Shown here one piece after another: positions 1-38,685 of a stretch of 38,685 nucleotides of DNA. The DNA lies in IMG/VR virus record IMGVR_UViG_3300021365_000041, positions 1 to 38,685 of that record, one strand, 5' to 3'. The notes below the pieces were generated by a model, which was not told where the DNA came from, searched no databases, and saw nothing but the letters and a program-made list of their open reading frames with translations. The first letter of the stretch is position 1; every line of letters begins with the position of its first letter. A program made the translations under genes and the position numbers. Source of the stretch: a virus.

Positions 1-637
1 CATATCCTTGCCATACATCCATCTTGTTTGTTGGTATATCATTTTTGCGTTGCTTGTTTGCTTTGTACAAGTCCAAATCGTAATCACTGAAGTCTGCATG
101 CGGCCAGTGATCTAGATCATCCAATCTATCAAATTTTCCGTTGTAGGTTTCTCGTAGTAGTTCAATGATACTGGCCTCACCGTCACCAGTGATAATCTCA
201 TCGCAGAGATTGTTGTCCCTGTACTGGGCACCTACATCATATACATCCCCGCTTAGGCCTGCACCGCCAAGAACAATTCTAACATCAGTGCTTTTTTTAC
301 GGATACTCATACAAAGCAGTTTGGCTATTTTATGACTCTCAAAACTGAAAACACTTATGCCTATCCACTTAGGGCCAAGTGCAAGCATTTGATCTGCCCA
401 ATCATCTGCTTCCTGTTTCATGATAGCATAGGATTCAGGATCATTTGTTTCCAGTACCAGCCATTGATCAAGTTGATCCCACATTGGTGTTCCAAAGTAT
501 TTGTCATGGAACTGGATTACAAAGTCAAGGGTTGCAGCAGTATAACCAGCAGCCTGTACGCTTGCTTTGATTAATGCAGGGGCGGCTGGCGGATAATATA
601 TGCTCATCCTTGGTATACTGCAGATTACAATATCCAT
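1..637 (-). CDS. B12-binding-domain protein, probably a cobalamin-dependent radical SAM enzyme (3' part outside window)
   Basis: The first 212 codons are visible; the stop lies beyond the window edge. The ATG at 637 is fixed by an in-frame TGA a few codons upstream. The visible part reads as the Rossmann-like cobalamin-binding domain that precedes many radical SAM cores: PPAAPALIKASVQAAGY (residues 16-32), WIGISVFSFES (91-101), VLGGAGLSG (122-130) and GDGEASIIELL (151-161). The DFSDYD stretch near residue 182 resembles the linker usually found before the radical SAM barrel. The B12-ligating DxHxxG motif is not evident, as in many such domains. The CxxxCxxC motif would lie outside the window, so the radical SAM assignment is inference from family architecture. 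It is the last visible gene of the accessory cassette, 37 nt after the preceding radical SAM gene, with its own late-promoter-like box. Confidence 0.75.
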   Translation of the reverse strand, partial: MDIVICSIPRMSIYYPPAAPALIKASVQAAGYTAATLDFVIQFHDKYFGTPMWDQLDQWLVLETNDPESYAIMKQEADDWADQMLALGPKWIGISVFSFESHKIAKLLCMSIRKKSTDVRIVLGGAGLSGDVYDVGAQYRDNNLCDEIITGDGEASIIELLRETYNGKFDRLDDLDHWPHADFSDYDLDLYKANKQRKNDIPTNKMDVWQGY

Positions 638-665
638 TTTTGTTCACTTAGTTTTTGCATAATCA

Positions 666-673
666 TATTTATC
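666..673 (-). promoter_or_regulatory. Possible T4-type late promoter box (GATAAATA)
   Basis: On the minus strand this reads GATAAATA, one mismatch from the T4 late consensus TATAAATA. It lies 28 nt upstream of the B12-protein start at 637 and just after the stop codon of the preceding gene. The spacing is like that of the better box at 9549-9556. A 7/8 match in AT-rich DNA can occur by chance, so position is the main support. Confidence 0.4.
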
Positions 674-674
674 T

Positions 675-2027
675 TTACAGGTTTTCATACCAGTTACTGA
701 GACTGGCAAAAGTACTTGAAAAGTTTTTGTTTCTTCTGACATCGTATTGCTGATAAAACTTTTTAAAGTCATTGTGCAATTTTGGCATGTCAAATGAATC
801 ACTGTGCGGAGTCTTAACAACATCAAGATAGTCTATCAATCTCTGAACTTGCTGGGTTTCAAATTCATGTAATAGTTCGCTGTGTTTGTTTGCATCAAAC
901 CATGTTTGTAGACGATTTTTATGCAGTGTACGAATTTCATCTGGTAATACCAGTGGCGATTGGAAACTGGGGAAACGCAGTATGTTCAGTGTAATACAGG
1001 GAAAGTCTCTGCCATACTGTGTTTTTATGCTCATCAGGTAGTCCAAAAACTCTGGCAGTGTTTCCAAGCACAATGCGTTAACAGTACACATGTTATGCAA
1101 GCCTTGCAATTTACCCGAGCCTGCTAGCAAATGCACGTTCCTTGTCCATGTGCTCCATTCCAAGCCATCACGAATATATTCTGCTTGTGGACCCATACTT
1201 TCATTGCTTGTATAAATGTTAAGTGGTGCGCTGTCTGCTCTGTCTAACAGTTTCAGTACGTCATGACTCTCCAGTCCAAGGTTGCTGTTTATTGCAAGAG
1301 TGGTTTTGCTTGCACCTTTGTTTTCCTTGAACCAGTCTAACAGTTTCCACAGGTGTCCGCTCATCATTGGCTCGCCGCCAGTGATACGCAGTTCTTCAAG
1401 TGTCTTGTGTAAGTCGCTTTCCCACCATTTGAAAAATGCTTCAATGTAAGGATTGGTTTCATTGTAACTGTAACGCTGAGAACTTTCATGTTCATGTGTA
1501 TAATGATTGCGCCCGTCACTGATTAGATTTTCGTAGCCGCCGTGCTTTTTTAAATCCTTAACCCATGTGGTGCTAAATGCAGGATTACAATAACTGCAAG
1601 CAAACTGACAAGTTCTATCAAATGCAATTTCCAGTGTTTTGAGATCAACATCCTCATTGTAATCAAGGCTGTGTGCAGCTTGTAGATCTTCATCAGTGTA
1701 GATTACGGATTTGTAAACCCTATCACTGATATTGTCTCTGCCAATATCTTCAATTTTCCAACAGTATTCGCAACCACCAGGGCGTTCGCCGCACTGCATT
1801 TTTCGGCGTTCTTCTTTTTTCTGTGGTGTATTGTGCAATGCTTTTGGATTTGCTATTACATCTTCAACACTTACATAGTGCGGAAGTGGATGGTGACAAC
1901 TGGTAGTCATACCACTGCCTAACCATATGGTAGCATTGTACCACTTGGCTCCGCACATGCTTGAACTAAGTGGATCAAGAACCCGTTGTTTATACTGTAG
2001 ATCAGTTTCGTTATATGGCTTTGGCAT
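675..2027 (-). CDS. Radical SAM protein with N-terminal twitch-like domain (450 aa)
   Basis: This is a radical SAM enzyme of the type with a cysteine-rich twitch-like region before the catalytic barrel. The N-terminal region has Cys25, Cys44 (in SCHHP), Cys79 and a CEYC pair at 86/89, presumably ligands for an auxiliary iron-sulfur cluster. The radical SAM motif CQFACSYC (C140, C144, C147) binds the [4Fe-4S] cluster. ITGGEPMM at 215-222 is the SAM-contacting GGEP motif. The C-terminal tail is basic and aromatic, with DVRRNKNF near residue 429. The substrate is unknown; related SPASM/twitch enzymes modify peptides or proteins. The next gene upstream (2043-3479) is a paralog with the same motif order, 15 nt away. 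The ATG at 2027 has only a weak Shine-Dalgarno sequence, suggesting coupling to the upstream gene. Confidence 0.88.
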   Translation of the reverse strand: MPKPYNETDLQYKQRVLDPLSSSMCGAKWYNATIWLGSGMTTSCHHPLPHYVSVEDVIANPKALHNTPQKKEERRKMQCGERPGGCEYCWKIEDIGRDNISDRVYKSVIYTDEDLQAAHSLDYNEDVDLKTLEIAFDRTCQFACSYCNPAFSTTWVKDLKKHGGYENLISDGRNHYTHEHESSQRYSYNETNPYIEAFFKWWESDLHKTLEELRITGGEPMMSGHLWKLLDWFKENKGASKTTLAINSNLGLESHDVLKLLDRADSAPLNIYTSNESMGPQAEYIRDGLEWSTWTRNVHLLAGSGKLQGLHNMCTVNALCLETLPEFLDYLMSIKTQYGRDFPCITLNILRFPSFQSPLVLPDEIRTLHKNRLQTWFDANKHSELLHEFETQQVQRLIDYLDVVKTPHSDSFDMPKLHNDFKKFYQQYDVRRNKNFSSTFASLSNWYENL

Positions 2028-2042
2028 ATCAGTATGTATCGC

Positions 2043-3479
2043 TTATTGGTTGTTGGCGTGATATTTGCATTGTTCCCACCAGTCTTTCATATCTGGGAAG
2101 GTGTTTAGAAAGTCTGTGCCTCTACGTCTGTCATGTTCATTGAAGAATCTGTAAAAGTCTGCTTTGTTGCGATTGATGTACTCTGGATCTAGTTTTTGCC
2201 CATCGCGCATCCAGGCAATGTCTCTGTCCAGTCTAGCAACTTCATAGTCTTTGAAACCGTGGAAACGTGTGGCTTCTGTTTCTAGTTTGTCTTGCATCCA
2301 AGTCTTGAGCATGTCTAGTTCATGAACATAACTCTCTGGCAATAACTGCAAACTCTGCCAGCTAGGTGTGCGCAATACAGGAGTATCAAACCAAACTCTT
2401 TGATAGGTTTTGCTATATATCTGACGCAAGCCCAAAATAGCAGCAAACAAATCTTGTAATGTGGTTACACTCAAGTTGTTCATTGTTATAATAAATGTTA
2501 CACTGTTACGTTCTGGGATATCATTGAGAAACTGGTTTACTCTATCCCATAGCAAGTTGAAGTCTAAGCCATGACGCATGTATTCTGCTTGTGCAAACAT
2601 TCCATCAAGGCTCACATACTGCATAAAGTGTTCTACACGACCTTGTTCTTCACACAGCATGGTTACATAACCTTTATAGCGTTGCCATAGTTTTTCTTCT
2701 ACGCTGAAATTTGATGTTGTGCTTAGGTGCAGTTTGGGATTTGGATTTGCTAGCACATGATCAAAAACTCGGTATGTGTTTTTGTCCATCATTGGTTCAC
2801 CACCAGTCATCCTAAAGTGCTCCAGTTCAGGATAAAGCGTGGGCCACCATTCCCAGAATGCATCAACATAGGGATTGTGTTCTCTCGCTGGTATTGGTCT
2901 GCGTTCTCCTTGAAAGTGTGCAGGATCATTGTGCGGCGTTGATGTTGGCCAAGCGCCATGCTTTTCTGTTTCAGCCATCCAAGTCGAGCTGTACTGTGGT
3001 GAGCAATAGCTACAACTTAGGTTGCATGCGCTGTTAAAGTCTACTTCTACATAACTAGGCGTAATGTCTTGATCCCAATTTGCATTTGTAATAGTTTCAA
3101 AATCTTTGATTGCCCAAGGTTCGCCACTGCGATAATGTCTGTCACTGAGCTTTCCGTTGTCTTCCATTTTCCAGCAATAGTCACATTCTGGAGGGCGCAC
3201 ACCCTCAAGCATCATTTTTCTCTGTTGCTTTTTGTAGTCTGTGTTGTGTAATGCACTAGGGTTGGTTTTGATTGCTTCAGCATCTGCTCTGTGCAACGGC
3301 GGATGATAGCAACTGTTGTTCATGCCAGTTGTTAGATGCAGGCTAAGTTGCTTCCATTTAGCCAAACACATGCTAGGACTTACAGTGTCTAGTTTTTGTT
3401 GTGCAATTTCAGCATCACTGAGGAACTTGCTTTTAAAGTCGGCATCAACTTCGTCGCCTTTATTTTGTTTGATTACCAA
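2043..3479 (-). CDS. Radical SAM protein with N-terminal twitch-like domain, paralog of the next gene (478 aa)
   Basis: It has the same architecture as its downstream neighbour: Cys38 (MCLAKW), Cys57 (SCYHP) and a CDYC pair at 99/102. The radical SAM motif is CNLSCSYC (C152, C156, C159) and the GGEP motif is at 226-229. Both proteins share the pattern NPxALHNT...K..RRKM before the cysteine pair and a tail with basic and aromatic residues, so a duplication is likely. The start is a TTG at 3479 preceded by AGGAG about 9 nt away; no useful in-frame ATG exists nearby. It overlaps the stop of the upstream glycosyltransferase-like gene by 7 nt, which indicates translational coupling. The function in the phage is unknown; modification of a peptide or protein is inferred from the enzyme class. 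Confidence 0.88.
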   Translation of the reverse strand: MVIKQNKGDEVDADFKSKFLSDAEIAQQKLDTVSPSMCLAKWKQLSLHLTTGMNNSCYHPPLHRADAEAIKTNPSALHNTDYKKQQRKMMLEGVRPPECDYCWKMEDNGKLSDRHYRSGEPWAIKDFETITNANWDQDITPSYVEVDFNSACNLSCSYCSPQYSSTWMAETEKHGAWPTSTPHNDPAHFQGERRPIPAREHNPYVDAFWEWWPTLYPELEHFRMTGGEPMMDKNTYRVFDHVLANPNPKLHLSTTSNFSVEEKLWQRYKGYVTMLCEEQGRVEHFMQYVSLDGMFAQAEYMRHGLDFNLLWDRVNQFLNDIPERNSVTFIITMNNLSVTTLQDLFAAILGLRQIYSKTYQRVWFDTPVLRTPSWQSLQLLPESYVHELDMLKTWMQDKLETEATRFHGFKDYEVARLDRDIAWMRDGQKLDPEYINRNKADFYRFFNEHDRRRGTDFLNTFPDMKDWWEQCKYHANNQ

Positions 3480-4399
3480 CCTTCTTGACTCCTAATGACA
3501 TCAATCTCACGAGTCATAATTGTTTGATTGTTCCAGTTACTGCGATAGTGGTGTTTGAAAAATTTGCTTTGATCTGGAGCGAGCACATTCATTGGCAAAT
3601 CCAGTTGTGTGTGCAACGCATTATTGTACAAACTAACTATTTCACCAGGCGATAAGTGTTTAATTTCTTCCCACATATTTTCCAAGTTGTCAAACCATTG
3701 CACTTCAGTGTGATCCCACTCAGTGAGCATGGTTTTATATGTACCTAGCCTTGCCCCGGCAATGGCCCACAATCCATGTTCTGTATCTGCGCCGATGTTT
3801 TGCCAAATAGTCAAGTGATCAAGATTGCGACTGTGTACTTTATCTTTGAACTCGCCAGTGCTAGGCTTGCGTCCTCTGTCAAGACACATCTTTACACCTT
3901 CACGGAATCCAGCTCGCCACGCATGTTTAGCACTGCCGCCTGGATAGGTGGTGCTATAACAATTGTACATTGGCCAATACAGATCATCAAAACAAAATTC
4001 CACATCAGTTTCATCCGCGCCTTCGCTAGCTTCGTGTGTTCGCATGTTGTTTACAAATGTTTTTGTCCATGAGCTTATGCCACCGTTGCCGTACATAAGT
4101 CCATTGATGTCGTTTCTGGCACGCCAGCGATAGACTGCCTGTTCGTATTGATCAGTTTTGTATTCAATTGTTTCGTTGAAAAAACCTTCTGCAGGCAAGT
4201 TGTCGCCGTCAATCAAGATAAAGCGTTCGGTATCACTGGCGGCAGCGACGGCTTTGTGGGCAGCATCGCTACCTTTAACATTGTCAACACGCTTTGCCCA
4301 AGGCACCATATTGCGTATCTTTATCCAGAATTCTTCTTTTTGTGGTTCATCATAACTTAAATAAATGCAGTCTAAGTCTGCGATATCAATTGATTTCAC
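3473..4399 (-). CDS. Glycosyltransferase-like protein, GT-A type (308 aa)
   Basis: The N-terminus reads as a GT-A nucleotide-diphospho-sugar-binding fold. A first strand CIYLSYDEP (11-19) is followed by VPWAKRVDNVKGSDAAHKA (32-50) and RFILIDGDN (59-67). DGD at 64-66 fits the metal-binding DxD motif. The remainder, rich in Trp and aromatic residues, is not recognised. The start is a GTG at 4399 with GGGAGAAG upstream, and the gene overlaps the preceding secreted-protein gene by 14 nt. Its place between other glycosyltransferase-like genes and radical SAM genes suggests a shared modification pathway. Sugar donor and acceptor cannot be told. The family assignment is from motif only; the DxD is the strongest evidence. 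Confidence 0.6.
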   Translation of the reverse strand: MKSIDIADLDCIYLSYDEPQKEEFWIKIRNMVPWAKRVDNVKGSDAAHKAVAAASDTERFILIDGDNLPAEGFFNETIEYKTDQYEQAVYRWRARNDINGLMYGNGGISSWTKTFVNNMRTHEASEGADETDVEFCFDDLYWPMYNCYSTTYPGGSAKHAWRAGFREGVKMCLDRGRKPSTGEFKDKVHSRNLDHLTIWQNIGADTEHGLWAIAGARLGTYKTMLTEWDHTEVQWFDNLENMWEEIKHLSPGEIVSLYNNALHTQLDLPMNVLAPDQSKFFKHHYRSNWNNQTIMTREIDVIRSQEGW

Positions 4400-4748
4400 T
4401 CGGTACTTCTCCCATCCAGGGGCTAAAATCTTTTCCGTTAATCAGTAAGCACACCCAAGGATCGCCCGGAACCTTGCTCAACACTGTCCAGCTACCTTCT
4501 TCTGGATTCACATACATCCATATATCTGCTACCATATTCTTTCGTAAAGCAGTTGATTTGAGAATCACCTTCCCAGTTGCAAAAGCCAATTCTTCATACT
4601 TGTCTGGCATTGCTCGTGCTTCCGGACTGTCTTTTTGACACATCACATCAACACCCAGTGATACAAATTGCTCTTTGTCGTCTACTTGTGCTTGCAATGG
4701 ACTAGCAAGCATCAAGAAAAAACAAAATACGCCTGCTAATCTTTTCAT
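4386..4748 (-). CDS. Small secreted protein with N-terminal signal peptide (120 aa)
   Basis: The N-terminus MKRLAGVFCFFLMLASPLQA is a classic Sec signal peptide: two basic residues, a hydrophobic core, then a small-residue cleavage region around residue 20. There is no lipobox cysteine, so export to the periplasm rather than lipidation is likely. The mature part of about 100 residues is acidic at first and has two cysteines (in VMCQKD and PWVCLL), which could form a disulfide. No known domain is recognised. The ATG at 4748 has a strong AAAGGAG Shine-Dalgarno sequence. It follows a 25-nt gap, one of the few gaps in the cassette. A phage-encoded periplasmic protein among glycosyltransferases may act on the host envelope, but that is inference. 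Confidence 0.75.
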   Translation of the reverse strand: MKRLAGVFCFFLMLASPLQAQVDDKEQFVSLGVDVMCQKDSPEARAMPDKYEELAFATGKVILKSTALRKNMVADIWMYVNPEEGSWTVLSKVPGDPWVCLLINGKDFSPWMGEVPSEIN

Positions 4749-4770
4749 AATAGTTCTCCTTTATACAGAC

Positions 4771-4778
4771 TATTTACT
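4771..4778 (-). promoter_or_regulatory. Weak late-promoter-like box (AGTAAATA)
   Basis: The minus strand reads AGTAAATA, keeping the TAAATA core of the T4 late box with two mismatches upstream of it. It lies 22 nt before the start of the secreted-protein gene, in one of the few non-overlapping junctions of the cassette. Position is suggestive; the match is weak. Confidence 0.25.
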
Positions 4779-5115
4779 CTGCATAGTATGTTTTAATCCC
4801 CCATTTGGTATCACTGTTAGGTTCAACAATCATTACATTATCTGCTCTACAACCTGTTCCTGCGTTGCTTGGCACAAGTTTTGTCCAACTGACTGCGTCA
4901 ATAAGTCGCTGGATAATGCCGTTTCGTATCACTAGATCATAACGCCCTTGAGCATATTGTTCAGCAGTGACTTCAATAAAATCGCCTTCAAGCTCTTCCA
5001 TTGTGTATGCAATAGGCTCTCCTGTTTCTTTATTATAGTACAATCTATATTCAAAGTCAACCTTAATATCTGGTATTGACTGATTGAATAATTTTGCAAA
5101 CTCAACAGGATCCAT
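4774..5115 (-). CDS. Hypothetical protein (113 aa)
   Basis: This is a small acidic, soluble protein without signal peptide or membrane segment. It has a Glu-rich middle (EELEGDFIEVTAEQYAQGRYD, near residues 40-60) and two closely spaced features, TGCRADNVM and WGIKTYYAE, at the C-terminus. I do not recognise the family. The ATG at 5115 has AGGAG about 6 nt upstream. It overlaps the upstream glycosyltransferase-like gene by 14 nt and so belongs to the same translational unit. The context suggests an accessory role in the modification cassette; nothing in the sequence gives a function. Confidence 0.6.
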   Translation of the reverse strand: MDPVEFAKLFNQSIPDIKVDFEYRLYYNKETGEPIAYTMEELEGDFIEVTAEQYAQGRYDLVIRNGIIQRLIDAVSWTKLVPSNAGTGCRADNVMIVEPNSDTKWGIKTYYAE

Positions 5116-5884
5116 AACATTCTCCTAACTTTTGTGCTAGTTCTTTGTTATGATAGTGTACAAAGCCAGACTGGTTATGTCCATTGATTCTGAGTACACC
5201 ATTATGGACTTCCCATACCAACTCTTTGGTCCAATCTTCGGCGCTGGTGCCAAGCATTGCTGGTTTCATGTGTACAATCTGAGGTCCTACTCCTGGAGTA
5301 ACAAAATCTTCACTGTTCAGTGCATAGATTAAATCTGTACTGGCTACTTCGTCCTGCCCTCCCTTGATGTTCTGTTTAATCTCATCCCAATTTTGAAAAC
5401 ACTGTTTTACATTGTTGAAAAACTGCAATGCTTCAACACTCTTTCGCCAATAGGTAACAGCATTATAAACATCAGGTAGGTTGTTATAGTCAAATATTTT
5501 TCTGTAACGACGACTGGTAGCAGTGACATTGTGGAAGTTCCGTGCGCCAGTACTGATCCACAGTGGCTTGTTACGATACAGTGTCCACCAATGATCAATT
5601 GGGCCGCTGACTATCATATCAGCTTCAAGTTTTACAGTTTCGTGAAAGGGACTAGCATGATACACTTGCCAGTCAGTACTCCAGCCGCCCGAGTTACCGT
5701 GTGGGAAAGGTCTAACATAATCAAACAGTGTATTTTGATAATCTTCTTTGTCAGTTACCAAACAAATTTTTGCATCAGCATGCCAGTGTTTGAGACTTTT
5801 TGCTAGTGTTTCCGCACAACTGATATAATCAACAGACTGTGATGTTCCGGCAACAATTAGGTAACCTTTATCTGCTTCATACAT
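5102..5884 (-). CDS. Glycosyltransferase-like protein, GT-A/GT8-like (260 aa)
   Basis: The start GYLIVAGTSQSVDYISCAETLAKSL fits the first strand and helix of a GT-A fold (residues 7-31). KICLVTDKED (39-48) is the second strand, and VKLEADMIV (84-92) occupies the position of the metal-binding DxD motif in glycogenin-like enzymes, here reduced to E-A-D. VHMKPAML and FVHYHNKE near the C-terminus could supply the late histidine ligand typical of that group. The start ATG at 5884 overlaps the end of the upstream paralog-like gene by 8 nt. Donor and acceptor are unknown. The weakened DxD leaves open an altered metal dependence or a non-catalytic role. Confidence 0.6.
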   Translation of the reverse strand: MYEADKGYLIVAGTSQSVDYISCAETLAKSLKHWHADAKICLVTDKEDYQNTLFDYVRPFPHGNSGGWSTDWQVYHASPFHETVKLEADMIVSGPIDHWWTLYRNKPLWISTGARNFHNVTATSRRYRKIFDYNNLPDVYNAVTYWRKSVEALQFFNNVKQCFQNWDEIKQNIKGGQDEVASTDLIYALNSEDFVTPGVGPQIVHMKPAMLGTSAEDWTKELVWEVHNGVLRINGHNQSGFVHYHNKELAQKLGECYGSC

Positions 5885-6659
5885 ACAGTTTCTCCAGATA
5901 ACTTTTACACATTATATGCAAATCGTGATTCCTAACACAAATACGCTTTTTGAGATTGTTAACAGTATAAGTGATCCACCAAGTGTTGTCAATCTGTTCA
6001 ACTTCTAATTCAGTGTCTACATTGAGAAGTGGCCACGGAATTTCGCATTGATGTGGATGAGTGTTTCCGTTACACAGCAGCAGAGCAATGCTTAGTGCAT
6101 AGTCATTGCGAAACTGGCGACTGTTGAATCCAAATAGGTTTGCGTAATGGGAGTAATTTTGTTCTACCATTTTCCATACTGCAAAAACATCTTGTGTAAA
6201 CTGACTATGACGATCAAAAATAACAACAGTGGCCCACCACATGTGTGTATTTTTTGTACCAAATGTTTGCAATCTTGGTTCGAGCTGTAAACTTTGAACA
6301 CTTCTGTGACATAAAAATGGCTGTGTACTTTCTAACATAGGCAACAGGTCTGCACTGTTAAGCATGTAGTCTGTGTCAACCAACAGTGTGCGATCATAGT
6401 GACTGAGATCAAGAGCCGCATTACGGCCAAAGTTAAACCATGTAGTTGCCGCATTGCGATCAGCGAAAAATCTTCGATTGGTATCTGGACCGCGTTCAAC
6501 TATAACTTCTCTGTTGAAAACGTCACAGTCAACAGGGTTGTCAGTAACCAAGGTAACTGGAATATCTAGATATTTTTTTATTCGTGTAGCACATTCGACA
6601 GCAAGTTTGGTGTATTTTATTTCGCTGTCAAAAGCAAAGAGTAAAGCACCAGTGGTCAT
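5877..6659 (-). CDS. Glycosyltransferase-like protein, GT-A type (260 aa)
   Basis: The N-terminus ALLFAFDSEIKYTKLAVECA (5-24) followed by VTLVTDNP (35-42) is a GT-A style nucleotide-sugar domain. TLLVDTDYM at 91-99 carries a clean DxD motif (D95, D97). WWATVVIFDR and FRNDYALSIAL in the second half resemble the acceptor-side regions of small glycosyltransferases. The length equals that of the next gene downstream and both share the LVTD strand, so they may be distant paralogs. The start ATG overlaps the upstream stop as ATGA. It is probably a cytoplasmic enzyme that decorates a phage or host glycan or protein; the substrate is not predictable. Confidence 0.65.
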   Translation of the reverse strand: MTTGALLFAFDSEIKYTKLAVECATRIKKYLDIPVTLVTDNPVDCDVFNREVIVERGPDTNRRFFADRNAATTWFNFGRNAALDLSHYDRTLLVDTDYMLNSADLLPMLESTQPFLCHRSVQSLQLEPRLQTFGTKNTHMWWATVVIFDRHSQFTQDVFAVWKMVEQNYSHYANLFGFNSRQFRNDYALSIALLLCNGNTHPHQCEIPWPLLNVDTELEVEQIDNTWWITYTVNNLKKRICVRNHDLHIMCKSYLEKLYV

Positions 6660-6961
6660 CTTTGTTTAGAAATTTCCTCATACTCAGCTTGCCAAGCATT
6701 CATTTGCTCTTGCCAACGCTGCATTGCTAACTGTTTAAGTTCAGGAGGGTTTACACTAACAGGAGTGTTGTAAAAATCTTCAAACACTGCTTGTGATTCG
6801 TTGCAACATTCACACAACACAATCAACTCTGGTGATGCTTTCCACATACCACCATTGTGTGCAAAAAGCATTTTGGCTTGATATGTTTCTCGCAACACCT
6901 GTCTTGCTTGTTGATGATCAAATCTTGTTTTTATATTTTGGCTGAGTTCATCTGTTTGCAT
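6656..6961 (-). CDS. Hypothetical protein after tail-fibre block, possible fibre chaperone (101 aa)
   Basis: This is a small, mainly helical and charged protein. A central segment MLFAHNGGMWKASPELI (31-47) is followed by a cysteine cluster CECC (50-53) and a Gln/Trp-rich C-terminal helix ending EEISKQR. I do not recognise a named family. Similar small genes commonly follow fibre genes in tailed phages, where some act as fibre-assembly chaperones; that role is inference from position only. The gene begins 16 nt beyond the poly-U tract of the terminator at 6978-7009, has a poor Shine-Dalgarno sequence and no visible promoter, so it seems to depend on read-through. Its stop overlaps the next start as ATGA. 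Confidence 0.6.
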   Translation of the reverse strand: MQTDELSQNIKTRFDHQQARQVLRETYQAKMLFAHNGGMWKASPELIVLCECCNESQAVFEDFYNTPVSVNPPELKQLAMQRWQEQMNAWQAEYEEISKQR

Positions 6962-6977
6962 AATTTTACTTAGCCAT

Positions 6978-7009
6978 AAAAAAACCCTAGTTAATAAAAA
7001 CTAGGGTTT
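6978..7009 (-). terminator. Rho-independent terminator of the fibre/structural block
   Basis: Minus strand: a perfect 10-bp stem (AAACCCTAGT pairing with ACTAGGGTTT; arms at 7000-7009 and 6982-6991) with an 8-nt A/T loop, running directly into a run of seven T residues (complement of 6978-6984). It lies 25 nt after the stop of the fibre-like gene at 7034. The T-run is present only on the minus-strand side, which gives the orientation. Confidence 0.9.
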
Positions 7010-7033
7010 GTTATTTTTATTAGTTAGTTGTTA

Positions 7034-7951
7034 TTATGATAATGACCAGCTAGCACTGTTTTGTGTTGGCGTACCCCAAGTATCAGCTAAAGTACCTGAA
7101 CTTGGATCACGAATCACTGTGGTCATTGTGAGTGTTCCGTCAATACTGTCTACGCCCGGTGTTGCAAGATCACTTAACGTTACAGCAAATGTAATAACGT
7201 TACCACTGATTGATGCGTCAATGTTGATAAAGTTTGTGGTATAGTTATAGGTTGTGCCGATCTGTTTGAAAATTGCAACAGCACTACCAGTTAGACTGTA
7301 TGCACCAGTACCTGTTAGTAATATAGTAGGGGTACCTGCTCCACCAATCTTGGTTGTTCCTGTATAAGCTGTACTGGCAATGGTTTTGTTTTCTCCAGGT
7401 GAGCCTTGCCCTGTCAGAACAATTGTACCAGTGTTACTCAGCAAGTTTGTCCAAGATGTGTTCTGATCTGACGTTGTACCACCTGAACGACTGAAACTCA
7501 TTCTAATCATGCCGCCAGCATTAAAAAAGTATCTTAACTGGTCAGCACTTGGAAATGTTATAGTTTTTGATGTTGTTGCACTTGATGTCCACGTACTGGT
7601 TGTTGTGGTTGCTGCAGAGGTGTCACTACCGCTGGCTGATGCATTGTTTTTTCCACTTTGAATTGCTGTGATATTTGCACTCAATGCGGCATAAGCTTCG
7701 ATGGTGTTGCCTGCTGTTGGATTTGTAATTGTTGTAATTGAAGTGCCTTGGTGTGTAGCTGCACTTGAAATTCTTGTTAACAGTGTTGCCCACTGTGTTG
7801 CAGTAATTGTTGCTCCTTGACTAACTGCTGCAATAGTATTTGTCTGCCCGTAACCATCACCACCAGAACCTGTTCCCCAAATAGTATTCACGTCTGTTGC
7901 GAAGTTATTATAGTCTCCTTCGAGGATGGTTGATCCTGATGAATATGTCAT
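7034..7951 (-). CDS. Virion structural protein, fibre-like (305 aa)
   Basis: It is rich in Thr, Ser, Gly and Ala with few charged residues, as is usual for phage fibre and decoration proteins. The N-terminus MTYSSGSTILEGDYNNFATDVN with IWGTGSGGDGYGQ (24-36) resembles the opening of structural proteins seen in marine T4-like phages. Later segments such as LRYFFNAGGMIRMSFSRSGG are also of that type. It contains no enzyme motif. It is the last gene before the terminator at 6978-7009. The ATG at 7951 has AAAGGG upstream and follows a 144-nt leader. Its exact place in the particle is unknown; a distal fibre or receptor-facing component is a reasonable inference. Confidence 0.7.
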   Translation of the reverse strand: MTYSSGSTILEGDYNNFATDVNTIWGTGSGGDGYGQTNTIAAVSQGATITATQWATLLTRISSAATHQGTSITTITNPTAGNTIEAYAALSANITAIQSGKNNASASGSDTSAATTTTSTWTSSATTSKTITFPSADQLRYFFNAGGMIRMSFSRSGGTTSDQNTSWTNLLSNTGTIVLTGQGSPGENKTIASTAYTGTTKIGGAGTPTILLTGTGAYSLTGSAVAIFKQIGTTYNYTTNFINIDASISGNVITFAVTLSDLATPGVDSIDGTLTMTTVIRDPSSGTLADTWGTPTQNSASWSLS

Positions 7952-8095
7952 TTCTTTATACTTTCCCTTTGTATTAGTAGGTTGTTTCCTACGCTACTAT
8001 CGACGGCGTTCTGTTTAAGTAAAGAGCATATTGCTCAGGCGTCATCATTTGTATATAGTAGTTGGGTCATTCCTTTTATAAAGCTATTTAGCTGT
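7952..8095 (-). other. 144-nt leader between two fibre genes, with weak late box and a 19-codon ORF
   Basis: This is the longest gap in the structural block. Near its start the minus strand carries GCTAAATA (8085-8092), a 6/8 match to the late box, within a short palindrome AGCTA-AA-TAGCT. Small hairpins follow, including GTAGG/CCTAC with a 6-nt loop. A short ORF at 7989-8048 is described separately. No strong promoter or terminator is seen. Confidence 0.35.
7989..8048 (-). CDS. Possible 19-aa leader peptide
   Basis: The ORF reads MMTPEQYALYLNRTPSIVA and then stops. It lies in the leader before the 305-aa fibre gene. The composition is protein-like, but there is no Shine-Dalgarno sequence at a suitable distance from either ATG, so translation is uncertain. 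It could be a remnant of a deleted gene, a leader peptide or chance. Confidence 0.2.
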   Translation of the reverse strand: MMTPEQYALYLNRTPSIVA

Positions 8096-9523
8096 TTACG
8101 CAATCTTAACAATTGCTTCTACACTGCCAAGACCGTCGTCTGTTTTGCTTTCTAAAGCTCTTCCAATCACATTGAATGCTGTTACTTCGTCTAAGTTTGC
8201 ACTTCTTGCTATACCATTACCTGCGCTTACAAGTCTGTCACCTTTTGCTACAAATCCCATTACGCTTACAGGTACTCGTCCGGTCATTGCAATTGCTGGA
8301 TGTGTTGCGTCTGTGCCGGCACCGCCGTTCATTAGATATGCTGGCTTGTCTGATACAACTCCAAACACACTGGAACTTAATTCGTCAATGCAAAGAGTAA
8401 CTTCGTTTGCGCCGCCCAGTTCAACAACTGTGCCTGCTGAGTATTCAGCGTCTGCATGAAAACGTTCTGCCATATCAGCGTACATTGCTGATGTTGCGAG
8501 AGCATGTACTGTATTAAATGCCACACTAGCACTGCCAATGTTTCCAATTCCAGTAGTGTTGTTGTTTGTAATGTTACCAACTGAGGCAGTGCCCAGTCCA
8601 ACTGACACATTACCAGCTGTAATGTTTCCTGTTGCCACTGCACTTGTGTTAATTGTTACAACTGCTGTCGCACCATCAATGGTTATAGCAGATGTTGTTA
8701 CACCGCCATCGTTAACCTTGAACACCATGTCTCCGTCTTGAGTCTGGTTCTGGATACTTATTTCTGTGCCAGTGACACTTAATTTTCCATCGCTGTCAGC
8801 ACCAAAAAGCAGGCCTGTGTCATTGAGTACACTCAGTGATCCAGTTGTTGATGTGCTTGCATCTGCTCTCATAAATGATGTGGAGTTTAGTGTATCGAGC
8901 GTATCAGCGTTTGTTGCGGTTCCGTTAAACACTGCGTTTGATACTGTAGTACTCATGTTCAAACCTGGACCAATAGTAGCAAATCCACTAAGTGCTGCTG
9001 CCGGAGTAAACGTAGCATCCTTACTGAAGATTGAAACAATGGTGTTGTTAACGTACATCAATACAACAACGTGATCGTTACCTGGTGCGCTATCTGTGAT
9101 TGTATCAACAATAGCACCTGATGTTCCTTCGCCACTTGTAAACGCAGGACCAATGGTAACAAATGCTGCACCGCTATATACTTTTAGCTGATCGTTTGTG
9201 GTATCAAACCAAAGATCACCAGCAACATTGGAAGTTGGCTGACTTGTAGATGCAATTGCGCCTGAAATTGATTTAAACAGTGTGCCGTTGTAAACTTTGA
9301 TAACGTTAGCGGTTTTATCATACCAAAGTTGACCTGTTAAAGGTGCACCTGGTGCGCTTGTGTTTGCAGCATTTTCAAGCAAACGTATGAAGTTCTCGCC
9401 TAAGAATTCACCATAGCCAGCATAGTTTTTACCTACTATGGTCTGACTCGAATCTGTGTTAATTGTACCATCTGCAACTACTGCAAAAATTGTACCATCT
9501 GTTAAATTAATGGTATATGCCAT
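8096..9523 (-). CDS. Tail-fibre-like structural protein with GDLW repeats and C-terminal processing-like domain (475 aa)
   Basis: The N-terminal half contains two copies of a fibre repeat of the form G-x-L-W-[YF]-D-x-T-x-x-x-x-K-V-Y-x-G: GQLWYDKTANVIKVYNGT (near 64-81) and GDLWFDTTNDQLKVYSGA (near 102-119). The middle is Ser/Thr/Asn-rich, as in beta-structured fibre shafts. The last 130 residues (from YADMAERFHADAEYSAG) form a distinct domain with AIAMTGRVPVSVMG and KGDRLVSAGNG. This resembles the C-terminal peptidase G2/intramolecular-chaperone type domains of phage fibres; that match is from memory and not certain. The ATG at 9523 has CGGAG upstream and two tandem late-promoter boxes, which suggests strong late expression. 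Confidence 0.75.
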   Translation of the reverse strand: MAYTINLTDGTIFAVVADGTINTDSSQTIVGKNYAGYGEFLGENFIRLLENAANTSAPGAPLTGQLWYDKTANVIKVYNGTLFKSISGAIASTSQPTSNVAGDLWFDTTNDQLKVYSGAAFVTIGPAFTSGEGTSGAIVDTITDSAPGNDHVVVLMYVNNTIVSIFSKDATFTPAAALSGFATIGPGLNMSTTVSNAVFNGTATNADTLDTLNSTSFMRADASTSTTGSLSVLNDTGLLFGADSDGKLSVTGTEISIQNQTQDGDMVFKVNDGGVTTSAITIDGATAVVTINTSAVATGNITAGNVSVGLGTASVGNITNNNTTGIGNIGSASVAFNTVHALATSAMYADMAERFHADAEYSAGTVVELGGANEVTLCIDELSSSVFGVVSDKPAYLMNGGAGTDATHPAIAMTGRVPVSVMGFVAKGDRLVSAGNGIARSANLDEVTAFNVIGRALESKTDDGLGSVEAIVKIA

Positions 9524-9548
9524 TTGTTTCTACTCCGTTTTCCAAGTG

Positions 9549-9556
9549 TATTTATA
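9549..9556 (-). promoter_or_regulatory. T4-type late promoter box (TATAAATA, exact)
   Basis: The minus strand reads exactly TATAAATA, the T4 late consensus recognised by gp55-RNA polymerase. It lies 25 nt upstream of the fibre gene start at 9523, outside any coding region. Confidence 0.75.
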
Positions 9557-9573
9557 TGTATATATTATACACA

Positions 9574-9581
9574 TATTTATG
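9574..9581 (-). promoter_or_regulatory. Second, upstream late promoter box (CATAAATA)
   Basis: The minus strand reads CATAAATA, the same variant found upstream of gp6 and of the first baseplate gene. It overlaps the stop codon of the gene at 9577 and lies 25 nt before the exact TATAAATA box, so the two form a tandem pair. Confidence 0.5.
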
Positions 9582-10245
9582 TTGCGCTCAAATTTGTTAA
9601 TGTTTGAATACGCACTGTGTAATCAATCTGGATCTGTCTGTTTAATGATTTTTGAACTGGATGGAAAATAACATGAGTAATCAATCTCAGGTCAGTTGCA
9701 CTGCCATTCCAAGTTTTTAATCCTAGTTCATCGAACACATAGTCTCCATTAAAATCTGTTGAATTGTCAAAAGCCTGTTGTCCACTAGGCTCGCCGTAAT
9801 CCAAAAGACAGCTAACTAAAATATCTGAATACACTTTACCTGTAGTATGTGTAACAGTTAAGTTGTTACGAGCAGTGTCAGTGTTTGCTGCACTGTTGTC
9901 GTCTACAACCTTTGAATATGTTGGGTTGTACAGGTTGGCGTTTTGCCCAGTAGTGTTGGGCGGCAAGTAAGTGATAACTCCTGTTGGGTCAACACTGCTA
10001 CCGCCGTTGCCAAATGCCATCTCGTAAATTTGACCAATGTTTTTGTTTGCAAGACTGTTTGCCAGTGCTTCACTGATGTTCTCATAGTGGATAGCATTTC
10101 GCTTGTCTACAATAACTTCGCCACTGTTGGGGTCGAAGATTTTGATGTGTCCACTGATGGCAACCTGGCCATTTTCGTTGGGACGTTTTTGTTCTTGATC
10201 TTGTTTCACTATGGTCTCATCAATGTTGTTGTTTTCTAATTCCAT
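9577..10245 (-). CDS. Virion structural protein (222 aa)
   Basis: The protein begins with an acidic, Asn/Gln-rich stretch of about 25 residues. A beta-rich domain follows: VAISGHIKIFDPNSGEVI (28-45), then NAIHYENISEALANSLANK, MAFGNGGSSVDPTG and VFDELGLKTWNG. The pattern FGNGG...DPTG...LPPNT is familiar from baseplate- or fibre-associated structural proteins of marine T4-like phages, but I cannot assign a T4 number. It is encoded 19 nt after the giant structural gene with a modest AGG Shine-Dalgarno sequence, so it belongs to the same transcript. A role at the fibre attachment region is inferred from position. Confidence 0.65.
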   Translation of the reverse strand: MELENNNIDETIVKQDQEQKRPNENGQVAISGHIKIFDPNSGEVIVDKRNAIHYENISEALANSLANKNIGQIYEMAFGNGGSSVDPTGVITYLPPNTTGQNANLYNPTYSKVVDDNSAANTDTARNNLTVTHTTGKVYSDILVSCLLDYGEPSGQQAFDNSTDFNGDYVFDELGLKTWNGSATDLRLITHVIFHPVQKSLNRQIQIDYTVRIQTLTNLSAT

Positions 10246-10264
10246 GCTGTATTTACCTATCTAG

Positions 10265-13200
10265 TTACCCTTGGTCCTTAAGAAACAGTGCCGCAGGAGT
10301 TGTTTGTTCTTGCAACGCAATTCCGTTGCTTGCAGTGCTTGCACCTTGTGCATACATTACCTTGCCAGTGACTATACTAATATCAATTTCGCTGCCACTA
10401 GCCGGAGCAGTAACAAATGTAACTTCAACCTGGGTCGAGTCAACTTGTGTTATTGTATAGTCAGTGTTTGGTGTTTGTAATGTTCCGCCAACACTTACGC
10501 GAACTGATTCGTCAAGCTCGGTGCTATCAATTCCAGTAGGCACAACAATGTTACTGCCAATAAATGTTAATGTACTACCATCGCCGCTATTGGTACTATC
10601 AGTTGTGGTTACTTCTTGGTATTGTGTTGGTAACTGTTCACCAGGTCCGACGTCACTTGCTACTGTGCCAATTGCATGAACACTTGCACCAGTGCCCGCT
10701 GTGCCTCTACGCAATCCACTCACACTGTTGTTACTTGTATTGCGCACTCTGTATGTTACTCGTTCTGCACCTACCATAACCTGACCAAAAATGTTCGAAG
10801 CAAGATTTGGCTCACTAAGTTTTGATACATCTTTGAAGTAAAGGACATCGTCAGTTTGAGCAACTGCTTGTGCAAGTTCTGTGGTATTGCCGTTATTAAG
10901 TCTTAGTAGTTTTTGATTGCCTAGCATATCCTGGAAGATACGGAAGTTCAAACTGTCTGGAACTACATCCATTGTAAACATAGTAACTGCTAGTACATCA
11001 GCGGCACCAAGGATACTACCACTTACTGTAAGAATACTAAGTCCGTCAGTGCCTATGCTTAAATCAAATCCAGCGCCTGCAGAAATCTGATCGCCGTTCA
11101 GTGTCACTGATATACGTCCTGGATCTGTTATCAGTCTGCCCAGTGCAAAGTTGTTGGTATCAATGGTTGATCCAACAGTAAAATCAAATGGCCCGTCATC
11201 GTAATCGCTTTCGTCAAATGCAGTACCTGTGGTAACACCCTGAGTGGTTGGGCCAACAAATACTTTGGTCAATATATCTTGCTGTGCAGTATCATTGTAT
11301 GTGTATACTGTAAATTCTGCAGCCGGGATAGCACCAACACGCAACAACAGATCACTGGTATTAACTATGGTATAATCAGCTTCAGTGGTAACTGCAATTT
11401 TGATATCAGCGCCAGTTGCAGGTAGTGCATCAGTATTGAACTCTACATAACGGTCGCTACTTCCATCCCATGTACTCAGTGTCCAGTCAACTTCTAGGGT
11501 CTTCTGCACATTGTCAACATACACCAATACATCATTGTCAGCAATCAATGACTGGTCTGTCTTGTCAGCAGTTGGAAGATAGTAAGGGCCAAGGCTTGAT
11601 CCATCAGCAGTGTATTCAATTCCTGATGGTGGACGCAGTCTAAACCCGTTGCGTTCAACTTCCATGTTGGCAATGTTTGTGCCTTGTAAACTGTTTGTTA
11701 AAGGATACTGCGAACTGGATCCATCATATGCAAAGTATTGCGCTATTGGAGTGCTCCACGAATACTGTGTTGGCGTTGTTGCACCTAGTGCAACAAAGGT
11801 TACCCAATCAGTTACAAGTGGTTGTGTGGTAAAGGTTACCACAGTTGCAAAACTTCCGCTGGCCGCATAGGTATAGTCTGTGGTGATTTCACCATTGACG
11901 AACACAACCATTTCAACAATTTCACTGTAAGCAACAGTGATAATTTGTGTACTGTTTGATATAGTGTTTCCAACAAAACTTTCTTTGTATAGTTGTGATC
12001 CGCCGCCTATACCCCAAACTGTAAGAGACATTGTGTCACCAATTGATGCACCAGCGTTCACTGTGACTGTTTTGGCTACCCAGTTCACTGTGTAATTACT
12101 TGGTGAGATGTTTTGTGTTACTGTGTCATTAATAACATCAATGCCAACTGGATGAAGCATCAAAGCACTAAAGTTTATAACTGTGCCAATACCAGTGTAT
12201 TCAACATTAATGGTTTTGATATCAAACCCATGTCCATTACTGTTCCAGTCACTGCCTGGGCGAGTATAAACTTTAAGGTCAAGTGTATCAAACTCGCTTC
12301 CAGGAATTAGTTCTTCTGGAGCATGCGAACTGTATGTGTCAATAAACCCGCCGCCTTCGACATTGATGTCAGTAGCTCTAATACCAAGATATGTGTCTGT
12401 AAATGCACTTTCATAGATAGCATCAAGAATACCCGGATCATATGTTGGCAATCCTTCTGGACCAAAGTCAAGGTTATCAAATGGATTGATATCAAAGTTG
12501 CCAACATCAAATCCTGTATTCTGATCAAAGTCTGGACCCTCAACTTGTACGCCAGGATAATCAATTCCTGTCATTACTTGTGCTAGTTCTCTACCTGGAT
12601 CTCTTGGATCCGGAGTGTACAAACCTATTGTTCTGTCAGCACCGTCTAATGTGTTAGGATCAACTTTCGTGTAGTTGTCAGGATCAAACGCTGTACCACT
12701 TGTAAAGTTAGCAGTAACACTGTATACCTCTGGAAGAGTTACGTCAATTACACCAACTGTTGGGACTGGAAATCTAACCAGTTCTCCAGCAGTATATGCA
12801 GTACTAGCAGTCCAGTCTTTTACTTGACTGGTGTATGTGATTCTATCATACTTGATTGTGGTTGTAATGTCACGCACCAAGTTTGGAGTCAGAACGGCTA
12901 CCGCAGTTGCTCCTGTTCCATTACCGCCTGTTATAGTAAGCGTTGGTGTAGTGGTGTACCCACTACCTGGGGTTACCACTGTGACTCCGACAACATTACC
13001 AGCAGTGTTAACTCGTGCTTCCATTACAGCTTGAGTGGTTGCATCACCGGTTACAACCACTTGTGGTGCAACAGTGTAGCCTGTGCCTCCGGCTATTACA
13101 GTTACACTGGCAACTATTAACTTATAATTGTTAATCCATTGACTGTATGGCCATGCTTGCCAAATTGGTGCAGTACTTGGGAAACTGCTTAATGAGCTTG

Positions 13201-16200
13201 GCTCCTCAATGTTTTCATCTAGTATAGGACTCACAAACCGCTGTCTTAGTTCGTCATAGTACGCCGGCAAGTCAAAGTCTGTTTCGTTACCTAGGTATGT
13301 GTCTTCGCCTTCATATCTTAGATTAAACTCGCGCACCTGCACATGATATGGCTTAACTTCATTGATATATTCACTAACAAAGTCTTGATTATCACGCCTA
13401 AATATTGGATACTCAATCAAATCACGGATTTTGTGGTTAACATCAATCAATGATGTTTTAAACAACCAATCCGGAGCTGCTTGTTCACTCATAATAAATT
13501 CAAATGTTTGTATAAGCAATTCGTTGCGATAGATCAATAAATCAGTTGTAAAGATTTCTTGATTGAGTGCTTTGAGAATCTGACGTGTTTCTGTAGTAGG
13601 TGCCTGATCAAAACGTTGTGCATCAAATACTTCCGTGTCAAATCCAAAACGTCCTATTGTGTAATTCCATATAGTCTCGTCAATAGCAAATGTGCCATCT
13701 TCTAACCAAACTCTAATCCATTCAGCTGATGCTGCATTGTACTGATAGATTTCAACTTTTCCAAAACTATTAGTTTGAACTTTTGCATACTCGCCATTGC
13801 TTACATTCTGCAATGCCAGTAAATCGCTGTATAGTGCTACTTCAACTTCGGGCTTGTCTGACAGATTGTATCTGGTTACACCATCAATGGTAAGTCCTGC
13901 CCAATCAACATAATTCCAATAAAGTTTTGTATCATAGTTTTGTACTCTTGATAGGAGCAGTATTTTTCCTGCTTGTACAGTATAAATTGTCCACAGTCCT
14001 TCATTGGTGCTGTCGCTTTGTACAAGGTAATTGTATCCAACTGGGACTAAACGCAAGTCTTGATAGGTTAGTTCGGCATAGGTTGCGACTCGTTTATCCC
14101 AGGTTCCGCTTGCACTTGTTGGCTCGGGTTCTTCACTGTTTAGCAGTTTAAATGTTTTGCTTTCTGCTGTTGGGAACAGTGCTACGATTTTATTTGCACG
14201 AGTTAAGTAGTTTTCAAGTGCAAGGAACCTATTCACAAATAAACTTTGCCTTGGACGGAAACTTACGCCATATCTGTCAGCAACACCCAGTGTTTCATCT
14301 GGTACCAGGTTGCCTAGTGTATCTTCACCGCAGAAACTGTCAAGGAACTTTCTATAAAGTCCAGCGCCAAGGAAGCTCTTGCTGTCGTCAACAGTGATAA
14401 GATCATATTCAGCATGCACATTATCAGTGTTGGCAATTTTATCAAATTCAACATGTAAAATTGTATCAGTGGCACTGATTAAATCTCTACAGTTGTAGAG
14501 AGCTAATGTGTTTTGTGCAATAGCCGCAATATAGGTAATGCCGCTACTACGAGGATTTGCAATATACTGCTCAATTGCACTTGAGCTCAATGTTTTACCT
14601 ACCGGAACTGCTACATTGCCTTTTACCCAATAATAGTAATAGGTAATAAATGTGCCAGCACTATCAAGCGCACTGCTTACAGTGTAGCTTGTGGTATTGT
14701 ACACTGTTCCATTGCCTGCGTATTGTGCAGGAGGTACTGTATTTTGTGTCCATTCATATACATCTACACTTGATCCATCAAAAAGCTGTCCCCAACGTCT
14801 TGCTTTGTATTCAATGGTGTCTTGATGATAATCAATAAACCTCACAGTTGACAAATCCCACCAAAACTCACCTAAGTAAGTGGAATTCCACTGTGTTCCA
14901 TAGTTGTTGACTGGCCCAGTGTTATACGCTGCAGGATCAATACTGCCAATGTAATTGATGTTTGCTCGAGCTACTCCAAGTATTTTACCTTGTAGTGGAT
15001 CAACAAAGTCAAGATAGTTAGTTACGTTGTTACTGATTTTATTGTATGTAAACACACTGTTAAGCAATGCTGCATCAACAATTGGTTGTTGATTGTAAAT
15101 TGCCTTCCAAGCAGGATCTCTGTTTGCGTTTGTGAGTTGACTAACACGACCAAAGTCGCCTGTGCTATCACCAAGGTCATCATTAGGTGCACCCACTAAC
15201 AAGATACCGTCACTGTAGTTAACGGCTGTTCCAAACCTGTCAAGACTGGCAATGCTGGTATCATATACCTGCTGGCCAAACACAAACTTACCGGTATTTG
15301 TTGCACTTGCATTTGCGGCAAGCAAGAAATCATATGTGTAAACAACACCAGATTCAGCAAGCGGGTCAAGGAAGTTTTGACTCCTGCTGTCAAAATAGGT
15401 GGTACTGCTATCAAATGTGGTTGGTAAAAATGCTGTTGCATCTGGCGACCCAACAACCAGTGTTGTTGCTGTGTTGTCAATGTTTACGCTAGTACCAAAG
15501 TGCCCAAATGCATACACAATTGGCGGCGCAACTGTTTGTGCATATATAATCGGAGTAAGGCCAAGATCAGCAAATGCGCCAGGTGTGCTACCAGGTCCTG
15601 GTAACACTTGCAATTTAATAAATTCTTCTCCAGCAACAACATTTTCTAGAGTAAGTTGTAATTTTCCACTCACTTCAGTTGCAACAACGTTTGGAATATT
15701 AGCAGTTGTAATATCAGTAACAAGACTGGCAACTGTAGTACCTGTCAGTGTTACATAGTAGTTGTTGATTCTAATACTGTCGCCAATTGTAAGCAAAGGA
15801 TTTGCAGTATTGCCTGTGATTGTGCCGTACAGTCTTGCTTGGTTCATCCAGCGTTCAACTGATCCGCCTTCTGGAATAATTGCACTGTCGTTTGGCATGC
15901 CCAAGTACATACTGCAATTTGTAGAACATTGATCAACTGCACTAGCAAAGTTATAACCTGTGCCTGGAGTAGGTGACTGAATAGTTTGCATCAAGCGGAA
16001 TGTATTTGTTTCAATTTCAATGATATCACCAACTTGCAGTACAATCGGGTTGGCAGTTGTACCAATTGTTATAGCACTGCCAACAACACTGTACTGTGAG
16101 TTATTTGCATTGCCTGGTGCTATCAAGTAAGTGCCATTCAGTATAACACCGGGTGTTCCAACTGGCGCATCAGCAACAGTATAAGTTACAATAGTCGCAT

Positions 16201-19200
16201 CAGTAACCTGGAAACGTTGGACACTTCTATCAAAAATGTGTGCTGTCCCAGCAAGTGTGCTTGTGCCAACTGTGTCGTTTGGCGCACCAACAAGAATTTG
16301 TCTGCCGTCTGTTGTTGTTGCAAGACTGTTGCCAAATCTGCCTGCGCCAATAACACTAGCAGGTGCCGAGATAGTTGAAACAAAGTCCCAATGTGTTTGC
16401 GCATTAATAAGAATTTCCGTACCAGTTGCTGGCGCACTTACAAAGGTAATATTAGGAGAACTAAACGTGTAATCATATGTTGGACGCTGCAATACATCGT
16501 TCACATACAATGCAAAGCTGTACTCGTCAGTTGCAGTAAACACGCTACCAATGTCATATACCGTTGTCACGTTATTACCAACAAATTGTTTGCTTTGCAA
16601 TCTAATAATTCTAATAGTATCACCATTGTTTGGTGCTGTTACAAACTGCACTGTCTGTAGGCCGCCGCTTTCTACCAGTGACCAATCAGAACCAGCAACA
16701 GTTGCAAGGTTGTTCTTGGTAACACCAAGTTGTGTTTGTGCTGTTACTAGGTTATTGTCGACCACAATAGTCGGTTCAATTACAAACGTTTTTGTAGTTC
16801 CGTCGCCAACAAAATCTAATCGTTGTGTTTGTACGTCTTCTCTGGTATACGCATACACTTTGTTATCAGCTGGTTCAGAAATATACATCCAGCGTTCGTC
16901 ATTGCTGACTGCAACAGCATAGCCAAACTCGTATGCAATATTTTGTCCAATGAATAGTTGTGTTTGCCTATAGGTGCCGTTGTCACCATTTCTGTTTATT
17001 GCTACGGCATAGCCTTTGCTGCTATTTGATACTGGTGCGCCTGCAACTGCCCAATCATATTGTCCTGATGCCAAGCTGGACCCAAATCCACTAAAGCCAG
17101 TTGCTCCTGGTTTAACAATACTTGTTTCGACATAGTTGCCATCTGCTTTATTGTAAGTGTACACTCCACCTGCGCCACTGTTATGCCCTGGAGCGCCAAC
17201 TAGTGCTCCTTGATTGCGCAATCCTTGGGCAATGGTTGTACCAAAAAGATCGTTGATCACTGGCGTAGCGGCCGAAAGTTCTGTTGGTGTAGCAAACGGA
17301 TTAATTTTTTCTAACACAGCCCAGTTATCGGTGCCGTCATTGTCTACCCATACCTGATTGCCGGCACTGATTACTGTTGCAAAACTTAGATTACCAACAT
17401 CACTTGCTTGTGCAACTCGCACACTTTCAAGTTTGAAACAAACACCGTCACCTGTTAGTGAAGTTGTGTCGCCTGCTAGTGCAAGTGAAACATTTATTTG
17501 TTTTAGTCCTGGCACGCCGTCAACAATATATGCACCGTCAACCCCGTCGTTAAAATACTTTATCACAATCCTGTCATTAACCAACAATCCGTGGTTTACA
17601 TCAAACGAGATTGTGCATGTTCCGTTTAAGTTATCAAATACACTGACCACACTAGCACTAACCAAGTTAGTTCTGTAAATATTCCAGTCATAGCTGTTAG
17701 CTTTGGCTACCCAAATATTGGTTCCAACATCAATGGTTTCAAGATTGTTGATAACAGCGGTTAGATCATTGTAGTCAAAAACTTTTATATCAACATCATC
17801 GTAGTTTACATAACCAGCAGTCGGTAAGCCAAGATCTTCTGGTGTTTGTGTTACTGTTGGCAAGATGTTTTTATTGGTAATCTTATAGCTTTCTTTCCAG
17901 ATATTGTCAACCAACACTGTTTGATTTGCTGGATTGACTTCACCAGGGTCAATTACTGCAATTGTACTTGGATTACTTAATAATTTGCTTTCATCTAGGC
18001 GCAGTTCAAAATAACTTCTGTTTGCATTTGCACCATAGATACCGCGTTGTATTGCCCAGTTCTCGAAGATCTCATATTCTGCCTCTTCTTTTCCAAGATT
18101 TGCACTAGTAAAGATTTCTGCAGCAGTAATAGTGCCTTTGGTTCCCAAGAACTGTCTGTACAATCCAACTTGACTGATGTCATCTAAGTTTAAGTTTTGC
18201 ATATACTGTCTTGGGCGGAAGCCAATAAGTCCAAAACCCAGTAAGTCAGCATCTTGTTCTAAGTTTGCAGTGTTTGCATCATAGTTGTTTCGTATGCTAT
18301 CTGCTTTGGTTGCAAGGTTGGGCAGCAATCCTGTTTGGATTCTTTCATAGTCGCTTCTAATCCAATCAGCAAACACAAATGTTTCACCGGGCGGCAACAG
18401 TCTGGTTGCACTCCAGTATGCGTTTTTGTATTCAACAATCTGCCCTTTGGTGTATGCTACGTTCGGCACCCACTCTTCGATGTTGTCTTGGTTGAGAATA
18501 AATCCTTGTGCATCCAGTGTACCATTCCAGTCAAAGACTGTGTAGCCGTTTATCAACAGTCGTGCTTGACGAGCGGCTGTCTTTGGTTCATAAATCAAAT
18601 CATTGAAGATACTGGTATTATCAAACACAATAATGTGTTCGTAACTGGTAAATCTTGCATTTAGGAAACTAAATGTTTGATTGTCAAGCGCAACCAATTT
18701 CAATTCATTTCCTAGTCTTTCAACAGCAAAGTCTTTGTTCTCCATTGGCCCAAAGTTTTGATTGAGCATAACATCGTTGATGTTTTCTTCGCCTAATCCT
18801 TCAACTACGCTGAATGGTTGACTAAGTGTTATCTGGTTGGCGCCAGGGTTAAGATTGATTAAACTACCGGATGTCCAGCTCTGCCCGACCCAATATAAAA
18901 ACTCTTGAGCCATTTGTCCCCAGTTCAGTATAATTCCATTTTCAGTATTGTCAAATGTCATGCCCTGACTGGTTAGATATGCACCGTAACTGTTTAAGAA
19001 GTCAACTACTGCACTGGTTGTGGTAAATTCATATCCATAAGGAATCTGAACTACAGTTTTGCTGTAATCATTTGCAACTCTTACTGTTTGCCCGCTAACT
19101 GTGATTGTGCTAAAGTTACCATTGGTTAGGCTTTTAAGTATTTCAAAGTAAGGACGATCTTGCGAGTACCCACTTACACTATAACCAGTTGCTGTGCGTT

Positions 19201-22200
19201 GCACAACTACGCTACTCCAAGTTAGATTGTTGAATACAGGATTCTTATACAAGAACAATTGATAGCTTTCATCAGGCAAAAGCAAGCTGCTGTTAAGACT
19301 GTTTGGCGATGACTTCTCAGAGAAGATTTTCAAATAGTTTTGATCGCTAAATGCGCCCATTCTATAACATAGTCTTATGTCCATGTTTGACAATCTGGTT
19401 TCAAGCAAGTCAGTGCTGTCTAGCCCTGTAACTCTATTGTAATCAACAATCCAGTTTATATAACTGTTCTTGATTACGCCGTTGCCGTAGATGTCGATCA
19501 CTGATGGATCAATACGGAATCTGTTGTTGTACAGGTACTGATTGAATTCTGTATTGTATTTCCATAAGTCTCTGTCAGCAAACAGTGAGAAGTAACTTGC
19601 AGGTCTTGTTAATGCCAATAACTCTTGGATAGCAAACGGATAGTAGCTGCTACGTCTCCACACAGTTTCTACAGGGCTCATGTCTCCAGCAGTCCAAGAT
19701 TTCTTGAAACTGCCTTGATCATAACTGCCTACAATTGTGTTAATTGGTGGTAACAGATTGCCTTGACTATCAGTTGGAATACACTGCAACAACTGCGGAC
19801 GTACATAGTCTGGACGAACATAAGGTGCAATTGGATCTGCAACAAGGCCTGCAGCCATATCGTTCCACAATACCAAGTTGCCTGAAGTATACGGAGCTGG
19901 ACCATACTGCGTGTTCCACCAAGTTGGTCTTTCAGTTAGTCCTACCATTTCCCAGGGACGAGTATGCGGCGAATCTGTGTCGTACAATTGGAAGTAGATT
20001 GCTCGCCACCCACCTAACAGTGGAGCACCAGACAATCTGTTCTCGCTTTGACTGTAATTCCATGTAAAGGCATCGTCAACAACGTAAGTTTGATCTTTGT
20101 ACGGCAAGCGCACTGCGCCGTCCCAGGTTAAGAAACTTCTGTTCAATATGTCATTGACTTCTGTTAAACTATAATCAGTTGTGCGGAATTGGCCTGGAAT
20201 TACATCAACACTGCTAATTGGCGGAGTATATCTTTCAGCTGCACCAATTTTGATATTGTTGTATATTCGCTTTTCAAATTCCAGTAACACTGCATTTCTA
20301 TAATCGCCATCTTCATATGCAACAGTTAAACTACCATCGTGTCCTTGAATAACCTGCTGTGGGTCAACATATGTGTTATCCAGGAATTGTTGCGGCAAGT
20401 AAATTTGGTACAATCCCATACTGCTTGGTGTCTGCGGAACATAACTGCCGGCTGTTGATTGGTATTCACGGATGGTGATAATATCATCAATTGCCAGTGT
20501 AACTTCATTGGTATTGATTGTAACTCTTGGCCCATCAGCAGCAACAGTGTACTCATGCCCATCACCGGACAATATAGTTTGTACACCTGTACTCTTTGGT
20601 GTGTGATATACCAATATACCAGCATAGTTGGCATTGAACATATCATAACTGTAAAGTGTGTCAAAAACATTTGTTGTAATTGGTGTTACAGTATACGCAG
20701 TTGTCTCAAACGTGTTGCCTGATGGAATAGTATCTGTGTAATAGAATGGAGAAAATTGATTTTTTCCTTGGTTGAGAGCAAATAATGCTGCATCCAATAT
20801 TTCAGCAGTGCTTTTGCCTTCCCAGTCGTTTCTTGCTACATAATCAAGAATCTGCTCTTTGATTTTGTTATACTCATTGGCATTAAATCTGGCTGCACGG
20901 AAGAAATCAAACTGTCTATCTGATATAAACGGAGTTGTCATTGTTAGTGGTGCGCTTTGTTGTAATATTAGTTCACCGTAAGGAACAACATTGCCAAGGT
21001 CACGCACATTGTTTGCACCATTTATTTCGCCATCAAGATCTTCTAAATTTTCACAGATGCTGCCGTAGTGATTGCGCACTGTACCTAATGTGATGTTAGT
21101 GGTATTTTCATTCATGGCATTTGATTGCAGGTTATCAGGAATAGTATAAAATGCCACACTGCTTGCTTGGTCACTGATTGCTTGTACTTCAATTGAACTG
21201 CCAATTGGAGCTGTTGTACTATCTACAGCAAAGGTAATTTCAGTAACACCGTTGCTGTTAGTAGCATAGCCGTAATATTCAGGAAGAACAAAAGCGCCGT
21301 TAACAAAGACTTTAACCGGAATCAATGATGTATCAGAAATAACTGGTACGTCTAATTCAAGCGGAAGACCGTTATAAACAAAAGAGAAACTTTGTCGTTG
21401 CACATACGTGGAGAAACTGGTTTGCCATCCAAGTAATTTATCAAAGGTTGTTATAGTATTATACTGTCTAATCACGCCTGTGTCAATCTTTGTTGTTACA
21501 CTAACTGTTCCGTTAACGTATACAAATGTATCCACATAGAGATTGTTATCAAACAATATGTCGCCAACATTGGCAATAGTTTGATACTTGAGAGGCTGAT
21601 CAATGATTGAATCTGTAGCTCCAGTACCAATGGCATAGCTAAAAATCTTGGTACCAATAAATGTGGTACTTGGGTACACTGTGTTGTCACCAAAACTGTA
21701 TCCACTGCTATCGTACACATCAAAGAGTGGGGGCTGATTTACGCTGCTTTTTTGCTGTGCTGAAACCCAGGTCGATCCGTCAAACCAATAACTCAATCCT
21801 TGCAACGTTTCGCCAGATGTTACCACTGTTACACTGTTTGTCGCAACATCTGGTGTTGTTAAACTTGCTGGTTGCAAATCAATTACTGGTTCGCTACTGT
21901 CGTCAAACTGTACAAATTTTACAGCATAGATTTTGTTTCTAACTTCTGGATCTGCGTCTTGAGCAAAAATTACTCTTGAGCCATCAATAAAACTGTATCC
22001 ATCAACACTGTAACCAATAGTGCCGTTGATATTAGAAAACGCATCAGTTTCATTGAAGTCAATGATATTAACACTGTTAACAGCTTGTGTACCATAATCA
22101 AACAGCTTTAGATTTTTTCTAAATTCAAGTATCGGTCTTTTGCCGCGGTTGTCATTGTTGATTTCAAGTGCAACGTTGTTGTAGTTTGCAGTAGCAGTAA

Positions 22201-23821
22201 GTGTATCAATATGGAACCATCTGTTACTGCGGCTCCAGGCGTTTTGATCAATGCTAGCTCTACTAATGGTCATATAATCGGGTGTAGTTGGAGCATTTAG
22301 TGTGCTGTCAAAGTTGCCTTCGTCCCAACCTGTGCTGTCAAAAGGCACACTGGCACTAGCGGTATATGTTTCGGGTGTAATAAAGTTTGTAACCAATAGC
22401 AGTTCAATTGAGCCGCCGACACCTTCAACATAGTATTCATTGCCTGCATAACTATCTGGTGTTGTTGCTCCAATAAATCTCACTTTCAGTCCGCTTGTAA
22501 ACACCACCCCATTGGGAGAAGTATAATTTTTATGTCCAAGGATATCAGCAATTATAATACTGGCATCACTTGGCTGATCAACAAGACGTATCACACCAAA
22601 GTTAGTTTCGTCACTTTGGTCTTGGTAATATAGTATATCAAGATTGGCAGTAATAAGAGGCTGACGCTCGAATGTGCCTTCTGCATTTTTATAAAATGTA
22701 ACACCTGCATAATCAGTGCCGTATTCGATTAGTGTTTCTGAAAGATTGGCAATATCTTGTACTTTTGTTAGTTCCATAAATGGACGGGCAGGGTCAGCAT
22801 AGTTAAAGTTAATTCGCCACTGCACATATCTTTCTGCATCAGTTACCAGTGGAGTTCCGCTGTCAAAACCTTCATCAAATCCGCCTGCTTCGTCAATTGG
22901 AGTTTCTATAACCCAACCTAGCTCAGTGTCAGTGGTAAAAATCAGTGTTCTGTTTTGCAAATCAGTAATGCCATCAATACCACCATTGTCAGCTAAGAAA
23001 GTGTCAACGTATTGATTATTAATCTGATTAAACTGTAATGTATCTTCGACTAAATCAGTTGATCCAATATCAGCAAGTGTAAAGAAGAAATTCTGTGCTG
23101 TTGCAGCTGGTATCTTAAATGTCACTGTGCCAACATCATCGCCGTTGTTCTCGACACCAAGTACGTCACGTGAACTCTGATTTGGTTGTTGCGGCAAGAC
23201 TCCACTTGTGCCCGGAACACTTTGAATCCAAAAGTTTTGTCCAAGATTGTTTACATTGAAAGTGTATTCGCCCTGTCGACTGAGCGTGATTGTAGGCAAT
23301 GTTCCTGCTTCTCCGGAGAATGTGTATCCATCTACTGTATCTACAACATCAAAATCGTCAGTGATTGGAATAGGATTTGCAAATACATCAACTGAGTTTG
23401 GTCCTTCGGGTACCCAATAGTACTGTCCAAAGTTAACAAACTTGTCAAAGTCTATCATTGGATCCCATGAATAGTGCTCACTGTCAAACAACCTGTCATG
23501 ACGTGTTACGTTTGCACCTTGTAATTCTAAACTGTCAATGATTCCTGGGTAGGTAATTGCATTGCTTACAGTACTGGTATTTGGTTTAAGTTGAACAACA
23601 CCAGGCTCAAGCTGATAGTTGGTTCTATTTTCAGTTGCTTCAAGCACATAGTTGTCATTGGGATTAACTCCTTGTCCAACTTTACGTCCAATATAACCTT
23701 CAGTGGGTTTTAGTGTTGGATTCTGTGTAAGCTGGTCAAGTGTACTCCGCAACAACTGTTTGTTGGTAGCAGTTTGAAAGATTTCAGGAAGAAAATCTTC
23801 AGAACGAATTCTATTGGCCAT
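10265..23821 (-). CDS. Giant virion structural protein (4518 aa), baseplate/tail-fibre type
   Basis: One uninterrupted 13.6-kb reading frame follows gp6 in the position held by gp7/gp8 in T4. The N-terminus includes FDKFVNFGQYYWVPEGPNS (near 124-142), followed by many beta-rich modules. Recurrent modules of the form 'vfVNG...p..dYt....itF..aP..G..I' occur near residues 810-880, 2335-2480, 3950-4150 and 4417-4485. Seven FG...GAP repeats lie at about 2190-2890. Near 2960-3040 is GEFWWDLSTVRFIDYHQDT, and near 3470 FVSEYINEVKPYHVQVREF. Two GG/PGSGYT..P repeats occur near 3570-3640. Close to the C-terminus GLRRGTAGTG with a following His resembles fibre 'RG...H' domains. No enzyme motif was seen. 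It is probably a long, trimeric or wedge-associated fibre; the exact role is unknown. It starts 4 nt after gp6 with CGGAG upstream. Confidence 0.85.
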   Translation of the reverse strand: MANRIRSEDFLPEIFQTATNKQLLRSTLDQLTQNPTLKPTEGYIGRKVGQGVNPNDNYVLEATENRTNYQLEPGVVQLKPNTSTVSNAITYPGIIDSLELQGANVTRHDRLFDSEHYSWDPMIDFDKFVNFGQYYWVPEGPNSVDVFANPIPITDDFDVVDTVDGYTFSGEAGTLPTITLSRQGEYTFNVNNLGQNFWIQSVPGTSGVLPQQPNQSSRDVLGVENNGDDVGTVTFKIPAATAQNFFFTLADIGSTDLVEDTLQFNQINNQYVDTFLADNGGIDGITDLQNRTLIFTTDTELGWVIETPIDEAGGFDEGFDSGTPLVTDAERYVQWRINFNYADPARPFMELTKVQDIANLSETLIEYGTDYAGVTFYKNAEGTFERQPLITANLDILYYQDQSDETNFGVIRLVDQPSDASIIIADILGHKNYTSPNGVVFTSGLKVRFIGATTPDSYAGNEYYVEGVGGSIELLLVTNFITPETYTASASVPFDSTGWDEGNFDSTLNAPTTPDYMTISRASIDQNAWSRSNRWFHIDTLTATANYNNVALEINNDNRGKRPILEFRKNLKLFDYGTQAVNSVNIIDFNETDAFSNINGTIGYSVDGYSFIDGSRVIFAQDADPEVRNKIYAVKFVQFDDSSEPVIDLQPASLTTPDVATNSVTVVTSGETLQGLSYWFDGSTWVSAQQKSSVNQPPLFDVYDSSGYSFGDNTVYPSTTFIGTKIFSYAIGTGATDSIIDQPLKYQTIANVGDILFDNNLYVDTFVYVNGTVSVTTKIDTGVIRQYNTITTFDKLLGWQTSFSTYVQRQSFSFVYNGLPLELDVPVISDTSLIPVKVFVNGAFVLPEYYGYATNSNGVTEITFAVDSTTAPIGSSIEVQAISDQASSVAFYTIPDNLQSNAMNENTTNITLGTVRNHYGSICENLEDLDGEINGANNVRDLGNVVPYGELILQQSAPLTMTTPFISDRQFDFFRAARFNANEYNKIKEQILDYVARNDWEGKSTAEILDAALFALNQGKNQFSPFYYTDTIPSGNTFETTAYTVTPITTNVFDTLYSYDMFNANYAGILVYHTPKSTGVQTILSGDGHEYTVAADGPRVTINTNEVTLAIDDIITIREYQSTAGSYVPQTPSSMGLYQIYLPQQFLDNTYVDPQQVIQGHDGSLTVAYEDGDYRNAVLLEFEKRIYNNIKIGAAERYTPPISSVDVIPGQFRTTDYSLTEVNDILNRSFLTWDGAVRLPYKDQTYVVDDAFTWNYSQSENRLSGAPLLGGWRAIYFQLYDTDSPHTRPWEMVGLTERPTWWNTQYGPAPYTSGNLVLWNDMAAGLVADPIAPYVRPDYVRPQLLQCIPTDSQGNLLPPINTIVGSYDQGSFKKSWTAGDMSPVETVWRRSSYYPFAIQELLALTRPASYFSLFADRDLWKYNTEFNQYLYNNRFRIDPSVIDIYGNGVIKNSYINWIVDYNRVTGLDSTDLLETRLSNMDIRLCYRMGAFSDQNYLKIFSEKSSPNSLNSSLLLPDESYQLFLYKNPVFNNLTWSSVVVQRTATGYSVSGYSQDRPYFEILKSLTNGNFSTITVSGQTVRVANDYSKTVVQIPYGYEFTTTSAVVDFLNSYGAYLTSQGMTFDNTENGIILNWGQMAQEFLYWVGQSWTSGSLINLNPGANQITLSQPFSVVEGLGEENINDVMLNQNFGPMENKDFAVERLGNELKLVALDNQTFSFLNARFTSYEHIIVFDNTSIFNDLIYEPKTAARQARLLINGYTVFDWNGTLDAQGFILNQDNIEEWVPNVAYTKGQIVEYKNAYWSATRLLPPGETFVFADWIRSDYERIQTGLLPNLATKADSIRNNYDANTANLEQDADLLGFGLIGFRPRQYMQNLNLDDISQVGLYRQFLGTKGTITAAEIFTSANLGKEEAEYEIFENWAIQRGIYGANANRSYFELRLDESKLLSNPSTIAVIDPGEVNPANQTVLVDNIWKESYKITNKNILPTVTQTPEDLGLPTAGYVNYDDVDIKVFDYNDLTAVINNLETIDVGTNIWVAKANSYDWNIYRTNLVSASVVSVFDNLNGTCTISFDVNHGLLVNDRIVIKYFNDGVDGAYIVDGVPGLKQINVSLALAGDTTSLTGDGVCFKLESVRVAQASDVGNLSFATVISAGNQVWVDNDGTDNWAVLEKINPFATPTELSAATPVINDLFGTTIAQGLRNQGALVGAPGHNSGAGGVYTYNKADGNYVETSIVKPGATGFSGFGSSLASGQYDWAVAGAPVSNSSKGYAVAINRNGDNGTYRQTQLFIGQNIAYEFGYAVAVSNDERWMYISEPADNKVYAYTREDVQTQRLDFVGDGTTKTFVIEPTIVVDNNLVTAQTQLGVTKNNLATVAGSDWSLVESGGLQTVQFVTAPNNGDTIRIIRLQSKQFVGNNVTTVYDIGSVFTATDEYSFALYVNDVLQRPTYDYTFSSPNITFVSAPATGTEILINAQTHWDFVSTISAPASVIGAGRFGNSLATTTDGRQILVGAPNDTVGTSTLAGTAHIFDRSVQRFQVTDATIVTYTVADAPVGTPGVILNGTYLIAPGNANNSQYSVVGSAITIGTTANPIVLQVGDIIEIETNTFRLMQTIQSPTPGTGYNFASAVDQCSTNCSMYLGMPNDSAIIPEGGSVERWMNQARLYGTITGNTANPLLTIGDSIRINNYYVTLTGTTVASLVTDITTANIPNVVATEVSGKLQLTLENVVAGEEFIKLQVLPGPGSTPGAFADLGLTPIIYAQTVAPPIVYAFGHFGTSVNIDNTATTLVVGSPDATAFLPTTFDSSTTYFDSRSQNFLDPLAESGVVYTYDFLLAANASATNTGKFVFGQQVYDTSIASLDRFGTAVNYSDGILLVGAPNDDLGDSTGDFGRVSQLTNANRDPAWKAIYNQQPIVDAALLNSVFTYNKISNNVTNYLDFVDPLQGKILGVARANINYIGSIDPAAYNTGPVNNYGTQWNSTYLGEFWWDLSTVRFIDYHQDTIEYKARRWGQLFDGSSVDVYEWTQNTVPPAQYAGNGTVYNTTSYTVSSALDSAGTFITYYYYWVKGNVAVPVGKTLSSSAIEQYIANPRSSGITYIAAIAQNTLALYNCRDLISATDTILHVEFDKIANTDNVHAEYDLITVDDSKSFLGAGLYRKFLDSFCGEDTLGNLVPDETLGVADRYGVSFRPRQSLFVNRFLALENYLTRANKIVALFPTAESKTFKLLNSEEPEPTSASGTWDKRVATYAELTYQDLRLVPVGYNYLVQSDSTNEGLWTIYTVQAGKILLLSRVQNYDTKLYWNYVDWAGLTIDGVTRYNLSDKPEVEVALYSDLLALQNVSNGEYAKVQTNSFGKVEIYQYNAASAEWIRVWLEDGTFAIDETIWNYTIGRFGFDTEVFDAQRFDQAPTTETRQILKALNQEIFTTDLLIYRNELLIQTFEFIMSEQAAPDWLFKTSLIDVNHKIRDLIEYPIFRRDNQDFVSEYINEVKPYHVQVREFNLRYEGEDTYLGNETDFDLPAYYDELRQRFVSPILDENIEEPSSLSSFPSTAPIWQAWPYSQWINNYKLIVASVTVIAGGTGYTVAPQVVVTGDATTQAVMEARVNTAGNVVGVTVVTPGSGYTTTPTLTITGGNGTGATAVAVLTPNLVRDITTTIKYDRITYTSQVKDWTASTAYTAGELVRFPVPTVGVIDVTLPEVYSVTANFTSGTAFDPDNYTKVDPNTLDGADRTIGLYTPDPRDPGRELAQVMTGIDYPGVQVEGPDFDQNTGFDVGNFDINPFDNLDFGPEGLPTYDPGILDAIYESAFTDTYLGIRATDINVEGGGFIDTYSSHAPEELIPGSEFDTLDLKVYTRPGSDWNSNGHGFDIKTINVEYTGIGTVINFSALMLHPVGIDVINDTVTQNISPSNYTVNWVAKTVTVNAGASIGDTMSLTVWGIGGGSQLYKESFVGNTISNSTQIITVAYSEIVEMVVFVNGEITTDYTYAASGSFATVVTFTTQPLVTDWVTFVALGATTPTQYSWSTPIAQYFAYDGSSSQYPLTNSLQGTNIANMEVERNGFRLRPPSGIEYTADGSSLGPYYLPTADKTDQSLIADNDVLVYVDNVQKTLEVDWTLSTWDGSSDRYVEFNTDALPATGADIKIAVTTEADYTIVNTSDLLLRVGAIPAAEFTVYTYNDTAQQDILTKVFVGPTTQGVTTGTAFDESDYDDGPFDFTVGSTIDTNNFALGRLITDPGRISVTLNGDQISAGAGFDLSIGTDGLSILTVSGSILGAADVLAVTMFTMDVVPDSLNFRIFQDMLGNQKLLRLNNGNTTELAQAVAQTDDVLYFKDVSKLSEPNLASNIFGQVMVGAERVTYRVRNTSNNSVSGLRRGTAGTGASVHAIGTVASDVGPGEQLPTQYQEVTTTDSTNSGDGSTLTFIGSNIVVPTGIDSTELDESVRVSVGGTLQTPNTDYTITQVDSTQVEVTFVTAPASGSEIDISIVTGKVMYAQGASTASNGIALQEQTTPAALFLKDQG
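15165..17250 (-). repeat. Seven FG-GAP type repeats inside the giant protein (probable beta-propeller)
   Basis: Reading along the protein, seven segments begin with F-[GA]-x-[ASTV] and end in GAP or a close variant: FGTT..LVGAP, FGSS..AVAGAP, FGYA..MYISEP, FGNS..ILVGAP, FASA..MYLGMP, FGTS..LVVGSP and FGTA..ILLVGAP. Seven is the count expected for an integrin-alpha-like seven-bladed propeller. Spacing is uneven: extra beta modules sit between repeats 3 and 4, 4 and 5, and 5 and 6. The DxDxDG calcium loop of integrins is not obvious. Confidence 0.7.
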
Positions 23822-23824
23822 CGT

Positions 23825-26800
23825 TTATACTACTCCGCTGTTTGTTGCAGTTCGCAATTGACTGCTGGTAAGTGCGTCAATAACTTCAACGTCGTTGACT
23901 GTTGCGGCATTAACAAAAATTTCATTTGCCTGACTGCGTATTTCATATAAATCTCCAAAAGATTTTAGCGGATCGGTTGGCACAAGAACCACTGTGCTAA
24001 TAATGGTGCCCAGTTTATCGTGCAAGTAGGCACTGAGTTCTGAGAAGAAGAAAGTATCTCCAAAGTCCCAATTTTCAATAGTAAAGTATTGATTCATTGC
24101 ATTTACCACTTGACTTTTAATTTCACTTACACTAACTGTGCTGTTTGGATTTTTAACACATTTAATTGTTGCTCTAAGCTCAGTTGCAGATTTGGTTCCA
24201 AACAATGGTTTGAATGTAACACTGTTAAGAATGATGTTATCTGAAATCATTTTGTACTGATTTAGTGTGCTATAACTTGCAGTGAGTTCATCAATTGTTG
24301 GTTGTGCTGGTTCTGCTACAGTACCGGTGCTGTCTTTGACATAGTTCTGATATGCTGTATAGTATGCACTGGTAACAAGATAAATGTCAATGATATTGGT
24401 TGTGCCTGGATCAATGCGGCGACTCAACGGAGCATTGTGACGATACTGGAAGTATAAGTCTTGACGACCTGTATACGTTTCGTAACCAGTTACTTCGGCA
24501 ATAGTTCTCACTCCCTCAAAGGACACTGTTAACTTGTAAAACTTCTTATCAGTGTATGCATAAAAGATTTGATCATTTGGGTATTCACTTTTAACCAGTT
24601 CAATGTCTGCTTTTGTTGCAAAGCTGCCAATGACTACGCTGCTTGCAAGTGGCAAGTATCTTTCAAGATTGTCAAAGTCTGTGGTCCTTTGCAGATACAC
24701 ACGTTTGTTATTTGGATTAACTGTTGGATCAACCAGTGTTTCAAAGTAATCTGGATTGTCTGGCACGCCGTCGTTGTCTGAATCTTTGTATGAAATCCTT
24801 ACACGGAAGTCATCTACAAATCCGTCAGTTTCAACAGGCTGTCCAATGATATCCAATATTTCATCGCTGTTCAATGTTGAGCTTGAATCTGGCAAACTGT
24901 TTGTTTTCAGGACGTTGATAAAGTCATTGATAACTGTTCCTGTTTTTGGATCGTAAACTTTTTGTGTACCATCGTAAAAGAAACGTGTTTCCAGTACACT
25001 TGCCCAGTAACGCTCAAGACTTCTTGCATTCACAGTATAAGTTGCGCCATCTGTTTCAAATGCTATCAGCCATGAATTATCAAGTCCTGTGCCACTTGTG
25101 CTTTGTGCATTTGCAAGACTGAAAGTGGTTGCTGGATTTAAATTGGTTGATGTAATCACATACCAAGTTTCTGTGAGATTATTGTACCCAAGTCCAAATT
25201 CTCTATAAAGCTCAATTTGTTCTCGAATGGTTGTTTCAATCGAAGTTGGCAAATCAGTAATAAAGTTTACAACTACCTGGGTTGGAATTGCTCCAGTTGG
25301 AATAAAGTTGTTTAATGTTACAGGGCCTGTTCCGTCAGCATTGTTACCAACACCAAAGTTTGTTCCGTCAAGTTCCAGTGCAGTAACAGTTGCCCAGATT
25401 ACTGTTTTATCGCCGGGCAGTGTTGGTGAACCAGTTTTTAATCTGTTAAACTTGTCAAAATACTGCCCAGCCGGTGGAGTGAATTTGACCAAGCCGCCTT
25501 GTGCAATATATTTTTTGTTATCACTTGTTTGCGGACCTACTGGCGCAGGTGCTTGTGAAGCTACAAAGCGGAAGTAACCAGTTGTTTCATTTGTGCTAGT
25601 GGTGCTCTGTACCCAGTCTAAGTTTAGTATTGCCAAGTCAGGGCGGATAAAGTTTTGATAATAAAACTCCTGCATGCCACGGCCGCTCAATAACGGCTCA
25701 ACTTGATTTACAATTATATCAGAAATGTCATTTTGATCAATAAAGGTAAATGTGAAACTTGGAACTTCGGTATTTTCAAAAATCAATCCATCGCTGGCAA
25801 ATACATTTGTACTAGAGTACTTGCCTGTGATATCAACCAAATCCAAATAACGACTTGTGCCAATTGAACTTCGGTTAATTGCTTTTGATTTGATAATTGT
25901 GCTGTACAATGTGTATGGGAAGTTGTTGTAGTCTTCACCATTGACCATGCGATTCTGTGTGTAGTATCTTGCAGGCGCACGTTGTTTAATTGCATCAATG
26001 TTTTCTCTGTTGGTTGCATTACTGATAGGTTGTGTAAGCGCACAATTTAGTGTTAGTGTTTCATTGCGTCCGGTTCTACTAACATAAGCAATAGCAATGG
26101 TAACGTTTTGTAACTCATCAGTGTCAATGATATAGTTTAGGCCATTCGAACTTCTGACATAGGTTCTAAATGTGCCGACTGGAATACTACTGAACACACC
26201 ATCACCAAAGTTAAGATTGATTTGGTCGTTTGTTCTTGACGTAATAGCAAAGTATTTGCGCTCTTCAGGAGCAAGTTGCTCAACTGCACCGGCGTAGATA
26301 TTGTCCACATAAGTCCATTCAGTTTCAACGTTGCCCTCACTGTCAAGTTGATATAACCAAGTATCTTCGTTGTTGATACCTTCGATGTTTACGTTGACAA
26401 CTCTGTTTGAAATACGCTCGCCTAAATTGAATGTTGAGTCCTGCAAACTTCCTTGTTTGAACAAGAAGAAAAAGCCTGTGTTGGCACTGGCGTATCCTTG
26501 TTTGTCATTTCTATAAAGAACATTGAATGCACCGTTTGGACGGGGTGCTGGTTCGTATATAAAAGTTTTGTTTTGTGATGTTGCACTCACTGCTTCAAAC
26601 ACCATGTTAGTGCCATTCACTGTGCCATTAAACGGTACCACTGGCAAGAACCCTTGCACCAAGTTCAATGTGTACTCGTCTGTTTGTACACCAAGAATGG
26701 TTTGACTATTTCCTGGGCTCCCAAATCGCTGTGCGCCACCTAATGCAGAATTGATAATAACTGTAAACTGTTCGAGCCAGTTTGCATTGGTTGTATCATT

Positions 26801-27232
26801 CCAGTTAACTGTGACATTGGAAAGATTAACACCAGTAAAGTCCACAAGGTTTTCAGTTGTGGTTACACTTTGAACTTTGATGTATCCTTGTGCGGCTGTG
26901 TTACGTTTTGGAGTGTAGCTTACTAGCTCAGCAAGGCGTGTGACACTGTCGCGTCTTTCGGCAGTGTCAATGAAGTTTTCTCTGGTGTTAAGATCGTTTC
27001 TGAAACTGGCTGCTTGGCCCATAAAAGCCATAACGTCAAGTAGAGCAATAAACTCTGAACTCTCAATGTAATCGTTGAAGCTTTCAGGATAGTATAAACG
27101 AATGTAATCAATAAAGCTCTTGCGAAGTGTCTCAAAGTCATAGCTTTGAAAGTCGGCCTCACGATATGTTTGGTAGATACGCTTCCAATCTTCTACGCCG
27201 AATATACTGGTTTGTCTAGTTGTTTTTGCCAT
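23825..27232 (-). CDS. gp6: Baseplate wedge protein gp6 (1135 aa)
   Basis: The N-terminal 100 residues are typical of the gp6/baseplate J-like wedge family of T4-like phages: DFETLRKSFIDYIRLYYPE (near 32-50), SSEFIALLDVMAFMGQAAS (near 58-76), FRNDLNTRENFIDTAERRDS and then LAELVSYTPKR. ARYYTQNRMVNGEDYNNFPYT in the middle is the other characteristic stretch. In T4, gp6 forms the wedge ring that links gp25, gp53 and gp7 around the hub. This copy is much longer than the T4 protein of about 660 aa, mainly through beta-rich middle and C-terminal sections. It has a late-promoter-like box upstream and is followed after 3 nt by the giant structural gene. Confidence 0.92.
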   Translation of the reverse strand: MAKTTRQTSIFGVEDWKRIYQTYREADFQSYDFETLRKSFIDYIRLYYPESFNDYIESSEFIALLDVMAFMGQAASFRNDLNTRENFIDTAERRDSVTRLAELVSYTPKRNTAAQGYIKVQSVTTTENLVDFTGVNLSNVTVNWNDTTNANWLEQFTVIINSALGGAQRFGSPGNSQTILGVQTDEYTLNLVQGFLPVVPFNGTVNGTNMVFEAVSATSQNKTFIYEPAPRPNGAFNVLYRNDKQGYASANTGFFFLFKQGSLQDSTFNLGERISNRVVNVNIEGINNEDTWLYQLDSEGNVETEWTYVDNIYAGAVEQLAPEERKYFAITSRTNDQINLNFGDGVFSSIPVGTFRTYVRSSNGLNYIIDTDELQNVTIAIAYVSRTGRNETLTLNCALTQPISNATNRENIDAIKQRAPARYYTQNRMVNGEDYNNFPYTLYSTIIKSKAINRSSIGTSRYLDLVDITGKYSSTNVFASDGLIFENTEVPSFTFTFIDQNDISDIIVNQVEPLLSGRGMQEFYYQNFIRPDLAILNLDWVQSTTSTNETTGYFRFVASQAPAPVGPQTSDNKKYIAQGGLVKFTPPAGQYFDKFNRLKTGSPTLPGDKTVIWATVTALELDGTNFGVGNNADGTGPVTLNNFIPTGAIPTQVVVNFITDLPTSIETTIREQIELYREFGLGYNNLTETWYVITSTNLNPATTFSLANAQSTSGTGLDNSWLIAFETDGATYTVNARSLERYWASVLETRFFYDGTQKVYDPKTGTVINDFINVLKTNSLPDSSSTLNSDEILDIIGQPVETDGFVDDFRVRISYKDSDNDGVPDNPDYFETLVDPTVNPNNKRVYLQRTTDFDNLERYLPLASSVVIGSFATKADIELVKSEYPNDQIFYAYTDKKFYKLTVSFEGVRTIAEVTGYETYTGRQDLYFQYRHNAPLSRRIDPGTTNIIDIYLVTSAYYTAYQNYVKDSTGTVAEPAQPTIDELTASYSTLNQYKMISDNIILNSVTFKPLFGTKSATELRATIKCVKNPNSTVSVSEIKSQVVNAMNQYFTIENWDFGDTFFFSELSAYLHDKLGTIISTVVLVPTDPLKSFGDLYEIRSQANEIFVNAATVNDVEVIDALTSSQLRTATNSGVV

Positions 27233-27252
27233 GTGTTTCTATCCTTGGCAAG

Positions 27253-27260
27253 TATTTATG
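27253..27260 (-). promoter_or_regulatory. Late promoter box before gp6 (CATAAATA)
   Basis: The minus strand reads CATAAATA, 20 nt before the gp6 start at 27232, in the 53-nt gap after gp25. The sequence is identical to the box before the first baseplate gene at 34668-34675. AAGGA lies between the box and the start codon as the ribosome binding site. Confidence 0.6.
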
Positions 27261-27285
27261 ATATTAATAAACTGGGTAGTTTATA

Positions 27286-27666
27286 CTAAACGTCTGAGAA
27301 CGCAGCTCGTTGTGTTTGATTGTCAAAGAACACTGTTAGCAGTTCAGCATTTTGTCCACTAACAGTATCTACTTCTAGTTCAATCAATATACCGTTTTCT
27401 TGTGCAAAAACATTGATATCGCTAATGCTGATACGAGGATCTTGTGCAACCACACGCTGTAGCTCTTGGTTTATCTGTTGTGCTGTTGCGGCATTTTGTG
27501 GTTCGTAGATCAAGTTCCACATTGCAGTTCCAACTTCAGGACGACCTGGCATTTCGCCTTGGCGAATGTTCAGTGCATTCAGCAGGTCGCGTTTGATCAA
27601 TTCAAAGTCAGTGACTGTGTATGATTTGTATCTGTCTATTGTGCTATATCCGATAAAAGTTGGCAT
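27286..27666 (-). CDS. gp25: Baseplate wedge protein gp25 (126 aa)
   Basis: This is a small protein of the gp25/GPW lysozyme-like baseplate family. RDLLNALNIRQGEMPGRPEVGTAMWNLIYEP (about 26-56) covers the conserved turn in which a family-typical Gly-Glu-x-Pro is followed by P-E-x-G and then a helix ending near the EP residues. VAQDPRISISDI and the closing beta strand ILIELEVDTVSG also fit. Length is close to T4 gp25 (132 aa). In T4 it binds gp6 and gp53 and helps start sheath assembly. It lies 7 nt after the gp5 gene and precedes gp6, which is the usual order in this phage group. Confidence 0.92.
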   Translation of the reverse strand: MPTFIGYSTIDRYKSYTVTDFELIKRDLLNALNIRQGEMPGRPEVGTAMWNLIYEPQNAATAQQINQELQRVVAQDPRISISDINVFAQENGILIELEVDTVSGQNAELLTVFFDNQTQRAAFSDV

Positions 27667-27673
27667 ACTGTAT

Positions 27674-29902
27674 TTACCGCCTTAGAATATCTGGCACCTT
27701 GGCGGATGCTACTACACTTTTAACTGCACTATCAACAATGCCTCGTACGCTGGTGCCAGTTGCACTAGTACCAGTTCCAAATCCTTGTATCTCGTTGCTA
27801 AGTTTTTGTTGCGTTAAATCAACTGCATACTGCCCGCCTCTAACAAGAGCATCCATATCAAGTTTTGTAATTGGTGAGCTATCAACGCCTGCTAGTGTCT
27901 TGCCCAGTATAGCACTACCGTCAGTCCATTTTTTCACTGCCGTGACTCCAAACTTGCTTGCACCACTGACCAATCCTGCAAGAGATGATTCATCCTCTAG
28001 TCCTGTTACTAACCCTGCATTTTGAAATGAAGTTAATCCTTTATTAAACAAATCAGTTTTTGCTGAGTCTTGTATGGATTCGTTGCCAAGAAAATCAGTT
28101 AAATTACTGATACCTTGATTACCGCTCCAAACACTTGGACTTCCTAGCACTGTGCTAATACTAGCAGTGGCATCTTTTAGGAAGAAATCAGCAGTACCGG
28201 GTTTCAAGTACCCAGCAGTTTCAAGTTCCTCTGCGCTAAAACCAAACTTGCCAACACCAATAGTATTTGATATGTCTGAGAATGATTGCGGTACCATCTT
28301 GCTGGACTGTGCTAACATACCTGTGACTTTTTCTGATGTTATCTTACCCACTGATGTTGTAGCATCAGCTTGTGATTCATAATCACCAGCAGTTATTTTT
28401 TCTACTTCTGTGCCTTCTGCATTTACAATTGCCTCTGCTGTTTTTTCATCCAGTGGCACACTTTCAGAGGTGCTTACCAAACTGGTTGTGAGATTAACGC
28501 CTGCACCTCTTGAAGCAAATGGTTCGTGAGTTGGCGCTCTTGTGACAATTGTTTCAATTGCACTGGGCTCTGGTACCCATCCAACATCTTGTTCAAATTT
28601 AGTATCAGGTAAACGGTTTTTTGGAATTGGTTGGGCTTTGGGCACAGGTGAGGCTGCTCCTGAATTCAATTTGATACATCCTGCTTCTAGCGTAAGTCCG
28701 CTTCCTGCTCCCCAGCCTCCGCTGTTGCTATCCAAATTGAGAGCACCGTCACTTTTTAATCCTACTAGATTTCTGCTATATGCTAATAAACTGTTTGTTC
28801 CTGTTAGACTGAGTGATCCTGTTTCCAAACTCATTGCCGCTTTGGCATGCATGTTGATAAAGCCATTTTCAGCATTCAAGTTTATGCTTCTATCTGCATG
28901 CATGTTTATTTCGCCGGCACTTCTTATGTTCACACTGTTTGATGCGTACAGATCAATGGTACCTTCTTCACCTAGCTCAACCCAACTTTGTCCATTAGCA
29001 TGCATTATGTGGAGAGTCTTGCCAGTGTCGTTCATCATAATTTGATGACCACTTGCAGTGCGTATTCTAACCAGTTGATCTTCGCCAGTGAGATCACCGT
29101 CATCCATTACAATGCTATGACCGCCTCTGCGTGAAATAATTTCAACTTCGTTTGGTTGTAGTGTGCTAGCATTGACCTTTGCTGCAAATTGTTCATCAGT
29201 GAGTCCTCCGGAGTATACTGGGCGTCCTGGACTGCTCCAACCTTGCACAGTGCTAGGAGATTCTCTCTGACTGTTTGATGTAATTGGTCCAAGCAACGGT
29301 TCTGCAATAACTCCTTGCGAGAGCATTTGTCCAGCAAGTACACTGTGTACTGGTTTTGCTTCGTCAAAGAATCTTGGATTCTCACTGATTGCTTTATTAC
29401 TGTTATTGATTTCAGTAACTGGCAACTTGCTCTTGCCACTGAAATAAGGAGAGTTTGTATCATCAACATATTTTTCACTTGCGCCAATTGCTGGCATCAT
29501 GTGATTGATACCTGGCTCAATAGGGCCACCAATATAGTAACCTTGATTTGGATCACCATTGGCAAAGAAACAGATAACCTTGGTTCCCAAGTCAGGTGAT
29601 ATTCCCCAAAACCCATAACTCTGTTGGTTGCCAATAAATGAACCAGGGCCGGTAGGCTGTGGTGCGCTTTGTTGTGTAGCTCCGTACATAGGAGAGATAT
29701 AGCTCACTGTGCGCCAAAGACTTTTTACATTTTTATCTGGACCTGCAAGGTATTCAATATAAACTTGCAATCTTCCACTGCGTGTAGGATCAACATTGTT
29801 AACAACTTCCCCAATGAACGGACCAGTTTCGGCTGGGATGCCGCCTTTGTCAGTTTTATAAGCCCTTGGCGTGCCTACACTTCTTTGATAATTCTCTGCC
29901 AT
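27674..29902 (-). CDS. gp5: Baseplate hub spike gp5-like, without lysozyme domain (742 aa)
   Basis: The N-terminal OB-fold of gp5/VgrG proteins covers about residues 25-135 (FIGEVVNNVDPTRSGRLQVYI, SPDLGTKVICFFANGDPNQGYYIGG). From about 255 to 390 the sequence shows the short alternating repeats of a triple-stranded beta-helix spike: SIVMDDG, HQIMMNDTGKTLHIMHANG, TIDLYASNSVNIRSAGEINM. T4 gp5 carries a lysozyme domain between these two parts; here the linker of about 120 residues shows no lysozyme-like catalytic region. The last 340 residues, Ser/Thr/Ala-rich, have no counterpart I recognise. The protein should form the trimeric membrane-piercing spike. ATG at 29902 with AAGGA upstream. Confidence 0.88.
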   Translation of the reverse strand: MAENYQRSVGTPRAYKTDKGGIPAETGPFIGEVVNNVDPTRSGRLQVYIEYLAGPDKNVKSLWRTVSYISPMYGATQQSAPQPTGPGSFIGNQQSYGFWGISPDLGTKVICFFANGDPNQGYYIGGPIEPGINHMMPAIGASEKYVDDTNSPYFSGKSKLPVTEINNSNKAISENPRFFDEAKPVHSVLAGQMLSQGVIAEPLLGPITSNSQRESPSTVQGWSSPGRPVYSGGLTDEQFAAKVNASTLQPNEVEIISRRGGHSIVMDDGDLTGEDQLVRIRTASGHQIMMNDTGKTLHIMHANGQSWVELGEEGTIDLYASNSVNIRSAGEINMHADRSINLNAENGFINMHAKAAMSLETGSLSLTGTNSLLAYSRNLVGLKSDGALNLDSNSGGWGAGSGLTLEAGCIKLNSGAASPVPKAQPIPKNRLPDTKFEQDVGWVPEPSAIETIVTRAPTHEPFASRGAGVNLTTSLVSTSESVPLDEKTAEAIVNAEGTEVEKITAGDYESQADATTSVGKITSEKVTGMLAQSSKMVPQSFSDISNTIGVGKFGFSAEELETAGYLKPGTADFFLKDATASISTVLGSPSVWSGNQGISNLTDFLGNESIQDSAKTDLFNKGLTSFQNAGLVTGLEDESSLAGLVSGASKFGVTAVKKWTDGSAILGKTLAGVDSSPITKLDMDALVRGGQYAVDLTQQKLSNEIQGFGTGTSATGTSVRGIVDSAVKSVVASAKVPDILRR

Positions 29903-29917
29903 TTATCTATCCTTGTG

Positions 29918-32905
29918 CTATATCACATTTGTTAAGTCGGTTGGAAATCCAGCATCATCACTCACTACTGTGCTACCGGGTTTGGGTGGCACTTGCGGTG
30001 CTGAATTGTTTTGTGCCTGCAACAATCTTGCCTGGGCAGCTGATTCTGCAGGGGTCAACGTGCGCACACCCATCAACATATCTTCAGCTCTCTTTTGTGC
30101 TTTTTCTATCTCTGCCAGTGCAAGTGCATCATTGACAGGACGCAGTCCAGTACTAGATGGCGAACTTGTTACTTTGGTTGGTGCTGTGTTTACGCCTGAT
30201 GGTGTTACCACTTGTGTATCAGCAACTTCATTTTGCTCTTCTGCAATGTTTGCTGGAGCATTCACGGCTGTATCAAAGTTTCTCAATGTTCCGCTCAGTC
30301 GTTGTGTAAACTTGCCTTCTTTAAAGTAATTAGTCACTTCGTAAGCAGTGAACACTAAACTTTCTTCTGACAAGTTTGTTTCGCCTGTGAGAAGACTATC
30401 ACTGTTGTTTTTGAATACTGGAGTCAAGCCAGTATCAGCATCGTAGTCCACAATTCTATTAAAACGCACTTCAAATAACACTTCACTGGAATTTACATTG
30501 CAACTACCATCAGCTTCAAATGCACCAAGATTGGTTGAATTGTAAAACAATTCACTTTGTGTTATCCAATCTGGATCTCCTACAATTTCCATATCAACTT
30601 TGGCTACGTCTGCAGGTGAGTATAATCTTGATGCTAGCTGTGCTGCTGGCAGTGTGCTTTCGCCTCTGCCGCCCTGGGTGCTTTCTTCTGCACTGGCTTG
30701 GAAGAATCTCTTTTCAGCATACCTTGCGTCTCCCCTTACAAGATCAACTCTGCCGCTGTTGTTGATTGGGGTGATATAGTTTGAGTTTGCTTCAACTTCA
30801 AAGTTTAGCACTTCGGTGTTTTGTCCAGTAAACCAATAGTCATAGACTTTGTGAACGCCTCTAAACATTGCTGGCGGAAAGTATGGTGACCTTGGTGTGT
30901 TAATTTGATACCTTGACACACGATATTTGATTTCATATGCATAGTCATTTCTAACTTTATCATAGGCAATCGGTGTTGCTACCTGAGTAATTCGATACCA
31001 TTGCACAGTTGTTACTGGAGGATTTTTTATTTCTTGTTTGGTTACTTCGTCAAATGCAATTGTTTGCTGTGCAGTAATATAGGTACTGTTTTTCATCACT
31101 TGATCGATTAACTGAACAATCTGTGTGCCTGCTGCAATGCTGAAACTCTTTGAGTCACTATCATACTGTTGTCTCTTTGGATCGTTGATAATATTGGGAT
31201 TGCTGTTTTCCACAAATGGCGCACGAGTTTTATCTTGTGTACCTTGCTTTTTCATCTTGGCATCACTAAAATCTGGCACATTTTCCATTTCAATAATGTA
31301 CACATCAGGAATCATTCCTGACTTTTGAGAAATTTCTTTCTGATGCAGGTTAAGTGCTTCAACCAGTCCTTGTGTTACTGATGCGCCTTTTAGTCCTTGT
31401 ATTTTTCTATCAGGAACATCAGCATCACCATCTGTATCTTGATCAGTTTGAGATCTTGTTAGTTCAGCACTTCCGTTGAACAATGTTTGTACATCAGGTG
31501 CTACCAATTGAAAGTTAAACGGAATACTTCCTCTGGCTGTGCTATATCCAATTTGAGTTTGAGGAATTACACATTCAACGTTGTATTCAACTGCTTGGCT
31601 GGCAATTTTGTATCTGATATTGGCCATTTGGAATGGGATAAACTTTTCAACCAATGAGTTTGGATCACTGGTTGTTTCGCCGCCGTTTAGGTCTGCGTTG
31701 CTGATAAGATTGCCGTTTTCGTCGTAGCCATAAAAGCGTATAACCATGAGATAGTTTTGACTGTTAATGGTTTGAGTTCGGTCACCGGTGTGTGTCCACA
31801 CTGCCTGGCGTAGTCTTTCTAAGAAAGTAATTCCTTGTGGTTCAAGAAGATCAAACTTCATGGTAACAGCATTGTGTGGTGAACTTGTTCCTTGTGTACC
31901 AACTTGGCATTTGAGTTCAAAGTTTTCTGGATAAAAATCCAAGTCAAAGAATTTGTTACGTTGCCCAATTGGTGCGCCACCTGATTGAAATAACAACTGC
32001 TGGCTGGGCAGTGTTTTTCTATCTGTGCTCAAGAACTTCTTATACTCTTCCATGTCCATGAGGTACACACTGAGTGTATAGGTTTGACTTGCAAGATTGG
32101 CCAGTTTGTTTGGCGATGGAGTAATGGTTTGCATGAATTCATCAGCAACTGCGGCCCGACCTTCAACAGTCTGTGATGCAGTGCCCACTGTGTTACCGGG
32201 AGTTTGATGAGCATCATCGCCAAGTGCAACATCGCCTTCGCCGCCTCCTTGTGTGATACGTCCCGAGACGGTTGCTGTGTTGCCGCCGGTAGTACTAACT
32301 GTGCTGGTGTTGTTTAGGCTACCCAATTCTGAGTCACTGGTGCTACTCAGTTTTGGCCTTATTGCATTGGTGGGCTTGCTTGCAGATGTTTGCACAATTG
32401 CCGCAGTGTTAACACTGTTATTAACACTGTTAGCACCTATAACAGTGTCGCCATCGGGCCCAATTTCAAATTTGCTGTTAAAAGGCGTACCTGGGCGGGC
32501 AAGTTCTTCATTTCCGGCTTGGGCAGATAACACTTGAGCGCCTGCGCTGTCTCTACTTAGATTGTTAATTACATCAAGTGCATTTAGATTGCCAAATGCA
32601 GTGGCTTGTGCAGTGTTCAGAGTCCCTTTCAAGACATCAATTTGATTTCTGTTTACAACCAATTGCTCAGCCAGTCTCAGTCTGCCAGGGTCTCCTTGTA
32701 ATCCTGAATTTTGAGCTTGTAGATTAATAATACTGTCTTCAAGATTGTTTACAGTTACAGCACTAGCATTCCACGCTGTGCTTATTGATGTCCACGGAGC
32801 ACCAGCTGCCGCGTCGGCAGCAATGCCATCAACAATGGGTTGTTGTACATTGATTTGCAGTTGCAAACTCAGTCTGGCTTGATTCAGTTGTTGTGATGTT
32901 GTCAT
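29918..32905 (-). CDS. Large baseplate structural protein, possible hub component (995 aa)
   Basis: Three parts can be seen. The first 115 residues are helical and Gln/Asn/Leu-rich, likely a coiled coil (from RLRLAEQLVVNRNQIDVLKG). The core, about 270-780, is beta-rich and holds YTLSVYLMDMEEYKKFL, FFDLDFYPENFELKC and MKFDLLEPQGITFLERL; the last resembles the 'F.i.EP.G.t' strand of tail hub and tube-end proteins. The last 70 residues are again helical (from LAEIEKAQKRAEDML). It sits directly between gp53 and gp5, where a gp27-like partner of the spike would be expected, but I cannot prove homology. The start ATG follows the gp53 stop by one base, with the Shine-Dalgarno sequence inside gp53. 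Confidence 0.65.
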   Translation of the reverse strand: MTTSQQLNQARLSLQLQINVQQPIVDGIAADAAAGAPWTSISTAWNASAVTVNNLEDSIINLQAQNSGLQGDPGRLRLAEQLVVNRNQIDVLKGTLNTAQATAFGNLNALDVINNLSRDSAGAQVLSAQAGNEELARPGTPFNSKFEIGPDGDTVIGANSVNNSVNTAAIVQTSASKPTNAIRPKLSSTSDSELGSLNNTSTVSTTGGNTATVSGRITQGGGEGDVALGDDAHQTPGNTVGTASQTVEGRAAVADEFMQTITPSPNKLANLASQTYTLSVYLMDMEEYKKFLSTDRKTLPSQQLLFQSGGAPIGQRNKFFDLDFYPENFELKCQVGTQGTSSPHNAVTMKFDLLEPQGITFLERLRQAVWTHTGDRTQTINSQNYLMVIRFYGYDENGNLISNADLNGGETTSDPNSLVEKFIPFQMANIRYKIASQAVEYNVECVIPQTQIGYSTARGSIPFNFQLVAPDVQTLFNGSAELTRSQTDQDTDGDADVPDRKIQGLKGASVTQGLVEALNLHQKEISQKSGMIPDVYIIEMENVPDFSDAKMKKQGTQDKTRAPFVENSNPNIINDPKRQQYDSDSKSFSIAAGTQIVQLIDQVMKNSTYITAQQTIAFDEVTKQEIKNPPVTTVQWYRITQVATPIAYDKVRNDYAYEIKYRVSRYQINTPRSPYFPPAMFRGVHKVYDYWFTGQNTEVLNFEVEANSNYITPINNSGRVDLVRGDARYAEKRFFQASAEESTQGGRGESTLPAAQLASRLYSPADVAKVDMEIVGDPDWITQSELFYNSTNLGAFEADGSCNVNSSEVLFEVRFNRIVDYDADTGLTPVFKNNSDSLLTGETNLSEESLVFTAYEVTNYFKEGKFTQRLSGTLRNFDTAVNAPANIAEEQNEVADTQVVTPSGVNTAPTKVTSSPSSTGLRPVNDALALAEIEKAQKRAEDMLMGVRTLTPAESAAQARLLQAQNNSAPQVPPKPGSTVVSDDAGFPTDLTNVI

Positions 32906-32906
32906 A

Positions 32907-33212
32907 TTAGATTCCTAATACTGATTTTAGTGTGTCTTGCTGAGGTAGATAAATGGTAGTGCCTGTTGTAAAGTCACCCAGTGGATCCTGTAGTTGGTTA
33001 GGATTGCGCTGTGCAAACACCCACCAAAGTCCTGCATCTTGGTAAAGGTCATATGCCAGTAGATCTGGACGCAGGTTGTATGTTTCATTGATGGTCATTG
33101 ATAGATCATCAACCAGTTTAGGTATTGGTCGATTCACCATTACACCAAGAAACTGCTTGTTGATTACAGGTGTATCAAAGTAAGAACTGCTACTGGTATA
33201 TTGGTTTGCCAT
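32907..33212 (-). CDS. gp53: Baseplate wedge protein gp53 (101 aa)
   Basis: The sequence follows the gp53 pattern of T4-like phages: SYFDTPV near the start, then LGVMVNRPIPKLVDDLSMTI, RPDLLAYDLY, LWWVFAQRNPNQLQDPLGDF and GTTIYLP. T4 gp53 is longer (196 aa); the short form is usual for marine relatives. It binds gp6 and gp25 in the wedge. A GTG two codons upstream (33218) is possible, but the ATG at 33212 is better placed: AAGGGA lies 8 nt upstream and the ATG overlaps the preceding stop as TAATG, which signals coupled translation. The next gene starts 1 nt after its stop. Confidence 0.88.
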   Translation of the reverse strand: MANQYTSSSSYFDTPVINKQFLGVMVNRPIPKLVDDLSMTINETYNLRPDLLAYDLYQDAGLWWVFAQRNPNQLQDPLGDFTTGTTIYLPQQDTLKSVLGI

Positions 33213-34651
33213 TACCACATTCCCTTCTTGATCAAGTTACCATTTGCGTATTCTTTAAGACTGAACGTTTGACTCTGCTGTTGTCTTGTTGCAACTGGCA
33301 ATAGGTTAATGGTCATTGACATTTTGGTCGGCACATATGTTGCACCTTTGCTGCCAAGACTGCCTGGTGATACTTGATATGGTTTTGCGCCAACTTGCAG
33401 TGGTTGTGGCCCTCCGTTGAATGCATTGGTAACTGCGGTTGCCAGTCTTCCCAGGCTGGCAAAGTTGCCGTTTGTTGCACTGGTTGCCAGTGGTTTTTGA
33501 AACTGCAAGTTATCTGCACTTGTAACGTGTCTACTTCTTGCTCGTATATAGTTAACATCACTGGGTAGGTTGTAGTTAAATTCTGATATCACACAAGGCG
33601 ATTCGTTAAACTGATATTCACCCAATCCTGATAGATACAACAGTGGTGGTGGTGAACCTCTTTCAGCATCTTGCCCGTAAAACATCTTGCTGGCACTTCT
33701 CAAAAAGTGTATAACTGCCAGCATGTATTCTGCTTCAACTGTATCTTGTGCTGTGAAGTCTGCTTGTATTTGCACAGTTTGCACACTTGAGCCTTTATAA
33801 AAATAGCTCATATAGTTGCTGTGTGTTGGCTGATAATTGTTGTATTCAGCTCTGTACTGCAAATCAATCTGCGGAGTATAAGGAAATATAACGCCATCCG
33901 TAACAGTAAGCGGAGCAAGGATACCAGGTTCGGATGCCTTGTATAGGTATGTTGCCTGCGGAGCAAGCCGCAGTTTGACACGCCAATCACCATCTGCATT
34001 TTTCACACCCGATGCTTCTCGCTGGGCATTAACAGTTTGTTGTTGCTGTGCTTGTTGTTTCAGTGCTTGCGCTTGGATAGCGGCTTCTTGTGCTTCAGCA
34101 TCTACTGCTGGCGGCGTGGGTGTTTCTGTTGCTTGACTATCAACTTCGACTGCTTGAGGCACGATAATTTCAACACGATCAGAATCTGCAACAGTTGGTG
34201 CTAACTCAATTACCTGCAGTCCAGTAACTGGGTCAATGAAGCTATCACCACCAATAAACAAATTACCAGCCTCAATCTCTTGCCCTACATTGATTGTTTC
34301 TGTGTTGTTTGTATCAATTTCTACTGCAAATTCATCTGTAGCAACAGGTGTTACCGGCGGTACTGTGTTTTCAATATCAACGTTTGTTACAAATGCAAAT
34401 TCATCTGTCGCAACAGGTGTTCCTGGCGGTGTTCTTGGAATTGGAAATATTGCTTGAACTTCGTTTGCCAGAAGACTGGTTACCTGTCCAAAATTTGCAT
34501 TGACATCAGGGTTACCAATGTTGTCAAATGTGTACTCGTTAATCTCAGATGCTGACACATCGGCTAAGAATGCTAGCGTATTTAAATCAGCGTCTGGGTT
34601 CTGTAGCCGCAGTGCGTTCATTTGTTCGGCTTTAGCCGGATCAAAAACCAT
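33212..34651 (-). CDS. Baseplate tail-tube cap-like protein, gp48/gp54 type (479 aa)
   Basis: The first 200 residues are acidic and low-complexity, with a duplicated PVATDEFA segment and a Gln/Ala-rich helix (near 183-208). The conserved part begins at DWRVKLRLAP and contains GVIFPYTPQIDLQY, THSNYMSYFYKGSSVQ, ADFTAQDTVEAEYMLAVIHF, LRSASKMFYG, GSPPPLLYLSG and VNYIRARSRH. This pattern (FPYTP...HSNY...FTAQ...EAxYxLAVIHFLR) is what I associate with the baseplate/tail-tube junction proteins of T4-like marine phages, so a gp48/gp54-like role is proposed. It is the first gene of the minus-strand block, with AGGAG and a late-promoter-like box directly upstream. Confidence 0.65.
   Translation of the reverse strand: MVFDPAKAEQMNALRLQNPDADLNTLAFLADVSASEINEYTFDNIGNPDVNANFGQVTSLLANEVQAIFPIPRTPPGTPVATDEFAFVTNVDIENTVPPVTPVATDEFAVEIDTNNTETINVGQEIEAGNLFIGGDSFIDPVTGLQVIELAPTVADSDRVEIIVPQAVEVDSQATETPTPPAVDAEAQEAAIQAQALKQQAQQQQTVNAQREASGVKNADGDWRVKLRLAPQATYLYKASEPGILAPLTVTDGVIFPYTPQIDLQYRAEYNNYQPTHSNYMSYFYKGSSVQTVQIQADFTAQDTVEAEYMLAVIHFLRSASKMFYGQDAERGSPPPLLYLSGLGEYQFNESPCVISEFNYNLPSDVNYIRARSRHVTSADNLQFQKPLATSATNGNFASLGRLATAVTNAFNGGPQPLQVGAKPYQVSPGSLGSKGATYVPTKMSMTINLLPVATRQQQSQTFSLKEYANGNLIKKGMW
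34326..34361. repeat. 36-nt direct repeat, copy 1
   Basis: It matches 34395-34430 at 33 of 36 positions with a 69-nt period (23 codons, in frame). It encodes the duplicated PVATDEFA segment in the acidic N-terminal region of the tube-cap-like protein. Confidence 0.85.
34395..34430. repeat. 36-nt direct repeat, copy 2
   Basis: Second copy of the in-frame repeat at 34326-34361; three substitutions distinguish the copies. Confidence 0.85.
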
Positions 34652-34667
34652 ATTAACTCCTATACGT

Positions 34668-34675
34668 TATTTATG
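34668..34675 (-). promoter_or_regulatory. Late promoter box of the baseplate block (CATAAATA)
   Basis: The minus strand reads CATAAATA, 16 nt before the ATG at 34651, with AGGAG between the two. One mismatch from TATAAATA and identical to the box before gp6. It faces away from the sigma-70 promoter of the gp55 gene in the same 103-nt intergenic region. Confidence 0.65.
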
Positions 34676-34701
34676 GCTGGTAAAAACGGCTAAGTTAATG
34701 A

Positions 34702-34729
34702 TTGACAACCCCTGTGTGTAGTGTATAAT
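34702..34729 (+). promoter_or_regulatory. Consensus sigma-70 promoter for gp55
   Basis: TTGACA at 34702-34707 and TATAAT at 34724-34729, both perfect, separated by 16 nt. The expected start of transcription is about 34736, leaving a short leader with AAGGAG (34743-34748) 6 nt before the gp55 ATG. It would be read by unmodified host RNA polymerase. Confidence 0.88.
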
Positions 34730-34754
34730 AAGTACTATTAATAAGGAGAGCTGA

Positions 34755-35648
34755 ATGCCACCAGTTAAAAAGCCTAAAAGAGTTAACTATCTTAACAACA
34801 GAGATATCCTCAAAGAAATTCACAAAAGCAAAGCAACTTTTTGCTCATTCCAAGAACCACATCAAGCACAGTATGATATTATTGTACCCAGTGTAGACAA
34901 GATCAACCAGCGTACCGTTGCAGAAGCAAGACGAAACAAAGCCGATCGTATCAAGAGAGAGACTGGCGAAATTATTGATCCAACAAAACTGAACAATCAA
35001 GAGCTGGTGTTTCGTGTTACCTGCTGGGATCATATCCCAATGGTGCCAAAGAAACTGACCAAAGCACAAGAAAAGAAAAAAAGCAAACTAGAAGAAATTC
35101 TAGAAATGGATGATGTGGACTATGACGATGATGGTCTACAGGAACTCATGGTTGAAGTTGAACAGGATCTCAACTATATAAAGTTAAACTTTCCGCCATT
35201 CTATCATTACATGATTGATGACAACAAAGTTCCTTATCTAGTAGGCAAAAGTCACTGGGTTGGGGGCTTTGAAAACGGTTATTTCTCAAAAGATCACGGC
35301 AAGATGACCGACAAGTTAGCACACATGTTTATCAAACTGTGTGAACGCTATGCTACTCGTTCAAACTGGCGTGGCTATACCTACAATGAAGAAATGCGCG
35401 GCCAAGCACTGTTACAGTTGAGCCAAATTGGATTGCAGTTTGACGAATCAAAAAGTCAAAATCCATTTGCATATTACACAGCGGCTATTACAAATAGCTT
35501 TACCAGAGTGCTAAACATCGAAAAGAAGAATCAGAACATTCGTGATGATATTCTTGAGCAAAACGGGTTGAATCCAAGTTGGACAAGACAGTTTAACAAC
35601 TCACCAGATGCAAAAAAACTGATAGCTGAGCCAACAACTAAAAAATAA
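34755..35648 (+). CDS. gp55: Late-transcription sigma factor gp55, with large insertion (297 aa)
   Basis: The N-terminus VNYLNNRDILKEIHKSK (10-26) matches the opening of T4 gp55 (NYVNNKELLQAI). The C-terminal part LCERYATRSNWRGYTYNEEM (195-214) followed by LQFDESKSQNPFAYYTAAIT matches the T4 sigma region 2-like segment around GYTQSWKQEM...FDETKYKNPHAY. Between them lie about 155 residues not found in T4 gp55 (185 aa), including a Lys-rich then acidic helix (KKKSKLEEILEMDDVDYDDD) and SHWVGGFENGYFSKDHGK. The T4 C-terminal clamp-binding motif (acidic-Leu-x-Phe-Leu) is not seen; the protein ends in AEPTTKK. It directs RNA polymerase to late TATAAATA promoters. A consensus host promoter and AAGGAG precede it. 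Confidence 0.88.
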   Translation: MPPVKKPKRVNYLNNRDILKEIHKSKATFCSFQEPHQAQYDIIVPSVDKINQRTVAEARRNKADRIKRETGEIIDPTKLNNQELVFRVTCWDHIPMVPKKLTKAQEKKKSKLEEILEMDDVDYDDDGLQELMVEVEQDLNYIKLNFPPFYHYMIDDNKVPYLVGKSHWVGGFENGYFSKDHGKMTDKLAHMFIKLCERYATRSNWRGYTYNEEMRGQALLQLSQIGLQFDESKSQNPFAYYTAAITNSFTRVLNIEKKNQNIRDDILEQNGLNPSWTRQFNNSPDAKKLIAEPTTKK

Positions 35649-35657
35649 GGGACGGTA

Positions 35658-36572
35658 GTGGATTTATTAAAAATTCCAGCGACCAGTATTGCATTCCAAG
35701 GCGGTGCATACGGGCAGTATGTTAAGTGGCTGATGTATACACTGTTGGTCAACGGCCCCGTTGTGGCTCCTTTTAAAAACTCCACCAGCCATGGACCTTA
35801 CATTAACGATGCACTAGTTGATCAATTTGTAGCCAACGATCTAGTAACCTTGGATCGATTGACACAACCCAATACACTGAAGTTATCAGCTATACACCCA
35901 GTGGTTGACGGTCAGGATACTGATTTTATTGAACAAGTTGATAAAATTTCTCAATTAGTGGATCGGGTGCTTATTCCTTACATCGATCACAGTACCTATC
36001 TACTTGGCATACACAACTATCTGTACAAGATATGGGATGATATCTGGGCTGGACCACTTGAATATGTGGATCGAGAGGATCTTGCCAGGGGCTGGGAAGT
36101 AGATACATCACAGCCTTTGGATACTGTTTCTCGATGGATAGTGCGAGAACACCACAGTTTGAACATTTTCAACAGTTGGGAAAGCCAGTGCAGTTGGTTT
36201 GCACCCACACAGATAAGTAACGCTAACTGTAAATTTGTGTTTATTAGTGATTTGTTTTATAACTTTTTGCCTACCATTGAAAGTATCAGGCAATTTTTAG
36301 GTGTAGAATGGATTCGTGATCCAGCTACATTGTTGCCTTACCATAAAACCAATGTTAGCAATCAAAAATACAAAAACCAAGATCCAATAGCAAAACAGAT
36401 ATTGCAATCAGTTGCAGATGATACAGATTTTGCTTGGAACGCCAACAGTATAACCCTGTACACTGAAGCATATGTACAAAGAGCTTTACAACAGCAAGGT
36501 ATTATGCTACAATGTAATGGACTAAATGACTTTCCCACATCAACTAAAACATTAATTGAGGTATTTGAATGA
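35658..36572 (+). CDS. Sulfotransferase-like protein (304 aa)
   Basis: The N-terminus SIAFQGGAYGQYVKWLMYTLL (10-30) looks like a strand, glycine-rich loop and helix, as in the PAPS-binding region of sulfotransferases. The segment CKFVFISDLFYNF...IESIRQFLGVEW (191-218) resembles their C-terminal region, where 'FLGVEW' is common. Neither match is decisive, and the classic PKSGTTW loop is absent, so the protein may be another P-loop-type transferase or unrelated. The start is GTG at 35658, 9 nt after the gp55 stop, with AAGGGA as Shine-Dalgarno. The stop overlaps the gp47 start as ATGA, so the three genes form one transcript. A sulfation or similar modification role would fit the other modifying enzymes in the window, but is only inference. 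Confidence 0.45.
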   Translation: MDLLKIPATSIAFQGGAYGQYVKWLMYTLLVNGPVVAPFKNSTSHGPYINDALVDQFVANDLVTLDRLTQPNTLKLSAIHPVVDGQDTDFIEQVDKISQLVDRVLIPYIDHSTYLLGIHNYLYKIWDDIWAGPLEYVDREDLARGWEVDTSQPLDTVSRWIVREHHSLNIFNSWESQCSWFAPTQISNANCKFVFISDLFYNFLPTIESIRQFLGVEWIRDPATLLPYHKTNVSNQKYKNQDPIAKQILQSVADDTDFAWNANSITLYTEAYVQRALQQQGIMLQCNGLNDFPTSTKTLIEVFE

Positions 36573-37585
36573 GTGGACTGTTTAAGAAAGCCTTGGTTTT
36601 CACTGATATTCACTTTGGCATGAAAAGCAACAGCATCATGCACAATCAGGACTGTGAACAGTTTGTAGATTGGGCTGTGGAACAAGGCAAACTGCATGGA
36701 TGCGAAACCTGTATCTTTATGGGAGATTGGCATCATCATAGAGCAAGCCTCAGCTTGCTAACCATGAATCACAGTTTACGAGCACTGGAAAAACTCAGTG
36801 CAGGATTTGATATTACCTACTTTATCACTGGCAACCACGACTTGTACTATCGTGATAAGCGTGATATTTACAGTTTTGAGTGGGCCAAGCACATTCCAAA
36901 CTTGCACATTTGCAACGATTGGTTTGAGCAAGATGATGTTATACTGTGTCCATGGTTAGTTGGTGATGACCACAAGCGAATTAAAACTGCCAGTGCCAAG
37001 TACATGTTTGGACACTTTGAACTGCCGCACTTTAAAATGAATGCCATGGTAGAAATGCCGGATCACGGAGAGATCAAAAGCGAACACTTCCAGCAGTACG
37101 GCGAAGTGTTTTCAGGACACTTTCATTTGCGGCAACAGAAAAACAACATCAACTACATTGGCAATGCATTTCCGCACAACTTCTCAGATGCTGGTGACAA
37201 CCAACGTGGCGTTATGATCATGGACTGGGCAGGTACCAAGGAATATATTGCTTGGCCAAAGCAACCACTTTACAGTGTTATGAACCTAAGCGATGTTATT
37301 GACTATGCCGATACCAAACTCAAGCCCAATATGCATGTGCGTGTTAACTTGGATATTGAGATCTCCTATGAAGAAGCAAACTATATCAAAGAACAGTTTA
37401 TCACCAAGTATAATCTGCGTGAGATGGCACTTATACCAAACAAACGCAGTGCATTAGAAGAAGAAATGCAACCAGGTGACATCAAGTTTGAAAGTGTTGA
37501 TCAAATTGTAACTGAACAGATCATAAACATTGATAGCGAATTCTACGATAACAAATTGTTATTAGAAATCTACAGGAGTCTGTAG
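36569..37585 (+). CDS. gp47: Recombination endonuclease subunit gp47 (SbcD/Mre11-like, 338 aa)
   Basis: All metallophosphoesterase motifs are present in order: TDIHFG (near 12-17), MGDWHHHR (near 50-57), ITGNHDLYY (near 87-95), FGHFE (near 147-151) and SGHFHLRQ (near 182-189). This is the nuclease half of the T4 gp46/gp47 complex, homologous to SbcCD and Mre11-Rad50, which resects DNA ends for recombination-dependent replication and degrades host DNA. Length matches T4 gp47 (339 aa). The ATG overlaps the upstream stop. In T4 the gp46 ATPase gene lies next to gp47; here the following gene is a radical SAM protein and gp46 is not in the window. Confidence 0.93.
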   Translation: MSGLFKKALVFTDIHFGMKSNSIMHNQDCEQFVDWAVEQGKLHGCETCIFMGDWHHHRASLSLLTMNHSLRALEKLSAGFDITYFITGNHDLYYRDKRDIYSFEWAKHIPNLHICNDWFEQDDVILCPWLVGDDHKRIKTASAKYMFGHFELPHFKMNAMVEMPDHGEIKSEHFQQYGEVFSGHFHLRQQKNNINYIGNAFPHNFSDAGDNQRGVMIMDWAGTKEYIAWPKQPLYSVMNLSDVIDYADTKLKPNMHVRVNLDIEISYEEANYIKEQFITKYNLREMALIPNKRSALEEEMQPGDIKFESVDQIVTEQIINIDSEFYDNKLLLEIYRSL

Positions 37586-37586
37586 T

Positions 37587-38685
37587 TTGGTTGCAGATAA
37601 ACTTTCTCTGCTGAGTACAGAAATCAAAGTTGTTGGTGTTTTACAATTTGATGACAGTCTCAATGAGCTTAGTAAACAACTAACACTGCTGAGAAAAGAA
37701 GAATTTGCACCAAATGAACGAATTGTTATTGTGCAAGAACATCCGGATACATATCCCTACATTGATGGGGATGGCAAACAGTTAATTGAAATACAAAAAC
37801 TAGTCAATAGAGTAGATATTGGAAATTGCTTTGTACTGATATTGACTGCAAACACGAATATTGCCACAGAAATTGCCAGTGTACATCAAGATCACAGCAG
37901 TGATAGTACACTGTTTGATTGGTGTGTATATCCTGGTGAATATGAACCAGTGGTTCCAAAGTACAAAAATACAGCATGCACACATCTCTGGAATCATCTG
38001 TATATAGGCACTGACAATAATGTATTGCCATGCTGTGTAGCTGATCATAGATATCCTGTTGGCAGTATCAATACGCAAACTGTTGATGAGATACTCGACT
38101 CTGAAAACGCTCAAAATATCAGACAGTGGATGATAGACGGTTATCGCACAAAGTCGTGCAGTCTGTGTTACAAAAGTGAAGACAACAATATAAAAAGCAG
38201 ACGTCGCCCTTTTGAGCCTAAAAGTGTTGCAAGAGAAAAAATCACATACTTGGATGTTAGACTTAACAACATCTGCAACTTTAAATGCCGTATGTGCAGT
38301 GAATACTTTAGCAGTAGCATTCAGCAAGAAACCATTGAGATGTTTGGCAAGGATGCAGTACTGGGTTATGAAAAAATCGATCTCACGTCTACCAATCGCA
38401 AAACAAGACAATCGAATTTAGAAAAATTACTACCATATGTCTCTGAGGATCTTGAAAAAATATACTTTGCAGGTGGTGAGCCATTGATCACCGAAGAGCA
38501 TTATGCTATCCTGGATCAGTTGATTGCAAACAACAATGTCAATATCAAAATGAGCTACAACACCAATCTTTCAAAATTATCATACAAAAATCACAACATC
38601 TTTGATTATTGGAAACAGTTTTCTGACGTTTCGGTAGGAGCAAGCATTGACGGAAGCGGAAGTGTTGCTGAATACATGCGCCACG
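37587..38685 (+). CDS. Radical SAM protein with N-terminal SPASM/twitch-like domain (3' part outside window)
   Basis: 366 codons are visible. The start is a TTG at 37587, with AGGAG about 9 nt upstream inside the end of gp47; no ATG start is available near. The first 115 residues are an unrecognised alpha/beta domain. A SPASM-like region follows: C131 (CTHLWNHLYIG), C149-C150 (LPCC), PVGSI, then C191 and C194 (SCSLCYKSED). The radical SAM motif CNFKCRMC (C230, C234, C237) and AGGEPL (295-300) come after it, so the cluster-binding region precedes the barrel rather than following it. The sequence differs clearly from the two paralogs at 675-3479. Probably a peptide- or protein-modifying enzyme; the substrate is unknown. 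Confidence 0.85.
   Translation, partial: MVADKLSLLSTEIKVVGVLQFDDSLNELSKQLTLLRKEEFAPNERIVIVQEHPDTYPYIDGDGKQLIEIQKLVNRVDIGNCFVLILTANTNIATEIASVHQDHSSDSTLFDWCVYPGEYEPVVPKYKNTACTHLWNHLYIGTDNNVLPCCVADHRYPVGSINTQTVDEILDSENAQNIRQWMIDGYRTKSCSLCYKSEDNNIKSRRRPFEPKSVAREKITYLDVRLNNICNFKCRMCSEYFSSSIQQETIEMFGKDAVLGYEKIDLTSTNRKTRQSNLEKLLPYVSEDLEKIYFAGGEPLITEEHYAILDQLIANNNVNIKMSYNTNLSKLSYKNHNIFDYWKQFSDVSVGASIDGSGSVAEYMRH

Follow-up and report, generated by a model that had tools for sequence, protein, structure and literature searches.

A twitch-domain radical SAM enzyme gene with an additional N-terminal domain behind gp47 in large T4-like phages

What is a radical SAM (rSAM) enzyme gene doing directly behind gp47, in what an earlier note on this DNA had called the place usually taken by gp46? 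The gene lies at the right end of a virus record of 38,685 bases from an uncultured T4-like phage, referred to here in its whole length as the window, whose first and last genes both run off the record ends. The plus-strand block at this end contains the following features.

34702-34729, plus strand: putative sigma-70-type promoter, TTGACA-16-TATAAT, upstream of the gp55-like gene, gp47 and the enzyme gene
34755-35648, plus strand: gp55-like late sigma factor gene (phrog_12791, E 4.5e-75)
35658-36572, plus strand: gene for a 304-aa protein, inserted between the sigma gene and gp47 (30% identity to L009:2105-3034)
36569-37585, plus strand: gp47, SbcD/Mre11-like nuclease subunit (phrog_100, E 6.1e-60)
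37570-37585, plus strand: 6-bp hairpin enclosing the Shine-Dalgarno sequence AGGAG (37574-37578) and the gp47 stop codon
37587-38684, plus strand: N-terminal-twitch rSAM (N_Twi_rSAM) gene with an extra N-terminal domain, open at the contig end (ORF, NF033640, selection)
37587-37970, plus strand: N-terminal domain (NTD), residues 1-128, predicted alpha/beta
37977-38168, plus strand: SPASM/twitch auxiliary-cluster domain, residues 131-194, with C131, C149, C150, C191 and C194 (PF13186)
38265-38684, plus strand: first part of the radical SAM core, from residue 227 (PF04055, 30.6 bits against 29.5)
38274-38297, plus strand: CxxxCxxC motif, C230/C234/C237
38472-38483, plus strand: GGEP motif of the radical SAM core

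The gp47 of the window shares 47.3% identity with the PA5oct protein. The 304-aa gene gave no family match of its own with Pfam, NCBIfam or PHROG profiles, and its relative in L009 showed a sub-threshold sulfotransferase match. The earlier note placed the enzyme gene under an early promoter, and the site at 34702-34729 matches the sigma-70 consensus at 12 of 12 positions; the enzyme gene would be co-transcribed from it with the gp55-like sigma gene and gp47. Promoter-like sites in the region (14 in total) were not above shuffled sequences (mean 12.0, sd 3.2), nor were the two terminator-like matches (mean 3.0). The late-promoter motif TATAAATA occurs once in the window (9549-9556, minus strand) against a chance mean of 1.71, and thus gives no evidence on timing. 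The suggestion in the earlier note that the enzyme may act at a different time from the cassette would fit the promoter position and the strand.

As described in the earlier note, the enzyme gene follows gp47 directly, with a TTG start at 37587 behind the gp47 end at 37585, and its AGGAG ribosome binding site (37574-37578) lies within gp47. Before the contig end 366 codons are visible, the full length in relatives being 500-516. The orthologues in two relatives (L004 and L006) have an ATG start on the last base of gp47, behind an AGGAG- or CGGAG-type site. The hairpin at 37570-37585 raises the possibility of translational coupling between gp47 and the enzyme gene. The enzyme's Shine-Dalgarno site would lie within this hairpin, which by eye is not conserved in L004 or L006.

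Comparison of the window enzyme with NF033640 (N_Twi_rSAM), a family that likewise carries the twitch domain ahead of the radical SAM core, gave 233.1 bits, above the cut-off of 170. The match reaches profile position 251 of 398 in the cut window gene, and nearly the whole profile (positions 2-397) is matched in the relatives from G001, G002 and G003. The model's best stretch covers residues 128-366, leaving uncovered an NTD of about 128 residues; the extra N-terminal domain claimed earlier is thus present, with residues 1-128 lying ahead of the first twitch cysteine C131 where 115 residues had been stated. PF13186 matched at E 3.1e-11 (43.8 bits against a cut-off of 21.5). In an alignment of 12 sequences of diverse family members, the columns of C131, C149, C150, C191, C194, C230, C234 and C237 are invariant, and the CxxxCxxC and GGEP columns are invariant or nearly so.

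At E 0.01 the family profile found a single solved protein, BtrN (PDB 4m7t), a twitch radical SAM dehydrogenase. The match is weak (E 0.0013) and covers the twitch part only, which follows the core in BtrN whereas it precedes the core in the window enzyme. Among 50,697 records, the only ones reached by tblastn, with the window protein and also with two cassette rSAMs, were Vibrio phages K566 and K567, whose rSAMs share 21.7-24.9% identity over the matched parts; for the window protein the match is confined to residues 148-365 and leaves the NTD unmatched.

Comparison with the L006 orthologue revealed differences at codon positions 1, 2 and 3 in 89, 64 and 189 of 364 codons, with pN 0.205 and pS 0.703 for the whole, 0.301 and 0.667 for the NTD, and 0.157 and 0.719 for the core; since pS is near saturation, dN/dS ratios derived from these are only rough. 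This pattern indicates that purifying selection acts on the frame, on NTD and core alike, so that the gene is no frame artefact, one of the two refutations that had been offered. A model of the full-length enzyme was poor (pLDDT 64.1, with the cysteine-bearing stretches below 50). Judged by its sequence, the window gene is a genuine N-terminal-twitch radical SAM enzyme gene.

A search of viral contigs with the window protein gave 66 loci, eight of which (L004-L011) align from residues 1-13 onward, five at 70-71% and three at 52-53% identity. All eight have the gene order sigma, gp47, enzyme, gp46, and in each of these fetched loci gp46 was confirmed by search downstream of the enzyme, either directly or one gene on; in L005 it is cut by the contig end. 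The same search gave no match in the window, where gp46 is invisible because the record ends within the enzyme gene. Looking to the right for gp46, as had been proposed, therefore yields it in the relatives and not in the window itself. A replacement of gp46 by the enzyme was rejected, as gp46 is present downstream in all eight; it is displaced, not substituted, and the enzyme gene is accordingly an insertion between the two nuclease genes. In L010 a second, different N_Twi_rSAM precedes the enzyme and a DUF6071-like gene comes after it, and in L011 a methyltransferase gene follows. Downstream of gp46, several relatives carry rSAM genes of another type (L009 and L167 by Pfam, others by eye). 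The gp46 ORF of L108 (genome G014) has 712 codons against 584-589 in most relatives, and was matched in three pieces.

The order and strand of sigma, gp47 and gp46 are shared with phages PA5oct, RaK2 and Vibrio phage 2.275.O, taking gp46 from the relatives of the window; in the last of these, whose gene names are generic, genes were assigned by position and length. In these three phages gp46 lies directly behind gp47 with no enzyme between. The junction was surveyed in 19 gp47 genes, in 18 of which gp46 is within reach, the window being the exception. The window-type enzyme occupies 5 of the 18 junctions; one (G014) holds a different NTD-rSAM and an unnamed gene, and one (G027) an NTD on a non-rSAM protein. 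Two (G022, G024) contain other genes, namely a sulfotransferase and a small gene, or an AMP-binding and TctC pair, two (G036, Phosso) contain small ORFs, and seven (G015, G018, G007, G013, PA5oct, RaK2 and Vibrio phage 2.275.O) are empty. The junction shows a core operon repeatedly accepting metabolic cargo without loss of gp46.

Identical enzyme proteins occur in L004, L005 and L008, and another is shared by L006 and L007, so the eight loci add five lineages to that of the window. In a quick tree, 96 rSAM proteins were compared, taken from the window, from 25 related loci and from 14 selected others; it placed the six gp47/gp46 enzymes in one clade with SH-aLRT 100; only SH-aLRT was computed, the midpoint root serves for drawing alone, and a long-branch warning applies (L093, L108 and L091 among the NTD rows). 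Because the six carrier lineages group in one clade, a recent insertion into a single isolate, the other refutation that had been offered, was rejected. In the gp47 tree, where several branches are weak, the carriers are intermixed with the close non-carriers G015, G022 and G027, a pattern that fits an old gain followed by later losses or replacements.

The structure prediction proposed for the N-terminal region was run, and yielded an alpha/beta fold, modelled with confidence, that has no clear counterpart among known structures. Modelled with 12 sequences, the NTD adopts a beta-alpha-beta-alpha-beta-alpha-beta arrangement (pLDDT 84.7, pTM 0.78). No fold match was found at E 0.001, the best Foldseek values being E 0.037 (PDB) and 0.045 (BFVD); VIA, which re-aligns Foldseek candidates only, gave a best Z of 5.3 (rmsd 3.9, 96 aligned). 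Weak matches of this kind do not establish the fold as new. At E 0.01, Pfam, NCBIfam and PHROG gave nothing confined to residues 1-128, and TIGR04304 reaches into the NTD at residues 75-196 with 22 bits against 300. The best match of an NTD profile to PDB sequences, ADP-ribosylation factors at E 0.058, was not believed.

Searches recovered 69 ORFs with the NTD, all 69 with an rSAM core; they comprise 27 different protein strings, a few of which are truncated copies of a single gene. One later locus, which brings the total to 70 ORFs and 28 distinct strings, has the NTD (E 5.2e-14) joined to another kind of C-terminal domain: in L167:2591-3784 (minus strand) it is fused to an unnamed domain, here called CT. 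From the loci examined, 44 distinct full-length relatives of the CT domain were gathered. Among the 22 members scanned, no Pfam family matched more than one at E 0.1 and no PHROG matched at E 0.01, and the family gave one chance-like match to PDB (E 0.055). Alignment of the NTD with the N-terminal half of the CT family scored 18.9 by hhalign, with 1 of 30 column shuffles higher (20.7) and a reversed control at 13.4. This result is no more than suggestive of kinship, and of a weak one, between the NTD and that half of the companion family, even though a natural NTD-CT protein occurs. Three CT matches fall in bacterial-titled loci (L217, L238, L241); these may be contigs of phages that were assigned to bacterial bins.

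On the minus strand, opposite to the enzyme as the earlier note stated, the window carries an rSAM cassette downstream of virion and tail-fibre-like genes.

2043-3479, minus strand: cassette rSAM-1 (N_Twi_rSAM; NF033640 E 1.6e-92; ortholog group in the tree)
675-2027, minus strand: cassette rSAM-2 (N_Twi_rSAM; NF033640 E 2.5e-85; ortholog group in the tree)
2-637, minus strand: cut N-terminal part of a B12-binding protein (PF02310 E 8.6e-5, below cut-off)

The enzyme is thus the third twitch rSAM gene, as had been counted, and the truncated gene at 2-637 is probably a fourth, of B12 type, given its likeness by eye to the B12-rSAM of L083 and L087. Further along the minus strand, the first 1,000 residues of a 4,518-aa ORF (10265-23821) match the virion structural family phrog_10938 (E 1.5e-94). 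The same cassette order recurs in L084-L087 (genomes G001, G002, G014 and G015), together with rSAM-3, -4 and -5 and other genes interspersed. Genes for a SAM synthetase, an NAD-dependent epimerase, a carbamoyltransferase and a PNP_UDP_1 nucleosidase, the last similar by eye to MTA/SAH nucleosidase, are also present in the L084 cassette; the nucleosidase and the synthetase lie at L084:11804-12370 and 14847-15947. Unnamed cassette genes, glycosyltransferase-like by eye only, gave no Pfam match (six scanned) and no PDB match (three profiles). In the 328-kb record G003, one of the phage records that have the enzyme gene, N_Twi_rSAM matches occur at 14 places, 11 of them over the cut-off.

In the available parts of the reports, pelagimyophages carry rSAM cassettes in a tail-fibre island with glycosyltransferases (PMC7029224), one T4-like marine genome has 12 rSAM genes (PMC5332604), and the Lake Baikal phage VP_139 combines an rSAM gene with a methionine adenosyltransferase and an MTA/SAH nucleosidase, which that report interprets as PQQ and SAM-cycle genes in a phage of a methylotroph (PMC7678222). 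As far as these excerpts extend, the published cassettes resemble those of the present phages in having several to 12 rSAM genes per phage (PMC7029224, PMC5332604, PMC7678222). For Klebsiella phages, the accessible text mentions a predicted peptide-modifying radical SAM gene and, separately, gp46 and gp47 homologues, and does not give their order (PMC9960720). No description of an rSAM gene between gp47 and gp46, or of the NTD, was found in the available parts of PMC5332604, PMC7678222, PMC9301287 and PMC7029224, within a mostly non-subscription literature. Nor did the literature searched give an account of the products of large phage rSAM sets, such as the 11 in G003.

The NTD also occurs within the cassettes. 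In 9 of 11 distinct cassettes fetched via NTD searches it is on rSAM-3; in the remaining two (L120, L122) it is on rSAM-4, and rSAM-3 is without it. The rSAM-3 of L084 and L085 lacks the NTD, which in those genomes lies between gp47 and gp46. A rule of one NTD per cassette is not claimed, the loci having been selected by NTD and G014 having it both in the cassette and at gp47/gp46. NTD-rSAM genes also lie close to clamp-loader genes, identified with PHROGs in G003 (L110) and by eye in L121 and L123, and a short form follows a uvsX-like gene in G003 (L111). The genes adjoining the L110 and L111 copies are clamp-loader, co-chaperonin-like and uvsX/gp32-like. On the rSAM tree, the NTD label changes at least four times by starred branches and seven times overall. 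These frequencies are biased because most loci were found through the NTD itself. In the examined stretches of 58 loci (L012-L069) the NTD is absent; seven of them (L015, L017, L021, L022, L026, L033, L047) have at least three to four N_Twi_rSAM genes in tandem, with no NTD in the examined stretches. Among 78 bacterial-titled loci, from the best 80 of 219 matches, the best NTD value was E 0.04, and among the loci examined the domain was seen only in phages. Tied as it is to known operons, the NTD may serve to mark which rSAM members act together, and identifying what one NTD-rSAM acts on could make sense of a broad class of aquatic-phage chemistry.

We propose, with moderate confidence, that the gene is cargo at the gp47-gp46 junction of one lineage of large T4-like phages and encodes a working rSAM modification enzyme, with the NTD used for docking and a glycan or a surface or tail component as substrate class. 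The enzyme is predicted from its sequence to be very probably catalytically active. By analogy with its family, the cluster on C230/C234/C237 would cleave SAM, generating a 5'-deoxyadenosyl radical that would abstract a hydrogen atom from the substrate. In dehydrogenating twitch enzymes such as BtrN the auxiliary cluster is an electron acceptor, and the cluster on C131/C149/C150/C191/C194 may take up an electron here, making the modification an oxidising one. The NTD would be a docking module, bringing the enzyme to its substrate or partner. The likeliest substrates would be glycans or surface or tail components common to the tail-side rSAM cassette, not gp46 and gp47 themselves, and the enzyme probably works alongside the cassette in one programme of envelope or tail modification; the choice of envelope or tail as the target is the weakest step of the proposal.

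Counted in favour of this proposal are the family assignment with its motifs and conserved cysteines, the selection on NTD and core, gp46 downstream in all eight loci, the varied cargo at the 18 junctions, the single clade of six lineages and the BtrN match, as well as the NTD on cassette paralogues, beside clamp-loader and uvsX-like genes and on one non-rSAM protein, and the gene content of the L084 cassette together with the published tail-fibre-island cassettes, as far as the available part of that report describes them (PMC7029224). Counted against it are the by-eye character of the cassette's glycosyltransferase-like genes, the weak kinship of the NTD to the CT family, the poor full-length model, and the close relatives G015 and G022, which lack the enzyme at the gp47-gp46 junction. 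A wider caution on function applies, and the N_Twi_rSAM family is not tied to glycans, because its bacterial members are mostly single among unrelated neighbours: 55 of 78 bacterial loci have one such rSAM (a crude motif count over the stretch examined, from the best 80 of 219 matches), and in six of seven inspected the gene is solitary with unrelated neighbours.

An unlikely alternative, though one to be taken seriously, is a peptide or protein maturase acting on a protein of the phage or its host (from the tail, the virion or the replication machinery), to which the NTD would bind. Twitch/SPASM enzymes frequently act on peptides, and the NTD-rSAM genes adjoin protein-coding operons of several kinds, at gp47/gp46, the clamp loader, a uvsX-like gene and the tail side, which would suit such a role, whereas the occurrence of the same NTD on a protein without an rSAM motif speaks against it.

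Hypermodification of DNA bases, by an enzyme made early with the replication and recombination proteins, appears improbable. It would be consistent with the consensus sigma-70 promoter ahead of the operon and with the sister NTD-rSAM genes near clamp-loader and uvsX/gp32-like genes in G003. Thymidine hypermodification can involve radical SAM steps, and cytosine modification in phages can involve carbamoyltransferases, which lends the idea some further appeal. However, the carbamoyltransferase found here belongs to the tail-side cassette, and the related rSAM arrays in the examined stretches of L012-L069 are without the NTD. Rather doubtful, too, is a broader reading in which the NTD would be a phage-invented docking domain shuttled among paralogous radical and other enzymes, placing them in the gp47/gp46, clamp-loader and uvsX operons and at the tail, for a genome-wide rSAM modification of the phage's own replication products or proteins.

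A functional partnership of the enzyme with the gp46/gp47 nuclease, such as modification of DNA ends or of that nuclease, is very unlikely. The enzyme's location between the two subunit genes, retained in one clade, and the three different NTD proteins found at the junction across relatives could point that way, but 7 of the 18 junctions are empty and four more hold unrelated genes or small ORFs, and G015 and G022 manage without the enzyme. Least credible of all is a passenger gene without present use, or a frame artefact: the changing contents of the junction mark it as a cargo site, but pN lies well under pS for the NTD as well as for the core, and no cluster cysteine is lost.
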